Assembly (NCBI GenBank): GCA_030840805.1
Contig: JAVEDU010000081.1
Location: 124,001 to 188,000 of the forward strand
Reading direction: 5' to 3'
DNA: 64,000 nucleotides
From: Actinomycetota bacterium
GTDB lineage: Bacteria; Actinomycetota; Actinomycetes; Mycobacteriales; HKI-0501
Part shown: positions 1 to 64,000 of the stretch, piece by piece
How positions within the stretch are numbered: position 1 is the first letter of the stretch
Layout: each line of letters begins with the position of its first letter
The notes under the pieces: model-generated
The model's database searches: none
Told to the model about the DNA's origin: nothing
What the model saw: the letters and a program-made list of their open reading frames with translations, nothing else
Made by a program: the position numbers and the translations under genes

Positions 1-126
1 GTTCGACAAGCGGGATGGGGCGGCGGGCTCGGGTTGGCCGACGGCGCCGGCCGTGCGACCCTCCGGGTCCGGGACGGGTGCCGCGCGGGTGCGGACGCCG
101 CGGTGGACTCCACCGGCCACGTATGC

Positions 127-153
127 TTGGCACTCGATTCCAGTGAGTGCCAG
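127..153 (+). promoter_or_regulatory. CIRCE operator (HrcA-binding site)
   Basis: The inverted repeat TTGGCACTC-N9-GAGTGCCAG matches the CIRCE consensus (TTAGCACTC-N9-GAGTGCTAA) in both arms and in the 9-bp spacer. It ends 35 bp before the hrcA start, so HrcA very probably represses its own hrcA-dnaJ operon through it, with release on heat shock. Nothing recognisable as a gene lies in the first 126 bases. Confidence 0.93.
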
Positions 154-188
154 GTGGGTCCGGACGCGCAGCCGCGGGAGGTGACGGG

Positions 189-1211
189 ATGTCTCTCGAC
201 GATCGGAAGCTCGAGGTGCTGCGCGCCATCGTCGGTGACTTCGTGTCCACGGAGGAACCGGTCGGCAGCAAGGCGCTCGCGGACCGGCACCAGCTCGGCG
301 TCTCCCCGGCCACCATCCGCAACGACATGGCGGTGCTGGAGGAGGAGGGCTACATCACGCAGCCCCACACCAGCGCGGGGCGCGTGCCCACCGACAAGGG
401 CTACCGCCTGTTCGTGGACCGGCTGTCCACGGTCAAGCCGCTGTCCACGGCCGAGAAGCGCGCCATCGCCCAGTTCCTCGACGGCGCCGCGGACCTCGAC
501 GACGTCGTGAACCGCACCGTGCGGCTGCTCGCCCAGCTCACCCGGCAGGTGGCCGTCGTCCAGTACCCCAGCCTGTCCCGCAGCACGGTGCGGCACCTCG
601 AGCTCGTCCCGGTCGGGGTGACCCGGATGCTGATCGTGCTCATCACCGACACGGGCCGGGTCGAGCAGCGGATGGTGGAGTTCCCCACCGAGTTCGACGA
701 CGAGGTCGTGACCGGCCTGCGGTCCGCCGTCAACGGCGCCCTGGCCGGCCGGGCCCTCTCCGACGCGGCGGGCCACATCGACGAGCTCCTGGGGCAGATC
801 GGCCCGCTCCTGCGCCCGCCGATGAACACGCTGTCCACCGTGCTGCTGGAGATGCTGGTGGAACGGCCGGAGGAGCGCATCGTGCTCGCCGGCACCGCGA
901 ACCTGACCCGCAGCGCCCTCGACTTCCCCGGCACGATCCGGCCGGTGCTGGAGGCGCTGGAGGAACAGATGGTGTTGCTCCGGTTGTTCGGCGAGGTGGA
1001 GTCGCCCAGCACCCTCCGCGTCCGCATCGGCGGGGAGAACCCGGTCGAGAACCTCCGCACCACGTCGGTCGTGAGCGTCGGCTACGGCACGGGCACCAGC
1101 GCCCTCGCCGGGCTCGGCGTGCTCGGTCCGACCCGAATGGACTACCCCGGCACGATCAGCGCCGTCCGTGCCGTTGCGCGGTACGTCGGCGATCTGCTGG
1201 CTGGCAGCTGA
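189..1211 (+). CDS. hrcA: Heat-inducible transcription repressor HrcA
   Basis: HrcA binds CIRCE operators and represses chaperone genes until GroEL is titrated by unfolded protein. The 340-residue product has the family's usual length. It has an N-terminal winged helix (about residues 1-75, including [19 protein letters not shown]) and the family C-terminal GAF-like dimerisation region ending near the conserved [15 protein letters not shown] segment. The ATG at 189 was chosen because it follows a GGGAGG-like ribosome site (176-182); an in-frame upstream GTG at 147 would start inside the CIRCE element. dnaJ follows after 10 nt, giving the usual actinobacterial hrcA-dnaJ2 operon. Confidence 0.95.
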
Positions 1212-1221
1212 GAGAGGATCT

Positions 1222-2352
1222 GTGGCAACCGACTACTACGGCGCCCTGGGTGTCCGGCAGGACGCGACCGGCGAGGAGATCAAGCGGGCCTATCGCAAGC
1301 TGGCCCGCCAGCTGCACCCGGACGTCAACCCGGAGCCCGAGGCCCAGCGCCGGTTCACCGAGGTCAGCACCGCGTACGAGGTCCTCTCGGACCCGAAGAA
1401 GCGGGAGATGGTCGACCTCGGCGGTGACCCGATGGCCCCCGGCGGTGGTGGTGGCGGCGGGGCCGGCGCCCCGTTCACGATGGGCTTCCAGGACATCATG
1501 GACGCCTTTTTCGGCGGCACCGCGTCCCGGGGCCCACGGCCGCGGACCCGCGCCGGTGCGGACGCGCTCATCCGGCTGGACCTCGACCTCGACGAGACCG
1601 CGTTCGGCGTGAACCAGGAGCTCACCGTCGACACGGCCGTCGTGTGCGCCACCTGTACGGGCGCGGGGAGCGCCGCCGGTACGCACCCGCAGACCTGCGA
1701 CATGTGCGGTGGCCGCGGCGAGGTGCAGAGCGTCCAGCGTTCGTTCCTCGGGCAGGTCATGACGGCCCGGCCGTGCGCGAACTGCCAGGGCTTCGGCTCG
1801 GTCATCCCGCACCCGTGTTCGCAGTGCGGTGGAGACGGCCGGGTCCGGACCCGGCGCACGCTCACGGTCAAGGTGCCCGCGGGCGTCGAGGACGGGATGC
1901 GGATCCGGCTGTCCGGCGAGGGGGAGGTCGGTCCCGGCGGCGGCCCGGCCGGCGACCTGTACGTCGAGATCCACGAGCGGCCGCACGACGTGTTCAGCCG
2001 GGACGGCAACGACCTGCACTGCCGGGTCACCGTGCCGATGACGGCGGCGGCGCTCGGGACGAACCTCAAGCTGGCCACCCTCGACGGCGACGAGGAGGTC
2101 GAGATCAAGGCGGGCACCCAGTCCGGCAACATCGTGCGCCTGCCGGCCCGCGGGGTGCCCAAGCTGCGCGGCACCGGCCGCGGCGACCTGCACGTCCACC
2201 TCGAGGTGAAGACGCCGACGCGGCTCGACCCGGAGCAGGAGGCGCTGCTGCGGCAGCTCGCCCAGCTGCGCGGCGAGGAGCAGCCGGAGGGCACCCGGAC
2301 GACGGGCGGGTTCTTCTCGAAGGTGCGCGACGCCTTCAACGGTCACGGCTGA
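1222..2352 (+). CDS. dnaJ: Molecular chaperone DnaJ (DnaJ2 type)
   Basis: This is a cytoplasmic Hsp40 co-chaperone that stimulates DnaK ATPase activity. The 376-residue protein has the full type I layout: a J-domain with the HPD motif (RQLHPDV, about residue 35), a short glycine-rich linker, a zinc-binding domain with four CxxCxGxG repeats (CATCTGAG, CDMCGGRG, CANCQGFG, CSQCGGDG), and C-terminal substrate-binding domains. The GTG at 1222 was chosen because the protein then starts at the conserved TDYYGALGV. It sits 10 nt after hrcA under the same CIRCE control. The copy next to hrcA corresponds to dnaJ2 of mycobacteria and streptomycetes. Confidence 0.95.
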   Translation: MATDYYGALGVRQDATGEEIKRAYRKLARQLHPDVNPEPEAQRRFTEVSTAYEVLSDPKKREMVDLGGDPMAPGGGGGGGAGAPFTMGFQDIMDAFFGGTASRGPRPRTRAGADALIRLDLDLDETAFGVNQELTVDTAVVCATCTGAGSAAGTHPQTCDMCGGRGEVQSVQRSFLGQVMTARPCANCQGFGSVIPHPCSQCGGDGRVRTRRTLTVKVPAGVEDGMRIRLSGEGEVGPGGGPAGDLYVEIHERPHDVFSRDGNDLHCRVTVPMTAAALGTNLKLATLDGDEEVEIKAGTQSGNIVRLPARGVPKLRGTGRGDLHVHLEVKTPTRLDPEQEALLRQLAQLRGEEQPEGTRTTGGFFSKVRDAFNGHG

Positions 2353-2358
2353 GGCGCC

Positions 2359-3090
2359 TTGTCCGACGCCGTGTTCCTGGTCGACGCCCTGCCGGCGCCC
2401 GGCCGGTTCGTCCTCGACGGGCCGGAGGGGCGCCACGCCGCCGCGGTGAAGCGGATGCGGGCGGGGGAGCGGCTCTTGCTCGCCGACGGCGCGGGCGGGC
2501 TGGCGGCGGCCACCGTGCTGTCGGCCGCCCGCGAGAGCGTGGAGCTCGACGTGGCCGCGGCCACCCGCGCGGCGGTGCCCGAGCCGCGGCTCGTCGTCGT
2601 CCAGGCCCTGCCGAAGGGTGACCGCGGCGAGCTCGCGGTCCAGGTCATGACCGAGGCCGGGGTCGACGAGATCGTCCCGTGGCAGGCGTCCCGATGCGTC
2701 ACCCGGTGGCAGGGCGAGCGGGGGCGCAGGTCCTGGCAGCGCTGGCAGGGGATCGCGCGCGAGGCGGCCAAGCAGGCGCGGCGGAGCTGGCTGCCGGCGC
2801 TGGCCGATCCGGCGACCACCGGGGCGGTCGTGACCCGCATCGCCGGTGCCGCCGCGGCGTACGTGCTGCACGAGGAGGCCGTGGAGCCGCTGGCCGGGCT
2901 GACGCCGCCCCGGTCCGGCGAGATCCTGCTCATCGTGGGACCCGAGGGCGGGGTGGCTCCGGAGGAGCTGGCGGCGTTCGAGGCCGCGGGCGCGCGGCCG
3001 GTACGGCTCGGCCCGACCGTGCTGCGCACCTCGACCGCGGGCGTGGCGGCCCTCGCGGTGGTGAGCGCCGCCACGGGCCGCTGGGACTGA
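2359..3090 (+). CDS. rsmE: 16S rRNA (uracil-1498-N3)-methyltransferase
   Basis: RsmE methylates N3 of U1498 in the 30S decoding centre using S-adenosylmethionine. The 243-residue length is typical. The C-terminal half has the SPOUT-knot signature: LLIVGPEGG, then RLGPTVLRTSTAGVAAL, the trefoil-knot SAM loop. The N-terminal part is the PUA-like RNA-binding domain. The probable start is the TTG at 2359, 6 nt after dnaJ; a GTG five codons later is an alternative. Following dnaJ2 is the normal place for this gene in actinobacteria, and it is probably co-transcribed from the hrcA promoter. Confidence 0.92.
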   Translation: MSDAVFLVDALPAPGRFVLDGPEGRHAAAVKRMRAGERLLLADGAGGLAAATVLSAARESVELDVAAATRAAVPEPRLVVVQALPKGDRGELAVQVMTEAGVDEIVPWQASRCVTRWQGERGRRSWQRWQGIAREAAKQARRSWLPALADPATTGAVVTRIAGAAAAYVLHEEAVEPLAGLTPPRSGEILLIVGPEGGVAPEELAAFEAAGARPVRLGPTVLRTSTAGVAALAVVSAATGRWD

Positions 3091-3132
3091 GCGGGGCGTG
3101 CGCGCCGTCGGCGGTCTGATTAGATCGGCCGC

Positions 3133-3480
3133 ATGTCCGACCAGTGCCTGTTCTGCCGCATCGTCGCGGGGGAGATCCCGGCGACCGTCGTCCGCGACGA
3201 CCCGGACACCCTCGCCTTCCGCGACATCGACCCGAAGGCGCCGGTACACGTGCTGGTGATCCCCAAGGCCCACCATCCCGACGCCGCCGCCGTGCTCGCC
3301 GCGGACCCCGGCCTGCTCGTGGAGATCTACGCCACGGCCGTCGAGGTGGCGCAGCAGGAGGGGATCGCCGACAGCGGGTACCGCGCGGTCTTCAACACCG
3401 GCGCGGACGGCGGCCAGACCGTCCACCACGCGCATCTGCACCTGCTCGGCGGTCGCGGCCTCACCTGGCCACCCGGCTGA
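3133..3480 (+). CDS. HIT family (HINT-type) nucleotide hydrolase
   Basis: This is a histidine-triad protein of 115 residues, the usual HINT size. The catalytic triad motif is in TVHHAHLHLLGGR near the C-terminus, and the N-terminal CLFCRIVAGEIPA is characteristic. HINT enzymes hydrolyse AMP-linked phosphoramidates such as aminoacyl-adenylates; the physiological substrate here is unknown. CxxC and downstream His residues suggest bound zinc. An AT-richer stretch (GATTAGAT) lies about 13 nt before the ATG and could be a -10 element. The next gene starts 4 nt after its stop. Confidence 0.9.
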   Translation: MSDQCLFCRIVAGEIPATVVRDDPDTLAFRDIDPKAPVHVLVIPKAHHPDAAAVLAADPGLLVEIYATAVEVAQQEGIADSGYRAVFNTGADGGQTVHHAHLHLLGGRGLTWPPG

Positions 3481-3484
3481 CGCG

Positions 3485-4798
3485 ATGAACGCCGCCGCCG
3501 GGCAGGCCTGCGACCGGCTCGTCCGGGAGCTCCAGCGGGACCACCGCGTCCCGGCCGTCTCGGCCGCCGTGTACCGCGCCGACCGCGCACCGTGGGCGGT
3601 CGCCGCGGGCGCGCCGGCGGTCACGACCGACACCGTGTTCCGGATCGGGTCGATCACCAAGACGTTCACGGCGGTCCTGGTCCTGCAGGCCCGCGACGCC
3701 GGGCTGCTCGATCTCGACGACCCGCTCTCGGCGCATCTCGCCGTCCCGGCGCACGGCGACGCGACGATCCGCCGCCTGCTGTCGCACACCGCCGGGCTCC
3801 AGCGCGAGCCGTACGGCGACCTGTGGGACACCCTCGACATGCCGTCCGCGGACCGGCTGGTCGCCGATCTCGCGCGGGCCGAGGCCGTCCTGCCGCCGGG
3901 ACGCCGCTGGCACTACTCCAACCTCGCGTACGCGCTGCTCGGCCACCTCACGGCCGCGCGTTTCGGCGGTACCTGGGAGGAGGTGCTCCACGCGCGCCTC
4001 CTCGGCCCGCTGGGCCTGACCCGGACCGGGGTGCTCCCGCACGCCCCGGTCGCCCAGGGATACCTCGTCGACGCGTACAGCGACGTGGCGCGGCCGGAGC
4101 CGCACACCGACTTCCGTGGGGTGGGCCCGGCGGCGCAGCTGTGGAGCACGGCGGCCGACCTGGCGCGCTGGGCGCGGTTCCTGGTCACGCCCGACCCGGC
4201 CGTCCTCGACCCGGCGACGGCCGAGGAGATGCGCCGGCCGGTGACCGTGACCGACCCCGACGAGTGGCACACCGGCTGGGGCCTCGGGCTGATCCTCGTG
4301 CCGCGCGGGGGCCGGGTCGTCCACGTCGGCCACAGCGGGGCGATGCCCGGGTTCCTCGCGGGAGCGTTCGCGCGGCGGGACGGGGCGGTCGGCGCCGCCG
4401 TGCTCGGCTCCTCCGGAACCGCCGGGGAGACCACCGTGCTGCCGCACGCGCTCATCGAGGCCAGCCTCGTCCACGACCCGCCGGACGTCGTGCCGTGGAT
4501 CCCGGGGGACCCGCCGCCGGCGGAGCTCGCGCCGGTGCTCGGGCGCTGGTGGTCCGAGGGGTTCGAGTTCGTGTTCCGGTGGCGGGACGGTCACCTGGAG
4601 GCCCGCGCGACGGAGGCCCCGGCGAACCGGGCGCCCGCGGTGTTCGCCGTGGAGTCCGGCGACGTGCTCCGCACCGTCTCCGGCCGGGAGGCCGGCGAGC
4701 AGCTCCGGCTGACCCGGGACGGGGCGGGGCGGGTGGTGCGGATGCACTGGGCGACGTACCGCCTGACCCGGGATCAGCAGACCTTCGGGACGCCGTGA
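3485..4798 (+). CDS. Serine hydrolase, beta-lactamase/class C family
   Basis: This 437-residue member of the penicillin-binding/beta-lactamase fold family has the nucleophile motif S56-I-T-K59 (IGSITKTFT), the second motif Y144-S-N (WHYSNLAYALLG) and the HxG-type third motif in HVGHSGAMPG near residue 280. A C-terminal extension of about 100 residues (after roughly residue 335) resembles the lipocalin-like tails seen in some of these hydrolases. I see no signal peptide, so it is likely cytoplasmic, and the family includes esterases and D-aminopeptidases as well as beta-lactamases; the substrate is not predictable. The start at 3485 is 4 nt after the HIT gene with no clear ribosome site, suggesting coupled translation. 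Confidence 0.85.
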   Translation: MNAAAGQACDRLVRELQRDHRVPAVSAAVYRADRAPWAVAAGAPAVTTDTVFRIGSITKTFTAVLVLQARDAGLLDLDDPLSAHLAVPAHGDATIRRLLSHTAGLQREPYGDLWDTLDMPSADRLVADLARAEAVLPPGRRWHYSNLAYALLGHLTAARFGGTWEEVLHARLLGPLGLTRTGVLPHAPVAQGYLVDAYSDVARPEPHTDFRGVGPAAQLWSTAADLARWARFLVTPDPAVLDPATAEEMRRPVTVTDPDEWHTGWGLGLILVPRGGRVVHVGHSGAMPGFLAGAFARRDGAVGAAVLGSSGTAGETTVLPHALIEASLVHDPPDVVPWIPGDPPPAELAPVLGRWWSEGFEFVFRWRDGHLEARATEAPANRAPAVFAVESGDVLRTVSGREAGEQLRLTRDGAGRVVRMHWATYRLTRDQQTFGTP

Positions 4799-4891
4799 CC
4801 CGAGCGCGTCGGGCCGGTCCGGCGGTTAGGATGGAGGTGACAGGACCCTCCGAGACCGGAAGCAGGCGCGAACAGGCCGACAGGCCCACCC

Positions 4892-5923
4892 ATGGCGAAC
4901 ACCCCACCGCCCACCTCGGCGCAGACGCGGATCGTGGTACCCGACGCGCAGCGCATGGTGAGCCTTCTCGGCTCCCGTGACGAGGTCCTCCGAGCGGTAG
5001 AGAACTCTGTCCGTTCCGATGTGCACGTGCGCGGCAACGAGATCACCCTCACCGGCGACCCCGCGGACAACGCGATCGCCGAGCGCCTGTTCGGTGAGCT
5101 GCTGACGCTGGTCGACCGGCGCGAGCAGCTCGACCCCGACGCGGTACGCCGCACCGTGCTGATGCTGGAGGCCGGGACCACCGACCACCCGGCCGAGGTG
5201 CTGACGCTCGACATCCTGTCCCGCCGCGGCAAGACGATCCGGCCCAAGACGTTGAACCAGAAGCACTACGTGGACGCGATCGATGCGAACACGATCGTGT
5301 TCGGCATCGGCCCCGCGGGCACCGGCAAGACGTACCTCGCGATGGCGAAGGCCGTCCAGGCGCTCCAGACGAAGCAGGTCAACCGGATCATCCTGACCCG
5401 GCCGGCCGTCGAGGCGGGGGAGCGGCTCGGGTTCCTGCCCGGCACGCTGTACGACAAGATCGACCCGTACCTGCGCCCGCTGTACGACGCGCTGCACGAC
5501 ATGATCGACCCGGAGTCGATCCCGAAGCTGATGGCCGCCGGCACGATCGAGGTCGCCCCGCTGGCGTACATGCGCGGCCGGACGCTGAACGACGCGTTCA
5601 TCCTGCTCGACGAGGCGCAGAACTCCACGCCCGAGCAGATGAAGATGTTCCTCACCCGGCTCGGGTTCGGCTCGAAGATCGTCGTCACCGGCGACGTCAC
5701 CCAGGTCGACCTGCCCAGCGGGCAGCACTCCGGCCTGCGCGTCGTGCGGGACATCCTGCAGGGCGTGGACGACGTCCACTTCGCGCAGCTGTCGAGCTCC
5801 GACGTGGTGCGCCACCGGCTGGTCGGCGACATCGTGGACGCCTACACCCGCTGGGACGCCGACCGCGAGACGGACGGAACGCCGCCGCGCTCGGTGCGCG
5901 GCCGCTCCGGGCGTCGGGGCTGA
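4892..5923 (+). CDS. phoH: PhoH family ATPase
   Basis: PhoH-like proteins are cytoplasmic P-loop ATPases, often next to ybeY and linked to RNA metabolism. This 343-residue protein has the Walker A motif GPAGTGKT (residues 140-147), the Walker B stretch FILLDEAQN (about 236-244) and the downstream GDVTQVDLP sensor motif. The N-terminal ~110 residues form the small KH-like/PhoH N domain. It starts at an ATG about 90 nt after the serine hydrolase and is followed 8 nt later by ybeY. This matches the mycobacterial phoH1-ybeY-corC order and implies one operon for RNA processing and stress functions. Confidence 0.93.
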
Positions 5924-5931
5924 TCGCGCCG

Positions 5932-6405
5932 ATGTCGATCGAGATCTCGAACGAGTCCGGCCGTTCCGTCGACGAGCCGGCGCTGCTCGACGTCGCCCGG
6001 CACGCGCTGGACGAGATGGGCGTCAACCCGATGGCGGAGCTGTCGGTGCTCATCGTCGACCAGACGTACATGGCCGAGCTGAACCACCGCTGGATGGGCA
6101 AGCAGGGTCCGACGGACGTGCTGGCGTTCCCGATGGACGAGCTCGACGCGGACCGCGGACCCGGGGTCGACGCCGGCGACGGCGAACCCGCCCTGCTGGG
6201 CGACATCGTGCTCTGCCCGGAGGTCGCGGAGCGGCAGGCCGCCGCAGCGGGCCACGGCACGGACGACGAGATCCACCTGCTGACGGTGCACGGCGTCCTG
6301 CACCTGCTCGGGTACGACCACGCCGAGCCCGACGAGGAGCGCGAGATGTTCGGGCTCCAGGACCGGTTGCTCGGGGCGTGGCGTGCACGGCGCCGGACCT
6401 CCTGA
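5932..6405 (+). CDS. ybeY: Endoribonuclease YbeY (rRNA maturation)
   Basis: YbeY is a zinc-dependent single-strand endoribonuclease needed for 16S rRNA 3'-end maturation and 70S quality control. The 157-residue protein has the invariant metal-binding motif H120-GVL-H124-LLGYD-H130 and the upstream [10 protein letters not shown] segment of the UPF0054 family. Length and position between phoH and a CorC-family gene are canonical. The ATG lies 8 nt after the phoH stop, so translation is probably coupled. Confidence 0.95.
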
Positions 6406-6438
6406 TCCGACGACCGTGCGACCGAGGGGATCGTCCCG

Positions 6439-7788
6439 GTGAGCGACCTGGTCCTCCTGCTGATCGCCACCGGACTGGTGGTGCTCGCGGGTTGTTTCGC
6501 GATGGTGGACGCGGCGCTGAGCGAGGTGTCGCCGGCCCGGGCGACCGAGCTGGCCCGCGAGGACGTCCGTGGCGCCGGCACGCTGCACGCGGTCGCCGTC
6601 GACGCGGCCCGGCACATCAGCCTCCTGCTGCTGCTCCGGCTGGTCTGTGAGGTCACCGCCACCACGCTCGTCGCGATCGTGGCGGTCGATACCTGGGGGG
6701 TCGGCGTCGCCGCGGCGCTGGCCACCGCCGGTGCGATGACCGTGGTGACGTTCGTCGTCATCGGGGTCGCGCCGCGCACGCTCGGCCGACAGCACGCGTA
6801 CGGGATCGCGCTCGCGACGGCGGGGCTCACCCGCTGGCTCGGGCGGGTGCTCGGGCCGCTGTCGCAGCTGCTGATCCTGCTCGGCAACGCGCTCACGCCG
6901 GGCCGGGGCTTCCGCGAGGGCCCGTTCGCGACGCAGGCCGAGCTCCGCGAGATCGTCGACCTCGCCGAGCAGCGCGGCGTGGTGGAGCACGACGAGCGGG
7001 AGATGCTGCACTCGGTGTTCTCGCTCGGCAGCACGATCGTCCGCGAGGTGATGGTGCCGCGGACCGACGTGGTGTTCATCGAGCGGTCCAAGTCGGTCCG
7101 GCAGGCGCTCGCCCTCGCGCTGCGCAGCGGTTTCTCCCGCATCCCCGTCGTCGGCGAGAACGTCGACGACGTGGTGGGCGTCGTGTACCTCAAGGACATC
7201 GTCCGGCGGACCCAGGGCGGCGGGGACGCCGAGAAGAACCTGCGGGTGGGCGACGTGATGAGGGGCGCCGAGTTCGTGCCCGAGTCCAAGCCGGTCGACG
7301 AGCTGCTGCGGGAGATGCAGGCCCGCCGGATCCACATGGCCATCGTGATCGACGAGTACGGCGGCACCGCCGGGCTGGTCACCATCGAGGACGTGCTGGA
7401 GGAGATCGTCGGGGAGATCACCGACGAGTACGACGTGGAGCGCCCGCCGGTCGAGCACCTCGACGGCGGCAGTGTCCGGGTCACCGCCCGGCTGCCGGTG
7501 GAGGACCTCGGCGAGCTGTTCGGCGTCACGCTCCCCGACGACGAGGTCGAGACGGTCGGCGGCCTGCTCGCGCAGGCGCTGGGCCGGGTGCCGATCCCGG
7601 GTGCGACCGCCGTGGTGCAGGGGCTGGAGCTCGTCGCCGAGAGCGTCGGCGGCCGCCGGAACCGGATCGACACGGTGCTCGTGCACCGGGTCCGGCCGCC
7701 CGGCGAGGAGGATCCGGACGCCGGCGACCACACCGACGATGTCAGCCGACCCGAGAAGACCCAGGAGAACCAGACCGCCGATGCCTGA
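6439..7788 (+). CDS. Hemolysin/CorC family membrane protein with CBS pair
   Basis: This 449-residue inner-membrane protein has an N-terminal DUF21/CNNM transmembrane region (about residues 1-190, with hydrophobic segments near 3-25, 55-80, 90-115 and 130-155). It is followed by two CBS domains (about 205-330; TDVVFIERSKSV and HMAIVIDEYGGTAGLVT) and a C-terminal CorC_HlyC domain. Family members act in divalent cation (Mg/Co) efflux or regulation. The GTG at 6439 starts directly at the first hydrophobic segment. It corresponds to Rv2366c of M. tuberculosis in order and size. Its 3' end overlaps the next gene by 8 nt. Confidence 0.9.
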   Translation: MSDLVLLLIATGLVVLAGCFAMVDAALSEVSPARATELAREDVRGAGTLHAVAVDAARHISLLLLLRLVCEVTATTLVAIVAVDTWGVGVAAALATAGAMTVVTFVVIGVAPRTLGRQHAYGIALATAGLTRWLGRVLGPLSQLLILLGNALTPGRGFREGPFATQAELREIVDLAEQRGVVEHDEREMLHSVFSLGSTIVREVMVPRTDVVFIERSKSVRQALALALRSGFSRIPVVGENVDDVVGVVYLKDIVRRTQGGGDAEKNLRVGDVMRGAEFVPESKPVDELLREMQARRIHMAIVIDEYGGTAGLVTIEDVLEEIVGEITDEYDVERPPVEHLDGGSVRVTARLPVEDLGELFGVTLPDDEVETVGGLLAQALGRVPIPGATAVVQGLELVAESVGGRRNRIDTVLVHRVRPPGEEDPDAGDHTDDVSRPEKTQENQTADA

Positions 7789-8125
7789 CGCCGATCTCGT
7801 CCTCGACGCCGAGGACCAGAAGATCCTGACGCTCGCCCGTTCGACGCGGGCGCGTACCGGTGCCGCCGAGGGCGCCGCGGTACGGGACACCGACGGCCGC
7901 ACCTACGCGGCGGCCACCGTGGCGCTGCCGTCCCTGGGGTTGTCCGCGCTGCAGGTGGCCGTGGCGATGGCCGTGTCGTCGGGTGCGCCGGGGCTGGAGG
8001 CCGCCGCGGTCGTCACGGGCGCGGACGGCCTGGAGCCGGACGGCGTCGCGGCGGTGCGGGACCTGGCGCCCGGCGCCCCGATCTTCCGGGCAGGGCCCGA
8101 CGGCACGCTTGCCGAGCGGGCCTGA
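7781..8125 (+). CDS. Cytidine-deaminase-like protein, catalytic motifs absent
   Basis: This 114-residue protein occupies the slot between corC and era that in actinobacteria holds a small cytidine-deaminase-fold gene (Rv2365c in M. tuberculosis). The central alternating pattern (GRTYAAATVALPSLGLSALQVAVAMAVSSGA) fits the deaminase fold. However, the zinc ligands and catalytic Glu (C/H-A-E and PCxxC) are not visible; the protein has no cysteine at all, so deaminase activity is unlikely. It starts at an ATG inside the last codons of the CorC gene (8-nt overlap). Its last ~113 nt are antisense to the convergent esterase frame. Confidence 0.7.
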   Translation: MPDADLVLDAEDQKILTLARSTRARTGAAEGAAVRDTDGRTYAAATVALPSLGLSALQVAVAMAVSSGAPGLEAAAVVTGADGLEPDGVAAVRDLAPGAPIFRAGPDGTLAERA

Positions 8126-9326
8126 CGTCCCGCTGGGCGCACCTCGGCTGGAGGCCCGCCGCCAGTCCGGACGCGGCCGGGGTGGCGTGCCGCCACAGGT
8201 CCGCGCCCAGGGCCGCCAGCACGGCCGGCATCGCACCGCGCCACGCCAGTGAGGTGTGGCCGCCCGCGGCCGTCGTGATGGTGACCTCGCGGTCACCGGG
8301 AATCGTGTGGACCGCCGCGGCGAACTGCCGCAGCTCGGTCATCGCGCTGGTGTCGTCCCGCGCGGAGACCAGCACGAACGACATCGGCTGCCGCACCTGC
8401 CGCACGGTGGTCAGCGGGGTGTCGCGGAGGCGGTCCGCCGGGGCCGGGTCGACCATCGGGAACGCGTCGATCGGCCCGGAGAAGTACCCCGACAGGCTGA
8501 CGGCGGTGGCGTACTGCTCCGGTCGGCGCAGGGCCAGGTCGGCCGCGCAGTACCCGCCGCTGGAGAAGCCCATGGTGGCCCAGCCGCCCCGGTCGCGCCG
8601 CGCCCGGAGCAGCGTCGGCACGACGGCCGGGACGTCCCGGGCGAGATAGGTGAACTCGCGGAACCCGTGGGCGTCGTCGATGCACTGCGTGTCGGGCAGC
8701 CGGACGGGGTTGCGGGTCGGCGAGATCGCGATGATCGGCGGAAGCGTGCCCGCGGAGATCGCGGTGTCCAGCGACCGCTGCAGGGGCACCGACCCGAACG
8801 CCGCGCCCGGCGGGGATCCGCTGCCCCCGAACAGCTCCAGTACCGGGAACGTGCGGTGCCTCGCGCGCGGGGAGAAGTACAGCGCCGGCAGGTACACCCG
8901 GGCCCGCCAGCGGTACCCGGTCCGCGGACCGGGGACGGTGACGTCGGCGACCAGGCTGCCGGTGCCGTGCCGGGCGGCCCGCGCCACGGTGAGGGCGCGG
9001 TCGAGCCTGCCGGCGGGGCCGGTCCCGAGCGCGCTGTCCGGCGACCGCGCCGGGGCGACGGCGAGGCCGGGGCCGCTCGCCACGACGACGAGGCCACCGG
9101 GGCCGCCGGTCCCGAACACGTCCGACCAGGTCGGGTAGAAGTTCTCGTGCACGTTCACCAGGCTCAGCAACAGGGTGGCGGCGAGGAGCTGGCCGAGCGC
9201 CAGCAGCCCGAGGTTCCGGGTACGCCGGAGTCGCCGGCCCCGACCCCAGGCGATCACCGTGGTCCCGGTCACGCCCACCAGGGCGAGGCCGAGCAGCGCG
9301 AGGAACGTGCTGGAGGTCGGGGTCAT
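8013..9326 (-). CDS. Membrane-anchored alpha/beta-hydrolase (esterase D/Ag85-like)
   Basis: The 437-residue protein has two N-terminal hydrophobic segments (STFLALLGLALVGVTGTTVIAW and a second near residues 38-57). An extracytoplasmic alpha/beta-hydrolase domain follows, with the nucleophile elbow GFSSGGYCAA and a late GGHTSLAW that would supply the catalytic His. The overall pattern resembles the esterase D/antigen 85 superfamily; the substrate is unknown. The ATG at 9326 is preceded by GAGG-type ribosome sequence. No in-frame stop occurs until 8013, so the last ~37 codons run antisense through the convergent deaminase-like gene. This tail is Arg/Pro-rich and may be read-through extension. 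Confidence 0.75.
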   Translation of the reverse strand: MTPTSSTFLALLGLALVGVTGTTVIAWGRGRRLRRTRNLGLLALGQLLAATLLLSLVNVHENFYPTWSDVFGTGGPGGLVVVASGPGLAVAPARSPDSALGTGPAGRLDRALTVARAARHGTGSLVADVTVPGPRTGYRWRARVYLPALYFSPRARHRTFPVLELFGGSGSPPGAAFGSVPLQRSLDTAISAGTLPPIIAISPTRNPVRLPDTQCIDDAHGFREFTYLARDVPAVVPTLLRARRDRGGWATMGFSSGGYCAADLALRRPEQYATAVSLSGYFSGPIDAFPMVDPAPADRLRDTPLTTVRQVRQPMSFVLVSARDDTSAMTELRQFAAAVHTIPGDREVTITTAAGGHTSLAWRGAMPAVLAALGADLWRHATPAASGLAAGLQPRCAQRDVRPARQACRRALPGRSGRRAPGPAPPRRRPAPGRPRP

Positions 9327-9415
9327 CAGGTCGCCTCGGGCTCGTGTGGTCCGCCGCATTCCAGCATTGCGCGCGGCCGCAAGGGCGTCGGCCGGGGATC
9401 GGGCACAATGGGGGG

Positions 9416-10354
9416 GTGACCACCAACCCCGGCTCTCCGGCGCCCGTCCCGTTCCGCGCCGGTTTCGCCTGCTTCGTCGGACGGCCCAACGCGGGTAAGT
9501 CCACGCTGACGAATGCCCTGGTCGGTGAGAAGGTCGCCATCACGAGCACCAAGCCGCAGACCACCCGGCACGCCGTCCGCGGCGTCCTGCACCGGCCGGA
9601 CGGCCAGATCGTCCTCGTCGACACCCCCGGACTCCACAAGCCGCGGACCCTGCTGGGTCAGCGGCTGAACGACGTCGTGCGCAGCACCTGGTCCGAGGTC
9701 GACGTGATCGGCCTCTGCGTCCCGGCGAACGAACCCGTCGGGCCCGGCGACCGCTTCATCGCCGCCGAGATCGCCGAGCTGCGCAAGGCGGTGAAGATCG
9801 TGATCGTCACGAAGACCGACCTGGTCTCCCGGGAGAAGCTCGCCGAGCAGCTGCTCGCCGTGTCGCAGCTGGGCGACTTCGCCGAGGTGGTGCCGGTCTC
9901 CGCCGTCGGGGACGACCAGGTCGACCTGCTCGCCGACCTGCTGCTGCGCCACCTCCCGGAGTCGCCGCAGCTGTACCCCGACGACCACGTCACCGACGAG
10001 CCGGTGGATGTGCGGATCGCGGAGCTCGTGCGCGAGGCGGCCCTCGAGGGCGTCCGCGACGAGCTGCCGCACTCCCTCGCGGTCACGGTGGAGGAGATGG
10101 GCACCCGCGAGGGCCGGGACGGGTCGGACGGGCGGCCGAAGCTGATCGACATCCATGCCACGGTGTACGTGGAGCGGCCCAGTCAGAAGGCGATCGTGCT
10201 GGGGCACCGCGGTGAGCGGATGAAGCAGGTGGGCACCGACGCGCGGGCGGCGATCGAGGCACTGCTGGGCTGCCGGGTGTTCCTGGACCTGCACATCAAG
10301 ATCGCCAAGGACTGGCAGCGGGACCCGAAGCAGCTGCGGCGGCTCGGCTTCTAG
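9416..10354 (+). CDS. era: GTPase Era
   Basis: Era is an essential GTPase that chaperones 16S rRNA 3'-end processing and 30S assembly at the membrane. The 312-residue protein has the G1 motif GRPNAGKS (residues 22-29), DTPG (G3), TKTD (G4) and the C-terminal KH domain with RGERMKQVGTDARAAIE and FLDLHIKIAKDW. The GTG at 9416 was chosen because it gives the usual short N-terminus before the G1 motif. Its TAG stop overlaps the stop of the convergent small membrane gene (shared CTAG). Confidence 0.96.
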   Translation: MTTNPGSPAPVPFRAGFACFVGRPNAGKSTLTNALVGEKVAITSTKPQTTRHAVRGVLHRPDGQIVLVDTPGLHKPRTLLGQRLNDVVRSTWSEVDVIGLCVPANEPVGPGDRFIAAEIAELRKAVKIVIVTKTDLVSREKLAEQLLAVSQLGDFAEVVPVSAVGDDQVDLLADLLLRHLPESPQLYPDDHVTDEPVDVRIAELVREAALEGVRDELPHSLAVTVEEMGTREGRDGSDGRPKLIDIHATVYVERPSQKAIVLGHRGERMKQVGTDARAAIEALLGCRVFLDLHIKIAKDWQRDPKQLRRLGF

Positions 10355-10524
10355 CCCGGGCTCCGGAGGAGCGGGCCCAGGACCGCGGACCCGCAGCAGC
10401 ACAGCAGGAACACCGCGACCACGATCCCGGCGGCCCACCGCAGCTGCCGCCGGCGCCGGTCCCGCAGCTCCCGGTACTGCTCCGGGGTCAGGACGACCGT
10501 GTGCCGGCGACGGTCACGCCTCAC
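10351..10524 (-). CDS. Small single-pass membrane protein downstream of emfourin-like gene
   Basis: This 57-residue protein has an Arg-rich N-terminal half (MRRDRRRHTVVLTPEQYRELRDRRRRQ) followed by one hydrophobic segment (AAGIVVAVFLLCCCGSAVLG) containing three consecutive cysteines. The basic N-terminus predicts a cytoplasmic N-terminal side. It starts with a GTG that overlaps the stop of the inhibitor-like gene (GTGA), so it is translationally coupled to the protease/inhibitor operon. I do not recognise a family. Its stop overlaps that of era. Confidence 0.65.
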   Translation of the reverse strand: MRRDRRRHTVVLTPEQYRELRDRRRRQLRWAAGIVVAVFLLCCCGSAVLGPLLRSPG

Positions 10525-10784
10525 CGGTCGTTGCTGAGCACCCGCTGGACCAGGGTGTGCAGCGGCCCCGTCAGGTCGGGCTCGCCGACCGTGACCCGCC
10601 GCCCGTCCACGTCGATGACGTAGCCGAACCGGTCCGGCTGCGGCGGCGACGCCGGGACGGAGTCCAGCCCGGCCGTCCGGACCAGTTCCTCCCACTCGGC
10701 GGCGTCCGGCCGCCCGGACGTGTCGACCGAGCGTTCGACCCTCAGACCGCCGAAACCGCCGGTCCGGGTCACCGTGATGCGCAT
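10521..10784 (-). CDS. Emfourin-like protealysin inhibitor
   Basis: This 87-residue acidic protein (MRITVTRTGGFGGL...) resembles emfourin, the small protein inhibitor of the M4 peptidase protealysin, encoded next to the protease in bacteria. Seen in sequence: the opening beta-strand/GGFGGL segment, a DAAEWEELV helix and the DRFGYVIDVDG-RRVTVGEPDL segment. Known of the family: emfourin binds and inhibits protealysin-like proteases in slow-binding fashion. The gene starts 10 nt after the protease stop, supporting an enzyme/inhibitor pair that act in the same compartment. Confidence 0.8.
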   Translation of the reverse strand: MRITVTRTGGFGGLRVERSVDTSGRPDAAEWEELVRTAGLDSVPASPPQPDRFGYVIDVDGRRVTVGEPDLTGPLHTLVQRVLSNDR

Positions 10785-10794
10785 GTCGCCCTCC

Positions 10795-11808
10795 CTACGG
10801 TAGCGGGACGCCGACACCCTCCCACGCCGCCGCCACCGCCGCCCGGAGGCGGGTGCCGTCCGGCAGCTCGCCCGCGATCCGCATCGTGACGGCGGCGAAC
10901 GCGGCGAAGTCCGGGGCGCGGTCCAGCTCCGGATCGAGCAGGCTGAGGTACCAGATCGGGCCGGCCGCATCCCACGCGTGCCCGCCGAGGGCGACGGCGG
11001 CGTCGTGGAAGGCCTTGTTCGGGATGCCGGAGTTGATGTGCACCCCGCCGTTGTCGTCGGTGGTGTCCACGTAGTCCCGCATGTGCGCGGGCTGCGGGTC
11101 CTTGCCGACCGGGGGCCCGTCGTACGCGGTTCCCGGCGCCGCCATCGACCGCAGCGCCCTCCCCGGCCACGCCGGCCCGACGATCTGGTCGCCGATCAGC
11201 CAGTCGGCCTCGGTGACGGACTGCTGCGTCGCGTACTGCTTCACCAGCGAGCCGAACACGTCCGAGATCGACTCGTTCAGCGCGCCGGTCTGGTCCTGGT
11301 AGGGCAGGTCGGCCTCGTCGGCGGTCACGCCGTGGGTGAGCTCGTGGCCGATGACGTCCACGCCCTGGGTGAAGCGGACGAACAGCGCGCCGTCCCCGTC
11401 GCCGAACACCATCCGCTCGCCGTCGAAGAAGGCGTTGTCGTAGTCGCGGCCGTAGTGGACCGTGGCGAGCAACGGCCCGCCGGACCCGTCCAGGGAGTCG
11501 CGGTCGTGCACCTCGCGGTAGTACCGGTAGGTCGCACCGAGACCGTCGTACGCCTCGTCCGCGGCCGGGTCGCCGGTGGATGGCGCCCCCTCGGTCCGTA
11601 CCGACCGGCCCGGTAGCCGCTGGGAGCCGGCCGCGTCGCTGATCTCGCGGTGCAGCCCCGGCACGGTGCCGCGGATCCGCGGCCGGCGGTCCATGGTCCG
11701 CAGGACCTGATCGACGGCCAGGGTGTCCCGCCCCAGCCGACCGATGACGGCATCGGCGGTCGACATCCGGTTCAGCACGTACGGCGGAACGAAGGCGTGA
11801 ATCGTCAT
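10795..11808 (-). CDS. M4 family metalloprotease, protealysin-like
   Basis: This 337-residue thermolysin-family zinc peptidase has the zinc motif H155-E-L-T-H159 and the third ligand E179 in GALNESISD. Later come GGVHINSGIPNKAF and the catalytic-His region near AWDAAGPIWYLSLL. There is no signal peptide. The short N-terminal precursor carries FVPPYVLNRM (residues 6-15), the PPY/L-type motif of protealysin propeptides, so the enzyme is probably made intracellularly and matures by removing about 50 residues. The downstream inhibitor and membrane genes form one operon with it. Protealysins can act on cytoplasmic proteins or be released to act on targets outside the cell; the target here is unknown. 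Confidence 0.92.
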   Translation of the reverse strand: MTIHAFVPPYVLNRMSTADAVIGRLGRDTLAVDQVLRTMDRRPRIRGTVPGLHREISDAAGSQRLPGRSVRTEGAPSTGDPAADEAYDGLGATYRYYREVHDRDSLDGSGGPLLATVHYGRDYDNAFFDGERMVFGDGDGALFVRFTQGVDVIGHELTHGVTADEADLPYQDQTGALNESISDVFGSLVKQYATQQSVTEADWLIGDQIVGPAWPGRALRSMAAPGTAYDGPPVGKDPQPAHMRDYVDTTDDNGGVHINSGIPNKAFHDAAVALGGHAWDAAGPIWYLSLLDPELDRAPDFAAFAAVTMRIAGELPDGTRLRAAVAAAWEGVGVPLP

Positions 11809-11889
11809 GGCGGAAACGGTGACACCGGGGGTACGACACGATCAAGCTTCTGTCGCCGGTAGGACGGTGCGGGATGGGAGAATGAGGGG

Positions 11890-12621
11890 ATGGCCCTCTA
11901 CCGTGACGACGCCGTCGTCCTGCGCGTGCAGAAACTCGGTGAGGCCGACCGGATCATCACCCTGTTGACCCGCCGCCACGGCCGGGTCCGGGCGGTGGCC
12001 AAGGGCGTGCGGAAGACGACGAGCCGCTTCGGCGGCCGGCTGGAGCCGTTCAGCCACGTGGACCTGCAGCTGTACGAGGGACGCTCGCTGGACATCGTGA
12101 GCCAGGCGGAGGGCATCACGCCGTACGGCAAGGACATCACGTCGCACTACGACCGGTACACCTCCGCCAGCGCCGTGCTGGAGACCGCCGAGCGGCTGAC
12201 CGGCGAGGAGCGGGAGCCCTCCCTGCGGCTGTTCCTGCTCACGATCGGGGCGCTGCGGACGATGGCGGCGGGCGAGCACGCGCCCGGGCTGGTGCTGGAC
12301 GCGTTCCTGCTCCGGTCGATGGCGGTGGAGGGCTGGGCGCCCGCGCTCGACGCGTGCGCGAAATGCGGCGCACCGGGCCTGCACCGGTCCTTCTCCGTGT
12401 CGGCGGGCGGCGTGGTGTGCCCGACCTGCCGGCCGCCGGGCTCCGCCTCGCCGTCGCCCGCGGCGCTGGCGCTGATGCTCGCCCTGCTGACCGGGGAGTG
12501 GGCGGACGCCGACGGCACCGAGTCACCGGTACGGCGGGAGGCGTCCGGTCTCGTGGCCGCGCACCTGCAGTGGCATCTCGAGCGGGGCCTGCGCTCGCTC
12601 GCGCTGGTGGAACGCCCGTGA
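11890..12621 (+). CDS. recO: DNA repair protein RecO
   Basis: RecO helps load RecA onto SSB-coated gapped DNA in the RecFOR pathway. The 243-residue length is typical. The N-terminal OB-fold begins [22 protein letters not shown] and the C-terminal half has the four-cysteine zinc site CAKCG...CPTC of Gram-positive/actinobacterial RecO. It starts at an ATG divergent from the protease operon. Its TGA overlaps the GTG start of uppS (GTGA), as in mycobacteria (Rv2362c-Rv2361c). Confidence 0.95.
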
Positions 12622-13430
12622 GCCGACGCACGTACCGCGCGCCCGATCCGCACCCCTCCGGCGCCCGGCCGCCCGCGCTGCCGCCCGACCTGATCCCGCG
12701 GCATGTCGCGCTGGTGATGGACGGCAACGGGCGGTGGGCGAAGGCCCGCGGGCTGCCGCGGACCGAGGGCCACAAGCTCGGCGAGGCGGCGCTGTTCGAC
12801 GTGGTCGCGGGCTGCCTGGAACTGGGGGTCGGGCACCTGTCGGCGTACGCGTTCTCGACCGAGAACTGGAAGCGCTCGCCCGACGAGGTGCGGTTCCTGA
12901 TGGGCTTCAACCGGGACGTGATCCGGCGCCGCCGCGACATGCTGCACGAGCTGGGTGTCCGGGTCCGCTGGGCCGGCCGCCACCCCCGGCTGTGGAAGAG
13001 CGTCGTCCGCGAACTGGAGATCGCCGAGGAGCTGACCGAGCACAACGACGCCCTCACCTTGACGATGTGCGTCAACTACGGCGGGCGCGCGGAGATCACC
13101 GACGCGGTACGGGCGATCGCCCGGCAGGTGGAGGCGGGGCGCCTCGACCCCGCGAAGATCACCGAGGCCGTCGTCGCCCGCCATCTCGACGAGCCGGAGA
13201 TGCCGGACGTCGACCTGTTCCTGCGCTCGTCGGGGGAGCAGCGGACGTCGAACTTCCTGCCGTGGCAGTCCGTGTACGCCGAGATGGTCTTCCTGGACAC
13301 GCTGTTCCCGGACTTCGACCGGCGGCACCTCTGGTATGCCTGCGAGATCTACGCCAGCCGTGACCGCCGGTACGGCGGTGCGGTGCCCAACCCCGTACCC
13401 GAGCCCGGCACCGAGTCGAAGGAGGCGTGA
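12618..13430 (+). CDS. uppS: Isoprenyl (polyprenyl) diphosphate synthase, UppS family
   Basis: This cis-prenyltransferase makes the C50/C55 lipid carrier for cell-wall synthesis by adding isopentenyl diphosphate units. The 270-residue protein has the phosphate-binding [15 protein letters not shown] motif, the AFSTENWKR motif and the C-terminal [19 protein letters not shown]...E region of the family. In mycobacteria the enzyme in this position produces decaprenyl diphosphate; chain length here is not predictable. The GTG start overlaps the recO stop and its TGA overlaps the ATG of the next gene. Confidence 0.94.
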
Positions 13431-13717
13431 TGATCGTCGAGATCCAGTGCCTGCCCACCCCGGCCGGGACGCCGGACAACCCGCACGCCCACGTGGAGGC
13501 GGCGATCGCGGTGATCCAGGCGTCCGGGCTGACCTACGAGGTCGGCGCGCTCGGGACCACCCTGGAGGGGGAGCCGGACGAGGTCTGGCCGCTCCTCCGC
13601 CGGATCCACGAGGCGTGCCTCGCCGCGGGCGCGGAGCGGGAGATCTCGATCGTCAAGCTGGCCGAGAGCACCGCGCGGCCGCTGACCATGCAGGGGCTGA
13701 CGCACAAGTTCCGCTGA
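13430..13717 (+). CDS. Thiamine-binding protein, MTH1187/YkoF-like
   Basis: This 95-residue single-domain protein of the DUF77 family ([15 protein letters not shown]...VGALGTTLEGEPDEVWPLL...TARPLTMQGLTHKFR) is related to B. subtilis YkoF and MTH1187, which bind thiamine or its pyrimidine moiety. The ATG at 13430 follows GGAGG with good spacing and overlaps the uppS stop; an upstream GTG at 13427 would be too close to that site. It faces a convergent operon that encodes the other three Yko-type parts (YkoE, ATPase, YkoC-like T component) under a TPP riboswitch, so it is probably the thiamine or HMP chaperone/sensor of that importer. Confidence 0.8.
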   Translation: MIVEIQCLPTPAGTPDNPHAHVEAAIAVIQASGLTYEVGALGTTLEGEPDEVWPLLRRIHEACLAAGAEREISIVKLAESTARPLTMQGLTHKFR

Positions 13718-13728
13718 CGCCCCTCCCC

Positions 13729-13794
13729 GCGTTGATCATGGACTTTGCAACCGAAACGCCCGCGTGTCGGGTGGCAAAGTCCATTATCACCGCG
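13729..13794. repeat. Long inverted repeat between convergent genes (possible bidirectional terminator)
   Basis: The arms ATGGACTTTGC (13738-13748) and GCAAAGTCCAT (13773-13783) pair perfectly. The stem extends outward with TGAT/ATCA and GCG/CGC around single mismatches, and inward with partial CCGA/TCGGG pairing. It fills the gap between the thiamine-binding gene and the convergent transporter operon, so it could terminate both. Its A/T content is unlike the flanking DNA, which also fits a dispersed palindromic intergenic repeat. I saw only one copy in this window. Confidence 0.7.
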
Positions 13795-13798
13795 GCCG

Positions 13799-14524
13799 TC
13801 AGATGCCGGTCAGGAACCGCCAGCTCCCGGCCGCGACGCTGACCGCGGTGACGCCCACGGCGAACAGCACCCCGCCGGCCGCCACGGCGCAGTCCACCCG
13901 GCCGAACACCGAGCGCCGGGCATGCGTACGGGGATGGTCCGCGTCGAACCCGCGGGCGTCCATCGCCACCGCGAGCCGGGTCGCCCGCCGGATCGCCCCG
14001 ACCAGCAGGCCGAACACCCGCCCGCCGAACAGCCGGACCGCCGCCACGGGGTTCCACCCGGCGTCGATGCCCCGGGCGCGCCGCGCCAGGCCGATGGTCT
14101 GCCATTCCGCGGCGAGCAGCGGCAGCATCCGGATCGCCGCGAGCGTGCCGTACGCGAAGCGGGCGGGGGCGTGCAGGTGCTGGACCAGCGCGTCGGCGAG
14201 CTCGGTCGGGTCGACGGACGCCAGCGCGAGGACGCCGGGAAGCGCCATCGCCAGCACCCGGAGGCTGAGCCCCAGCGCCGTCGCCGCGGAGATGTCGCCG
14301 TACAGGTAGTTCGAGCAGCCGATCGCGGCGGCGCCGAACAGCAGCGGCCAGGTGCGCAGCAGGAACCGGCGCGGTCCCAGCCCGCTCAGCGGCACCGTGA
14401 GCAGCGTCCCGCCGAGCAGCAGCGCCGGGGTCAGCAGGTCCGCGGCGAGCAGCGCCGCGACGGTCACCGCCGCGGCGGCGGCGAGGAGGGCGAGCGGGTT
14501 GCGCCGGGCCGGTACCGGGTTCAC
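13799..14524 (-). CDS. ECF transporter T component (energy-coupling permease)
   Basis: This 241-residue membrane protein of the CbiQ/YkoC type has about five hydrophobic segments (near residues 8-45, 58-75, 85-105, 180-200 and 215-235) and coupling-helix signatures ALVQHLHAPARFAYGTLAAIRMLP and GLARRARGIDAGW (A-R-G type). It transmits ATP hydrolysis by the double ATPase to the substrate-specific S component. The GTG start overlaps the stop of the ATPase gene (GTGA), making it the last gene of the riboswitch-controlled operon. Confidence 0.88.
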   Translation of the reverse strand: MNPVPARRNPLALLAAAAAVTVAALLAADLLTPALLLGGTLLTVPLSGLGPRRFLLRTWPLLFGAAAIGCSNYLYGDISAATALGLSLRVLAMALPGVLALASVDPTELADALVQHLHAPARFAYGTLAAIRMLPLLAAEWQTIGLARRARGIDAGWNPVAAVRLFGGRVFGLLVGAIRRATRLAVAMDARGFDADHPRTHARRSVFGRVDCAVAAGGVLFAVGVTAVSVAAGSWRFLTGI

Positions 14525-15963
14525 CGCGTCACCGCGACGGGCTCGGCGCATCGGCCGGCCGCCATCGTCACCACGCGGTCCGCCAGCGCGTCCGTGAACG
14601 CCAGGTCGTGCGTGACGACCAGCATCGCGGTGCCGTCCGCCCGAACGGCGTCGAGCAGGTCGACCAGCTCGGTCCAGGTCCGCAGGTCCTGCCCGAACGT
14701 GGGTTCGTCCAGCACCAGCAGGCGTGGCGAGGACGCCAGCGCGGTGGCGACGGACAGCCGGCGCTGCTCGCCCCCGGACAGCGTGAACGGGTTGGCGCGG
14801 GCCAGCTGGCACAGCCGCAGCCGGGCCAGCAGCTCGTCGGCACGCGCCCCGGCCGCGGCCTCACCGACACCCGCGCGCCGGGGCCCGAGCAGCAGCTCGT
14901 CCCGGACCGTCGGCGTGAGGAACTGGTGCTCCGGGTCCTGGAACACCGTGCCGACCCGGGCGGCGAGCTCGCGGGCGCGCCAGCGCCACGGCGGCCGCGG
15001 GTCGCCGCCGAGGGTCACCGTGCCGGTGCCGGGCCGCAGCAGCCCGCCGAGGACGCGGGAGAGGGTCGTCTTGCCGGCACCGTTCGACCCGGTCAGCGCC
15101 ACGATCTCGGCCGAGCCGATCGTCAGCGACGCGTCGGTGAGGACCGGGGTGTCGCCGAGGCTGACTCCGACACCGGCCGCGGCGAGCAGCGGCGGCCCTG
15201 CCGGCCCCGCGGACCGTCGCGGGGCGACCCGGTGGCCGGGCACCCAGACGCCGGCCGCGGCCAGGTGGTCGTGGTGCGCCGCCAGTACCTCCTCGGGCGT
15301 ACCGTCCGCCAGCACCCCGCCCCCCGCGGCCAGCACCACGACCCGGTCGACGAGCGGGAGCGACTCGGCCACCCGGTGCTCCACCAGCAGCAGCGTGGCG
15401 CCGGTGTGCCGCTGGACCGTCCCGACCGTGGCGCGGATCGCCGTGGCCCCGGCCGGGTCGAGGTTCGCGGTCGGCTCGTCGAGCAGCAACAGCCGCGGCT
15501 CCAGGGCGAGGACACCCGCGAGCGCGAGTCGCTGCTGCTCGCCGCCGGACAGCGCGGCCGTGGGTCGCTCGGGGCCGTAGGGGAAGCCGACGGCCCGGAG
15601 CGCGGAGGCCACACGTCCGGCGATCCGGTCGGCGGGGACGGCGTGGTTCTCCAGCCCGAACGCCACGTCGTCACCGGCCCGTGCCATCACGAGCTGACTC
15701 TCCGGGTCCTGCTGGACGTACCCGGTGGGTGTCCGCCGCCGCCGCGGGTGCTCCCCGTCGACCGTCAGCACGCCCTCCTCGTCGCCGAGGTCCGGGTCGA
15801 GGAGTCCGGTGAGCGCCCGGAGGACGGTGCTCTTGCCCGCTCCGGAGGGGCCGAGGAGCAGGACGCGCTCACCCGGTTCGACGGTGAGGTCGAGGCCGCG
15901 TACTGCCCAGGCCTTCCGGCCGGGGTGCCGCCACCCCCAGCCGTCGAACCGGATGCGTGCCAT
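14521..15963 (-). CDS. ECF transporter double ATP-binding protein (YkoD-like)
   Basis: This 480-residue protein contains two complete ABC ATPase domains in tandem. The first has Walker A GPSGAGKST (38-46), signature LSGGEQQR and Walker B LLLLDEPT. The second has Walker A GSNGAGKTT, signature LSGGEQRR and Walker B LLVLDEPT. This fused architecture is typical of YkoD/EcfA proteins that energise thiamine-precursor importers. The ATG at 15963 is chosen because the protein then begins at the first beta-strand; an upstream in-frame start at 16038 would overlap the preceding gene. Coupled to the T component downstream. Confidence 0.93.
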   Translation of the reverse strand: MARIRFDGWGWRHPGRKAWAVRGLDLTVEPGERVLLLGPSGAGKSTVLRALTGLLDPDLGDEEGVLTVDGEHPRRRRTPTGYVQQDPESQLVMARAGDDVAFGLENHAVPADRIAGRVASALRAVGFPYGPERPTAALSGGEQQRLALAGVLALEPRLLLLDEPTANLDPAGATAIRATVGTVQRHTGATLLLVEHRVAESLPLVDRVVVLAAGGGVLADGTPEEVLAAHHDHLAAAGVWVPGHRVAPRRSAGPAGPPLLAAAGVGVSLGDTPVLTDASLTIGSAEIVALTGSNGAGKTTLSRVLGGLLRPGTGTVTLGGDPRPPWRWRARELAARVGTVFQDPEHQFLTPTVRDELLLGPRRAGVGEAAAGARADELLARLRLCQLARANPFTLSGGEQRRLSVATALASSPRLLVLDEPTFGQDLRTWTELVDLLDAVRADGTAMLVVTHDLAFTDALADRVVTMAAGRCAEPVAVTR

Positions 15964-15991
15964 CGTGTTGCCTGCCCCCTGACCCGCCCCG

Positions 15992-16591
15992 TCAGACCCG
16001 CTCGCGCCGGCGGCCACCGGCGAGGGCGTCGAGGACACCGGTCTTGGCCAGGGCCTGCGCGAGCAGCCAGGAACCGAGCCCCGCGATCACCACCCCGCCG
16101 AGGATCGTCAGCGCCGCGTACGTGGTGACGTACCAGGCGGGCTGGGCCAGGTTGCGGCCGATCGTCTCGTACGCCGCCGCGCCCACGCCCGCGGCGCCAC
16201 CCGCCAGCAGGGCTACCGGCAGGGTGTACCGCCGGTAGCCGAACAGCGCGAACACCAGCTCGGCGCCGAGGCCCTGGACCAGCCCGGAGATCAGTGTCCC
16301 GAGGCCCCACTGGCCGCCCAGCATGGCCTCCACCGAGGCGGCGACCATCTCGGCGAACAGTGCCGCGCCCGGTCGGCGCACCACCAGCGGCACGAGCACG
16401 GCGGGGAAGAACCACAGCCCGGAGATGATCGCCGGGCCGGGGGAGGTGGCACTGAACAGCGGTGCGACGGCGTTGTACACGCTGCCCCAGCCGAGGAAGA
16501 CGACACCCGACACGACGGCCAGGACGGCCGCCACGACGATGTCGGCGGTGCCCCAGCGTCGGCCGGGGGAGAGTCGGGTCGTACCGGTCAT
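15992..16591 (-). CDS. ECF transporter S component, YkoE-like (thiamine/HMP)
   Basis: This 199-residue integral membrane protein has about six hydrophobic segments, matching YkoE-type S components that bind hydroxymethylpyrimidine or thiamine. The conserved Trp/Gly-rich GGQWGLGTLISGLVQGLGAELVFALFGYRR stretch is visible near the middle. It is the first gene after a TPP riboswitch, which supports thiamine-pathway specificity. The ATG at 16591 has a strong ribosome site (GAGGAGG) that lies in a hairpin, so its translation is likely the controlled step. Confidence 0.9.
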   Translation of the reverse strand: MTGTTRLSPGRRWGTADIVVAAVLAVVSGVVFLGWGSVYNAVAPLFSATSPGPAIISGLWFFPAVLVPLVVRRPGAALFAEMVAASVEAMLGGQWGLGTLISGLVQGLGAELVFALFGYRRYTLPVALLAGGAAGVGAAAYETIGRNLAQPAWYVTTYAALTILGGVVIAGLGSWLLAQALAKTGVLDALAGGRRRERV

Positions 16592-16597
16592 GCTTTG

Positions 16598-16762
16598 CCT
16601 CCTCGATGCGAGGAGGAGACGGCGACGCTGTCCCGCTGCGGGTACGCGCTGCCGCGTAACCCACGGCAGGCTGTGAACCGACTCCCTGCGCTGGCATTAC
16701 CCAGATCAGGTGGAGGGTCTGCGGACGGATCCGCACTCTCAGCGCGTCAGCGCTCCCCTGTC
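16598..16762 (-). promoter_or_regulatory. TPP riboswitch with SD-sequestering hairpin
   Basis: Read on the minus strand, 16762-16681 contains the THI-box blocks in order: CAGGGGAGCGCTGACGCGCT, GAGAGTGCGG, ACCCTCCACCTGATCTGGGT and AATGCCAGCGCAGGGAGT. These match the TPP aptamer consensus (CTGAGA...ACCTGATCTGGNTAATGCCAGCGNAGGGA). Downstream, 16616-16598 folds as CCTCCTCG-loop-CGAGGAGG. This buries the GAGGAGG ribosome site of the YkoE-like gene, so control is probably translational: TPP binding favours the sequestered form. Confidence 0.96.
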
Positions 16763-16930
16763 GTGACTGTGCAGCGGCGACGGTAGCACTCGACCCGTCG
16801 GCTGTGGACAGCGGCGGGGCCGGTCCGGGGCTGTGGACGACGGCGGGGGGAGCGGTGCCGCGGGGTAGGGTCGGCCCCGTTCTGCCCGACCCTGAGGGAG
16901 TGGTCCGCATGCGCGCCGTCGAGGTGGCCG

Positions 16931-17947
16931 GTGCGATCGGCTGACCCGGTCGAGGCCGCGCCCGCCGCCCCCGCCCCGCCGGACGCCGAGCCGGCCGGGC
17001 AGCGGCCGTGGTCGCTGTACATCCTCACCGCGCTGTTCGCCGCCGTGGTCGTGCTCCGGGGGCCCCTGACCCGGCTGTTCGACACGCCGGCCACCCAGAC
17101 CTGGGCGACCGTCTTCGTCTCCATCGTGATCCAGGCGACGCCGTTCCTGGCGCTGGGGGTGGTGATCAGCGCGGCGATCGCGGTGTTCGTGCCGCCGTCG
17201 TTCTTCGCCCGGGCACTGCCGTCCCGGCCCGTGCTCGCCGTCCCGGTCGCCGGGGTGGCGGGCGTGGCGCTGCCGGGCTGCGAGTGCGGGTCGGTGCCGA
17301 TCGCCGGTGGCCTGATCCGGCGCGGGGTGGCCCCGGCCGCCGCGTTCGCGTTCCTGCTGTCCGCGCCGGCGATCAACCCGGTGGTGCTGGTGTCCACGGC
17401 GGTCGCGTTCCCGGGGAACCCCGAGATGGTGCTCGCCCGGTTCGTCGCGTCGGTGGTCACGGCGGTGCTGATGGGCTGGCTGTGGCTGCGGGTCGGCCGC
17501 GCGGACTGGATCCGGACGCCGCCCCGGCCGGACCTCACCGGGATGTCCCGGTGGGCGGCGTTCTGGTCGACGGCACGGCACGACTTCGTGCACGCGGGCG
17601 GGTTCCTGGTCGTCGGCGGCATCACGGCCGCCACCCTGAACGTGACCGTCCCGCAGCACTGGCTCACCGCGCTGGCCGACAACGCGTGGCTGTCCGTGCT
17701 GGTGCTCGCGGTGCTCGCCGTGCTGCTGTCGATCTGCTCCGAGGCGGACGCGTTCGTGGCGGCGTCGCTGACCCAGTTCTCGCTCACCGCGCGGCTCGCC
17801 TTCCTGGTGGTCGGGCCGATGATCGACGTCAAGCTGTTCGCCATGCAGGCGGGGACGTTCGGGCGCTCCTTCGCGCTGCGGTTCGGCCCGGCGACGTTCG
17901 TGGTGGCCGTGGTGGTCAGCGTGCTGGTGGGGTCGGTGGTGCTGTGA
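16931..17947 (+). CDS. DUF318/ArsP-type permease
   Basis: This 338-residue membrane protein of the ArsP_1 (DUF318) permease family has about eight hydrophobic segments and the family signature PGCECGSVPIAGGLIRRG (Cys117, Cys119), a likely metal-contact motif. Members include predicted metal(loid) or cofactor permeases. It overlaps the next gene, a TIGR03943 protein, by GTGA. These pairs often lie beside Fur-family regulators, and here the convergent neighbour is Zur, so a zinc or zinc-chaperone role is plausible but inferred. The GTG at 16931 is the likely start; a GC-rich upstream region gives no clear promoter. Confidence 0.82.
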   Translation: MRSADPVEAAPAAPAPPDAEPAGQRPWSLYILTALFAAVVVLRGPLTRLFDTPATQTWATVFVSIVIQATPFLALGVVISAAIAVFVPPSFFARALPSRPVLAVPVAGVAGVALPGCECGSVPIAGGLIRRGVAPAAAFAFLLSAPAINPVVLVSTAVAFPGNPEMVLARFVASVVTAVLMGWLWLRVGRADWIRTPPRPDLTGMSRWAAFWSTARHDFVHAGGFLVVGGITAATLNVTVPQHWLTALADNAWLSVLVLAVLAVLLSICSEADAFVAASLTQFSLTARLAFLVVGPMIDVKLFAMQAGTFGRSFALRFGPATFVVAVVVSVLVGSVVL

Positions 17948-18828
17948 ACCGCGAGGCCCAGAGCGTCGTGCTGTTCCTGCTCGGGGGAGCGATCCTGCGG
18001 ATCAGTGCCACCGACGTGTACCTGCGGTACGTCAAGGCGGGACTGCGGCCGTTCCTGATCGTGTCCGGGGTCCTGCTCGTCGTGATCGCGGCCGTGACGC
18101 TGTACCGGGAGGTGTTCGCGCCGGCCCGGCCGCTGGGCGAGGGGGACGGCGGCTCGTCCACCGGTGCGCATGCTCCTGCTCCTGGGCACGCCCCGGCACA
18201 CGCGCAGGCCGGCCACGCCGCGGCGCACGCCGCTCCGCACCCGGGCGCCCACGCGGCGGTGGCCGGCGACGAGGAGGCCCCGGCCCCGCCGGGGGCGGCG
18301 GGGAACGACGGAGACGGTCACGCGCACGGCCATGCCGGCCCGCGGGTGGCGTGGCTGCTGGTCGTACCGGTGTTCGCGATCTTCCTGATCGGACCGCCCG
18401 CGCTCGGGTCCTTCGCGGCGAGCCGCGGTGGCACCTCGGTCGCGAAGCAGTCCGACTACGCGCCGCTGCCCGCCGGCGACCCCGTGACGCTGCCGGTACT
18501 CGACTACGCGAGTCGGGCCGTGTGGGACCGCGGCGCGTCGCTGACGGACCGCCGGGTGCGGCTGACCGGCTTCGTGTCGCCGCGCCCGGGCGGGGGCGTG
18601 TACCTGACCCGGATGATCCTGACCTGCTGTGCCGCCGACGGCCGGCCGGTGAAGGTCGGGCTGTCCGGCACGGTGCCCGCCGGGCTGCCCGCCGACACGT
18701 GGATCGAGGTCACCGGGCGGTACGACCCGAGGGTGGACAAGGACCGGGCCAACGACGAGTCGATCCCGTACCTGGCGGCGGAGGCGCTCCGGGAGGTCAC
18801 GCAGCCCACCCAGCCCTACGAGCAGTAG
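17944..18828 (+). CDS. TIGR03943 family membrane protein with His-rich loop
   Basis: The 294-residue protein begins with two hydrophobic segments (about residues 5-50). A low-complexity His/Ala-rich linker follows (about 75-135, with repeated AHA, HPGAHA and DGHAHGHA), then another hydrophobic segment and a soluble C-terminal domain with LTCCAADGRPVKVGL. The His-rich linker looks like a metal-binding loop. The family is known as the partner of DUF318 permeases. Its GTG start overlaps the permease stop. It ends 15 nt from the convergent zur gene. Confidence 0.8.
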   Translation: MNREAQSVVLFLLGGAILRISATDVYLRYVKAGLRPFLIVSGVLLVVIAAVTLYREVFAPARPLGEGDGGSSTGAHAPAPGHAPAHAQAGHAAAHAAPHPGAHAAVAGDEEAPAPPGAAGNDGDGHAHGHAGPRVAWLLVVPVFAIFLIGPPALGSFAASRGGTSVAKQSDYAPLPAGDPVTLPVLDYASRAVWDRGASLTDRRVRLTGFVSPRPGGGVYLTRMILTCCAADGRPVKVGLSGTVPAGLPADTWIEVTGRYDPRVDKDRANDESIPYLAAEALREVTQPTQPYEQ

Positions 18829-18843
18829 ACCTGGCCGGCCCGC

Positions 18844-19257
18844 TCAGGCGGTGCACCCGGGGCACCGGCCCACGAGGTCGAACGTGTGGCTCACCTCGCT
18901 GTACCCGTGCTCGGCCGCGGCGAGCCCGATCCACCGTTCGACCGGCGGACCGTCGATCTCCACCGTCCGCCCGCAGTCCCGGCAGACGAGGTGGTGGTGA
19001 TGGTGGTGCACCTGGCCGCAGCGCCGGTACAGGTGCTCGCCCGTGGCGATGCGCATGACGTCGATCTCGCCGGCGTCCGCGAGGGACTGCAGCGTCCGGT
19101 ACACCGTGGTGAGGCCGACGCGTTCGCCGCGTTCGGCGAGGAGGCGGTGCAGCTCCTGCGCGCTGCGGAACTCCTCCACCTCCCGCAGCAGCGCGGAGAC
19201 GGCGATCCGCTGGCGGGTCGCCCGCCCCTGCACGGCGGTGCCGTCGTCCGCCGTCAC
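18844..19257 (-). CDS. zur: Zinc uptake regulator Zur (Fur family)
   Basis: This 137-residue Fur-family repressor has an N-terminal winged helix with the recognition segment GLTTVYRTLQSLADAGEI. Its dimerisation domain has six consecutive histidines (residues 84-89) before VCRDCG, and a C-terminal CPGC. The four cysteines C92/C95/C132/C135 form the structural zinc site of Fur proteins. It lies last in the znuACB-smtB-zur operon and its GTG overlaps the smtB stop, matching the Rv2358-Rv2359 (smtB-furB/zur) arrangement in mycobacteria. Zinc-bound Zur is expected to repress uptake genes, including this operon. Confidence 0.92.
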   Translation of the reverse strand: MTADDGTAVQGRATRQRIAVSALLREVEEFRSAQELHRLLAERGERVGLTTVYRTLQSLADAGEIDVMRIATGEHLYRRCGQVHHHHHHLVCRDCGRTVEIDGPPVERWIGLAAAEHGYSEVSHTFDLVGRCPGCTA

Positions 19258-19553
19258 CGGATCTCCGCGGCATGCGAGACGGCGTCCGCGACGATGTGGC
19301 CGACGTGCGCGTCCGCGAGCGAGTAGGCGATCTCCCGTCCCCGCCGCTCGGCCCGCACGAGCCGTGCCGAGCGCAGCACCCGGAGGTGCTGGGACACCAG
19401 CGGCTGCGGGACCTGCAGGGCGTCGACGAGCTCGTGCACGCAGCGCGGCCCGTCGCCGAGCTCGCCGATCAGCGCCAGCCGCAGGGGAGCGGACAGGGCG
19501 CGGAGCAGCTCGCTCGCCCCGGCGTACGCGTCCTGCGGGGCGGCATCAGCCAT
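19254..19553 (-). CDS. ArsR/SmtB family zinc-sensing repressor
   Basis: This 99-residue winged-helix repressor has a recognition segment QVPQPLVSQHLRVLRSARLV. The C-terminal helix carries an exact D81-x-H83-x10-H94-x-x-E97 pattern, the alpha5 zinc-sensing site of SmtB/CzrA/Rv2358-type sensors. Such proteins release DNA when zinc is high. In mycobacteria the homologue controls zur, so zinc excess raises Zur. It is embedded between znuB (8-nt overlap) and zur (GTGA overlap), so an internal promoter would be needed for independent control. Confidence 0.92.
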   Translation of the reverse strand: MADAAPQDAYAGASELLRALSAPLRLALIGELGDGPRCVHELVDALQVPQPLVSQHLRVLRSARLVRAERRGREIAYSLADAHVGHIVADAVSHAAEIR

Positions 19554-20430
19554 CGGCCATCACATGCTCGTCGTCGAGGCCGAGGTCCGGGGTCGTCGCG
19601 GTGCGGGCCGCCGCGGCGCCACCCCGGCGCCGAAGGAGTGCGGTACCGGCCGTGACCAGCAGGAACACCGCGATCGCCAGCACGACGATCGCGGCACCGG
19701 AGGCGACGTTCAGGTAGTACGACCCCACGGCGCCGGACAGCGAGATCGTGACGCCGAGGGCGATGCCGCCGAGCATGGTGGTGACGAAGCCCCGGGCCAC
19801 CTGCTGCGCCGTGGCCACCGGGATGACCATCAGCGCGCTGACCAGCAGCAGGCCGACGACCCGCATCGCGACGGTCACGGTGACCGCCGCGGTGACCGCG
19901 AGCACCAGGTTCAGCAGCCGCACCGGCAGGCCGGAGACCGTGGCGAACTCCTCGTCGTGGCACACCGCGAACAGCCACGGCCGCAGCAGCAGGGTCACCA
20001 CGAGCACCGCCGCGGCGAGCACGGCGATGATGACGAGATCGCTCCAGCTCGTGGTGAGCAGCGAGCCGAACAGGTACGAGAGCAGGTTGACGTTCGACGT
20101 CCCCGCCGAGAGCCCGATCAGCAGCACGCCGCCCGCGATGCCGCCGTAGAACATCACCGCGAGCGCCACGTCGCCGGAGGTCCGCCCGCGGGCGCGGATC
20201 AGCTCGATCACCACCGCGCCGGCCGCCGACACGAGCACCGCCGTGAGCACCGGTGCCCAGCTGAACAGGAAGCCGAGCGCGACGCCGGTGAGCGCGATGT
20301 GGCCGATGCCGTCGCCGAGCAGGGCCATCCGCCGCTGCACGAGGTACACGCCCACGGCCGGTGCGGTGAGCCCGACCAGCAGCGCGCCGAGCAACGCCCG
20401 GATCATGAAGTCGAACGTGAAGATGCTCAT
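19546..20430 (-). CDS. znuB: Zinc/manganese ABC transporter permease (ZnuB-like)
   Basis: This 294-residue ABC-3 family membrane permease has eight or more hydrophobic segments. The family signature LLGDGIGHIALTGVALGFLF lies near the N-terminus, and VGLLLVSALMVIPVATAQQVAR is also present. The C-terminus is acidic (DLGLDDEHVMADG). It forms the channel for a cluster-9 metal importer with the ATPase and lipoprotein encoded upstream. The ATG overlaps the ATPase stop (ATGA), so the subunits are translationally coupled. Confidence 0.93.
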   Translation of the reverse strand: MSIFTFDFMIRALLGALLVGLTAPAVGVYLVQRRMALLGDGIGHIALTGVALGFLFSWAPVLTAVLVSAAGAVVIELIRARGRTSGDVALAVMFYGGIAGGVLLIGLSAGTSNVNLLSYLFGSLLTTSWSDLVIIAVLAAAVLVVTLLLRPWLFAVCHDEEFATVSGLPVRLLNLVLAVTAAVTVTVAMRVVGLLLVSALMVIPVATAQQVARGFVTTMLGGIALGVTISLSGAVGSYYLNVASGAAIVVLAIAVFLLVTAGTALLRRRGGAAAARTATTPDLGLDDEHVMADG

Positions 20431-21212
20431 GCGCGGTCCCGTACGGCCGGCACCCAGCCCGCGGCGTCCTCGTCGGGCGCGTGCGGGTGGACGTGGTCGT
20501 GGTCCGGGTCGGCGTGGTGCCCCATGGGCCGCGGGCACGGCCCGTCGTGCACCACGCGACCGGCGGAGAGCACCACGGCACGCTGGATCAGCGGCTCCAT
20601 CGGGCCCAGCTCGTGGGCCACCAGCAGGATCGTGGTGCCGTGCTCGAGCAGCAGCTCGACGGTCCCGGCGAACGCCACCTGGCTCGCCGCGTCGACGCCG
20701 GCGGTGGGCTCGTCGAGTACCAGCAGGTCGGGCTGCCCGGCGAGCGCGCGGGCGATCAGCACCCGCTGCTGCTGACCACCGGACAGCGTGCCGACCTGGT
20801 CGTGTTCCCGGTCGGAGAGCCCCACGGCGGCGAGGGCGCCGGCGATCGCGTGCGCCTCGGTGCGCCGTGGGAGCCGGGCAAAGCCCCGGCGCGCCAGCAC
20901 CCCGGACCGGACGACCTCGCGGACCGTGGCCGGGACGCCGCTGCCGGCGCCGAGTCGCTGCGGGACGTACCCGACGCGCCGGCGCTCCCGGAAGCTGTCG
21001 AGCGGCGTTCCGAACAGCCGTACCGACCCGGCCGCGAGCGGCGCCAGGCCCAGGGCGGCCCGGATCAGCGTCGACTTGCCGGACCCGTTCGCGCCGAGGA
21101 CGGCCACCACCTCGCCGGCAGTGACCGTCAGGTCGATCCCGCGGAGAACCGGCCGGCCGCCGTAGGCGACGACGGCCCCGCGGACCTCGACGACCGGGTC
21201 GGCGGCCGTCAC
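20427..21212 (-). CDS. znuC: Zinc ABC transporter ATP-binding protein (ZnuC-like)
   Basis: This 261-residue ABC ATPase has Walker A GANGSGKST, signature LSGGQQQRV and Walker B LLVLDEPT, with the H-loop in LLVAHELG. The C-terminal tail is His/Asp-rich (MGHHADPDHDHVHPHAPDED), a metal-binding extension not needed for ATP hydrolysis. This supports zinc rather than manganese transport. The GTG start overlaps the znuA stop (GTGA) and its stop overlaps the znuB start. Confidence 0.93.
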   Translation of the reverse strand: MTAADPVVEVRGAVVAYGGRPVLRGIDLTVTAGEVVAVLGANGSGKSTLIRAALGLAPLAAGSVRLFGTPLDSFRERRRVGYVPQRLGAGSGVPATVREVVRSGVLARRGFARLPRRTEAHAIAGALAAVGLSDREHDQVGTLSGGQQQRVLIARALAGQPDLLVLDEPTAGVDAASQVAFAGTVELLLEHGTTILLVAHELGPMEPLIQRAVVLSAGRVVHDGPCPRPMGHHADPDHDHVHPHAPDEDAAGWVPAVRDRA

Positions 21213-22141
21213 GAACAGCCCAGGGCGGAGCGGAGGGTGGCGAGGTTGGCACGCATGACTGAAATGTAGTCCGCGTCGCTTCCGGCCTTGAGGCCCTCGA
21301 GCGGGTCGAGGACCTCCGCCTTGGCGCCGATCTCGGACGCGAGCGTCTCGGCGATCTTCGGGCTCACCAGCGTCTCGAAGAAGATGACGTCGACCTTCTC
21401 CCGCTTGGCGATCCGGGCCACCTCGGCGAGCCGGCCGGCCGTGGGCTCGGTCTCCGGGGTCAGCCCGGTGATGCCGATCTGGGTGAGGTCGTAGCGCTGG
21501 GCGAGGTACCCGAACGCGTTGTGGCTCGTGACGATGCTCCGGCTGGCGCAGTGCGCGAGCCCGGTCCGGTACTCGTGGTCGAGCGCGGTCAGCCGCGTCC
21601 GGAGCCCCGTCGCGTTCCGGGTGAAGTCGACGGCGTGCCCGGGGTCGACCGTGCCGAGCCGGGCCGCCACGGCGTCCGCCACCGCGGCGAGCCGGGTGGG
21701 GTCGAGCCAGATGTGCGGGTCCGCGCCGGTGTCGTCCCGGTGGGCCTCGCCGCCCTCGATCGGCGTGTGGTCCTGAAGGAGCGGCGCGACCGTGGCGGCG
21801 TCGAGGGCGCGGTCCTTTGCCTCGGCGGTGACCGCCTGGTCCACCGCGGGCTGGAAGCCGCGGAGGTACACCACCAGGTCCGCCTGGTTCACCGAGCCGA
21901 CCTGCCGGGGGTTCAGCTCGAGATCGTGCGGCTCGACGCCCGGCTTGACGAGGTTGGTGACGCTGACGTGGTCACCGCCGACCTGCTTCGTCACGTACTC
22001 CAGCGGGTAGAAGGCCGCGACGACCTCGACGTGCCCGGTCCCGGCGCCGGCCGTGTCCCCGCTTCCACAGGCGGCCAGAAGCCCCCCGGCGAGACCCAGG
22101 GTGGCGATGGCGGCGACGGCGGCGCGCAGGCTGTTGTACAT
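21209..22141 (-). CDS. znuA: Zinc ABC transporter substrate-binding lipoprotein (ZnuA-like)
   Basis: This 310-residue cluster A-I metal-binding protein begins with a lipoprotein signal peptide (lipobox LAAC at about residues 20-23). It carries family features: a His-containing loop HTPIEGGEAHRDDTGADPHIW, VEPHDLELNPRQV and SHNAFGYLAQRY. The His/Asp loop is typical of zinc-specific members. The ATG at 22141 rather than 22156 is chosen because the promoter and Zur-like site then lie immediately upstream and the signal peptide starts at a basic residue. It is the first gene of the znuACB-smtB-zur operon. Confidence 0.92.
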   Translation of the reverse strand: MYNSLRAAVAAIATLGLAGGLLAACGSGDTAGAGTGHVEVVAAFYPLEYVTKQVGGDHVSVTNLVKPGVEPHDLELNPRQVGSVNQADLVVYLRGFQPAVDQAVTAEAKDRALDAATVAPLLQDHTPIEGGEAHRDDTGADPHIWLDPTRLAAVADAVAARLGTVDPGHAVDFTRNATGLRTRLTALDHEYRTGLAHCASRSIVTSHNAFGYLAQRYDLTQIGITGLTPETEPTAGRLAEVARIAKREKVDVIFFETLVSPKIAETLASEIGAKAEVLDPLEGLKAGSDADYISVMRANLATLRSALGCS

Positions 22142-22178
22142 GAATATCAATGTCATCTGTACACCGCTGCATTGTCAA
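22141..22178 (-). promoter_or_regulatory. Candidate znuA promoter with overlapping Zur box
   Basis: On the minus strand TTGACA (22178-22173) is followed after 17 nt by TGACAT (22155-22150), a plausible -35/-10 pair. The 15-bp imperfect palindrome TGACATTGATATTCA (22155-22141) has the TGA-N9-TCA frame of actinobacterial Zur boxes and covers the -10 and the predicted transcript start. With the ATG at 22141 the mRNA would be nearly leaderless. This is a motif-based inference. Confidence 0.6.
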
Positions 22179-22205
22179 AGTCGCATGTGTGCACCCGAGC
22201 CGGGA

Positions 22206-22493
22206 TCAGCCGGTGAGGAGCTTGCGGAGCGCCGCGGCCAGCAGCACGAGGACGACCAGCCCGCGCAGCAGCCGCCCGCCCGCCGGCAGGTGGTCCCAGC
22301 CGAGTACGGCGAGCCACCCGGCGAACGCGGCCACGACGACGAGCAGCACCGCCCCGAGCGCGCCGCCGGTGAACAGGCCGCCGACCACGAGCGCGGCCAG
22401 CACCACCAGCGGCAGCCAGCGGGGCAGTCGGCCGAGGGTCGCGGCGAACCCCGCGGTGCGGTCGGTGACACCGGTACGCCAGGTCACGGGCAT
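22206..22493 (-). CDS. Small integral membrane protein (DUF6703-like)
   Basis: This 95-residue protein is dominated by two or three hydrophobic segments (PLVVLAALVVGGLFTGGALGAVLLVVVAAFAGWLAVLGW and LLRGLVVLVLLAAALRKLL). It resembles short actinobacterial membrane proteins of unassigned function often found near this locus. The ATG has an adjacent GAGGAG ribosome site. It lies upstream of, and in the same direction as, the znu operon but is separated from it by its own gap, so co-regulation is uncertain. Confidence 0.7.
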   Translation of the reverse strand: MPVTWRTGVTDRTAGFAATLGRLPRWLPLVVLAALVVGGLFTGGALGAVLLVVVAAFAGWLAVLGWDHLPAGGRLLRGLVVLVLLAAALRKLLTG

Positions 22494-22540
22494 CTCCTCG
22501 CCGCTAGGATCACGACGCCATCGTCCCAGGAGCGCGCCCC

Positions 22541-22915
22541 GTGATCGTCATCAGCCGGTTCCGCCCCGCCGAGGGGTTCCTCGCCCGCGCGGAACAGGCG
22601 CTCGGCGCCTTCGCCGAGAGACCCGGCTTCCTGCGCGGCCACGTCGGGCGCGCGGCCGACGACCCGGCGCTGTGGACGATCGTCACGGAGTGGGACTCGG
22701 TCGGCTCGTTCCGCCGCTCGCTGTCCGCGTTCGAGGTGAAGGTGCACGCGGCGCCGCTGCTCGCCGACGCCGTCGAGGAACCCTCCGCGTACGAGGTGCT
22801 GGCCTCCGTCGAGGGCGGCCTGCCGTCGGTGCGGCCGAGCGCGCTGGCCGCCGACGCGGGCTCCGTGCGGGTCGGCGAGGCCGCGACGCCGCACGCTCCG
22901 CGCGCGCGGACCTGA
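22541..22915 (+). CDS. Antibiotic biosynthesis monooxygenase (ABM) family protein
   Basis: This 124-residue dimeric alpha/beta-barrel protein has the ABM pattern: MIVISRFRPAEGFLARAEQALGAFAERPGFLRGHVGRA, then DDPALWTIVTEWDSVGSFRRSLSAFEVK. Family members include small cofactor-free monooxygenases and haem-degrading enzymes; without a known partner the substrate is unclear. The C-terminal ~25 residues look unstructured. It is divergent from the small membrane gene; GTG is the likely start. Confidence 0.8.
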   Translation: MIVISRFRPAEGFLARAEQALGAFAERPGFLRGHVGRAADDPALWTIVTEWDSVGSFRRSLSAFEVKVHAAPLLADAVEEPSAYEVLASVEGGLPSVRPSALAADAGSVRVGEAATPHAPRART

Positions 22916-22982
22916 GGGCGGCCCGGCCGGGGACGCGGGTTACCGTGCCGGTGTCGTGGTCCCTCGTCGCCCGGGAGAGTGC

Positions 22983-23528
22983 ATGACGTACCCGCCGTCC
23001 GGTCCGTACCCGCCGCAGGGCGAGGAGCCGGGCGACGTGCCGTACGGGCAGCCGCGGTACGGCCCGCCCCGGTACGGGCAGCCGCAGTACGGCCACTCCC
23101 ACTACGGCCCGACCGCGCCGAAGAGTCGTCGCGGTCTGTGGATCGGCCTGGCCCTGGGCGGCATCGCGCTGGTGCTCTGCTGTGCCGGAGGTGGCGTCGT
23201 CGCCTACGTCGGCTACCGGGCGTCCACCCCGGAGGCGGCGGCCGCGGCGTGGTTCGACGCGGTGCGGGCCGAGGACGTGGACGCCGCCTACGACCTGCTC
23301 TGCGCCGCCGACCGGGCCGCGCGGACCCGCGAGGAGGTGCGCGCCGACGGCCTCGGCCCGCCGTTCGCGCGCTACACGGTCCACGGCTCCGAGCGGCGCA
23401 CCCTGTCGAACGGGCAGGTCCGGGCGCTCGTGGACGTCGAGCTCGTGGACGAGGGCGGCGACACCTCGGCTGCCCGTCTTCCGCTGGTCGAGGAGGACGA
23501 CGGGTGGAAGGTCTGCGGGCTGAGCTGA
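22983..23528 (+). CDS. Membrane-anchored protein with Pro/Tyr/Gly-rich N-terminus
   Basis: The 181-residue protein starts with a cytoplasmic Pro/Gly/Tyr-rich tract (repeated YGQP/YGPP units, residues 8-45). One transmembrane helix follows (about 55-78, LWIGLALGGIALVLCCAGGGVVAYVGY) and then an extracytoplasmic domain of about 100 residues resembling DUF4878/lumazine-binding-like NTF2 folds (AAAWFDAVRAEDVDAAYDLLCAADR). This architecture is common in actinobacterial cell-envelope proteins. The function is unknown. The ATG at 22983 follows a GGGAGAG ribosome site. Confidence 0.75.
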   Translation: MTYPPSGPYPPQGEEPGDVPYGQPRYGPPRYGQPQYGHSHYGPTAPKSRRGLWIGLALGGIALVLCCAGGGVVAYVGYRASTPEAAAAAWFDAVRAEDVDAAYDLLCAADRAARTREEVRADGLGPPFARYTVHGSERRTLSNGQVRALVDVELVDEGGDTSAARLPLVEEDDGWKVCGLS

Positions 23529-23628
23529 CCTGCGGGCCGCCGGGTTCGGCTGACCTGCGGATATCCGGGCCCGAACGGTCGGTAAGCTGGAGTTTCACCG
23601 CCGACCGCCAGCCGGATGGAGCCCACTC

Positions 23629-25008
23629 GTGGCCGAACTCATCGACACTGTTGTCAGCCTCTCCAAGCGCCGGGGATTCGTGTTCCCCAGCGGCGAGATC
23701 TACGGCGGTACGCGGTCGGCGTGGGACTACGGCCCCCTGGGTGTGGAGCTCAAGGAGAACGTGAAGCGGCAGTGGTGGCGCTCGATGGTCACCGGCCGTG
23801 ACGACGTCGTCGGCCTGGACTCGTCGGTCATCCTCCCGCGGGACGTGTGGACCGCGTCGGGGCACATCGACGCGTTCGTGGACCCGCTGACCGAGTGCCA
23901 GTCGTGCCACAAGCGGTACCGCGCGGACCACCTCGTCGAGGCGTACGAGGAGAAGAAGGGCACCCCGCCCCCGAACGGCCTCGCCGACGTGAACTGCCCC
24001 CACTGCGGCACCAAGGGGGCGTTCACCGAGGCCCGGATGTTCAACGGCCTGCTGAAGACCTACCTCGGCCCGATCGAGGACCAGTCCGGGCTGCACTACC
24101 TGCGACCGGAGACCGCGCAGGGCATCTTCGTGAACTTCGCGAACGTGATGGGCTCGGCGCGCAAGAAGATCCCGTTCGGCATCGGCCAGATGGGCAAGAG
24201 CTTCCGGAACGAGATCACGCCCGGGAACTTCATCTTCCGCACCCGCGAGTTCGAGCAGATGGAGATGGAGTTCTTCGTCGAGCCCGGCACGGACGAGACC
24301 TGGCACGAGTACTGGCTCGAGCAGCGCCGCAACTGGTACACCGACCTCGGCATCAACCCCGACAACCTGCGGATGTTCGAGCACCCGAAGGACAAGCTGT
24401 CGCACTACTCCAAGCGCACGGTCGACATCGAGTACCGCTTCAGGTTCGCCGGTTCCGAGTGGGGCGAGCTGGAGGGCATCGCGAACCGCACGGACTTCGA
24501 CCTGCAGACGCACTCCAAGCACTCCGGTTCCAGCCTGACCGTGCTCGACCAGGAGTCCGGCGAGCGCTTCACGCCGTACGTCATCGAGCCGGCGGCGGGC
24601 GTGGCGCGGTCGATGATGGCGTTCCTGCTCGACGCGTACACCGAGGACGAGGCGCCGAACGCCAAGGGTGGCGTGGACAAGCGCACCGTGCTGCGGCTCG
24701 ACCCCCGGCTCGCGCCGGTGAAGGCGGCCGTGCTGCCGCTGAGCCGCAACGCCGACCTGTCCCCGAAGGCGCGGGACCTCGCGGCGGCGCTCCGGCGCAA
24801 CTGGAACGTCGAGTTCGACGACGCGGGCGCGATCGGCCGCCGGTACCGCCGCCAGGACGAGATCGGGACGCCGTACTGCATCACGGTCGACTTCGACACG
24901 CTCACCGACCAGGCCGTGACGATCCGGGAGCGGGACGCGATGACCCAGGACCGGGTCGCACTGGACCAGGTGGAGTCCTACCTCGCCGGGCGTCTCCTCG
25001 GGTCGTGA
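23629..25008 (+). CDS. glyS: Glycine--tRNA ligase (alpha2 type)
   Basis: This class II aminoacyl-tRNA synthetase charges tRNA-Gly. The 459-residue dimeric form is the one usual in actinobacteria. Visible are the N-terminal [12 protein letters not shown] and [15 protein letters not shown] region, an inserted zinc-binding module (CQSCHKRY...CPHCGTKG), motif 2 ([25 protein letters not shown]) and motif 3 ([14 protein letters not shown]), plus a C-terminal anticodon-binding domain. The GTG start is 100 nt after the preceding gene. Its position just beyond the smtB-zur block matches Rv2357c. Confidence 0.97.
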
Positions 25009-25045
25009 CCTCCGTCGCGCGCGCCGGGCGTGGCACCCTGGAGGG

Positions 25046-26179
25046 GTGACCACCACCGTCCCCGCGCCTGCCGCCCTCACACTGGGGCCGCTGAGCGTGT
25101 GGCCGCCGGTGGTGCTCGCCCCGATGGCCGGCATCACCAACCCGCCGTTCCGCCGGCTCTGCCGCGAGCACGGCGCGGGCCTGTACGTCTGCGAGATGAT
25201 CACCACGCGCGCCCTGGTGGAGCGCAACGCGAAGACGATGGCGATGGTCCGCTTCGACGCCGACGAGTCGCCACGCTCGGTCCAGCTGTACGGCGTGGAC
25301 CCGGACGTCGTGGGGCGCGCGGTCGAGATGGTCGTGGACGAGGACCTCGCCGACCACATCGACCTCAACTTCGGCTGCCCGGTTCCCAAGGTCACCCGCC
25401 GGGGCGGCGGCTCGGCCCTGCCGTACCGCCGGCGCCTGTTCGAGAACATCGTCCGTACCGCGGTGAAGAAGGCCGGCGACCTCCCGGTCACGGTGAAGAT
25501 GCGCAAGGGCATCGACCCGGCCCACCTCACGTTCCTCGACGCGGGCCGGATCGCGCAGGACAGCGGCGTCGCCTGGGTGGCGCTGCACGGGCGTACCGCC
25601 GCGGACATGTACTCCGGCACGGCCGACTGGTCGGCGATCGGGGAGCTGAAGGCGGCCCTCGACATCCCGGTCCTCGGCAACGGGGACATCTGGGAGGCCG
25701 ACGACGCGCTGCGCATGATGGCCGAGACGGGTTGTGACGGCGTGGTCGTGGGCCGGGGGTGCCTCGGCCGGCCGTGGCTGTTCGGGGACCTGGCGGCGGC
25801 GTTCGCGGGACGGCCGGAGCGGGTGCTGCCGACGCTCCGCGAGGTGAGCCGGACCATGTACCGCCACGCCGAGCTGCTCGTCGAACACCTGGGGGAGCAC
25901 GGCGTCGTCGACTTCCGCAAGCACGTCGCCTGGTACCTGAAGGGCTTCAGCGTCGGCTCCGAGGCCCGCGGCGCCCTCGCCCGGGTGTCCTCGCTGGGGC
26001 AGCTCGCCGACCGGCTCGGCGCCCTGGAGCTGGACCAGCCGTACCCGGTGCAGACGCTCGGTCAGCCCCGGGGCCGCACCTCGAGCCCGCGGCCGGTGGC
26101 GCTGCCGCAGGGCTGGCTGGACGACCCGGAGGACGGCAGCGTGCCGTCCGGCGCGGAGCTGGCCGACTCCGGCGGCTGA
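25046..26179 (+). CDS. dusB: tRNA-dihydrouridine synthase (DusB-like)
   Basis: This FMN- and NADPH-dependent enzyme reduces uridine to dihydrouridine in tRNA D-loops. The 377-residue protein has the TIM-barrel start VVLAPMAGITNPPFRRLC, the active-site loop HIDLNFGCPVPKVTRRGGG with the catalytic Cys, the VTVKMRKGID motif and the phosphate-binding NGDIWEADDALRM...GVVVGRGCLGRPW. The short C-terminal tail is low-complexity. The GTG at 25046 is preceded by GGAGGGG. It is likely co-transcribed with glyS, 37 nt upstream. Confidence 0.93.
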   Translation: MTTTVPAPAALTLGPLSVWPPVVLAPMAGITNPPFRRLCREHGAGLYVCEMITTRALVERNAKTMAMVRFDADESPRSVQLYGVDPDVVGRAVEMVVDEDLADHIDLNFGCPVPKVTRRGGGSALPYRRRLFENIVRTAVKKAGDLPVTVKMRKGIDPAHLTFLDAGRIAQDSGVAWVALHGRTAADMYSGTADWSAIGELKAALDIPVLGNGDIWEADDALRMMAETGCDGVVVGRGCLGRPWLFGDLAAAFAGRPERVLPTLREVSRTMYRHAELLVEHLGEHGVVDFRKHVAWYLKGFSVGSEARGALARVSSLGQLADRLGALELDQPYPVQTLGQPRGRTSSPRPVALPQGWLDDPEDGSVPSGAELADSGG

Positions 26180-26399
26180 CCCGCACCCGCCCACCGAGAT
26201 GGGCGGTCGCGGCGGCGATCATGAGTCCCCTCCGTGTACCGCTCAACCACTTGATCGCTACAGAACGATCATGGGGCGTGGGCATGTTCACATCGGGGCA
26301 CTGGGTCTACCCGGTGCCCCTAGCCTTCCGTCCAACCTGGGTTGCCGAGCAGACTGTCGCCGGAACGCCCGAATGGTTTTCGTGAGGGAGCGAGCAGCC

Positions 26400-29105
26400 G
26401 TGACCACGTACGTCTACGACTTCGCCGATGGCAACAGGAACCAGAAGGACCTGCTGGGCGGCAAGGGCGCGAACCTCGCCGAGATGACCAACCTCGGTCT
26501 GCCCGTGCCCCCCGGCTTCACGATCACCACCGAGGCGTGCCGGGCCTTCCTGGACTCCGGCGACCTCCCCGAGGGGATGGCCGAGGAGGTCACCGCGCAC
26601 CTGCGGAGCCTCGAGGTGGCGATGGGCCGCGAGCTCGGCGACGCCGACGACCCGCTGCTGGTCAGCGTGCGGTCCGGCGCCAAGTTCTCGATGCCCGGGA
26701 TGATGGAGACGGTGCTCAACGTCGGCCTCAACGACCGGTCGGTCGAGGGCCTGGCCCGGCAGGGCGGTGACGACCGCTTCGCCTGGGACTCCTACCGCCG
26801 GTTGCTCCAGATGTTCGGCAAGACCGTGCTCGACATCGAGGGCGAGCACTTCGAGGACGCCCTGCACGCCGCCAAGGAGGCGAAGGGCACCCAGAACGAC
26901 CTCGACCTCGACGCCGACGACCTGCGCGGGCTGGTCGAGACGTTCAAGGGGATCATCCGGGACCAGTCCGGCCGGGAGTTCCCGCAGGAGCCGCGCGAGC
27001 AGCTCGACCTCGCCGTCCGTGCGGTGTTCGAGTCGTGGAACGCCCCCCGCGCGATCCTGTACCGCCGCCAGGAGCGCATCCCGGCCGACCTCGGCACCGC
27101 GGTGAACATCTGCTCGATGGTGTTCGGCAACCTCGGCATGGACTCGGGCACCGGGGTGGCGTTCACCCGCGACCCGGCCAGCGGCCACCAGGGCGTGTAC
27201 GGCGACTACCTGCAGAACGCGCAGGGCGAGGACGTCGTCGCCGGCATCCGGAACACCGTGCCGCTCGCGGACCTGGAGCAGATCGACAAGCCCGCGTACG
27301 ACCAGCTCATGGAGATCATGGCCACGCTGGAGGGGCACTACCGCGACCTGTGTGACATCGAGTTCACCATCGAGCGGAACAAGCTCTGGATGCTCCAGAC
27401 CCGCGTCGGCAAGCGGACCGCGGGGGCCGCGTTCCGGATCGCCACCCAGCTGGTGGACCAGGGCCTGATCGACATGGACGAGGCCCTGAACCGGGTCACC
27501 GGCGCGCAGCTCGCGCAGCTGATGTTCCCCCGTTTCGGGGACACCTCGAGCCTCAAGAAGCTCGGCCGCGGCATGAACGCCTCCCCGGGCGCGGCCGTCG
27601 GCAAGGCCGTCTTCGACTCCTACACCGCGGTCAAGTGGTCGCGGTCCGGGGAGAACGTCATCCTGGTCCGCCGCGAGACGAACCCGGACGACCTCGACGG
27701 CATGATCGCCGCCCAGGGCATCCTGACCAGCCGCGGCGGCAAGACCAGCCACGCGGCGGTCGTGGCGCGCGGCATGGGCAAGACCTGCGTCTGCGGCGCC
27801 GAGGAGCTCGACGTCGACACCAAGCGGCGCCGGATGACCGCGCCGGGCGGTGTCGTCGTGGAGGAGGGCGACGTCATCTCGATCGACGGGACCAGCGGCG
27901 AGGTGTTCCTCGGCGAGGTCGACGTCGTCGACTCCCCGGTCGTGGAGTACTTCGAGGGCTCGCTCGACCCGGGGTCGGCGGACGCCGACGAGCTGGTCCA
28001 GGCGGTACACCGCGTCATGGAGCACGCCGACGGGGTCCGCCGGATGAACGTCCGCGCGAACGCCGACAGCGGCGACGACGCCGCCCGGGCCCGGCGCTTC
28101 GGCGCCGAGGGCATCGGGCTGTGCCGGACCGAGCACATGTTCCTCGGCGACCGGCGCCAGCACGTCGAGCGGCTCATCCTCTCCGACACCGACTCCGAGC
28201 GGGACGCGGCGCTGGAGGCGCTGCGGCCGCTGCAGCGCGGCGACTTCGAGGAGATCTTCGAGCAGATGGACGGGCTGCCCGTCACCGTGCGGCTGCTCGA
28301 CCCGCCGCTGCACGAGTTCCTGCCGGACATCACCGAGCTGTCGGTCCGCGTCGCGCTCGCCGAGTCGCGCGGGGACAAGAACGAGAACGACCTCCGGGTC
28401 CTGCAGGCCGTCCACCGCCTGCACGAGCAGAACCCGATGCTGGGCCTGCGCGGCGTGCGGCTCGGCGTGGTCATCCCCGGCCTGTTCACCATGCAGGTCC
28501 GGGCGATCGCCGAGGCGGCCGCGGCCCGCAAGCAGGCCGGCGGCGACCCGCGCGTCGAGATCATGATCCCGCTGGTCGGCACCGTGCAGGAGCTGGAGCT
28601 CGTGCGGGACGAGGGTCTCCAGGTGCTGGCGGAGGTCGCCGAGGAGACCGGCGTCGACCTCCACGCGCTGATCGGCACGATGATCGAGCTGCCCCGCGCC
28701 GCCCTGACGGCCGGGCAGATCGCGGAGTCGGCGGAGTTCTTCTCGTTCGGCACCAACGACCTGACCCAGACCACCTGGGGCTTCTCCCGGGACGACGTCG
28801 AGGCGGCGTTCTTCTCGGCGTACCTCGACAAGGGCATCTTCGGGGTCTCGCCGTTCGAGTCGATCGACCGCGACGGCGTCGGCCGGCTGGTCCGCATCGC
28901 CGCCGAGGAGGGGCGCCGGGCCCGGCCCGGGCTCAAGCTCGGCGTCTGCGGCGAGCACGGTGGTGACCCGGACTCGGTGCACTTCTTCCACGAGGTCGGC
29001 CTCGACTACGTGTCCTGCTCCCCGTTCCGCGTGCCGGTCGCGCGGCTGGAGTCGGGTCGGGCCGCGGCGGCGGAGAAGGCGGGTCACGGCAGCGACAGCC
29101 GGTAG
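26400..29105 (+). CDS. ppdK: Pyruvate, phosphate dikinase
   Basis: PPDK interconverts pyruvate + ATP + Pi with PEP + AMP + PPi. The 901-residue protein has the full layout: the N-terminal ATP-grasp domain (GGKGANLAEMTNLGLPVPPGFTI, then VSVRSGAKFSMPGMMETVLNVG), the swivelling phosphohistidine domain with GGKTSHAAVVARGMGK, and the C-terminal PEP/pyruvate TIM barrel with GTNDLTQ and CGEHGGDP. The GTG at 26400 was chosen because it gives TTYVYDFADG, the family N-terminus; earlier in-frame starts add 67 non-conserved residues. The 220-bp gap before it has no gene and should contain its promoter. Confidence 0.97.
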   Translation: MTTYVYDFADGNRNQKDLLGGKGANLAEMTNLGLPVPPGFTITTEACRAFLDSGDLPEGMAEEVTAHLRSLEVAMGRELGDADDPLLVSVRSGAKFSMPGMMETVLNVGLNDRSVEGLARQGGDDRFAWDSYRRLLQMFGKTVLDIEGEHFEDALHAAKEAKGTQNDLDLDADDLRGLVETFKGIIRDQSGREFPQEPREQLDLAVRAVFESWNAPRAILYRRQERIPADLGTAVNICSMVFGNLGMDSGTGVAFTRDPASGHQGVYGDYLQNAQGEDVVAGIRNTVPLADLEQIDKPAYDQLMEIMATLEGHYRDLCDIEFTIERNKLWMLQTRVGKRTAGAAFRIATQLVDQGLIDMDEALNRVTGAQLAQLMFPRFGDTSSLKKLGRGMNASPGAAVGKAVFDSYTAVKWSRSGENVILVRRETNPDDLDGMIAAQGILTSRGGKTSHAAVVARGMGKTCVCGAEELDVDTKRRRMTAPGGVVVEEGDVISIDGTSGEVFLGEVDVVDSPVVEYFEGSLDPGSADADELVQAVHRVMEHADGVRRMNVRANADSGDDAARARRFGAEGIGLCRTEHMFLGDRRQHVERLILSDTDSERDAALEALRPLQRGDFEEIFEQMDGLPVTVRLLDPPLHEFLPDITELSVRVALAESRGDKNENDLRVLQAVHRLHEQNPMLGLRGVRLGVVIPGLFTMQVRAIAEAAAARKQAGGDPRVEIMIPLVGTVQELELVRDEGLQVLAEVAEETGVDLHALIGTMIELPRAALTAGQIAESAEFFSFGTNDLTQTTWGFSRDDVEAAFFSAYLDKGIFGVSPFESIDRDGVGRLVRIAAEEGRRARPGLKLGVCGEHGGDPDSVHFFHEVGLDYVSCSPFRVPVARLESGRAAAAEKAGHGSDSR

Positions 29106-29117
29106 GCTCGGCGGTCC

Positions 29118-30356
29118 ATGACATCGACCGAGCGGTACGTCCCCGAACCGCCCAAGGACACCGGCAGCACCCGTACCCCGTTCCAGCGCGACCGGGCGCG
29201 GGTGCTGCACTCGGCGGCCTTCCGGCGGCTCGCGGCGAAGACCCAGGTCGTGGTGGCCGGGGAGGCCGACTTCCCGCGGACGCGGCTGACGCACTCGCTC
29301 GAGGTCGCCCAGATCGGCCGCGAGATGGGGTCGTCCCTCGGCTGCGACCCGGACGTGGTGGACGCGGCAGGGCTCACACACGACGTCGGGCACCCGCCGT
29401 TCGGTCACAACGGCGAGGACGCGCTGCACGCGGTCGCCGGGGCCTGTGGGGGCTTCGAGGGCAACGCTCAGACGCTCCGGGTGCTCACCCGGCTGGAGGC
29501 CAAGGTCATCGCGCCCGACGGCGCCAGCGCCGGGCTGAACCTGACCAGGGCGGTCCTCGACGCGTCCTGCAAGTACCCGTGGCAGCGCCGCGAGGGCACC
29601 CGCAAGTTCGGGGTGTACGCCGACGACCTGCCGGTGTTCGACTGGCTCCGCGCCGGGGCGCCCGAGGGGCGGCGCTGCCTGGAGGCCCAGGTGATGGACT
29701 GGGCCGACGACGTGGCGTACTCCGTCCACGACGTCGAGGACGGCATCCACGGCGGGTACATCCGGCTCGCGACGCTCGCCGACCCGGCCGAACGCGACGC
29801 GCTCTGCGCCGCCGTCGCCGAGACCTACTCCGGCGAGACGGCGTCCGACCTGCGGGCCGTGCTGGACGACCTGCTGGCGCTGCCGCTCGTGGCGGGCGCC
29901 GCCGCGTACGACGGCTCGCACGGCGCCCAGGCCGAGCTGAAGCGGCTCACGAGTGTCCTCACCGGACGGTTCACCTCCGCCGCGTTCGACGCGACCACCG
30001 AGCGGTACGGGCCGGGCCCGCACCGCCGCTACGACGCCGACCTCGTCGTCCCGCGCCGTGCCCGGGCGGAGTGCGCGCTCCTCAAGGGCCTCGCGATGCG
30101 GTACGTCATGCAGCGGCCCGGCGCGGCGGGCGTGTACGCCGAGCAGCGGGACGTGCTGACCGAGCTGGTCCATCTGCTGACGCTGCAGGCGCCGGCGGCC
30201 CTGGACGCGCAGCACCGTCCCCAGTGGACGGCGGCGGCCGACGACGCGGCCCGGCTGCGGGTGGTGATCGACCAGGTCACCGCGCTCACCGACGCATCGG
30301 TGGGCCGGTGGCTGACCCGGCTGCGGGCCGGCTGGCCCGCCCCGCCGCTGAGCTGA
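29118..30356 (+). CDS. dgt: Deoxyguanosinetriphosphate triphosphohydrolase-like protein
   Basis: This HD-domain dNTP triphosphohydrolase (dgt-like, type 2) has 412 residues. HD-motif segments are visible: FPRTRLTHSLEVAQIGREMG, GLTHDVGHPPFGHNGEDAL (the HD pair) and later VMDWADDVAYSVHDVEDG. Such enzymes cleave dNTPs to nucleoside and triphosphate and trim dNTP pools. It starts 12 nt after ppdK and lies upstream of dnaG, as in mycobacteria (Rv2344c next to dnaG). Confidence 0.95.
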   Translation: MTSTERYVPEPPKDTGSTRTPFQRDRARVLHSAAFRRLAAKTQVVVAGEADFPRTRLTHSLEVAQIGREMGSSLGCDPDVVDAAGLTHDVGHPPFGHNGEDALHAVAGACGGFEGNAQTLRVLTRLEAKVIAPDGASAGLNLTRAVLDASCKYPWQRREGTRKFGVYADDLPVFDWLRAGAPEGRRCLEAQVMDWADDVAYSVHDVEDGIHGGYIRLATLADPAERDALCAAVAETYSGETASDLRAVLDDLLALPLVAGAAAYDGSHGAQAELKRLTSVLTGRFTSAAFDATTERYGPGPHRRYDADLVVPRRARAECALLKGLAMRYVMQRPGAAGVYAEQRDVLTELVHLLTLQAPAALDAQHRPQWTAAADDAARLRVVIDQVTALTDASVGRWLTRLRAGWPAPPLS

Positions 30357-30442
30357 CCGGGAGCCGGCCGCCCGCGGGCCGGAGGTCGGGGCGCGTCCGG
30401 CGTACCGTCGGTCCCGGACACCCGTGCCCCCGGGAGGGCCCG

Positions 30443-31315
30443 ATGACACGTCACCGCGCGGCCGTGCTGCTCGTCCCGATCCTGGCGCTCGGTCCGGTCG
30501 CCCCGGCGCCTGCCGTGGCGTCGACCGTGGTCACCACCGCGCCCGCCGTGCAGTACGCCGAGCCGGGGACCGCGCGGTGGCTGACCGGGCGGGTGACGAG
30601 CGACGGCGCCGGGGTGGCGTACCGGCCGGTGCGGGTCGACCGGGCCGACGCGGCCCGCTGGGTCTACCTGACGTCGGCCCGGACGCGGTCCGACGGCACG
30701 TTCTCGGCGCGGGTCGCGCCGCGGCGCACGGCGGCATACCGCGTCCGCTTTCCGGGGGTGCCGGGTCTGGCCGCGGCGGCCGGACCGGCGGTCACCGTCC
30801 GGACGGTGCGGTACGCGTTCCCGGTCCGCGGCCGGAACGCGTACGGCCACACCCACGCGCTGTACCCGGCGACCGACGTGTTCGCCGCCTGCGGCACGCG
30901 CGTGGTGTCCACCGTGGACGGTGTGGTGCTGGAGGCGAACCGGGTGGACCGCTTCGACCCCGCCCACCCGGACGGGGCGTGGAAGGGCGGCCGGTTCGTG
31001 AGCATCGCGGGGGACGACGGGGTCCGGCACTACGGCGCGCACCTGCGGTGGATCCGCCGCACGGTGCGGCCCGGCGTGCGGGTGGCCGCCGGCCGGCTCG
31101 TCGGGACGGTGGGTCGTACCGGCAACGCGGGCAACGTGTGTCACCTGCACTTCGCGCTGAGCCCGCTCTGCGCGCGCGCCGGCGACTGGTGGCTGCGGCG
31201 AGGCGTCGTGTCCCCGTGGCGGTTCCTCGACCGGTGGCGGACCGGGCGCTGGGCGAGCCCGCACGGGACGGTCCGCGGCTGGCAGCGCGCCCACGGCTGC
31301 CCCGCCCACCCCTGA
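30443..31315 (+). CDS. Secreted M23 family (LytM-like) peptidase
   Basis: The 290-residue protein has a Sec-type signal peptide (MTRHRAAVLLVPILALGPVAPAPAVAS). An Ig-like domain follows (about 30-125, with DGTFSARVAPRRTAAYRVRFPG) and then a LytM domain. Zinc-site motifs are present: H and D in YGHTHALYPATDVFA and HxH in NVCHLHFALSP. It should act on peptidoglycan cross-links outside the cell. Residues between the motifs are conserved (GNAGN), so it is probably active, though some M23 proteins only activate amidases. It is likely a separate transcription unit after dgt. Confidence 0.87.
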   Translation: MTRHRAAVLLVPILALGPVAPAPAVASTVVTTAPAVQYAEPGTARWLTGRVTSDGAGVAYRPVRVDRADAARWVYLTSARTRSDGTFSARVAPRRTAAYRVRFPGVPGLAAAAGPAVTVRTVRYAFPVRGRNAYGHTHALYPATDVFAACGTRVVSTVDGVVLEANRVDRFDPAHPDGAWKGGRFVSIAGDDGVRHYGAHLRWIRRTVRPGVRVAAGRLVGTVGRTGNAGNVCHLHFALSPLCARAGDWWLRRGVVSPWRFLDRWRTGRWASPHGTVRGWQRAHGCPAHP

Positions 31316-31328
31316 CCCACCGGCGGCC

Positions 31329-31952
31329 CTAGTCGACCAGGAGGACCACCAGGGTCCGGGGGCCGTGCACGCCCTCGACCCGCTGTAGTTCGATGTCGCT
31401 CGTGGCGCTCGGCCCGCTGATCCAGGTCAGCGGCCGGACCGGGTCGAGCCGCGCGACACCTTCGGGAACGGTGCCGACGACCTGGTCGGTCCGCACCACA
31501 CACAGGTGGGTGTCCGGCACCAGGCTCAGCGCCCGCCGGCCCTGGGCCGTGCCGCCGTCCAGCACGATCGTGCCGGTCTCCGCGATGCCGACGGCGGCGG
31601 CGGTGACCACGCCGTCGAGCGCGTCCAGCGCGGAGGCGCTCAGCGACCCGTCGTCGCGGACGACCTCGGCCTCGGACGCCGCGAGCCACTCGGGCGGGAG
31701 GTCCGCCGGGACGACCACTCGGCGGACCCCGTGCTGCGCCAGGGCGGCGGCGACCGTCGCCGCGACCTCACCGGCGGGGACCCGGTGCACGGTTGCCCGG
31801 TAGTCCGCGACCCGCTCGGCGAACAGGTGCGCCACGTCCACGTCCGGCGGGGCCGTCCGCTGGTGGTTCCGCGGGATCGGCACCTCGTCGTCCGGCGGGA
31901 CGTCGGCGAGCGCGGCCCGGATCCGGCCGAGCACCTCCTCGCGCGCGCTCAC
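31329..31952 (-). CDS. lutC: Lactate utilization protein C (LUD domain)
   Basis: This 207-residue LUD-domain protein (VSAREEVLGRIRAAL...; AAAVGIAETGTIVLDGG...LVPDTHLCVVRTDQVV) is the third subunit of the LutABC L-lactate oxidation complex. LUD proteins contain the NADH-linked fold but have no Fe-S cluster motifs, and none are seen here. The GTG start overlaps the lutB stop (GTGA). The complex converts lactate to pyruvate, feeding the nearby ppdK and central metabolism. Confidence 0.92.
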   Translation of the reverse strand: MSAREEVLGRIRAALADVPPDDEVPIPRNHQRTAPPDVDVAHLFAERVADYRATVHRVPAGEVAATVAAALAQHGVRRVVVPADLPPEWLAASEAEVVRDDGSLSASALDALDGVVTAAAVGIAETGTIVLDGGTAQGRRALSLVPDTHLCVVRTDQVVGTVPEGVARLDPVRPLTWISGPSATSDIELQRVEGVHGPRTLVVLLVD

Positions 31953-33394
31953 CGCCGGGTCCCGCGAGTACGCCGCCACCAGGCCCGGAAGGACTCGGCG
32001 GGGGGGACGGGGGCATCCCGGGCATCGGTCCACTTCGAGAACGGGAACGGCAGCCGGCCGATCCGTCCGCGCCGGAACAGCCGGCCGCCGAGGCCCGCCG
32101 CCCGCTGCGCGCTCTCCAGCCGCCGGTGGTCGCCGAACATCCACGCGGCCGACCGCATCGCCAGTTCCTCGGCGGAGGGCACACCGCCGCGCTCGGCATC
32201 GACCACGCGGGCCCGCAGGTGCACCAGCACCTCCGGGATGTCGATCCGCACCGGGCACACCTCGAAGCAGGCGCCGCAGAGCGAGGAGGCGTACGGCAGC
32301 GACTTGTCGATCTCGCTCTCGATGCCCCGCAGTTGCGGCGTGAGGATCGCGCCGATCGGCCCCGGGTACACCGAGCCGTACGCGTGGCCGCCGGTCCGCT
32401 CGTACACCGGGCAGACGTTGAGGCAGGCCGAGCACCGGATACAGCGCAGCGCCTGCCGGCCGACCGGGTCGGCGAGCGACGTCGTCCGGCCGTTGTCGAC
32501 CAGCACGAGGTGGAACGCCTGCGGCCCGTCGCCGGGGGTCACGCCCGTCCAGATCGAGGTGTACGGGTTCATCCGCTCGCCGGTCGAGGACCGGGGGAGC
32601 AGCTGGAGGAAGACCTCCAGGTCCGCGAAGGTGGGCACCACCTTCTCGATGCCGACCACGCTGATCAGCGTCTCCGGCAACGTCAGGCACATGCGGCCGT
32701 TGCCCTCGGACTCGACGACGACGAGCGACCCGGTCTCGGCGACCGCGAAGTTCGCGCCGGAGATGCCGACCTTGGCGCGGAGGAACTTCTGCCGCAGGTG
32801 CCGGCGGGCGGCCTCGGCCAGCGCGCGCGGCTCGGCGGGCAGATCGGGCGGGGCCGGCTCGCCGACCTTGCCCATCTCGGCGAGGAAGATCTCGCGGATC
32901 TCGGCGCGGTTGCGGTGGATCGCCGGGACCAGGATGTGCGACGGCTGGTCGTGTCCGAGCTGGACGATCAGCTCGGCGAGGTCGGTCTCCCACGCCGAGA
33001 TCCCGGCCGTCTCCAGAGCACCGTTGAGGTCCGTCTCCTGGGTGGCCATCGACTTGACCTTGACGACCTCGGTCTCGCCGGTCGCCCTCACCAGGTCGAC
33101 GACGATCCGGTTCGCCTCCGCGGCGTCGCGCGCCCAGTGGACCGTGCCGCCGGCCGCGGTGACCTTCTCCTCCAACTGGACGAGATAGGTGTCGAGGTGG
33201 CGCAGCACCTGGTCCTTCAGCGCCTCGCCCGCGAGCCGCAGCTCCTCCCAGTCCGGCCGTTCCCCGACGACGACGGCCCGCTTCGAGCGGATCGTCGCCG
33301 TGGCGTGGGCGAGGTTCGCCCGGAGCTGGGTGTCCTGGAGCGCCCTCTTCGCGGCCTCCGGGAACGCGGGCGTACCGAGGAACGTGGCGGTCAT
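31949..33394 (-). CDS. lutB: Lactate utilization protein B (Fe-S)
   Basis: This 481-residue protein has an N-terminal LUD domain (about 55-290; GISGANFAVAETGSLVVVESEGNGR). Two 4Fe-4S cluster motifs follow: CIRCSACLNVCPVY (about 305-318) and CGACFEVCPVRI (about 355-366). A C-terminal region of unassigned function completes it. This is the usual LutB architecture for quinone-linked lactate oxidation. The ATG at 33394 overlaps the lutA stop (ATGA), and it sits between lutA and lutC in one operon. Confidence 0.94.
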   Translation of the reverse strand: MTATFLGTPAFPEAAKRALQDTQLRANLAHATATIRSKRAVVVGERPDWEELRLAGEALKDQVLRHLDTYLVQLEEKVTAAGGTVHWARDAAEANRIVVDLVRATGETEVVKVKSMATQETDLNGALETAGISAWETDLAELIVQLGHDQPSHILVPAIHRNRAEIREIFLAEMGKVGEPAPPDLPAEPRALAEAARRHLRQKFLRAKVGISGANFAVAETGSLVVVESEGNGRMCLTLPETLISVVGIEKVVPTFADLEVFLQLLPRSSTGERMNPYTSIWTGVTPGDGPQAFHLVLVDNGRTTSLADPVGRQALRCIRCSACLNVCPVYERTGGHAYGSVYPGPIGAILTPQLRGIESEIDKSLPYASSLCGACFEVCPVRIDIPEVLVHLRARVVDAERGGVPSAEELAMRSAAWMFGDHRRLESAQRAAGLGGRLFRRGRIGRLPFPFSKWTDARDAPVPPAESFRAWWRRTRGTRR

Positions 33395-34167
33395 CGGATC
33401 GGCTCCACGTCGGACACCTGCACGTGGTCGGCCGCCGCCGGTTCGGTGGCGGCGAGGATCTCGGCGAGGTGCAGGGTCCGTACGCCCGCCCGCAGTCGGC
33501 TCAGCGCGCCGCCGATGTGCATCAGGCAGGAGTTGTCGCCCGCGCACAGCACCTCGGCACCGGTGTCCCGGACGTGCCGCACCTTGTCGCCCACCATGGC
33601 GACCGACACGTCGGCGTTCTTCAGCGCGAACGTGCCGCCGAACCCGCAGCACTCCGCCGCGGCCGGCAGCTCGATGAGGTCGATCCCGCGTACCGCCCGC
33701 AGGAGCCGCAGCGGCCGGTCACCGACCTTCAGCATCCGCAGCGAGTGGCAGGTCGGGTGGTAGGTCACGCGGTGCGGGAAGTACGCGCCGACATCCGTCA
33801 CGCCCAGGACGTCCACGAGCAGCTCCGAGAACTCGTACACGCGCGGCGCGACCCTGGCGACCGCCGCGGCGAGCCCCGGGTCACCGGCGACCTCGGCCAC
33901 CCGCGAGTGGTACTCGCGCACCATCCCGACGCACGAACCGGACGGCGCGACGATCGCGTCGTACCCGGCGAACGTGTCGGTGAACAGCCGGACCAGCGGG
34001 ATCGCCTCACGCTGGTAGCCGGTGTTGACGTGCAGCTGCCCGCAGCAGGTCTGCTCGACCGGGAACTCGACCGTGTGTCCCAGCCGCTCCAGCACCGTGA
34101 CGACGGCGCGCGGCGTGTCGGGGAACATCGTGTCGTTGAAGCAGGTGGCGAACAGGGCGATCCGCAT
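33391..34167 (-). CDS. lutA: Lactate utilization protein A (CCG domain)
   Basis: This 258-residue protein has two CCG domains (EQTCCGQLHVN near residue 40 and AECCGFGGTFALKNADV near 165) that bind the catalytic Fe-S/heterodisulfide-type cofactor site. HPTCHSLRMLKVGD supplies further cysteine/His ligands. It heads the lutABC operon, giving the order A-B-C on the minus strand. No GntR/LutR-type regulator is adjacent. Confidence 0.94.
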   Translation of the reverse strand: MRIALFATCFNDTMFPDTPRAVVTVLERLGHTVEFPVEQTCCGQLHVNTGYQREAIPLVRLFTDTFAGYDAIVAPSGSCVGMVREYHSRVAEVAGDPGLAAAVARVAPRVYEFSELLVDVLGVTDVGAYFPHRVTYHPTCHSLRMLKVGDRPLRLLRAVRGIDLIELPAAAECCGFGGTFALKNADVSVAMVGDKVRHVRDTGAEVLCAGDNSCLMHIGGALSRLRAGVRTLHLAEILAATEPAAADHVQVSDVEPIR

Positions 34168-34218
34168 CGGTACCTTCCCGGTTGGGCTGGGCCGAACCCT
34201 ACCTACGTGTGCGCACCG

Positions 34219-34638
34219 TCACACGTTCGCCACGTGGCCGCCCCGCTCGGTCGGGTGGCCCTCCCGGCGCCAGTACTCGATGCCGCCGATCAGCTCCTTC
34301 ACCGCGAAACCGAGCCGGGCGAGCGCGAGGGCGCCCTTCGTGCTCGCGTTGCAGCCGGGCCCGTCGCAGTACGTGACGTAGGTGGCGCCCCGGTCGAGCG
34401 ACAGGGTCGTCTCCTCGTCGATCCGGCGCCACGGAAGGTGCCGGGCGCCGGGCAGGTGGCCCTCGGCGTACGCGGCGGCGCTGCGCACGTCGACCACCAC
34501 CACGTCCCCGACCTCGTGGTGCAGGTCGTTGAACAGGTCCGCCGGGTCTGTCTCGAACGCGAGTCGCGCGGCGAAGTGGTGCGTGGCCTCGGCGGGAGCG
34601 GCCGGCGGCACGGCGTTCACGGAACTACGGATCTTCAT
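34219..34638 (-). CDS. Rhodanese-domain protein
   Basis: This 139-residue single rhodanese domain has DVVVVDVRSAAAYAEGHLPGARHLPWRRI. The active-site loop is CDGPGCNAS, with the persulfide Cys followed by a short loop. Such proteins carry or transfer sulfane sulfur. The N-terminal ~40 residues are helical and unassigned. It lies upstream of and collinear with lutABC with a short gap, so it might be expressed with it. The ATG at 34638 follows a GGAGCAG ribosome-like sequence. Confidence 0.88.
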   Translation of the reverse strand: MKIRSSVNAVPPAAPAEATHHFAARLAFETDPADLFNDLHHEVGDVVVVDVRSAAAYAEGHLPGARHLPWRRIDEETTLSLDRGATYVTYCDGPGCNASTKGALALARLGFAVKELIGGIEYWRREGHPTERGGHVANV

Positions 34639-34758
34639 CGCTGCTCCTGCGCTCGGTGTCCCGCGCATCCTGCCGGACGGCGCGGTCCGGCGGGTGCCAT
34701 TTCGGCCGCACGTGGGCGGGCGCTCGGCAGCTGCCGGGCGCGGCCTAGACTTCCTCGC

Positions 34759-36648
34759 GTGGCGGGGCGGATCAGGGACGCGGACATCGCGCTGGTCCGC
34801 GAGCGTTCGCCGGTGGACCAGGTGGTCTCGGCCCGGGTCACGCTCAGCCGGGCCGGGGGCGGGTCGCTCAAGGGGCTCTGCCCGTTCCACGACGAGAAGT
34901 CGCCGTCGTTCAACGTCAACCCCGGCCGGGGTGTCTGGTACTGCTTCGGCTGCGGTGCCGGTGGTGACGCGATCAAGTTCGTGATGGACACCGAGCTGCT
35001 GTCCTTCACCGAGGCGGTCGAGTGGCTCGCCAACCGCGCCGGCGTCCAGCTGACGTACGAGCAGGCGGGTCCCGCGCCGGTCCGGCAGAGCGGTCAGCGG
35101 CAGCGCCTCGTCGCGGCCCACGCGGCGGCCGCCGAGTTCTACGCCGAGCAGCTGGGTTCGCCGGACGCGCGCGCCGCCCGGCAGTTCCTCGCCGAGCGCG
35201 GGTTCGACCAGCAGGCGGCCGTCTCGTACGGCTGCGGGTTCGCCCCGGACGGCTGGGACGGGCTGACCAAGCACCTGCGCGGCCGGGGGTTCACCGAGGC
35301 CGAGCTGGTGACCGGTGGGCTGTCGAAGGAGTCCCGGCGCGGCACGCTGATCGACCGGTTCCGCCGGCGGCTGCTGTGGCCCATCCGGGACGTGTCCGGC
35401 GACGTGATCGGGTTCGGGGCGCGCAAGCTCTTCGACGACGACGAGGGGCCGAAGTACCTCAACACCCCCGAGACGCCGCTCTACAAGAAGTCCACCGTGC
35501 TGTACGGCCTGGACCGGGCGAAGCGGGACATCGCCAAGCAGCACCGGGCCGTGGTCGTCGAGGGGTACACCGACGTCATGGCCTGCCACCTCGCCGGCGT
35601 GACGACGGCGGTCGCCACCTGCGGCACCGCGTTCGGCGGCGAGCACATCGGGGTGCTGCGGCGGCTGCTGATGGACCAGGACGAGTTCCGCGGCGAGGTC
35701 ATCTTCACGTTCGACGGGGACGCGGCCGGGCAGAAGGCGGCGCTGCGGGCGTTCTCGGACGACCAGCGGTTCGTGGCGCAGACGTTCGTGGCGGTGGAGT
35801 CCAGCGGGATGGACCCCTGCGAGCTGCGGCTCGCGCACGGCGATGCGGCGGTCCGCGACCTGGTGGCCCGGCGGGAGCCGCTGGTCGCGTTCGCGCTGCG
35901 CAGCATGCTGTCGAAGTACGACCTGGACACCGCGGAGGGACAGGTCGCCGCGCTCCGGGCGGCCGCGCCGCTGGTGGCGCAGATCAAGGACCATGCGCTG
36001 CGGCCGCAGTACGCGCGGCGGCTCGCCGGGAACCTCGGCATGGAGGTGGAGCCGGTGCTGCGCGCGGTCGGCCAGGCGGGGCGCAACCCCGCGAAGCCCG
36101 CGTCTCGCCCGGGCCGGTTCGCCCCGGCTCCGGCGGAGGCCTCCGGGCCGGCGCGGCCGGTACGGCCCAACCCCGAGGACCCGGTGCTCGGCGCGGAGCG
36201 GGAGTCGCTGAAGCTCGCCGTCCAGCAGCCCGTGCTCGCCGGACCCCTGTTCGACGCGGTCGAGGAGACGGCGTACACGCACCCGGCGTACGTGGCGCTC
36301 CGGCGCGCGGTGGCCGCGGCGGGCGGCGCGATCGCGGGCACGTCGGGGCCGGAGTGGATCGACACGCTCGCGGCGGCCTGCGACGACCCGGCCGCGCGGG
36401 CCGTGCTGCCGGAGCTCGCGGTCGAGCCGTTCCGCAGCGACGGGGAGCCCGACCCCCGGTACGCGGGACAGGTGCTCGCCCGGCTCCAGGAGCTCGGCGT
36501 GGGACGGCAGATCGCGACCGTGAAGGGGCGCCTGCAGCGCCTGAACCCGGTGGAGAAGCCCGAGGAGCACTCCCGGCTGTTCGGGGAGCTGGTCGGGCTC
36601 GAACAGCACAAGCGGGCGTTGCGCGACCAGGCGATCGGAGCGTTGTGA
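34759..36648 (+). CDS. dnaG: DNA primase
   Basis: DnaG synthesises RNA primers at the replication fork. The 629-residue protein has the N-terminal zinc-binding domain (C41-PF-H44 ... C62-FG-C65), the RNA-polymerase core with FGARKLFDDDEGPKYLNTPETPLY and the TOPRIM site VVEGYTDVMACHLAG...FDGDAAGQKAALR. A C-terminal helicase-interaction domain completes it. The GTG at 34759 gives the standard short N-terminus. It is the last essential gene of the conserved dgt-dnaG neighbourhood. Confidence 0.97.
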   Translation: MAGRIRDADIALVRERSPVDQVVSARVTLSRAGGGSLKGLCPFHDEKSPSFNVNPGRGVWYCFGCGAGGDAIKFVMDTELLSFTEAVEWLANRAGVQLTYEQAGPAPVRQSGQRQRLVAAHAAAAEFYAEQLGSPDARAARQFLAERGFDQQAAVSYGCGFAPDGWDGLTKHLRGRGFTEAELVTGGLSKESRRGTLIDRFRRRLLWPIRDVSGDVIGFGARKLFDDDEGPKYLNTPETPLYKKSTVLYGLDRAKRDIAKQHRAVVVEGYTDVMACHLAGVTTAVATCGTAFGGEHIGVLRRLLMDQDEFRGEVIFTFDGDAAGQKAALRAFSDDQRFVAQTFVAVESSGMDPCELRLAHGDAAVRDLVARREPLVAFALRSMLSKYDLDTAEGQVAALRAAAPLVAQIKDHALRPQYARRLAGNLGMEVEPVLRAVGQAGRNPAKPASRPGRFAPAPAEASGPARPVRPNPEDPVLGAERESLKLAVQQPVLAGPLFDAVEETAYTHPAYVALRRAVAAAGGAIAGTSGPEWIDTLAAACDDPAARAVLPELAVEPFRSDGEPDPRYAGQVLARLQELGVGRQIATVKGRLQRLNPVEKPEEHSRLFGELVGLEQHKRALRDQAIGAL

Positions 36649-37163
36649 TGGGCCTGCTGGACCGGTTCCGCCGGAGTCGTCCACCGGCGGAGGCGGTCGC
36701 GCCGCTGGGACCGGGGGAGCGCGTCACCGCGTGGGGGCGTACCGCCGACGGCGGGGTGCTCGTGGCGACCCCGCTGGGGTTGTGGGTGCCGGAGTCGGGC
36801 CGGCTGGGCTGGCACGAGCTGCACAAGGCGCGGTGGGACAGCGGGGTGCTGACGCTCGTGCTGGGCGTGGAGGCGGAGCCCGGCGTGCGGGAGGACGCGC
36901 CGCCGCGGCGCTTCGTCCTCGCCGAGCCGGGGAACCTGCCGGCCGAGATCCGTACCAGGGTCACCCGCAGCGTCGCGTTCACGGCGCACCATCCGCTGCC
37001 GACCGGCGGGGTCCGGATCGTCGCGCGGCGGGTGCCGGGACGGGACGGGCTCGACTGGGTGGTGCGGTACGACCCCGGGACCGCGCGGGGGCCCGAGGAG
37101 GAGAAGGTCGTGGCCGAGCTGATGGCCGGCGCCCGGGCGGCGGCCTCGCCCGCGGACCTCTAG
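36648..37163 (+). CDS. Conserved actinobacterial protein downstream of dnaG
   Basis: This 171-residue soluble protein (MGLLDRFRRSRPPAEAVAPLGPGERVTAWGRTADGGVLVATPLGLWVPE...) shares its ATG with the dnaG stop (TGATG), so it is translationally coupled to primase. It reads as a beta-rich PH-like domain (repeated short strands, LGWHELHKARWDSGVLTLVL), and such proteins recur after dnaG in actinobacteria. No catalytic motif is visible, and I cannot assign a role. Confidence 0.78.
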   Translation: MGLLDRFRRSRPPAEAVAPLGPGERVTAWGRTADGGVLVATPLGLWVPESGRLGWHELHKARWDSGVLTLVLGVEAEPGVREDAPPRRFVLAEPGNLPAEIRTRVTRSVAFTAHHPLPTGGVRIVARRVPGRDGLDWVVRYDPGTARGPEEEKVVAELMAGARAAASPADL

Positions 37164-37170
37164 ACACCGG

Positions 37171-37204
37171 CGTCCCCGCCGTCCGCTGCCGGACGACGGG
37201 GACG
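37171..37204. terminator. Bidirectional terminator-like hairpin
   Basis: CGTCCCCGCCGTCCG (37171-37185) pairs with CGGACGACGGGGACG (37190-37204) around a CTGC loop, with one mismatch. It lies between the convergent dnaG-operon end (37163) and the small membrane gene end (37213), so it can serve both. No U-tract is seen, as is usual in very high-GC genomes. Confidence 0.65.
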
Positions 37205-37212
37205 GTGGTGCG

Positions 37213-37482
37213 TCAGCGCGCGCCGGCCCCGTTCGCCGTCAGGTTCGACAGCCGCTCGCCGACCGGCGTGCCGGACAGGGACGAGGCGACCCGTCCCTTG
37301 GCCGTGCTGACGAGGCCGCTGGCCTGGGCGCCCACGACACCCGCGGTCTCCTGCACGGTCGGGTTCTCCCGGACCGCGCGGTACGCCCGCTGGATCTGCT
37401 CGTAACGCTCACGACCGGCTCGTGCGCCGAGTACGTAGCCAATGCCGAGGCCTGCCACGAATGCTGCCCTCACCATGCTCAT
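37213..37482 (-). CDS. Small YtxH-like membrane/stress protein
   Basis: The 89-residue protein has a short N-terminal hydrophobic segment (VRAAFVAGLGIGYVLGARAG) with the GxGxGYxLGARAG pattern of YtxH-like proteins. An amphipathic helical tail follows (RERYEQIQRAYRAVRENP...). The start at 37482 follows GAGGAG. It is probably a membrane-associated general-stress protein; the role is not established. Just downstream on the other side lies the tRNA-Asn gene that hosts the integrative element. Confidence 0.72.
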   Translation of the reverse strand: MSMVRAAFVAGLGIGYVLGARAGRERYEQIQRAYRAVRENPTVQETAGVVGAQASGLVSTAKGRVASSLSGTPVGERLSNLTANGAGAR

Positions 37483-37619
37483 CGGTTCACGCTCCTCTCT
37501 ACAGGCGGGTTCCGGACCCGCGTGGGCCGTGCTTCGATCATCCTGCCCTGGGCGGCCTGCGCGGGCGAGTCAGGACGTGTAGTAACCTGTCGAGGTCCGC
37601 GCCGCTGAGCGGTGTGCGA

Positions 37620-37692
37620 TCCCCCGTAGCTCAATTGGCAGAGCATGCGACTGTTAATCGCAGGGTTAGTGGTTCGAGTCCACTCGGGGGAG
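37620..37692 (+). tRNA. tRNA-Asn(GTT)
   Basis: The cloverleaf is complete: acceptor TCCCCCG/CGGGGGA, D-arm GCTC...GAGC, anticodon stem TGCGA/TCGCA with loop CTGTTAA (anticodon GTT), and T-arm AGTGG-TTCGAGT-CCACT. The discriminator base is G, and the CCA is not encoded. Its 3' half (from 37658) is the left att core of the integrative element, so integration rebuilt an intact tRNA. Confidence 0.97.
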
Positions 37693-37693
37693 C
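37658..37693 (+). repeat. Left attachment site (36-bp direct repeat copy 1)
   Basis: This 36-bp block starts TCGCAGGGTTAGTGG and ends ACTCGGGGGAGC. It covers the 3' anticodon-stem strand, variable loop, T-arm and acceptor of tRNA-Asn and recurs exactly at 51372-51407. Outside the block the two copies diverge at once on both sides. This is the expected attL/attR signature of a tRNA-targeting integrase. Confidence 0.93.
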
Positions 37694-37756
37694 AAACTCC
37701 CAGGTCAACCAGGTCGTCACTCTCCGTGCACCCCCTGACGTCCCAACTTACTCCCA

Positions 37757-38947
37757 TCATTCGTCTCCCCGCGGGGTCCCGAACGCGCGTTCCAGCGCCT
37801 CTGCCGCACGCGGGTTGAGCAGCCTCCGCGCAAGGTAGACGTCCTGGGTCATCGACGGCCGGGCGTGCCCAAGCTGGTCGGCGACCGCCCGCGCGGACAG
37901 GCCCGCCTCGTCGAGGATGGTCGCCGCGGTCTTGCGGAACACGTGCGAGGTCACCCAGGCGAAGTCCTTGCTTCCCCTCGCCTCACGCAGCACCCGCGAC
38001 GTGTTGCTCGGGTCCCGCCAGCCGCCCTCGGTGTCCGGGAACAGCGGATCGTCCAACCGCACACCTTCGGCCCACCGGCGGTCGAGCATGACCACCGCCC
38101 AGCTCGGCAGCATCAGGGTCCGCTCGCCGGCCTTGGACTTGGTGCCCTTCCGGACCAGGCCGACGCCCTTGACCCGGATGATCGTCGACGTGATCGCTAC
38201 GGTGGCGGCCTCGCGGTCGACCTCCGACCACAGCACCGCGAGCGCTTCACCGATCCGGATGCCGGTGGCGAGCAGGAACCGGGACAGGTCCGGTAGATCC
38301 CGTTCCCGGGCGTCCTCGTCGGCGTCGAGCTGGGCGAACCACTTGCTGCACTCGTCGAGCGTCAACGCCCGCGGCTGCTTCTTCGACAGGTACTCGATCG
38401 GCTCGATGTCCCGAGCCGGGTTAGAGGCGATCGCACCGTGCCGGACCGCGACGCCCATGATCCCGGAGACAATGCTCCGGCAACTCTTCGCGGTGGCCAC
38501 GCCGATATCGGCGGTCAACTTCTCGACAAACCGGTCCAACACCGGGACCGTCACCTCACCGAGTCGGAGATCCTTCAACGCCGGCAGGACATGCCGACCG
38601 AGCTGTCCCCGGTAGTTGTCCACCGTGGCGGGTGACCGGCGGCCTGCCTTCCCGGCCGCGTCGATCTTGCGTAACCACAGTGCCGCCGCATCAGAGAACC
38701 GATGCATCCGCGTCAACTCACCACCCGGAACCCGACCGAGGTCCGACCGCTCCTTCAACGCCACCTTCAGCGCGTTCTCCGCCGCCGCAATGCTCTTGCC
38801 CGACCGCTGGACGTCGTGGAGCTTCCCGTCGAATCCTCTGTAGAGAGTCCGCGCGTGATACCGATCCGGCCTTCCGCGAGCGTCCCGGTGCGTCACATAG
38901 GTGCGGATCCGTCCCCACGTGCCCAGTGCCATCGGCGGCCGTCCCAT
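37757..38947 (-). CDS. int: Tyrosine site-specific integrase of the AICE
   Basis: This 396-residue phage-type recombinase has an N-terminal AP2/arm-binding-like region (about 20-75) and a SAM-like core-binding domain (80-175). The catalytic domain has R231 (TGIRIGEAL), H335-x-x-R338 (HVFRKTAATIL), H361 (LGHARP) and the nucleophile Y371. All five catalytic residues are present. It lies 64 nt from the left att core, pointing towards it, the usual place for int. Its upstream neighbour is xis. A truncated relative of its C-terminus lies outside the right att site. Confidence 0.95.
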   Translation of the reverse strand: MGRPPMALGTWGRIRTYVTHRDARGRPDRYHARTLYRGFDGKLHDVQRSGKSIAAAENALKVALKERSDLGRVPGGELTRMHRFSDAAALWLRKIDAAGKAGRRSPATVDNYRGQLGRHVLPALKDLRLGEVTVPVLDRFVEKLTADIGVATAKSCRSIVSGIMGVAVRHGAIASNPARDIEPIEYLSKKQPRALTLDECSKWFAQLDADEDARERDLPDLSRFLLATGIRIGEALAVLWSEVDREAATVAITSTIIRVKGVGLVRKGTKSKAGERTLMLPSWAVVMLDRRWAEGVRLDDPLFPDTEGGWRDPSNTSRVLREARGSKDFAWVTSHVFRKTAATILDEAGLSARAVADQLGHARPSMTQDVYLARRLLNPRAAEALERAFGTPRGDE

Positions 38948-38953
38948 GTGGAC

Positions 38954-39127
38954 CTACGCGGCCGTGATGGAGTCGAGCCAGGCGACCACATCCTCCGGCT
39001 TGTACCGCAGATGGCGGCCGATCTGCCGCGCCGGTGGCCCGTACCGCTTGGTCCGCCAGCAGTACAGCGTCTTGACCGGAATCCCCAGATACTCCGACAC
39101 GTCCTCGATGCTCCACAGCTTCGACAT
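38954..39127 (-). CDS. xis: Excisionase / MerR-like HTH protein (Xis)
   Basis: This 57-residue winged-helix protein of the HTH_17 (excisionase) type has MSKLWSIEDVSEYLGIPVKTLYCWRTKRYGPP, then the wing GRHLRYKPEDVVAWLDS. It is encoded immediately upstream of int with a 6-nt gap, so the two are expressed together. It should bend att DNA and direct excision. The ATG follows GAAGGAGCG with suitable spacing. Confidence 0.93.
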   Translation of the reverse strand: MSKLWSIEDVSEYLGIPVKTLYCWRTKRYGPPARQIGRHLRYKPEDVVAWLDSITAA

Positions 39128-39147
39128 CTCTCGCTCCTTCGGTTGGG

Positions 39148-40740
39148 TCAGTAGTGGCCGGTGAACAGGTGGGTCATCTCTTCGCGGACGATGCGGCGGT
39201 GTTCGCGGGCCTTGGCAGCGGCGGTGTTGGCGAGCAGGGCGTCGCCGGTGGTGTGCCAGCCGGACCCGGCGTAGGACAGGACGCCGACGACGACGGTCAG
39301 CTCGCCGGTCGTCTCGGTCTGGTGGTCGGCGCGGTCGTTGCTGCGGGCCCAGAACACCCGGGCGAGCCGCAGCGCGGTGAGGGTGGTGGAGTACCGGCGG
39401 CTCTTGGTGGAGAAGTGCCCGCCGTAGCCGAGCATGTGGGCCCAGTGCCGCAGCCGCAGGTAGGAGTGCCGGCCGCCGTTGCGGGTGGCCTGGTCCTCGT
39501 CGAGGTCGGCACCGGGTCGCCCGAGGCGCCAGCAGGCGGAGATGAGCCGCGCGGTGTGGCTGCCGGCGAAGTCGGCGTACCGGGCGATCGTCTCGGCGGT
39601 GATCCGGACCGAGGTGTGGCCGGTCGCCTCGGTGTCCTTGGTGGCGTACTTGGCGAGGTAGGCCGCGACGTGGGTCTCGGTGAGCTGTCCGTCGACGGCG
39701 TGGCGGACGGGCTTGATGTCGAGCTGGGCGCCCCAGCCGATCGGCCACCCGTCGGGGTGGTCGGGATGCGGCGGGGTGCGGAAGTGGGTGGTCCGGACCG
39801 CGTCGGTGACCGCCTGGGCGAGCAGGCCGAGGGAGGCGCCGGGCGGCGGCGGGATGATCTCGTGCGGGTCGGCGGGGTCGACGCCGTCCAGGCGCAGCAG
39901 GGCGTGGAAGTGGACGGCGGCGCGGGCCTGCATCTCGGCGCACTTGGCGTAGGACAGCCGGATCGGCTCGCCGTGGTGGTCGGCATGCCGGGTGAGGGTG
40001 GTCTTGATCTTCTCGACGGTGCGGCGCCACAGCTCCCCGACGAAGCAGTTCCAGACCGCCTGGGCCTCGTGGTCGTAGCAGTCCAGGCACAGCGGGACAC
40101 CCAGGAGCGGGTCGCCGTCGCCGTGGACGCTGTTGCAGGTCAGATCCACCCCGTGCGGGCAGCGGCGGCGGTTGCGGCCGGGCCGGCACCGGCGCGACTG
40201 GCCGGAGGAGTCGGTGCGGGTGGAGTGGACCCGGCCGAAGGACGGTGCGGTGACGGTGACGAAGGCGCACGGGTGGGTCGCCACCGTGGCGGGGACGCCG
40301 TTGCGGCGGCCGAGGAGCCCGGCGCGGACGAGCTGGTAGGTGTCGGCGCGGTAGACCTGCGAGCAGGCGGGGCAGACGCTGGCGCGGCGGTTCCCGCACG
40401 CCTTGTAGATCACCCCGTCGGGCATCGCGGCGGTCGGGCGGGTGGCGGTCGCACGGCCGGTGCGCCAGTCGACGGTGTGGATCGCCCCGGTCAGGCGCAC
40501 CGGGCGGGTGCAGGCCCCGGCGGGGGTGACGTGCTCGATCCACCGGTCGTAGCCGGGCCGGGTGGCGCGGCGCATCGCGGTCGCGTGCACGCCGGTGCCG
40601 AGGGCGGAGTCGAGGTCGTCGGGGTGGTCGAACAGCCGGCCGCGTTGCTGGGCGGCGATGAGCGGGTCGGGCTCGGCGGCCACTCCCGCCCCCGGCACCG
40701 GGTGGGTGTCGGGGGCGAGGGTGAGCGTCGAGCAGGTCAC
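39148..40740 (-). CDS. Rolling-circle replication initiator (RepSA-like)
   Basis: This 530-residue initiator of AICE replication has a cysteine-rich N-terminal zinc region (KACGNRRASVCPACSQVYRADTYQLVRAG). The HUH metal motif is in AAVHFHALLRL. The catalytic-tyrosine region is VAAYLAKYATKDTE (Y-x-x-K-Y pattern), followed by an Arg-rich C-terminal half. RepSA of pSAM2 shows the same features and nicks the element origin for replication before transfer. The GTG start overlaps the stop of the zinc-ribbon gene upstream (GTGA). The dso/nick site was not identified. Confidence 0.9.
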   Translation of the reverse strand: MTCSTLTLAPDTHPVPGAGVAAEPDPLIAAQQRGRLFDHPDDLDSALGTGVHATAMRRATRPGYDRWIEHVTPAGACTRPVRLTGAIHTVDWRTGRATATRPTAAMPDGVIYKACGNRRASVCPACSQVYRADTYQLVRAGLLGRRNGVPATVATHPCAFVTVTAPSFGRVHSTRTDSSGQSRRCRPGRNRRRCPHGVDLTCNSVHGDGDPLLGVPLCLDCYDHEAQAVWNCFVGELWRRTVEKIKTTLTRHADHHGEPIRLSYAKCAEMQARAAVHFHALLRLDGVDPADPHEIIPPPPGASLGLLAQAVTDAVRTTHFRTPPHPDHPDGWPIGWGAQLDIKPVRHAVDGQLTETHVAAYLAKYATKDTEATGHTSVRITAETIARYADFAGSHTARLISACWRLGRPGADLDEDQATRNGGRHSYLRLRHWAHMLGYGGHFSTKSRRYSTTLTALRLARVFWARSNDRADHQTETTGELTVVVGVLSYAGSGWHTTGDALLANTAAAKAREHRRIVREEMTHLFTGHY

Positions 40741-41039
40741 GGCCGGAACGTCCCGGTGTGGGCGTCGTAGAGGTCGGTGATGCCGTGGCAGCGGGGACAG
40801 ATCAGCGGGGTGAGCCGGTGGTCGGCGTAGAGGCGCTGGACAAGGTGGGGCAGGCAGCAGGCGTCGGTCCAGAGACCGTCGCCGTGGCAGGTCGGGCAGT
40901 TGTCCAGGCAGGTGGGGCAGGTGTCGAAGACCGCGCCGAGAACAGGGTCGAGGTAGAGGGCGCGGTAGCCGCCGATGCAGTGCGGGCAGTCGGGCACCGG
41001 GGTGCCGGTGGCGGTGTCGAAGTGCTGGCGGATCTTCAC
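40737..41039 (-). CDS. Small zinc-ribbon protein of the AICE
   Basis: This 100-residue protein has four CxxC knuckles: CPHC, CPTC, CPTC and CPRC (one in the pair CPTCLDNCPTCHGDG). They would form two zinc ribbons, similar to the DnaJ-type cysteine-rich fold. The rest is short and mostly charged. It is translationally coupled to rep at its 3' end. The role is unknown; in AICEs such proteins often accompany rep and may help replication or transfer. Confidence 0.75.
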   Translation of the reverse strand: MKIRQHFDTATGTPVPDCPHCIGGYRALYLDPVLGAVFDTCPTCLDNCPTCHGDGLWTDACCLPHLVQRLYADHRLTPLICPRCHGITDLYDAHTGTFRP

Positions 41040-41055
41040 GATGGGGTCTCCCTTC

Positions 41056-41448
41056 TCAGAGTCCGGCGCAGTCGAGGCATTCGCCGTACCGGCGGGGGAT
41101 GTAGTACGGCCGTTCCTGGCCACACGTGTCGCAGGTGCGGCGGGCCCGCAGCGCCGCCTGGATGGCGGCGTGCTGGGCGGGGGTGGCGGTGCGCTTGGGT
41201 TTGGCGGCCTCGGCCCGGTAGAGGTAGGCCACGCGTTTGCCGTGGCGCCAGAGGATCTGCGCGGCGATGTCCTGCCCACCGGGGCGCAGGCCGGCGGCGC
41301 GGAGCTGGCGGGTGGTGAGCAGCCCGTCCGGGGCCCACCGCCAGGGGTAGGTCGGCAGGCCGTAGTGCTGCCCGTCGGGGTCGTAGAACGGGATGCGCAT
41401 CCCTTGCCGCTGGCAGCGATCGAGGATGTCGGAGCGGCGGCCGGTCAT
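41056..41448 (-). CDS. RRQRL-motif zinc-binding protein
   Basis: This 130-residue protein resembles the actinobacterial RRQRL-type family found in integrative elements. Features are a central TTRQLRAAGLRPGGQDIAAQILWRHGKRVAYLY segment, a basic stretch (AEAAKPKRTATP) and a C-terminal zinc knuckle CDTCGQERPYYIPRRYGECLDC. The ATG at 41448 overlaps the stop of the upstream SprT-like gene (ATGA). Function is unknown, but DNA binding is plausible from the basic residues and zinc site. Confidence 0.78.
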   Translation of the reverse strand: MTGRRSDILDRCQRQGMRIPFYDPDGQHYGLPTYPWRWAPDGLLTTRQLRAAGLRPGGQDIAAQILWRHGKRVAYLYRAEAAKPKRTATPAQHAAIQAALRARRTCDTCGQERPYYIPRRYGECLDCAGL

Positions 41449-42125
41449 GGCGCACCGCCGGGTTCGGTCGGGCGGAAGTCGTCGCCGCACAGGGCGCAGA
41501 GGATCGGCCCGGCGTCGAGGACGGTGCGGGCGGCCCGGATCTTGCGGCCGCAGCCGCATGCGCAGGCGACCGGGTTGTTGTTGGAGGTGCGGCCGGTGCC
41601 GGCACCGGCCGGTTCGGGATGCCGGTAGACCGACAGGGCAGCGCCGAGCCGGTCCAGGGTGGGGGCGTAGTGCGCGGCAATGGCCGGGCGCAGGGTGGAG
41701 GGGGACCAGCCGAGGGCGGGGTGGGCAGTGGTGTCCAGGCCGAGTTCGTCGGCGAGGACGGCGAACCGCCGGTTGTGCCAGCGGCCCTGCCGGGAGGTGT
41801 CCTTGATGCCGCGTACGGCGGCGAGGCCGTGGGCGGCCTCGTGGAGCAGGGTGGTGAGGACCTCGGGAACCGGCCGGCGCAGGCCCTCGCCGGAGACGAG
41901 GACCTCGGGGAGCCGGTCATCGCCGTGTTGCCACCGGCCGCCGGCAAAGTGGCCGAGGACGAGTTGGTTGCGGGCGGTGCTGCCGGAGGCGACGACGAGG
42001 ACGGCGTGCGGCACGTCGGTGTGCCGCGACCGGATGTCGGTCCAGGCGTCTTCGAGGGCCTGGATCACCGAGGCGATGGTGACCTCGGCGTTTTGACACG
42101 TACGTGTCAGGTCGGGGCCGGTCAT
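41445..42125 (-). CDS. SprT-like metalloprotein of the AICE
   Basis: This 226-residue protein has a zinc-peptidase signature H95-E-A-A-H99 (LTTLLHEAAHGLAAVRG), a third His in RQGRWHNRRF (H117) and a C-terminal zinc-ribbon-like end (CACGCGRKIRAARTV...CALCGDDF). This layout, an HExxH core followed by a zinc ribbon, is that of SprT/Spartan-like proteases that degrade DNA-bound proteins. In this element it could clear Rep- or relaxase-type DNA-protein adducts; that is inference. It is coupled to genes on both sides by ATGA overlaps. Confidence 0.75.
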   Translation of the reverse strand: MTGPDLTRTCQNAEVTIASVIQALEDAWTDIRSRHTDVPHAVLVVASGSTARNQLVLGHFAGGRWQHGDDRLPEVLVSGEGLRRPVPEVLTTLLHEAAHGLAAVRGIKDTSRQGRWHNRRFAVLADELGLDTTAHPALGWSPSTLRPAIAAHYAPTLDRLGAALSVYRHPEPAGAGTGRTSNNNPVACACGCGRKIRAARTVLDAGPILCALCGDDFRPTEPGGAP

Positions 42126-42442
42126 GACCGGTCACCGCCGTCGGGGGCGGTGGTGCCCCAGCGTTGCTGGGCGGCCTGGCGGGTGATGCCCAGACGCCGG
42201 GCGATCTCGGCCCAGGAGTAGCCGTGCTCTCGCAGGCCCGTGACGGCGGCCTGGACGGCGATGTCGAGGTGGTCGGCGAAGGCGACCAGTTCGGCGAGGG
42301 CATCGACGTCGCCGTCGCGGCCGATCCGGCGGCCGTAGCAGGCGACCACCCGGCGAGCGAACTGGGCGTAGGTGTCGTTCTCCACGACGGGCCGGGTGCG
42401 GCGTTTCGGTGTCAAGGCGGTCTTGACGGCGGGGCGCCTCAT
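42122..42442 (-). CDS. Helix-turn-helix protein (sigma-like/IS630-like HTH)
   Basis: This 106-residue protein has a basic N-terminus, a helical middle region and a clear HTH (GYSWAEIARRLGITRQAAQQRWG, residues 75-97). The HTH is of the sigma-70 region 4/resolvase type (W-A-E-I-A-R-R-L-G). It could be an operon regulator or a DNA-binding accessory factor for transfer. It is coupled by ATGA to both neighbours. Confidence 0.72.
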   Translation of the reverse strand: MRRPAVKTALTPKRRTRPVVENDTYAQFARRVVACYGRRIGRDGDVDALAELVAFADHLDIAVQAAVTGLREHGYSWAEIARRLGITRQAAQQRWGTTAPDGGDRS

Positions 42443-42876
42443 GCCGCACCCCGGCACGGGTGCAGGCGGTCCCACTCATCGGCGGCCTCACGCAGCGCCG
42501 TGGTGACCTGGGCGGCGGTCCGGCCGTCGTGGTCGTTCCAGGTCCCGATGATCTCCTCGTAGACGTCGAGGAGTTCGCCGGGATCACCGCGATACCCCGG
42601 GTCGGTGCCGAGGAGATGGCAGGCGAAGAACCGGTAGACCTCTCCGAGCGCCCGCCACTGGGCCTCTGTGGGCTCCGGCCGCCGGATGAGGTCGGCCAGC
42701 GCGCTCCCGTAGGTGGCGATGCACAGCGCACCGGCCGCGCACGCGGGGGGCGTGGGGTTGAGCTCGGCGTGCATCTCGTAGCGGCAACCCTGGTGCCAGC
42801 CATGGGTGTCGATGTGAACGGCGGCGCCGCGGAGCAGCTGCGCCGGGGTGGGGGAGGGGTCGGTGTGCGGTGTCAT
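42439..42876 (-). CDS. DUF6197 family protein, copy 1
   Basis: This 145-residue soluble protein is the first of three tandem paralogues sharing DPSPTPAQLLRGAAVHIDTHGWHQG..., PPACAAGALCIATYG and TWNDHDGRTAAQVTTALREAADEWDR. This fits the DUF6197 family (HGWHQG, AAG/VGA and W-N-D motifs), known mainly from actinobacterial mobile elements. The function is unknown. Its ATG overlaps the stop of copy 2 (TCAT on the plus strand) and its own stop overlaps the HTH gene. Confidence 0.78.
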   Translation of the reverse strand: MTPHTDPSPTPAQLLRGAAVHIDTHGWHQGCRYEMHAELNPTPPACAAGALCIATYGSALADLIRRPEPTEAQWRALGEVYRFFACHLLGTDPGYRGDPGELLDVYEEIIGTWNDHDGRTAAQVTTALREAADEWDRLHPCRGAA

Positions 42877-43322
42877 GCCGCACCGCCGGTGGGGTTGCGC
42901 CGGTCCCACTCGTCGGCGGCGTCCCGCAGTGCCGTGGTGACCTGGGTGATGGTCCGGTCGGCGTGGTCGTTCCAGTCGCCGATGTGCAGTTCGTAGGCGA
43001 CGAGGTGGTCTTCCAGGCGGTCGAGGTCGAGGGGCCGGTCGGTGCCGTCGAGGTGGCCGAGCAGCGCGTGGAGCGCGTCGCGGATGTGGCCGAGGGGGTC
43101 GGTGACGGCGATCATGTCGATCGCGGCAACGGGGAGTCCGCAGCCGGTGATGTAGACGGCGCCGACGGTGCACGCCGGTGGGGTGTCGGGGTTCTCGACG
43201 CGGTTGTAGAGGGCGCCCTGGTGCCAGCCGTGGGCCTCGATGTAGGCGGCGGCGCCGCGGAGCAGGTCGGCCGGGGTCGGTTCGGCACCGACCAGGGTGG
43301 CCGGGACGGCGATAGCGTTCAT
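42873..43322 (-). CDS. DUF6197 family protein, copy 2
   Basis: This 149-residue paralogue shares TPADLLRGAAAYIEAHGWHQG, PPACTVGAVYITG and DWNDHADRTITQVTTALRDAADEWDRRNP with its neighbours. Differences cluster in the middle segment (DLDRLEDHLVAYE), suggesting divergence after tandem duplication. Translation is coupled to copy 1. Confidence 0.78.
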   Translation of the reverse strand: MNAIAVPATLVGAEPTPADLLRGAAAYIEAHGWHQGALYNRVENPDTPPACTVGAVYITGCGLPVAAIDMIAVTDPLGHIRDALHALLGHLDGTDRPLDLDRLEDHLVAYELHIGDWNDHADRTITQVTTALRDAADEWDRRNPTGGAA

Positions 43323-43406
43323 GTGCCCTTCTCCTTCCGAGAGGTTGGTCGGGTGGCTCGGGGACCGCGTTGTCTGCCAGGACGTGGGCGGTCCCCGAGC
43401 GCGGAG

Positions 43407-43880
43407 CTAGTGGACGGACGCGGACGCCGGATCGGCGTCCAGGGCTGCGCGATGGATGCGGTCCCAGTCGTCGGCGGCGGCATGTAGCGCCGCGGTGACC
43501 TCGGCCGGGGTGCGGTCCGGGTCGTCGTTCCAGGTCGTGACGACGGTCTCGGCGTTGCCGTAGGTACCGGCGTCCTCGGCGTCGTCACAGCCGGTGGCCT
43601 CGATCAGGTACGCGGCGAGGAGGTAGAGGGCCGCGCGGGCCGCGGGGGTGGGGTGGAACAGGTCCCCGAGGTCGTGGTCGGGGTGGAAGCCGGTCGTGGA
43701 GGCGGCGAGCATGATGGCCCCGGCGGTGCAGGCGGGCGGGTACGCGGCGTCGGCGGTGGGGTCGTAGTAGCCGCCCTGGTGCCAGCCACGGGTGTGGAGG
43801 TAGTCGGCGGCGGCGCGAAGTCGGTCGGCCGGCGTCGGCGCGGTGTCGGCCGCGGCGGGCGGTATAGCGGTGGTGGTCAT
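43407..43880 (-). CDS. DUF6197 family protein, copy 3
   Basis: This 157-residue, more divergent paralogue has TPADRLRAAADYLHTRGWHQG, PPACTAGAIMLAAS and TWNDDPDRTPAEVTAALHAAADDWDRIH. The 85-nt gap separating it from copy 2 is unusual in this otherwise overlapping operon. The ATG at 43880 follows GGAGAACC. Confidence 0.78.
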   Translation of the reverse strand: MTTTAIPPAAADTAPTPADRLRAAADYLHTRGWHQGGYYDPTADAAYPPACTAGAIMLAASTTGFHPDHDLGDLFHPTPAARAALYLLAAYLIEATGCDDAEDAGTYGNAETVVTTWNDDPDRTPAEVTAALHAAADDWDRIHRAALDADPASASVH

Positions 43881-43905
43881 CTCGGTTCTCCTGTCGGGCG
43901 AGTGA

Positions 43906-44160
43906 TCAGTTGAGGGGGATGCGGTCGCGTAGGGCGGCGTGCAGAGCCGCGCGGAGCCGGTCGGTGGACACCTCGCACATGACGACGAGCGCGACCATGT
44001 GGCAGCCCGGCCGGTCGGGGCAGGGAATCGGCGCGCTCGCGGACGTGGTGTGGCCGAGGGTGAGGGCGGTCTCGAGGACGAGGTCGAGCTGGGCGAAGGT
44101 GCCGTGGGCGACAAGCAGGGACATCGGCTCGCAGTCGACAGTCGCTCCGTGGCAGGTCAT
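43906..44160 (-). CDS. Small AICE protein of unknown function
   Basis: This 84-residue acidic-to-neutral protein (MTCHGATVDCEPMSLLVAHGTFAQLDLVLETALTLGHTTSA...) contains a PCPDRPGCHMVALVVMCEVS segment with paired cysteines. No family is recognised. It lies 25 nt upstream of DUF6197 copy 3 and 28 nt downstream of traB. Confidence 0.65.
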   Translation of the reverse strand: MTCHGATVDCEPMSLLVAHGTFAQLDLVLETALTLGHTTSASAPIPCPDRPGCHMVALVVMCEVSTDRLRAALHAALRDRIPLN

Positions 44161-44188
44161 GACGGGGGCTCCTTCGGTAAGGGGTAGG

Positions 44189-45058
44189 TCAGGCCGCGGC
44201 CGGGGCGGCGGCGGCGATACGCAGGTCGGGCACGCTCAGGTGGTGCCGGATGCGGGTGGCGTAGTCGACGAGGTAGGCGATCTGGTCGTCGGTCAGGTAG
44301 GCGACGCGCAGCTTGCGGGGGGTGCCGCCTTCGGCGATGAGCCAGCCGATGCCGCGGCTGGAGTCGGTGGCCGCGATGGTGTGCGCGGTGTAGCCCTGGG
44401 CGGCCCAGCCGTGGCCCAGGACGATGTCGGAGGAGATGTAGGTGGTGCACCGGAACGCCATCCGGTAGCCGAAGATGTCCCGCAGCGAGGTGGGGATGAT
44501 GTCCACCGACGGGCGTTGGGTGGCGGCGACGACGATCAGGCCGCAGGCCCGGCCCCGGGCCACCAGATCCCGGAGTAGGGCCGAGAACTCTTCCTGGTCG
44601 GCCCGGGTGCCGACGGTGGCGGAGTAGTAGGCGATCTCGTCGACGACCACGACGATGACCGACAGCCGGTCGGTGCGGGTGATCTTGCGGCGCTTGCCGG
44701 CGCGCAACCAGGCGTACCGGTTGTCCATCACCTGCTGGAGCCGCCGCAGGGTAGCGGTGGCGTGGGGGAGGTCGGGGCCGACGAACACGTCGGCGATGTC
44801 CTGCCACAGACCCAGTTCGACGGTCTTGGCATCCAGCAGGCACAGCCGGGTGTCGGTGGCCAGGGCGGCGTGGGCGCAGATGGTGTTCAGCAGCCCGGAC
44901 TTGCCGGCGCCGGGTTCCCCACCGGCGAGCAGGTTGCGGTAGATCAGCGACTCGTAGACCGGAAGGCCGAACTCGTCGACGCCGAGGAACACCGGGTCGA
45001 ACATCGACAGCACCGGACCGACCGGGACCACCGGATCGGCGGGATGGAACGCGGGCAT
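44189..45058 (-). CDS. FtsK/SpoIIIE-type DNA translocase (TraB-like)
   Basis: This 289-residue FtsK-like ATPase has Walker A GGEPGAGKS (46-54), Walker B VIVVVVDEIAYY (about 133-144) and the RecA-like VVAATQRPSVDIIPTSLRD region. TraB-family translocases move double-stranded AICE DNA through the septal wall between mycelial compartments or to a recipient, binding clt sites with a C-terminal winged helix. The winged-helix gamma domain is expected at the C-terminus (DDQIAYLVDYATRIR). Length matches TraSA-type proteins. Confidence 0.9.
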   Translation of the reverse strand: MPAFHPADPVVPVGPVLSMFDPVFLGVDEFGLPVYESLIYRNLLAGGEPGAGKSGLLNTICAHAALATDTRLCLLDAKTVELGLWQDIADVFVGPDLPHATATLRRLQQVMDNRYAWLRAGKRRKITRTDRLSVIVVVVDEIAYYSATVGTRADQEEFSALLRDLVARGRACGLIVVAATQRPSVDIIPTSLRDIFGYRMAFRCTTYISSDIVLGHGWAAQGYTAHTIAATDSSRGIGWLIAEGGTPRKLRVAYLTDDQIAYLVDYATRIRHHLSVPDLRIAAAAPAAA

Positions 45059-45094
45059 GACGGCTCACTTCCGTTCGCGGCTTGAGGAGCGGGG

Positions 45095-46057
45095 TCAGAT
45101 CCAGTCGGCGGTGTCGTCGCCCGGGGTCGCGGGCGGAGGCGGGGTCGCCGGGGGCCGCGGCGGAGCGGGACGGAACGGGGTCCCAGTGCGGCGATGCAGG
45201 TCGGGGGCCTGGGGTTCGGGGATGTCGGGCAGGTCGAGCCCGGTGACGAACGCCGGCCTGGGCGGAGCCGGTCGGGGACGCGGATGGTCGGCGGGGATGG
45301 TGTCGGTGAGCGGGGAGTCGACGACGGCCGCGAGGGCGTTGCGGCGGGTGAGGTCGACCCGAAGGAGGGCGGCCCACTTCTCGGAGCGGACGGCGTGGGC
45401 CTCGGTGGCCCAGCAGGCGACGGCGACCTCCTCGAACCGTTCGGCGAGGTCGGGCAGCGCGAGGCCGGCGCGGAGCCACACCCAGATGCGTTCCCCGGCG
45501 GGGGTGGGCCGGGCCCAGAGGATGAGCGGGAGCCGGCCGTCGGTGTGCCGGTCGTGGATGACCTCGGCGAAGCAGACCCGCAGCCGGTGGCGGGTGATGA
45601 CGCACCAGCCCAGAGCCAGGAGGCGGCGGCGGGCCGGGCCGAAGGTGAACGGCCCGCCGGTGGCGAGCAGCAGCACGACGAGCGCGGTGGGCGCGGCCAT
45701 GACGGTGGTCAGGACGCTGTACGCCCAGAGCAGGAAGCTGGTGGCGGTGAGTTCGGCGGCCCAGTGCCAGGTCAGGCGCAGGGCGGGCCAGCAGAACGCC
45801 AGCACGAACACGGTCGATCCGGCGGCCAGGCCGGTGAGCAGGCCGATCAGCCAGGCGGCACCGGTGGTGGTGACCGGGAGGGCGCCGACGACGGTGGAGG
45901 CACCGATAAGCAAGAAGGCGATCCAGAAGCCGATCTTGGCGCGGCGCAGCGAGGCGTACGCGAGGCCCTGGTCGATGACGGTGATCCGGCCACGGCCGAA
46001 CCGGCGGTGGGTGCGGGAGCCCTGGTAGGTGGACCGGGGCATGGACCTGGTGGGCAT
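45095..46057 (-). CDS. AICE membrane protein with DNA-transfer accessory region
   Basis: The 320-residue protein has two pairs of hydrophobic segments (about 35-85 and 95-130). A cytoplasmic region of about 190 residues follows, ending in a Pro/Arg/Asp-rich tail (PPRPPATPPPPATPGDDTADWI). It lies 36 nt upstream of traB. Proteins in this slot of AICEs (sometimes called TraA-like or Spd-region proteins) are thought to support intra-mycelial spread; assignment here is by position. The ATG was chosen because it follows a CGGGAGG-type ribosome site. Confidence 0.7.
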   Translation of the reverse strand: MPTRSMPRSTYQGSRTHRRFGRGRITVIDQGLAYASLRRAKIGFWIAFLLIGASTVVGALPVTTTGAAWLIGLLTGLAAGSTVFVLAFCWPALRLTWHWAAELTATSFLLWAYSVLTTVMAAPTALVVLLLATGGPFTFGPARRRLLALGWCVITRHRLRVCFAEVIHDRHTDGRLPLILWARPTPAGERIWVWLRAGLALPDLAERFEEVAVACWATEAHAVRSEKWAALLRVDLTRRNALAAVVDSPLTDTIPADHPRPRPAPPRPAFVTGLDLPDIPEPQAPDLHRRTGTPFRPAPPRPPATPPPPATPGDDTADWI

Positions 46058-46314
46058 GACACGTCCTCCCTGAACGGATGGGGGCAACGAGGGGTGGTGG
46101 CACACGAAGGGCCGGTGCGGAGGCACGGGCAGGGGACATGCACGGCACGTCCGGGGTGTGGGGGAGAGGCGACGACGAGCGGTCGCGGAGCAGCACGGCG
46201 AGCGGCTGCGGGAGCGGAGCGAGGTCCGCGGGTGACTGGGGTGGTCCCAGTGGGCCTGCAAGGAGGGGGCGCAGGGCGGGTGGGGGACCGGCCGGTGAGG
46301 GCGAGGGGGTGGGG

Positions 46315-46329
46315 TCCGGTGAGACCGGA
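46315..46329. repeat. Short perfect palindrome in the traB upstream gap
   Basis: TCCGGT-GAG-ACCGGA lies in the 387-bp stretch (46058-46444) between the membrane gene and the SCO3933-type gene. That stretch otherwise holds no convincing gene, only purine-rich, low-complexity sequence on the plus strand. Possible roles are an operator for the traB operon or part of a clt transfer locus. Low confidence. Confidence 0.35.
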
Positions 46330-46385
46330 ACGGGTGGAGATGGGGTGGTGAAAGAGGAAACTGGGGGCGCGCTGGCCGGGCGGGC

Positions 46386-46429
46386 GAGGACCGGGCCGCT
46401 ACACGGCGGTGGGCAGCAGCCCGGTCCTC
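46386..46429 (-). terminator. Terminator-like hairpin after the SCO3933-type gene
   Basis: GAGGACCGGGC (46386-46396) and GCCCGGTCCTC (46419-46429) pair perfectly (11 bp) over a 22-nt loop. The structure begins 16 nt beyond the stop codon of the SCO3933-family gene, read on the minus strand. It would separate that gene from the downstream traB operon, implying a separate promoter for the latter. Confidence 0.6.
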
Positions 46430-46444
46430 AGCACCAGCACCCGG

Positions 46445-46774
46445 CTACGCGGCCTTGACCGCCGCGGCGGGCTTGAGCTCGGTCGCGCGGTAGGCGATCC
46501 CGGACCGGTGCTGACCGTTCTTGGTCTGGCACCACGGGATCACCTCCAACCCGACCGGCACCACGACGGTGTCGATCTTCATCGTCGGGCGTTCACCCAC
46601 GGTGGTGACCGTGATGACCTCCCCGCCGTCGGTGTCCTGCACGAACAACTGCGTGGTCCACATCGGCCGACCGGTGTTCCGCTCGACCTTCTGCTTGCCG
46701 TTCTCGTCCCGCTTCTCGTCCGACTCACGCGAGACCCTGATGACCTTGCTCGTGAGATCCACGTAGAGCTTCAC
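46445..46774 (-). CDS. SCO3933-family regulatory protein of AICE
   Basis: This 109-residue protein (VKLYVDLTSKVIRVSRESDEKRDENGKQKVERNTGRPMWTTQLFVQ...) is of the SCO3933-type found in pSAM2/SLP1-like elements, annotated as a regulatory protein. It reads as beta-rich. The GTG at 46774 is preceded by GAAGGGAG at good spacing; upstream in-frame starts lack one. It is the first minus-strand gene opposite the operator array and the XRE regulator, so it may be under the same control. Confidence 0.75.
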   Translation of the reverse strand: MKLYVDLTSKVIRVSRESDEKRDENGKQKVERNTGRPMWTTQLFVQDTDGGEVITVTTVGERPTMKIDTVVVPVGLEVIPWCQTKNGQHRSGIAYRATELKPAAAVKAA

Positions 46775-46883
46775 GACCCGACTCCCTTCGGTCGGACGAT
46801 CGAAGGTCGGGACCATCCCGACCTGTGTGGCTCTGGCTGACGCCAGTCGATCGGCAACACCGGGGCGGGAGACACCTTGGATG

Positions 46884-47008
46884 GGACTATCGCGTCTCCT
46901 ACCGAGGACTTGTCAGTCCTAAGTGTGGGGACGAAGATGTCTCCTGTCAAGGCAGTATGTGTCCCCATCTAGGACATGTCTGTCCCGTTGCGTAGGACCA
47001 CTATGTCC
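46884..47008. promoter_or_regulatory. Array of six GGAC-N6-GTCC-type operators at 21-23 bp spacing
   Basis: Six 14-bp half-palindromes lie in a row: 46884 GGAC-TATCGC-GTCT, 46906 GGAC-TTGTCA-GTCC, 46929 GGAC-GAAGAT-GTCT, 46951 GGCA-GTATGT-GTCC, 46972 GGAC-ATGTCT-GTCC, 46995 GGAC-CACTAT-GTCC. Start-to-start distances are 22, 23, 22, 21 and 23 bp, about two helical turns, so the sites face the same side of DNA. The array separates the SCO3933-type gene and the XRE regulator and overlaps the regulator start. XRE repressor binding is the obvious model. Confidence 0.8.
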
Positions 47009-47635
47009 GCCCATGATCAAGAGATGGAGATGCCCGAAGTGCTTCGCACCAGGCGTACCGAGCTCGGCATGTCACAGGCCGACCTCGCTGCGCAGGTCGG
47101 CGTCGACAAGCGACAGATTCGCCGGTACGAGGCCGGCGAGACCCAGCCGACCCTCGCGGCGGCGAAGGCGATCGCCCAGGCGCTCGGCATCTCGATTGAC
47201 GAGCTGGCCGGTCACGCGTCCCACCGTGTTGAGCTGGGCGGCGACTGGTGGGCGTGCTGGCAGACGTGGAACGAGGGTACGGAGGTCATCAACCCGCACC
47301 AGATCCGGATCACCCAGCGCGGCGACACCCTGGACGTCGTCGCGACGACGCGGGGCACTCCGCTGGACGCAGGCGGCTATCTGTGGCGAGGGGAGATGCG
47401 GATCTTCGACAACGAGGCGGCGATGGGCTGGTACGTCGCCGACGAGGGCGCGGTGCGCTCCAAGGGAACGATGTACTTCACGATCCACCCACACGGCATC
47501 CACATGACCGGGCGGTGGGTCGGCCTCAGCTACGACGGACCGATCGTCAGCGGGTGGGGCGTCATCGCCCGCACCGAGGACGAGGCAGTTGCACTGATGG
47601 ACCAGCTACGCCAGGAGGGAACCGTGAAGACATGA
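47003..47635 (+). CDS. XRE-family regulator with C-terminal sensor-like domain
   Basis: This 210-residue protein has an N-terminal Cro/C1-type HTH (residues 13-68: VLRTRRTELGMSQADLAAQVGVDKRQIRRYEAGETQPT...). A C-terminal beta-rich domain of about 135 residues follows, with regular G-x-W motifs (GGDWWACWQTWNEG; GGYLWRGEMRIFDNEAAMGWY; GTMYFTIHPHGIHMTGRWVGLSYDG). I do not recognise that domain; it looks like a single small barrel that could bind a ligand. The ATG at 47003 has AGGA 6 nt upstream and overlaps the last operator. ATGs at 46976, 47024 and 47030 are alternatives. Confidence 0.85.
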   Translation: MSAHDQEMEMPEVLRTRRTELGMSQADLAAQVGVDKRQIRRYEAGETQPTLAAAKAIAQALGISIDELAGHASHRVELGGDWWACWQTWNEGTEVINPHQIRITQRGDTLDVVATTRGTPLDAGGYLWRGEMRIFDNEAAMGWYVADEGAVRSKGTMYFTIHPHGIHMTGRWVGLSYDGPIVSGWGVIARTEDEAVALMDQLRQEGTVKT

Positions 47636-47967
47636 GCGACGGCGAGGTCTGCGAGGTCATCATCACCGCCGACGACGCAGACTGGCTCGCGGACTTCACT
47701 CGGAAGCTCGTCGAAGAACGGCTCGCTGCATGCGGCCAGAACATCGCATCCATCCGCTCGATCTACCGCTGGAAGGGCAAGGTGCAAGACGAGCCCGAAG
47801 CCCGAGTCGCACTGCACACGCGATGCAATTTGGTTCAGAAGATTGTAGATCGAGCGAACCGTGACCACCCGTACGAGGTTCCTTGCGTGATAGCACTCCC
47901 CGTGAAATACGGAAATACGGAATATATCAACTGGGTCTTAGCTGAAACCGCTGAGGTCGACCGCTAG
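47632..47967 (+). CDS. CutA-like protein (PII-like fold) in AICE cargo
   Basis: This 111-residue protein matches the CutA1 family along its length: EEVIITADDADWLADF-type opening, EERLAACGQNI, SIYRWKGKVQDEPEARVAL (W47 conserved), then RDHPYEVPCVIALPVKYGNTEYINWV. CutA forms PII-like trimers; the name comes from divalent-cation tolerance in E. coli, though in most bacteria the role is unclear. The ATG overlaps the regulator stop (ATGA), so the two are expressed in fixed ratio. A chromosomal-type housekeeping gene in this place is unusual. Confidence 0.9.
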   Translation: MSDGEVCEVIITADDADWLADFTRKLVEERLAACGQNIASIRSIYRWKGKVQDEPEARVALHTRCNLVQKIVDRANRDHPYEVPCVIALPVKYGNTEYINWVLAETAEVDR

Positions 47968-48009
47968 TTCTCAGCTTTTCGTTCGCTTGCTATTCATCCC
48001 GAGGTGAAT

Positions 48010-49650
48010 ATGTCTGTCGACTTCGAACACCTGCCTGAACCAACGTACGCTACCTTGCTATCTGCCTTACTACACCGCATTCACCCCAACGCCGAGATCA
48101 TCGACGGCTCTGGCGGGGATGGCGGCAGAGACGTGCAGGTCTGCGAGAATGGTCGGCTAACCATCTATGAACTCAAGTCTTTTAATGGAAGGCTAGATAG
48201 CAAATCTGGCCGGCGAGCACAGGTAGAGTCATCGTTAAGGGAAGCCGCCCAACACCAGCCAGACGAATGGTTTCTTGTCGTCCCCATCAATCATACTCCC
48301 TCCGAGTTAAAGTGGTTCAACGGGTTGCGGGGCGACTACTCCTTCGTCCAAAGGTGGCGTGAACGAACATGGATCGACGAGCAACTTTCTAAGCATCCGG
48401 ACCTTGTCCGCCACTTCGTAACACATCCGCACACCGAAGTTCTTGACCGCTTGAAAGAACTCAATAGCGAGAAGGCCGTGCTCGCAGGTGGCATCCCGGA
48501 TCTGCTTGCGCGCGTAAAGACCCTGGAGGAACGCGCCGCGGAGATCAGTCCGAACTATGGAATCGAGTTCAACAGCACCCGACTCGGGGTGGAAATCGGA
48601 CTCTTCCCCAAGGGCAGTGCGGTGCAGCCCATCCGTGTAACCCCAGTACTTAAAGAAGGCGAAGACACGAAACGTACTCAGGAAGCACTCTCGCAGGTTC
48701 TGGACTTCGGGGGCAGGATCGAGATACCCGACTCGCACCTCGATGCATTACAGATCGAGGGTGCACCTGAACTAGATCTCGAAAGTGCACTGTCAGGAGA
48801 AGGCACTATCGAGATCGCCTCGATCGACGACGACACGGGGTTCCCCATTACGGCCATGCTGGGCGTGACCGGGCCAACTGGCAAACCAATAGCTCAGCTG
48901 GCCGTTACGCTCACCCACCGGACGTCCGGAAGGCGAGGGAGCATCATCTATGGTACGGACATAACGGGGTACATCCAAATAACAATGCAGACAGACGAAG
49001 CTGCGCAAAAAGTCGGTATCAACCTAACCACCCGCGGGCGCCTCGTCGGAGTGTTGCCAACGACCGTTGCGCCTGCTCTGCACCTTCTGGTAAATCTTGA
49101 GCCCGGCCATACCTCCACTCTCAGAATCGGCGGCCACACTGTCATATCCGAAATACCTAACGGGGCACCCTTTAATAATCTTCGAGATTGGCTCAATCTC
49201 CATGAAGATCTCATTGCGATCCAACGATATTTCAGTACCTACTTCCCGATGCCTGATGTTGGCGTTGATGTTGACGTCATAAATACTATTCGAACCACTC
49301 GAAGGTTGATAGACAACGAGAGTGTCCCCTACTCTAAGGGTCCCGTGACCTTCTCCGTATACCCGGAGAAGGTCGGCGAACTGCTTGAGCTGGTGAAATC
49401 AGACGGTGCGCTACTGATTACCACCGACAACCTGACCGCAAGTATTGGTGACTATGAGATCCCGCTGGGAAAATGTCACTACTATGCTGGTAATACACGC
49501 CTTACCAATAAGGAAGAGTTGCAAAGAACCGCACGAGAAGATCCGGACAATGTGAAGGCAGTGTTCGAAATTCTCGGCGATCAGTCGATCTACCTAACCA
49601 GGGCTCATCCGGACGGCGACGACGCAACCGTTCTAGCGCCACCTCCGTAA
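48010..49650 (+). CDS. PD-(D/E)XK nuclease-domain protein, AICE cargo
   Basis: This 546-residue protein has visibly lower G+C and more A/T-ending codons than its surroundings. The N-terminal ~110 residues read as an Mrr-like restriction-endonuclease fold: alpha-helix LLSALLHRIHP, then IIDGSGGDGGRDVQVCENG...IYELKSF with D41, E54 and K56 as candidate catalytic residues. The rest is unassigned: a helical linker (about 140-185, coiled-coil-like LARVKTLEERAAEI), then mainly beta-rich sequence including PTGKPIAQLAVTLTHRTSGRRGS. No helicase or methylase is encoded nearby. It starts at an ATG with GAGG 5 nt upstream, 42 nt after the CutA-like gene. Confidence 0.75.
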   Translation: MSVDFEHLPEPTYATLLSALLHRIHPNAEIIDGSGGDGGRDVQVCENGRLTIYELKSFNGRLDSKSGRRAQVESSLREAAQHQPDEWFLVVPINHTPSELKWFNGLRGDYSFVQRWRERTWIDEQLSKHPDLVRHFVTHPHTEVLDRLKELNSEKAVLAGGIPDLLARVKTLEERAAEISPNYGIEFNSTRLGVEIGLFPKGSAVQPIRVTPVLKEGEDTKRTQEALSQVLDFGGRIEIPDSHLDALQIEGAPELDLESALSGEGTIEIASIDDDTGFPITAMLGVTGPTGKPIAQLAVTLTHRTSGRRGSIIYGTDITGYIQITMQTDEAAQKVGINLTTRGRLVGVLPTTVAPALHLLVNLEPGHTSTLRIGGHTVISEIPNGAPFNNLRDWLNLHEDLIAIQRYFSTYFPMPDVGVDVDVINTIRTTRRLIDNESVPYSKGPVTFSVYPEKVGELLELVKSDGALLITTDNLTASIGDYEIPLGKCHYYAGNTRLTNKEELQRTAREDPDNVKAVFEILGDQSIYLTRAHPDGDDATVLAPPP

Positions 49651-49676
49651 ATGACAAGTTTCTGTACGTCTTCAAG

Positions 49677-49697
49677 GGCGGCCCCTGCGGGGCCGCC
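49677..49697 (+). terminator. Hairpin after the nuclease gene
   Basis: GGCGGCCCC-TGC-GGGGCCGCC is a perfect 9-bp stem beginning 26 nt after the stop codon. A second inverted repeat, CCGAGGCCGGCCG/CGGCCGGCCTCGG (49709-49721 with 49749-49761), follows. Either could terminate the cargo operon. The interval 49651-49849 has no gene. Confidence 0.6.
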
Positions 49698-49849
49698 GCG
49701 CCCGCCGCCCGAGGCCGGCCGGCTCGCCCTTGCCGCTCCGCTCACGGGCGGCCGGCCTCGGCTGGGCGCGGACACACCGAGGGCCACCGGACGCCGACCA
49801 GCTCGTCGACACCCAGCAGCCACGGACAGGCTGCCGCAGCGACGCGCGG

Positions 49850-50422
49850 CTACCCGAGCCGCTCCGCCATCACGCGGTCCACGGTGGACACATACCCGCG
49901 AAACTCCTCCAGGCTCAGCGACTCGCTCACCTGGACGAAGTGGAGCGACACGGCGTACTGACCGTAACGCGCCCAGTACACCCAGATGCCGCACCGTTCC
50001 GGGTCCGAGTTGCCGCAGAAGAGCTTGTGCGCATCGGCGTGGCGCACCGCGCCGCCCGCGTCCACCTCCTCGCCGCCGCCCCAGTCAGACCGGTACTCCC
50101 ACGCGGGGTCGTCCACGACGTAGTACCAGATCGCCGAGGGGACACCGTCGTACCGCAGGACCTCCTGGGTGAGCGCGGGATGGATCTCGCCCGGGTGCCA
50201 GCTACGCGCGACCTGGTGGTGTGCCACACCCGGCCCCATCGTGGTCACGTGGTCGCGCTCGACGACCCATCGCCCCGGGTCCGTGACGCGGGGCGACGCG
50301 TCTCCGGAGAGCAACAGGGACGCGGTGTCGACGTCCGGCCTGGACTGCACCCGGACGACGGTGACCGCCCCGACGACCAGGACGACGACGACGATCACCA
50401 CCGCCCAGCCGATCCGTCGCAT
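49850..50422 (-). CDS. Membrane-anchored AICE protein of unknown function
   Basis: The 190-residue protein has one N-terminal transmembrane helix (WAVVIVVVVLVVGAVTVV). An extracytoplasmic region follows with two cysteines in LFCGNSDPERCGIWVYW and several Trp/Tyr pairs (IWYYVVDDPAWEYRSDW). The start at the ATG (50422) is set by AGGAGGAG 5 nt upstream. No family recognised. It may be cargo of the element. Confidence 0.65.
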   Translation of the reverse strand: MRRIGWAVVIVVVVLVVGAVTVVRVQSRPDVDTASLLLSGDASPRVTDPGRWVVERDHVTTMGPGVAHHQVARSWHPGEIHPALTQEVLRYDGVPSAIWYYVVDDPAWEYRSDWGGGEEVDAGGAVRHADAHKLFCGNSDPERCGIWVYWARYGQYAVSLHFVQVSESLSLEEFRGYVSTVDRVMAERLG

Positions 50423-50598
50423 CACTGCTCCTCCTGACTGCTACTTCCGTGGGATGACACTCCTGGAATTCTCGGCGACCGCGAGGTCCGGCAGGCGGGC
50501 CATGATGGCATTGTCACGATCCCGGGGGTCGGGAGTGTAGGACTCGCGCGCGCCCGATCAGCGCACCGGCCAGCACGCGGCTATCAGTCAGGCGGGAG

Positions 50599-50749
50599 CT
50601 TCCCCCTCGCCCCGACAGACGAGGATGGATGACGGCCCGGACCGGCCCGCGTCAAGGGCGCTCCGCGTCGCACGCGACCGGCCTCCGGCCGGCCCTTGAC
50701 CCGCACCGCCCCGCGCCTACGGCTGGCATCTATCGGGGCGAGGGGGAAG
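50599..50749. repeat. Large interrupted inverted repeat near the right end of the AICE
   Basis: The outer arms CTTCCCCCTCGCCCCGA (50599-50615) and TCGGGGCGAGGGGGAAG (50733-50749) are perfect 17-bp complements. An inner pair GTCAAGGGC (50651-50659)/GCCCTTGAC (50692-50700) lies inside them, and further GC-rich pairing is possible in between. The whole can fold as a cruciform or long stem-loop of about 150 nt. It fills most of 50423-50783, which has no gene. It may be a replication/transfer structure, a terminator cluster or a non-autonomous element. Confidence 0.7.
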
Positions 50750-50783
50750 AGCGGCCGGACGATCTGTTCTCGGTCACCGGCGG

Positions 50784-51134
50784 CTACGAGAGGCGTCGGG
50801 GCAGTCCCGCCGTGGGGATGCTCTCGACCAGTCCTCGGGCCGACTCCGCAGCCGCCTTCCGTGTTCGGTAACGGCCCTTCACGCGCTCCTTGGACTCGAC
50901 AGCGTCGGCGAAGACGGTCCAGCCCCCCCAGAACACGAACAGATGCACGAACCAGTTGATCAGCCACAAGGCGATCCACAAAGCCATCCCGACGATGGTG
51001 CCGTCGCCTGCGACCAGGTCGGGCATCCATCCGACGAAGCCGGAGCGTTGAATCGAGACCTCGTACCTCGTGCCGGTAGGGCCGATTGCCTCCCACTCGG
51101 TGTCTGCGGTGGCTGACTGTGCGTTCGTGGTCAC
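50784..51134 (-). CDS. Small predicted membrane protein of the AICE right end
   Basis: This 116-residue protein has a central hydrophobic segment (IVGMALWIALWLINWFVHLFVFWGGWTVF, rich in Trp) and a basic C-terminal end (SKERVKGRYRTRKAAAES). The GTG at 51134 is the probable start. No family recognised. It lies between the large inverted repeat and the right att site, with nothing else convincing up to 51371. Confidence 0.55.
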   Translation of the reverse strand: MTTNAQSATADTEWEAIGPTGTRYEVSIQRSGFVGWMPDLVAGDGTIVGMALWIALWLINWFVHLFVFWGGWTVFADAVESKERVKGRYRTRKAAAESARGLVESIPTAGLPRRLS

Positions 51135-51371
51135 CGGGACAGCATCTCAGCCGCCGACCCGAAGCACGCCCCGTTAGGTGATCTCGGCCCCACGGCGCAA
51201 TGAACCGACGCGTCAATCGCGAACTCCAGCACCCACGGTTTAGGCCACAGGAAACGCCCGAAGCGGCGACCAGGATGCCAGCAACGACGAGCACCAGCCC
51301 GAGCAGATACGACCAGGTCACAGGTGCTGTCCAGCGACCTTGGACCAAGATCGAAACGGCTCGCCAACGTC

Positions 51372-51407
51372 TCGCAGGGTTAGTGGTTCGAGTCCACTCG
51401 GGGGAGC
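51372..51407 (+). repeat. Right attachment site (36-bp direct repeat copy 2)
   Basis: This is an exact copy of the tRNA-Asn 3'-half block at 37658-37693 (TCGCAGGGTTAGTGG...ACTCGGGGGAGC). The 5' half of the tRNA is absent here, as expected for the distal att site. The flanking DNA beyond it contains a related integrase remnant (51464-51640). Confidence 0.93.
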
Positions 51408-51463
51408 TCCCACCGCAGGTCAGAGGGTGTACACACCCCTCGGAAGACCCCGCCACGCACGGT

Positions 51464-51640
51464 CTACGCACGGGTTTCTCCCTCGGGTCGTGACTCGAAG
51501 AACCGTTCCAGCGCCTCGGCCGCACGTGGGTTGAGCATTCGCCGCGCGAGGTACACGTCCTGCGTCATCGACGGCCGCGCGTGCCCCAGTTGGTCGGCGA
51601 CCGCAGGCGTGGACAGCCCCGCCTCGTGGACGCCGCCATC
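51464..51640 (-). pseudogene. C-terminal remnant of a second tyrosine integrase
   Basis: Minus-strand translation gives EAGLSTPAVADQLGHARPS followed by MTQDVYLARRMLNPRAAEALERFF and a stop at 51466. This aligns with residues 347-389 of the intact AICE integrase with few changes. It includes the H of LGH and the nucleophile Tyr, but the upstream catalytic Arg and HxxR are gone. The gene is thus a fragment from another element once inserted in the same tRNA. Similarity ends near 51635. Confidence 0.85.
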
Positions 51641-51710
51641 GATCAGATGAATCGTCGTTGGCCTGCGGCCGGCATGCCGGTGCGGCAGAGAACCAGGTCG
51701 AGGGAGCGGG

Positions 51711-51748
51711 GAGCGAGCGCCCCCCGGCGGACCGAGGGGCGCTCGCTC
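51711..51748. repeat. Perfect 13-bp hairpin
   Basis: GAGCGAGCGCCCC (51711-51723) pairs with GGGGCGCTCGCTC (51736-51748) over 12 nt. It lies 117 bp beyond the stop of the secreted-peptide gene on the minus strand and could be its terminator. Confidence 0.5.
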
Positions 51749-51864
51749 GCGGCACGGACGTCTCTCGTCACAGCGTTCCGGCCGAACCGGTACGCCCGGG
51801 CCACCACGCGGTGTCCGGCGACCACTGCCGCCGGGCGGCGCGACCGCCCCGTGGCGCGGTACGT

Positions 51865-52158
51865 CTAGACGGTCCCGCAGGCCACCGACCTCACCACGGC
51901 CAGCGTGGCGCCACCGGCGCCATAGGCGGCGCCGGTGGCGATGCCCACCAGGGAGTCGATGAGGCCGCCGAAGACGGGAACCGCCGAGGCGGACGGGAGG
52001 GCCGGGAGCGCGGGGAGTGCCGGAAGCGCCGCGCAGGCCGGGAGTGCCGGGGCTGCCGGGAGTGCCGGGACGATGGCGGCACTGGCCGGGGACTGGCCGG
52101 CGAGGATGAACGCCGAGACGGCGGCGCTCACCAGTCCGAGACGAATGATCCTGATCAT
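51865..52158 (-). CDS. Secreted small Ala/Pro/Leu-rich protein
   Basis: The 97-residue product has a signal peptide (MIRIIRLGLVSAAVSAFILAGQSPASA, cut near AIV). A low-complexity stretch of LPA units follows (LPAAPALPACAALPALPALPALPS), then a Gly/Ala-rich end resembling small exported actinobacterial proteins (GGLIDSLVGIATGAAYGAGG). The RBS GGAGAA lies just before the ATG. The 469-bp gap 52159-52627 before the next feature holds no convincing gene. Confidence 0.65.
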   Translation of the reverse strand: MIRIIRLGLVSAAVSAFILAGQSPASAAIVPALPAAPALPACAALPALPALPALPSASAVPVFGGLIDSLVGIATGAAYGAGGATLAVVRSVACGTV

Positions 52159-52627
52159 CACAGGTTCTCCTTCACTCGGTGCAGGGATGGTTCGGCGCTG
52201 TGCGGGGCTGTGGTCAGCCGGTACGCACGAGGGTGTTCCCGGTGGCCATGCCCGATCAGGTGTCGATGACGGCGCGGGGTGCCGCGGGACGCCTTCGTCG
52301 ACCAAGCAGAACTGGCGGATCCGCACGGCCCCCGGCGCCCGGGGAGGAGATCGCGCCGAGGACACCCGCAACCCGCTGGTGCCACTGTCCACATCGGACC
52401 CGTGCATGCGATCGACCTCGGCTCGTCGAGCATCGCGGATACGTCACCTCACCGAGGACTGGGTAACGACCCCGAACCTACGCCCACGACGCCGCCGGGG
52501 AAACGCCCAAGTGGCGATCTTCGCGAGGCCGGACCCGTGGTCACCGACGGACCGACATGCCCGGTCGCCCACCGGACCCGCGCACGGAGGTGGAGCGCGC
52601 GCGGGCCGCGGACCGCCCGGGCGAAGA

Positions 52628-53127
52628 TCAGCCCGCGAGCAGCGCGTGGAGCTCGGTGCACGAGCTCTCCCGGCCCGCGCGCGCCATGCCGTCCATCTCC
52701 CCGCTGTACGGCCCCTGCCGGATCACCGGTCGGGTCTTGCCGTTCTCGTCGTGGAACTCGGCCCGCAGGGACATCTCGACGGCTCCCTCCGTTCCGGGAT
52801 GCCCTCGACCTTCCCGTTGCCCACGAGCAGCTCGATCTCGACGACCTCGGTGAACGTCGCGTTCACCGAGGTGAGGCTCGGGTCGTCGTCGTTCACCATC
52901 GTGAGCCGCTGGTGGCCGCCGACCCGCGCGTCGATGTCGACGCTCTCGCGGGGCACCGACAAACTCACCGGGCCGAACCACCGCGCGAGCTGGGCGGAGC
53001 CGGTGAACGCCCGGTAGACGAGCTTGCGCGGAGCGTCGAGGACCCGGTTGAGGTCGAGTTCCTCGGAGACGTGCTGTCGGACGTGGCGCTGTTCCTTGCC
53101 TCCACCTGGAGGCGGCGCGAGCGCCAT
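52628..53127 (-). pseudogene. Frameshifted AHSA1/SRPBCC (START-like) gene
   Basis: Two minus-strand reading frames together spell one SRPBCC protein. The first (from the ATG at 53127) has LDLNRVLDAPRKLVYRAFTGSAQLARWFGP... to VEGIPE. The second, in another frame, begins near VEMSLRAEFHDENGKTRPVIRQG and ends at 52628. The frame change falls around 52770-52800. The conserved start (APRKLVYRAFTGSAQLARWFGP) and the C-terminal MDGMARAG segment are recognisable, so a single indel probably inactivated the gene (or reflects a sequencing error). Such genes often pair with ArsR regulators, but none is seen. Confidence 0.75.
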
Positions 53128-53391
53128 GGGACCGTGCGATTTCGCGAGATCAGCCCGAGCACCTTCGGATGCCGCGAGATCGCCGGGAGGCCGATGAGAA
53201 CGGGCCGGGGGTGCGCCAGAGGTCGTCCGGGCCGCCGTCAAGAGGTTCTTCCCGCCGGTCCGGGGGAGGCGCCGGTCCGGCGACGGCCTCGGCGGGACCG
53301 CGACACCGGCGGGACCCGAACAGACGCCGTTCCGGCGGTGACGCGACCGGATCGCCGAGCCGGCCCGGCCCTCTGGGCGACGACTGTCAGG

Positions 53392-54618
53392 TCAGTCGTG
53401 CAGTCGGACGTCGGGGCTCACGCGCGGGACGGGGACGACGGGCACCGCCACCGCGGCCAGGTCCTCCGGCGGCCCGGGCCGGCCGAAGTGCCATCCCTGC
53501 CCGTAGTCGACCCCGAGCGCCAGGAGGGCGGCAGCGTCCAGTTCGGACTCGATGCCCTCGGCGACCACCTTGGCACTGCAGCCGTGTCCGAACTGGACCA
53601 GTGAACCGACCAGCGTCGTCAGCACCGGGTCGGCGTGTACGCCGTCCACGATGCTGCGATCGAGCTTGATGACGTCCGGAGCGGTGAGGACGATGTGGCG
53701 CAGCGAGGAGAACCCGGCGCCGACATCGTCGATCGCGAGCCGCATCCCGCGGGCCCGCAACGGGAAGAGCACGGACGTCAGGGCGTCGTAGTCCTCGACC
53801 TGGTCGTGTTCGGACAGTTCGAGCAGAATGCGGTCCGGCGGCAGGCGGTCCAGGAGCGCCGTGCACTCGGGCGTGAGCAGCGTGGCGGGGGAGACGTTCA
53901 TGGCGATGTAGCCGGAGACGCGGTCGAGGTGGTCGGCGGCGCGTTCGAGGGCGAGCAGCTCCAGGCGATCGCCCTGCCCGACGCTGTGTGCCTCCGCGAA
54001 GCAGACGTCCGGCGCCTTGCCCCACCCGTGGGGGAACCGGCTGAGCGCCTCGGCCCCGACCCGCCCGCCGGTGGCGAGGTCCACGATGGGCTGGAGCACG
54101 ACGAGCGGCCCGCCGGCGGCGAGGACGGGCGCGAGCCGGGTCTCGATCTCGGCCTGCCGCGCGTTCTCCCGCACGCCGGGCTCGAGGATCACCGCGGCGG
54201 CCTGCGCGAGCACCTCCATCAGCGCCTTGTCCCGCTTGGTCAGGCCCTTGTCGGACGTGAGCCCGGCGGCGCAGAACGTGCCGTACAGCGTCCCGTCGCT
54301 CAGCCGGACGGGTACCGAGACGTAGCTGCGGATCCGCGGCAGGCGGGCCGCCGGGAGCTTCATCGCCTCGGGGTACTGCTTCACGTCGGGGATGACCGGG
54401 GGCAGCCGCCCGGCCAGGATCGCCTGGCAGAAGCTGGTCTCCTGGCGCTGGGTGGCGCCCTCTCTGAACAGGAGCGGGACGGCGGAGTCCACCACCTCGA
54501 GATGCTGGGTGGTCCCGTCCAGCCGGCTCAGGAACGCGACGCTGAGGCCGAGCGAGGTCTTGGCGGTGTGGAGCAGCTCCGCGATCTGCTGCTCCGCCTC
54601 CGAGCGGCGCTTCGCCAC
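53392..54618 (-). CDS. GAF-EAL domain c-di-GMP phosphodiesterase
   Basis: This 408-residue soluble protein has an N-terminal GAF domain (about 10-155; RQETSFCQAILAGRLPPVIPDVK, RIRSYVSVPVRLSDGTLYGTFCAAG) and a C-terminal EAL domain (about 165-390). EAL catalytic elements are present: GAEALSRF (the EAL-type E), AMNVSP, LELSEH, IDDVGAGFSSL, VIKLDRSIV, AEGIES and DYGQGWHF. It should therefore hydrolyse c-di-GMP to pGpG, modulated by a GAF ligand. The GTG at 54618 has AAGGAG upstream. No diguanylate cyclase lies nearby. Confidence 0.9.
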   Translation of the reverse strand: MAKRRSEAEQQIAELLHTAKTSLGLSVAFLSRLDGTTQHLEVVDSAVPLLFREGATQRQETSFCQAILAGRLPPVIPDVKQYPEAMKLPAARLPRIRSYVSVPVRLSDGTLYGTFCAAGLTSDKGLTKRDKALMEVLAQAAAVILEPGVRENARQAEIETRLAPVLAAGGPLVVLQPIVDLATGGRVGAEALSRFPHGWGKAPDVCFAEAHSVGQGDRLELLALERAADHLDRVSGYIAMNVSPATLLTPECTALLDRLPPDRILLELSEHDQVEDYDALTSVLFPLRARGMRLAIDDVGAGFSSLRHIVLTAPDVIKLDRSIVDGVHADPVLTTLVGSLVQFGHGCSAKVVAEGIESELDAAALLALGVDYGQGWHFGRPGPPEDLAAVAVPVVPVPRVSPDVRLHD

Positions 54619-54722
54619 GCGCGTCTCCTTCGCTGTGTCGGTACCCGTTCTCCTATCGACAGCGCGGGAGCCGACTTCAGCGTCTGCGGTACGAAACACG
54701 CCGCGGTCCGTGCCCGCGCGGG

Positions 54723-55442
54723 TCAGACGGGGCAGCCGTCCGGGCCGCAGGCCTGACCGGTGTCGCCGGTGCCGATGACCGTGAGCGGGTGGGCCTCCGA
54801 CCAGGCCCGCTGCAGCAGCTCGAGGATCTGCTCGGCCGGCTGCGCGCCGTTGACGCCGTACTTCCGGTCGACGACGAAGAACGGGACACCGCTGATGCCC
54901 AGCCGGGCGGCGTCGGCCTCGTCGGCGCGCACCGCGGCGGCGTACCGCTGCTCGTCGAGGGCGGTACGGACCTCGTCCGCGTCCAGCCCCGCCTCGGCGC
55001 CGAGCCGGGCGAGCGTCTCGCGGTCGCCGACGAGCGCGCCCTCGGTGAAGTACGCCCGCAGCAGTCGCTCCTTGACTGCGTTCTGCACCCCGCGCTCCAG
55101 GCCGAGGTGGATCACCTGGTGGGCGTCGAAGGTGTTCGCGTGCACCGCCCGCTCGAAGTGGAAATCGAGCCCCACGGTGGCGGCCGTCTCGGTCATCTGG
55201 TCGAGCATCTGCTGCGCCGCGCGGGCCGTGGTGCCGTACTTGCTCGCGAGCCGCTCGGCGTAGCCGCTGTCGCCCGCCTCCGCCGGGGTGGTGGCCGACT
55301 CGGCGCCCGGGTCGAGCTCGAAGCTCTTCCACTCGATCACGAGCTGGTCCCGCTGCGGGAACTGGTCCAGCGCGGCCTCGAACCGCCGCTTCCCGATATA
55401 GCACCACGGGCAGACGACGTCGGACCAGATCTCGACCCTCAT
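54723..55442 (-). CDS. DsbA-family oxidoreductase (FrnE-like)
   Basis: This 239-residue thioredoxin-fold protein starts MRVEIWSDVVCPWCYIGKRRFE with the active-site CPWC. It has the helical insert typical of FrnE/HCCA-isomerase-like proteins and the cis-Pro motif ISGVPFFVVDRKYGVNGAQP. The C-terminal tail CGPDGCPV adds a second cysteine pair, as in redox-linked actinobacterial members. No signal peptide is present, so it is cytoplasmic. It is a separate unit from the EAL gene. Confidence 0.9.
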   Translation of the reverse strand: MRVEIWSDVVCPWCYIGKRRFEAALDQFPQRDQLVIEWKSFELDPGAESATTPAEAGDSGYAERLASKYGTTARAAQQMLDQMTETAATVGLDFHFERAVHANTFDAHQVIHLGLERGVQNAVKERLLRAYFTEGALVGDRETLARLGAEAGLDADEVRTALDEQRYAAAVRADEADAARLGISGVPFFVVDRKYGVNGAQPAEQILELLQRAWSEAHPLTVIGTGDTGQACGPDGCPV

Positions 55443-55595
55443 GGGGTACCTCTCCTTCGCGCGGGCGTTCCGAGCGCACAACGCCCGCGATCACTCCGCG
55501 CATTCCGCCGGCCATCCGAGCGGTGACGGGAGCCACGCGTCGATCCCGGGAAAAGGGTGACGCGGGCCCGGTGGCCGGATGGCACGCTGCCCGGC

Positions 55596-56081
55596 ATGAC
55601 GACGGTGCGGCGGCTGGGGGAGCGGGACTGGGCCACCGCGAGGGCCGTCCGGCTGGACGCGCTCGCGGACGCGCCCGCGGCATTCGGCTCGTCGCGGGCC
55701 GGCGAGGCGGCCTTCGAGGACGAGGTGTGGCGATCACGGGTACGCGGCAGCGCCTGGTTCCTCGCCGAGGACGAGGGCGGGCCGGCGGGCGTCGTCACCG
55801 GCTGTGCCGAGCCGGGCGCGCGGCCCGCCGAACGCGCCCTCGTCGGGCTGTGGGTGGCCCCGGACCATCGCGGCCGGGGCGTGGGCGACCAGCTCGTCGC
55901 CGCCGTGACGGAGTGGGCGCGGGGGGAGGGCGCGGACGTCCTGGTGCTGTGGGTGACCGGGTACAACGACGCGGCCCACGGGCTGTACCGCCGGCAGGGC
56001 TTCCGCCCCACCGGCCGTCGCCTACCGCTCCTGAGCAACCCGACCGTGGACCAGGAGCAGTGGGCGCTTCGGCTCGGCTGA
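55596..56081 (+). CDS. GNAT family N-acetyltransferase
   Basis: This 161-residue protein of the GCN5-related fold has LVGLWVAPDHRGRGVGDQLVAAV (the acetyl-CoA-binding motif A, R-G-x-G-x-G/A form) and YNDAAHGLYRRQGFRPTG (motif B). Substrate unknown. The ATG at 55596 gives the usual N-terminal strand (TTVRRLGERDW). It lies divergent from the FrnE-like gene and convergent with the next. Confidence 0.88.
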   Translation: MTTVRRLGERDWATARAVRLDALADAPAAFGSSRAGEAAFEDEVWRSRVRGSAWFLAEDEGGPAGVVTGCAEPGARPAERALVGLWVAPDHRGRGVGDQLVAAVTEWARGEGADVLVLWVTGYNDAAHGLYRRQGFRPTGRRLPLLSNPTVDQEQWALRLG

Positions 56082-56086
56082 GTCCG

Positions 56087-56773
56087 TCAGGCCACCAGCA
56101 CGGGGGAGGCCCAGCCGCTGCCCGAGTGGTCGGCCCAGTTGGCGGTGAGGCTCATCGTGCGCCGGTACCGAACCCAGGCGAGCCCCGGGAGCCGGTGGTC
56201 GGACCGCTCCGGGATCGTGAGGTGGTATCCCGAGAGCCAGATGTAGGGCACCGACCTGCCGTCCATCGCCCGGACCCAGTCCGGGAAGTGCGCCGCCGCG
56301 GCGAGGACCTCGGCGTGGGCGGAGCGCGTGCTCCGGACGTTCCGGGGACGGATGTGTCGTCCCGGCTCCCAGTGCGCGCCGAGGTCGACGGTCACCCGGC
56401 GGACGCCGGGGCGGTGCTCGATGCCGTCGAGGAGCCGTACCGGCTTGGGGTTTTCCTTCCACTCGTCCCACTCCCAGTCGAACGACCAGGCGTGCGGCTG
56501 CTGCTCGGTCGCCAGCCTCCACAGCTCGTGGCAGGTACGGCGGACGCCGTCCAGCTGCCGGGTGCTGTCGAGGTAGACCGCGACGAGGTCCACGACCAGC
56601 GGGTCGTCGTGCTCCCGGGGGGTGAGGTCGACGGCGGCGAGCTCACCCTGCAAGAGCCCCCACTCGCGCTCCTCGTTCCAGCGGCGGACGTTCGCCAGCT
56701 GCTGCTCCAGGGAGACGAACATCTTCTCCGGCGGAGTGGGCTTCGTGAGCGACAGGCGCCTCGGTGTGGACAT
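56087..56773 (-). CDS. Conserved hypothetical protein
   Basis: This 228-residue soluble protein (MSTPRRLSLTKPTPPEKMFVSLEQQLANVRRWNEEREWGLLQGEL...) is rich in Trp/Arg. A central segment (HAWSFDWEWDEWKENPKPVRLLDGIEHRPGVRRVTVDLGAHWEPG) and a C-terminal half with YIWLSGYHLTIPERSDHRL suggest a compact mixed fold. No family is recognised. The ATG at 56773 has GAGGAGG upstream; the GTG at 56779 is less likely. Confidence 0.65.
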   Translation of the reverse strand: MSTPRRLSLTKPTPPEKMFVSLEQQLANVRRWNEEREWGLLQGELAAVDLTPREHDDPLVVDLVAVYLDSTRQLDGVRRTCHELWRLATEQQPHAWSFDWEWDEWKENPKPVRLLDGIEHRPGVRRVTVDLGAHWEPGRHIRPRNVRSTRSAHAEVLAAAAHFPDWVRAMDGRSVPYIWLSGYHLTIPERSDHRLPGLAWVRYRRTMSLTANWADHSGSGWASPVLVA

Positions 56774-56839
56774 GAACACCCTCCTCGATTCCCTCGTGGG
56801 GCCGCACCCACGGTACGTCGGGGGATGGCAGGCTGCGAG

Positions 56840-57271
56840 CTACGGCAGCCGCGGCAGGCCGTCGGGACCGAGCGGGAACCCCGGGTTGTGCGCCACTTCC
56901 CACACGTGGCCGTCGGGATCGGCGAAGTACCCGATGTGCCCGCCCCACGACGCGCCGGCCGGGCGCTTGAGCACGGTGGCGCCGGCCGACTCGGCCTCGG
57001 CGACGGCCAGGTCGACCGCCTCGGGGGTCTCGACGTTGATGGCGAGCGTGACGCCGCGGAATCCGGGTCCCACCGCGGCGAGCGTGCCGCTCTCGATCAC
57101 GAGGTCCTCTTCGCCGAACAGCGCGAGCAGGCCACCGCCGGTGTGGAAGAAACTGACCTCTGCGCTCGACGCCGGCGACAGCGACCAGCCGAGGGCGGAG
57201 TAGAAGGCGGTCGACCGGGGCAGGTCGGTGACGCCCAGGGTCACGAGACTCACGCGCGACGGGACAGCCAT
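56840..57271 (-). CDS. VOC family (glyoxalase-like) protein
   Basis: This 143-residue protein starts with the paired-fold pattern VSLVTLGVTDLPRSTAFYSALGWSLS. It has the family end GHIGYFADPDGHVWEVAHNPGF with a metal-ligand-type His/Glu. Such proteins are small metal-dependent lyases, dioxygenases or resistance proteins; the substrate is unknown. Confidence 0.85.
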   Translation of the reverse strand: MAVPSRVSLVTLGVTDLPRSTAFYSALGWSLSPASSAEVSFFHTGGGLLALFGEEDLVIESGTLAAVGPGFRGVTLAINVETPEAVDLAVAEAESAGATVLKRPAGASWGGHIGYFADPDGHVWEVAHNPGFPLGPDGLPRLP

Positions 57272-57317
57272 GGGGCTCAGGGTCGCACCGTCGTGGCGTT
57301 CGCGCGCCCCCTCGCGA

Positions 57318-58517
57318 TCATCGGACCGCGAGGCGGACGTTCCGTCCCGCGGCGAGCCCGGGCGGCAGGCCCAGCAGGGTGGTCGCGAGCAGGAACACCA
57401 TCGGAGCGGTCCACCCGCCGGTGCCGGTGTACAGCAGGCCCATGACCAGCGGCCCCGCCGCGCCGATCAGATAGCCGCCCGCCTGCGCCATGCTGGACAG
57501 CCGCGCCGCCGCGTCGGAGTCCGGCGCGCGCAGCACCATCAGGAGCAGGGCGAGGCTCAGCGCGGCGCCCTGCGAGATCCCGAACAGCGTCACCCAGACG
57601 AGGGCGGTGCTCGTCGGGGCGAGCCAGATGCCCAGGACGCCCACGGTCGCGGTCGCGACCGTGGCCGCCACCGCGACGCGCTGGTCCCTCATGCGCTCGG
57701 CCACCGTCGGCGCGACGAGATTGCCGAGCAGACCGGTGAGGTTCATGACCATGAGCAGGAAACCGGCCTGGGCCTCGTCCACGCCCCGGTCGGTGTAGAA
57801 CGCCGGGAGCCAGGACAGGCAGGCGTAGTAGATCAGCGTCACCAGGCCCATGAACGCCATCACGTTCCAGGCGAGGGCGTCCCGCCAGAGCGACCGAGGC
57901 CGGGCGGTACCGGTCTCGGCCTCGGCGGGGCCGACCCGCAACTGCGGGAGCCACGCGAGGAGGGCGACCGCCGCGGGGATCCCCCACACGGCCAGCGCCC
58001 ACGTCGTGCTGTCGTCGGCGGCGTGCAGCACCGGCACCGTGACGCCCGCCGCGAGCGAGGCGCCCACGGTGATCGCCATCGTGTACGCGGCCATCATCGC
58101 CCCGACCCGGTTCGGGAAGCGGTGCTTGATGAGGCTGGGGATGAGGACGTTCAGCACCGCGACCGCGAACCCGCCGACGATCGTCCCGGCGAACAGCGCC
58201 CACTCGGGGCTCACCGCGCGCAGCAGCAGGCCGACGAGCAGTCCCGCCATCAGGCCGAAGACGGCGCGCTCCTCGCCGAACCGTCGCCGCAGCGCGGGGC
58301 CGGCGAGTGCGCCGATCGCGAAGCACAGCACCGGGATCGTGACGAGCAACGAGGCCGCGGCGCCGCCGAGATCGAGCCGTTCCAGAAGCGGCGGTACGCC
58401 GGCGACGGCCTGGCGCATCGTGTGGGCGACCAGCACCACGCCGGCGGCGGACAGGGCGAACGCGGGTACGGCGACGGCGGTGCGCGTCCGCTGCGGGTCC
58501 TCGACCGACGATGTCAT
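57318..58517 (-). CDS. MFS transporter (CynX/NimT-like)
   Basis: This 399-residue transporter has about 12 hydrophobic segments and the CynX/NimT-type pattern (FALSAAGVVLVAHTMRQAVAGVPPLLERLDLGGAAASLLVTIPVL; RFGEERAVFGLMAG between TM2 and TM3). Subfamily members import cyanate, nitroimidazole or other small anions; the substrate is open. It is divergent from the monooxygenase operon across a 352-bp gap. Confidence 0.87.
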   Translation of the reverse strand: MTSSVEDPQRTRTAVAVPAFALSAAGVVLVAHTMRQAVAGVPPLLERLDLGGAAASLLVTIPVLCFAIGALAGPALRRRFGEERAVFGLMAGLLVGLLLRAVSPEWALFAGTIVGGFAVAVLNVLIPSLIKHRFPNRVGAMMAAYTMAITVGASLAAGVTVPVLHAADDSTTWALAVWGIPAAVALLAWLPQLRVGPAEAETGTARPRSLWRDALAWNVMAFMGLVTLIYYACLSWLPAFYTDRGVDEAQAGFLLMVMNLTGLLGNLVAPTVAERMRDQRVAVAATVATATVGVLGIWLAPTSTALVWVTLFGISQGAALSLALLLMVLRAPDSDAAARLSSMAQAGGYLIGAAGPLVMGLLYTGTGGWTAPMVFLLATTLLGLPPGLAAGRNVRLAVR

Positions 58518-58731
58518 GACGTGCCTTTCCTCAGGGACCCGGACGGGTCGGGGCGTGCCGGAACCCGGCGCGCACGGCGCCGAGTCCTCACCTCGCGGAT
58601 CCCCCGCCGGGGATACTGCCCCACCCGGAACGGCAGGTCCAGCACCGGGTGAACAGCGCGTTCGCGGGCCGTGAGCAGGACAAACACGACTATCTCCGCA
58701 ACCCGCCGAACCCCTTGCTGTGAGCTTCGCC

Positions 58732-58770
58732 ACTGAAGTACGGTCCCGCCTTACTGAAGCAGCACTGAAG
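58732..58770. promoter_or_regulatory. ACTGAAG repeats upstream of the monooxygenase operon
   Basis: ACTGAAG occurs at 58732, 58753 and 58764; start distances of 21 and 11 bp equal two turns and one turn of DNA. The repeats lie in the 352-bp intergenic region (58518-58869), about 100 bp before the monooxygenase start. This suggests an activator or repressor site for the divergent genes. No other feature was seen in that gap. Confidence 0.45.
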
Positions 58771-58869
58771 TTTTGCTCGGCGTTGGTTCAGCGTGCCGCA
58801 CCGTGAGGCGTCGGCGCAGGCGTATCGCCCGGACGGTCCACATCGGACGGGCGGAGACGGGAGAGTGCT

Positions 58870-60003
58870 GTGGCCAAGCAACGACACGCCGAGATCGCGG
58901 GCGCCGGGCTCGCGGGATTGACGGTCGCGTCCGTCCTCGCCCAGAGCGGCTGGACGGTCCGGGTGCACGAGAAGGGCGCCGAGCTCCGCGAGATCGGCGC
59001 CGGCATCTTCCTCTGGGAGAACGCACTGCGGGCCCTGGAGTCGATCGGCGCGTACGACGCGGTGACGTCCACCGCGGAACGGGTGCAGAGCCCCGAGCTG
59101 CGCGACCACCGCAACCGCCTGCTGCAGCGCGAGTGGCTGCGGCACGGTCGCCTGTTCACGGTCGCCCGCCGTCACCTGCACAAGTCGCTCGTGGAGAACG
59201 CTCTCGCCTCCGGTGTGGAGATCCAGACGAACTCCGCGGTGGCCGGGGCGACCCCGGCGGGTGCCCTGCAGCTCGCGGACGGCACCGTGCACGAGGCGGA
59301 CCTGGTCATCGGCGCGGACGGCGTGTACTCGAAGGTCCGCGATTCGCTGGGCCTGGCCAAGTCCGTGCGCGACCTGGGGGACGGCTGCGGCCGGCACCTG
59401 ATCCCGCGTACCGCCGACGACCCGGTCGGCACCACGTACGAGGCGTGGAGCGGCGGGCGGCGGATCGGCGTCGTCCCGTGCTCGCCGGAGGAGACGTACA
59501 TCTTCCTGTGCTGCCCCGAGTCCGATGTGGATGGCACCGACCAGAAGCCGTTCAACCGGCAGACCTGGGTGGACACGTTCCCGGACTTCCGCTCGCAGCT
59601 CGAGCGCATCCCGGACGACGGCGAGGGCCGGTGGGCGTCCTTCTACGACGTCGAGGCGTTCGCCTGGCACAAGGGGAAGGTCGCGATCCTCGGCGATGCC
59701 GCCCACGCGATGTCCCCGAACCTCGGCCAGGCCGCCTGCGTCGCGATGACGAACGCGGTCGCGCTCGGGCAGGCGCTGAAGGTGCACGACGTGGACCGTG
59801 CGCTGGACGTCTGGCAGGAGAGCGAGCGCCCGATGGTCACCCGCGTCCAGCGGTACTCCCGGTTCTACGGCCGGGTCGGCACCCGCTGGCCGTCCAACCT
59901 GCTCGACGTGCGCTCCGGCTTCATCTGGGCTCTCGGCAAGTCCGCTCCGGTACAGAAGCGGATCAACTTCGCCGCCGAGTACTTCCCGTCCATCACCCGC
60001 TAG
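58870..60003 (+). CDS. FAD-dependent aromatic-type monooxygenase
   Basis: This 377-residue flavoprotein of the PHBH-like class has the N-terminal dinucleotide motif AEIAGAGLAGLTVASVLAQ (GxGxxG) and the second FAD-binding motif VAILGDAAHAMSPNLGQAACVAMTNAVAL. The middle ADLVIGADGVYSKVR is the class-A motif DG. Such enzymes hydroxylate aromatic or heterocyclic rings using NAD(P)H. It heads a catabolic operon with a binding protein, amidohydrolase and ABC ATPase, which hints at an N-heterocycle or amide substrate. Start GTG with GGGAG upstream. Confidence 0.88.
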   Translation: MAKQRHAEIAGAGLAGLTVASVLAQSGWTVRVHEKGAELREIGAGIFLWENALRALESIGAYDAVTSTAERVQSPELRDHRNRLLQREWLRHGRLFTVARRHLHKSLVENALASGVEIQTNSAVAGATPAGALQLADGTVHEADLVIGADGVYSKVRDSLGLAKSVRDLGDGCGRHLIPRTADDPVGTTYEAWSGGRRIGVVPCSPEETYIFLCCPESDVDGTDQKPFNRQTWVDTFPDFRSQLERIPDDGEGRWASFYDVEAFAWHKGKVAILGDAAHAMSPNLGQAACVAMTNAVALGQALKVHDVDRALDVWQESERPMVTRVQRYSRFYGRVGTRWPSNLLDVRSGFIWALGKSAPVQKRINFAAEYFPSITR

Positions 60004-60040
60004 GCCCCGCCGTTCACCCCCAGGAAGGTCGGATCACGCC

Positions 60041-61198
60041 ATGGCACGACGTAGCAGACTGATGGGCGCCACCGGTGCCCTGTTCTCCCTCGTGGCCCTC
60101 GCCGCGTGCGGCAGCTCGGGCGGTGGCTCGAAGACGGCCGTCGCAGACGAGACCGCCGACTGGACCATCCCGGCCACGTTCATCGACTGTCAGGCGAAGG
60201 GGATCGAGCGCGGCTGTATCGGCAAGGGCGTGGAGGACACGTACACGCCGCTGGCCAAGTCCGACCTCACCAAGCCGTGGAAGATCTGCGTCACGGTGCC
60301 CCACCTCAAGGACGAGATCTGGGTGGCGGTGAACTACGGCGTCACCGCCGAGAGCCGCCGTCTCGGGGTGGACATGCAGTTCCACGACGCCGGCGGGTAC
60401 ACCGAGGTGACCAACCAGGTCAGCCAGATCGAGAACTGCGTCTCCGACGGCGCCGACGCGATCATCATCGGCGCGATCAGCCAGGACTCCCTGAACCCGG
60501 CGCTCGACGCGGCCGTCGCCAAGGGCGTCGTCGTGATCGACGCGGGCAACGGCGTGACGTCCGAGAAGGTCCAGGGCCGCGCGGTCGTCGACTACTACGA
60601 CATGGGCAAGGCCGTCGGGGACAACCTCGTCGCGCAGGGCAAGCCCATGCGCGTGGCTCTCCTGCCCGGTCCGGCGGGCGCGGGCTGGGCCGAGCGGTCC
60701 GCCAAGGGCTTCAAGGACGCCGTCGCCGACAGCTCCGTCAAGATCGTCGACACGAAGTACGGCGAGACGGGCAAGGAGGTCCAGCTCCGGCTGGTCGAGG
60801 ACACCCTGGCGAGCCACAAGGACCTCGACGCGCTCGTCGGCACCGCGGTGACGGTGGATGTCGCGCAGACCGTGCTTGCCGAGCGTGGGCAGACCGACAA
60901 GGTCAGCCTGTACGGCACGTACATCAACCCCACCACGCTCGAGCTGATCAAGGGCGGTCGGGCGGTCTGTGCCCCGACCGAGCAGCCGGTGATGACGTTC
61001 CGGATCGCGGTCGACAACGCGGTGCGGCTGCTGGAGAAGAAGCCCATCAAGGAGGGCTACGAGCGCAACTCTCCGAAGCCGCTGCTGGCCTGCGGTGAGA
61101 AGGCGGGCGACGCGGCGAACCTCGACACGTTCGACGCGTCGACCAGCTTCGCGCCCAAGGGCTGGAAGCCGGTGACGACCGTCAAGCCCAGCAAGTAA
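60041..61198 (+). CDS. Periplasmic-type substrate-binding lipoprotein (sugar/TorT-like)
   Basis: This 385-residue lipoprotein has lipobox ALAAC (Cys23) and a sugar-binding-type type 1 PBP fold (AVNYGVTAESRRLGVDMQFHDAGGYTEVTNQVSQIENCVSDGADAIIIGAI; AAVAKGVVVIDAGN; VALLPGPAGAGWAERSAKGFKDAV). It is most like TMAO-sensing TorT and related receptors rather than classic ribose binders. It is encoded 37 nt after the monooxygenase and before an amidohydrolase and a ribose-type ATPase, so it is probably the receptor of that ABC importer. Confidence 0.87.
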   Translation: MARRSRLMGATGALFSLVALAACGSSGGGSKTAVADETADWTIPATFIDCQAKGIERGCIGKGVEDTYTPLAKSDLTKPWKICVTVPHLKDEIWVAVNYGVTAESRRLGVDMQFHDAGGYTEVTNQVSQIENCVSDGADAIIIGAISQDSLNPALDAAVAKGVVVIDAGNGVTSEKVQGRAVVDYYDMGKAVGDNLVAQGKPMRVALLPGPAGAGWAERSAKGFKDAVADSSVKIVDTKYGETGKEVQLRLVEDTLASHKDLDALVGTAVTVDVAQTVLAERGQTDKVSLYGTYINPTTLELIKGGRAVCAPTEQPVMTFRIAVDNAVRLLEKKPIKEGYERNSPKPLLACGEKAGDAANLDTFDASTSFAPKGWKPVTTVKPSK

Positions 61199-61224
61199 TC
61201 CCCCCAGTTCGAGGAGAGGCCTGC

Positions 61225-62874
61225 ATGAACACGATCGCGCTGGTCGGTCGAGTGATCACGGTGAGCGGCTCGTCCGACGCCTCCGCGGTGCTCGTGCGGG
61301 ACGGCAGGATCGAGGCCGTGGGCGGCGACGAGGTCGTCGCCCACGCCCGGTCCGCCGGTATCCCCGTGCGGGACGTCGGGGACCGGGCGATCCTGCCCGG
61401 CTTCGTCGACCCGCACGTCCACTTCGAGCACTACGCGGTGGGTCGCGGCCGCGGGGTGGACTGCCGGGTGCCGGGGTGCAAGACGATCTCGGACGTACTG
61501 GACAACCTCAGCGACGGGCTGAGCAAGGCCGCCGAGTCGGGCTGGCTGATCGGCTACGGCAACCTGTTCTTCGACCAGAAGCTCGCCGAGCGGCGGCTGC
61601 CCACCCGGCACGAGCTGGACCGGGTGAGCGAACGGATCCCGATCGTCCTCCACTGCGGTGGTCACACCTCGGTGCTCAACACCCGGGCCCTGGAGCTCGC
61701 CGGCGTGGAGCGGTTCCTCGCCGGTGGCGCCGCCGGGCTGTGGGGGAGCCCGGTCGTGGAGGTCGACGCGCACGGTTCGCCGACCGGCGTGGTCGGGGAG
61801 ATCGACGGCCTGCTGCCGATCCCGCCGCTCGACCCGGCCGACGTCCGCACGCACATGGAGTCGACCTACCGCGAGCTGTTCACGACGTACGGCGTCACGA
61901 CGTTCGGCGAGATGGTCGGGTCACTGGCCAGTGTGGACATCCTCGACGAGCTGATCTCCACAGGCCGGATCCCGGCCCGTGCCGTCATGTACGGCATGGT
62001 GCCGTCGATCCTGCCGCTCGAGGAGGCCTGCGCCTGGGCCGCCTCGTACCGCAGCGGTGCCGGACCGGACCTGCTGTCCGCTGCGGGCGTGAAGCTGTTC
62101 GCCGACGGAGGGTACTCGGCCCGCAACGCCGCGAGCCGCACGCCGTACGTCCGCGAGCACGCGCCCCGCGCGGGGTACCGCGGGAAGCTCAACCTGACGC
62201 AGGGTGCGATCCTCGACGCGGTGCACGCGACGCGGCGGCACGACGTCCACCTCGCGGTGCACGCCAACGGCACCCGGGCGCAGGACGAGGTCGTCTCCGC
62301 GCTGCTCTCGCTGGAGAACCCGCACGCGCACCGTCCGGTCCGGATCGAGCACGCGGGCAACATCCTCGGGTCGCGGGCGGACCTCGCCGACTGGCGGCGG
62401 GCCAACGTGACGCCGGTGGTGCAGCCGGGCTTCCTCTATAACTTCGTCGGCGACTTCGTGCCGATGCTGCTCGGCGACGCCGGGACGACGGGCCGTCTGC
62501 CGCTGCGCTCGATGCTCGACGACGGGGTCATCCCGGTGGCGAGCACCGACGTCGGCCTCGGCGCCGAGGAAGAGCAGTCCAACCCGCTGTTCTCCATCTG
62601 GGAGTGTGCGGCCCGGGAGAGCTACTGGGGCCGGGTCATCGAGGAGGAGGAGAGCATCGGGTTCGCCCAGGCGCTGCGGCTCCACACGCTCGAGGCGGCG
62701 CGCGCGCTCGGGGTGGACGATCGCGTCGGCTCGGTGGAGCCGGGCAAGTACGCCGACCTCGTCGTGCTGGACCGCGACCCGCGCACGGTTCCGCTCGCGA
62801 CGCTGCGGGAGGTACAGGTCGACTCGGTGTACCTGGCCGGCCGCGAGGTGCACCACCGGGACGGCTCGGCGTGA
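61225..62874 (+). CDS. Amidohydrolase (YtcJ-like)
   Basis: This 549-residue metal-dependent hydrolase has the N-terminal PGFVDPHVHFEHY (metal-ligand HxH), TPVVQPGFLYNF, the conserved VASTDVGLGAEEEQSNPLFSIWECAARESY near the second metal site, and the C-terminal GSVEPGKYADLVVLDRDP typical of amidohydrolases. It likely acts on a cyclic amide or exocyclic amine in the same pathway as the monooxygenase. It overlaps the ATPase start (GTGA). Confidence 0.88.
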   Translation: MNTIALVGRVITVSGSSDASAVLVRDGRIEAVGGDEVVAHARSAGIPVRDVGDRAILPGFVDPHVHFEHYAVGRGRGVDCRVPGCKTISDVLDNLSDGLSKAAESGWLIGYGNLFFDQKLAERRLPTRHELDRVSERIPIVLHCGGHTSVLNTRALELAGVERFLAGGAAGLWGSPVVEVDAHGSPTGVVGEIDGLLPIPPLDPADVRTHMESTYRELFTTYGVTTFGEMVGSLASVDILDELISTGRIPARAVMYGMVPSILPLEEACAWAASYRSGAGPDLLSAAGVKLFADGGYSARNAASRTPYVREHAPRAGYRGKLNLTQGAILDAVHATRRHDVHLAVHANGTRAQDEVVSALLSLENPHAHRPVRIEHAGNILGSRADLADWRRANVTPVVQPGFLYNFVGDFVPMLLGDAGTTGRLPLRSMLDDGVIPVASTDVGLGAEEEQSNPLFSIWECAARESYWGRVIEEEESIGFAQALRLHTLEAARALGVDDRVGSVEPGKYADLVVLDRDPRTVPLATLREVQVDSVYLAGREVHHRDGSA

Positions 62875-64000
62875 CCGCATTGCTGCGGGTCGAGTCGCTG
62901 ACCAAGCAGTTCCCCGGCGTGCTCGCGCTCTCCGACGTGACCCTCGAGGTCGACCCCGGCGAGGTGCACGTCCTGCTGGGGGAGAACGGCGCCGGCAAGT
63001 CGACGCTCATCAAGATGCTGGCCGGGCTGTACACGCCCAGCTCGGGTCGGATCGTCCTGAGCGGACAGGAGGTGTCCTTCGCGACGCCCCGGGACGCCCG
63101 GGAGGCCGGGATCAGCACGGTGTTCCAGGAGCTGAGCCTGGTACCGACGCTGAGCGTGGCCGAGAACCTCTACCTGGGACGGTTGCCGTCCGTCGGCGGG
63201 CTCGTCGCGCGCCGTCGGCTCCGGGAGCTGGCGCGGACCGCGCTGGACCGGGTCGGGGCCGACATCCGGCTGAACGCCCGCGTCTCCACGCTGCCGCGGT
63301 CGGCCCAGCAGCTCGTGGAGATCGCCAAGGGACTCATCGGGGATGCCCGGCTGCTGATCCTCGACGAGCCCACCGCCTCGCTCGGCGACCGGGAGAGCGA
63401 CCGGCTGCTGGAGCTCGTCCAGACCCTCTCCGGGCACGGGCTCGGGATCATCTACATCACCCACCGGATGCGGGAGATCCCGCGCGTCGGACACCAGGTC
63501 ACCGTGCTCCGGGACGGCCGTCGCGTCGAGACCCTCCCGGTCACCGGCACCGGTGAGGACCGTCTGGTGGAGCTGATGACCGGACGTGCGCAGGAGGACC
63601 TGTACCCGTCCCTGTCCCGCACTCCCGGGGCCGAGCTCCTGGCGTTGCGCAATGTGGAGGGTCCCGAGCTGCACGACGTGTCGATCGCCGTGCGAGCCGG
63701 CGAGGTCGTCGGGATCGCGGGGCTGCTCGGCTCCGGCAAGTCGTCCGTCGGGCGTACCTGCTTCGGCCTCGACCCGCTCCAGTCCGGATCGGTCGAGATC
63801 GCCGGGAAGCCGGTCAAGCGGCTCGGGCCGGCATCCGCGATCCGCCGCGGCGTCGTGTACTACCCGTCCGACCGGCGGAACCAGGGGCTGGCGCTGTGCC
63901 GGCCGCTGTACGCCAACATCACGCTCGGCAGCCTGCGGGACGCGTCCGCCAGCACGTTCGGGTTCGTCAACCGGCGCCGGGAGAGGTCGGTGTCCATGTC
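62871..64000 (+). CDS. Sugar-type ABC transporter ATP-binding protein (3' end outside window)
   Basis: The visible 376 residues hold the first ATPase domain (Walker A GENGAGKST, ribose-type signature LPRSAQQLVEIAKGL, Walker B LLILDEPTA) and the start of a second (VVGIAGLLGSGKSSVGR; YYPSDRRNQGL). This is the RbsA-like double layout of about 500 residues. Permease genes are expected beyond the end. The gene starts at GTG overlapping the amidohydrolase stop, completing the import/catabolism operon. Confidence 0.9.
   Translation, partial: MTALLRVESLTKQFPGVLALSDVTLEVDPGEVHVLLGENGAGKSTLIKMLAGLYTPSSGRIVLSGQEVSFATPRDAREAGISTVFQELSLVPTLSVAENLYLGRLPSVGGLVARRRLRELARTALDRVGADIRLNARVSTLPRSAQQLVEIAKGLIGDARLLILDEPTASLGDRESDRLLELVQTLSGHGLGIIYITHRMREIPRVGHQVTVLRDGRRVETLPVTGTGEDRLVELMTGRAQEDLYPSLSRTPGAELLALRNVEGPELHDVSIAVRAGEVVGIAGLLGSGKSSVGRTCFGLDPLQSGSVEIAGKPVKRLGPASAIRRGVVYYPSDRRNQGLALCRPLYANITLGSLRDASASTFGFVNRRRERSVSM

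Follow-up and report, generated by a model that had tools for sequence, protein, structure and literature searches.

An integrase C-terminal stub outside attR points to a probable second, lost AICE-like element at the same tRNA-Asn

The integrated element described here lies within a 64,000-nucleotide stretch of DNA, referred to below as the window. It occupies a tRNA-Asn gene downstream of dnaG and is bounded by an exact 36-bp repeat, and its principal features are the following:

33424-36648, ORF in which the DnaG domains were found
37620-37693, + strand, tRNA-Asn(gtt), downstream of dnaG, the integration target (ARAGORN)
37658-37693, + strand, left att core (attL), 36 bp, exact repeat at the 3' end of the tRNA-Asn
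37757-38947, - strand, live tyrosine integrase of 396 aa, C-terminus toward the tRNA (Pfam Phage_integrase, E 5.6e-16)
39148-40740, - strand, RepSA replication initiator of the pSAM2 type, present AICE (PF20199, E 2.6e-147)
44189-45058, - strand, FtsK/SpoIIIE-like (TraB-type) ORF, present AICE, with partial gene limits (PHROG 1358, E 2.5e-42)
51372-51407, + strand, right att core, attR of the present AICE, 36/36 identical to attL, read too as the putative left core of a lost sister element

On its gene content, the element between the cores is classed as an AICE, because a tyrosine integrase, an Xis-like HTH, RepSA and an FtsK-like gene make up the AICE gene set. The tyrosine integrase adjoins an att site in the 3' end of a tRNA gene, the replication initiator is of the AICE type (RepSA), and the ORF at 44189-45058 is a transfer gene of the FtsK/SpoIIIE type. 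An HTH_17 domain was found at the end of the ORF at 38954-40543, between both att cores, and this domain appears Xis-like, with a putative excisionase role.

Other features of the AICE include a lower-GC block (56-63%) at 47000-50000, in which the ORF at 48004-49650 has a weak match (E 1.7e-8) to a candidate defence family, PDC-M58A. Within the AICE ORFs at 42439-43849, stretches of 88-138 nt occur as three diverged direct copies, the last of which falls in an ORF with a DUF6197 match.

Just beyond the right att site, the sequence-only reading had reported a remnant integrase C-terminus in the orientation of the live gene, and this remnant was recovered in the following setting:

51408-51463, + strand, arm of 56 nt between the core and the stop of the stub, by its position the putative integrase-side arm of the lost element
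51464-51630, - strand, integrase C-terminal stub, the last ~49-55 residues, with a TAG stop at 51464-51466 and a homology break at 51630
51631-51864, no strand assigned, no integrase homology past the break by sequence comparison, with a strong hairpin inside
51865-52158, - strand, gene for a small secreted peptide, has paralogues on other contigs and is left outside the lost element

The segment 51504-51630 is a copy, in direct orientation, of 37788-37914, with 87% DNA identity over 127 nt, and in a tblastn search of the window with the live integrase as query the stub gave 42/56 identical residues (E 4e-19) over residues 338-389. The runner-up match in the window had an E of 0.69, and chance is therefore excluded for the stub. 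The strand and the side of the core are those of the live integrase, and the frame of the stub is open through to its TAG stop, which stands 56 nt from the core versus 63 nt for the live gene (stop at 37757-37759), in agreement with the claim that the two end at about the same position.

The limits of the remnant had been drawn too generously: it is real, but clean homology covers 51504-51630, or 51464-51630 with the diverged tail and the stop, and does not extend to 51640. The loss of the N-terminal part is likewise borne out, although it comes to ~345 of the 396 residues, exceeding the two-thirds originally proposed, and leaves 167 nt of coding sequence. Two local scoring schemes place the sharp end of the homology at 51630, and just before this break the residues differ from the family C-termini that were compared. 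Of the motifs conserved in tyrosine recombinases, LGH and the tyrosine of DVY are kept in the stub, and the HxxR box is gone.

Judging by their substitutions, the stub and the live integrase are cousins rather than original and copy. Over 41 codons, a small sample, 10 of the codon differences are synonymous and 4 non-synonymous (dN 0.046, dS 0.477). Of the 16 changed bases, 11 are in third positions, and the four altered residues include three that fall within the eight codons nearest the break. As the changes are mostly synonymous, both genes would have been coding through most of their divergence, and the stub probably lost its coding function late. Among the compared loci, the live integrase is the nearest to the stub at comparable length, followed at 77-78% by Jiangella muralis (L048) and by an integrase on contig C52 of the same genome, while shorter matches elsewhere can exceed these values, e.g., 94% over 50 nt. 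The C52 integrase is 64% identical and sits by a tRNA-Lys.

In 56 of the 80 named loci of this integrase family, a tRNA gene is found on the opposite strand 47-194 bp past the C-terminal match of the integrase, in a sample gathered partly by conserved C-terminal motifs, which would under-count relics with only the N-terminus. The stub thus sits where the integrase of a second element would end, and, as expected of an accretion scar, a second integrase of the same kind abuts the shared core in the same orientation. Very probably, the stub is the att-proximal integrase end of a second AICE-like element which shared the site and was then deleted, whichever of the two was inserted first. In this model, an AICE-like element with a close-cousin integrase would have used the same 36-bp core in the tRNA-Asn, and the two elements would have lain side by side at this gene by accretion, the core at 51372-51407 serving at once as the right-hand boundary of the present AICE and the left-hand boundary of the lost element. 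A deletion may subsequently have removed nearly all of the lost element, its other att core included, and spared the 56-nt arm and the 167 nt of integrase coding sequence. The part attributable to the lost element with some confidence is confined to 51408-51630.

Some observations count against this model. A third, degenerate copy of the core, which had been suggested as a check, was sought in 51408-64000 (with 50 shuffles of that stretch), C81:105001-125000 and C81:185001-225000, where C81 is the contig of the window. Only two copies of the 36-bp core occur in the 4.46 Mb genome at up to 3 mismatches, and nothing above 22/36 was seen in 51408-64000 or in the next 37 kb, the maximum of the shuffles also being 22. 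The outer end of the lost element is, accordingly, not seen, and the third att core that would bound the second element of a tandem array, or of a cis-mobilizable one, is absent. A core-like match of 20/36 near C81:224.9 kb was set aside, as it resembles the end of another tRNA and not that of tRNA-Asn. The genome has no second RepSA gene, and nothing more of the lost element was recognised rightward of the stub. Finally, the arm at 51408-51463 has no significant similarity to the live arm: the global alignment of 51408-51503 with 37694-37787 scored -6.5, against -12.8 for the shuffles (sd 4.3, maximum 1.0).

The sequence-only reading had proposed that the older of two related elements decayed at this tRNA-Asn, and that the present AICE inserted between it and the tRNA. 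The sharing of the site by two related elements holds up well, but the order of insertion is unreadable from the geometry, because the final map is the same whichever of the shared cores received the later element. It is therefore also conceivable, though rather unlikely in our estimate, that the present AICE came first and that the sister was inserted later, at its attR, and then deleted. The dN/dS of ~0.1 would fit this order, as it indicates that the stub stopped coding late, and nothing direct opposes it, although an intact element is usually taken as the younger one. The term "older" comes from the decay of the lost element, while the substitution pattern suggests that coding in the stub ceased late.

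On the other hand, the stub may have arisen through illegitimate recombination or the partial duplication of the live integrase, with no second element ever present here. The survival of just 167 nt, with no other part of a second element in view, would suit such an origin, but at 87% identity, and with mostly synonymous changes, the stub cannot be a recent copy of the live gene, and the exact orientation and spacing of the stub relative to an intact core would have to be a coincidence, which makes this origin highly improbable.

The sequence up to about 53.2 kb, with the secreted peptide and a frameshifted SRPBCC gene, had also been regarded as a possible leftover of the old element, and this part of the proposal was not upheld. 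Three other contigs carry paralogues of the secreted-peptide gene (C87 at two places, C4 and C50), so that it belongs to a gene family of this genome and is no remnant of the lost element. At the DNA level, 51631-53400 matched only these paralogues, with no match to an integrase-family locus or to the present AICE. A GC-rich, strong hairpin at ~51711-51748 lies between the stub and the peptide gene, downstream of the latter, and is possibly its terminator. The SRPBCC gene is likely broken, perhaps by a frameshift: in one frame its AHSA1 match spans positions 1-72 of the 125 in the profile, and the neighbouring frame has no match.

Further to the right, EAL, FrnE, GNAT, VOC, MFS and other flank genes found no match (E 1e-6) downstream of dnaG at 40 loci from 39 genomes, a search in which four of the loci gave less than 2.3 kb of sequence and the query for SBP was out of frame. 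Of seven relatives, 7, 6 and 4 carry a homologue of EAL, FrnE and VOC, respectively, at other places, and none at these dnaG-tRNA-Asn stretches, so the right flank (51.6-66 kb) may or may not be of host origin. This lack of conserved gene order in relatives could be taken to mean that the stub and the genes rightward to 53 kb or beyond form one decayed element which is still mobile in cis with the AICE. There is little chance of this, however, since no third core lies within ~50 kb to the right of attR to provide for composite excision, and the peptide gene is multi-copy in its own genome.

Beyond the window, an integrase (L036, 5220-6467) follows a tRNA-Met, and an exact 51-bp repeat of the end of this tRNA lies 47.5 kb further on. 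A second, larger integrated element thus seems to adjoin at tRNA-Met (C81:190068-237608, window ~66068-113608).

The refuting condition set for the proposal, i.e., a remnant conserved at this place in strains that never carried the element, was looked for in relatives at the level of family or order. The search covered 101 genomes, namely the window's own, two of the same family and 98 of the same order, with none of the same genus, and hence with no true empty site among them, which also counts against the accretion model. From the 40 loci of 39 genomes, 24 dnaG-tRNA-Asn loci served as the control set. A full or nearly full family integrase lies within 3 kb in nine of these and none does in 15, and a lone C-terminal stub was present at 0/24 within up to 3 kb of the tRNA-Asn, two of the 15 integrase-free loci offering only 84 and 1,468 bp to view. 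No integrase piece was found outside attR, over up to 1 kb, at any of 16 named family loci with a recognised attR (15 with at least 500 bp, one with 52 bp). By the evidence of these family- and order-level relatives, the stub is not general to the locus, the empty site of the strain itself being another matter. That the stub belongs to the normal host locus or to the family attB, present in strains that were never invaded, has no supporting point and, given the 0/24 and 0/16 counts, is scarcely credible.

As for orientation, the family integrases at tRNA-Asn read toward the tRNA in the window and in three relatives (L142, L147, L163), and away from it in six others (L145, L146, L151, L152, L153, L159).

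Other observations concern the integrase family at large. An in-frame insert of ~80 residues is found in the catalytic domain, before the HxxR box, in four integrases (from Kribbella and Knoellia), and possibly in L065:

L063, 10001-11416, insert-bearing integrase
L068, 10001-11398, insert-bearing integrase
L077, 10001-11242, insert-bearing integrase
L086, 10001-11416, insert-bearing integrase

In both of the integrases tested, L063 and L086, the insert matches an Xre-type HTH domain (HTH_31); we know of no integrase architecture with such an insert in the catalytic domain. In Kribbella steppae (L077), three separate integrase pieces lie within 10 kb, perhaps at another site of serial insertion. 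A further decayed integrase C-terminus (L179, C95:53310-53354; tblastn E 0.007) has a stop in place of the tyrosine, with no tRNA in the 12 kb examined around it.

The accretion of two cousin AICEs at one site, as proposed for this tRNA-Asn, would add a case to those on record, and it illustrates how small the remnant of a lost element can be and still be readable. The att-proximal C-terminus of the integrase, which persists both here and in Jiangella asiatica (below), may in this respect serve as an inexpensive marker by which earlier insertions at tRNA sites could be counted. It is just imaginable, though very unlikely, that attR is a hybrid site, with the AICE's own arm on the left and the integrase-side arm of the lost element on the right. 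If so, excision would leave an attL-like tRNA site rather than a clean attB, and the ease with which the AICE leaves and returns could change in favour of its retention.

A search of viral contigs returned no match to the exact junction pattern, and the relatives of the integrase found there were seven, with 34-41% identity. The same layout, arisen independently, is seen in Jiangella asiatica (L067, NZ_SMKZ01000013.1), where the end of the tRNA-Asn recurs perfectly over 46 bp, ~8 kb away. Directly outside this repeat is a family integrase without its N-terminal ~100 residues; a stop precedes it closely, and its own stop stands 58 nt from the repeat. Both sites thus have an N-truncated family integrase immediately external to a perfect att copy of the tRNA-Asn. 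They differ in that the inner element of J. asiatica, between the repeats, has an unrelated integrase (23% identity), and in that 285 residues of the outer integrase remain. In another genome (G026), two exact copies of the tRNA-Asn end lie 4 kb apart, and between them is a truncated family integrase (residues 206-391). The att-side end of the integrase tends to persist, as seen in these two cases, although detection also favours the C-terminus, which is the part most easily recognised.

Among the systems already known, one of the closest is that of Frankia, where the tandem AICEs Fean5518 and Fean5534 have closely related integrases, share one tRNA-Lys gene and excise singly or together, and arrays with a common integrase and site are described as unstable (PMC3218068). 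As here, two AICEs with closely related integrases belong to one tRNA gene, but both are whole in Frankia, whereas one of the present pair is a 167-nt stub without an outer core. In a Streptomyces population, accretion is described at tRNA-Arg, with several elements and a remnant at one tRNA, and decayed sites which keep partial integrases (PMC9513070). The likeness lies in these remnants and partial integrases; the difference is that direct repeats flank the decayed remnants in Streptomyces, where empty sites also exist, whereas the tRNA-Asn studied here lacks an outer repeat and an empty site of the same genus. AICE accretion is already described (PMC3218068, PMC9513070), and the present case is a further and more decayed instance of it.
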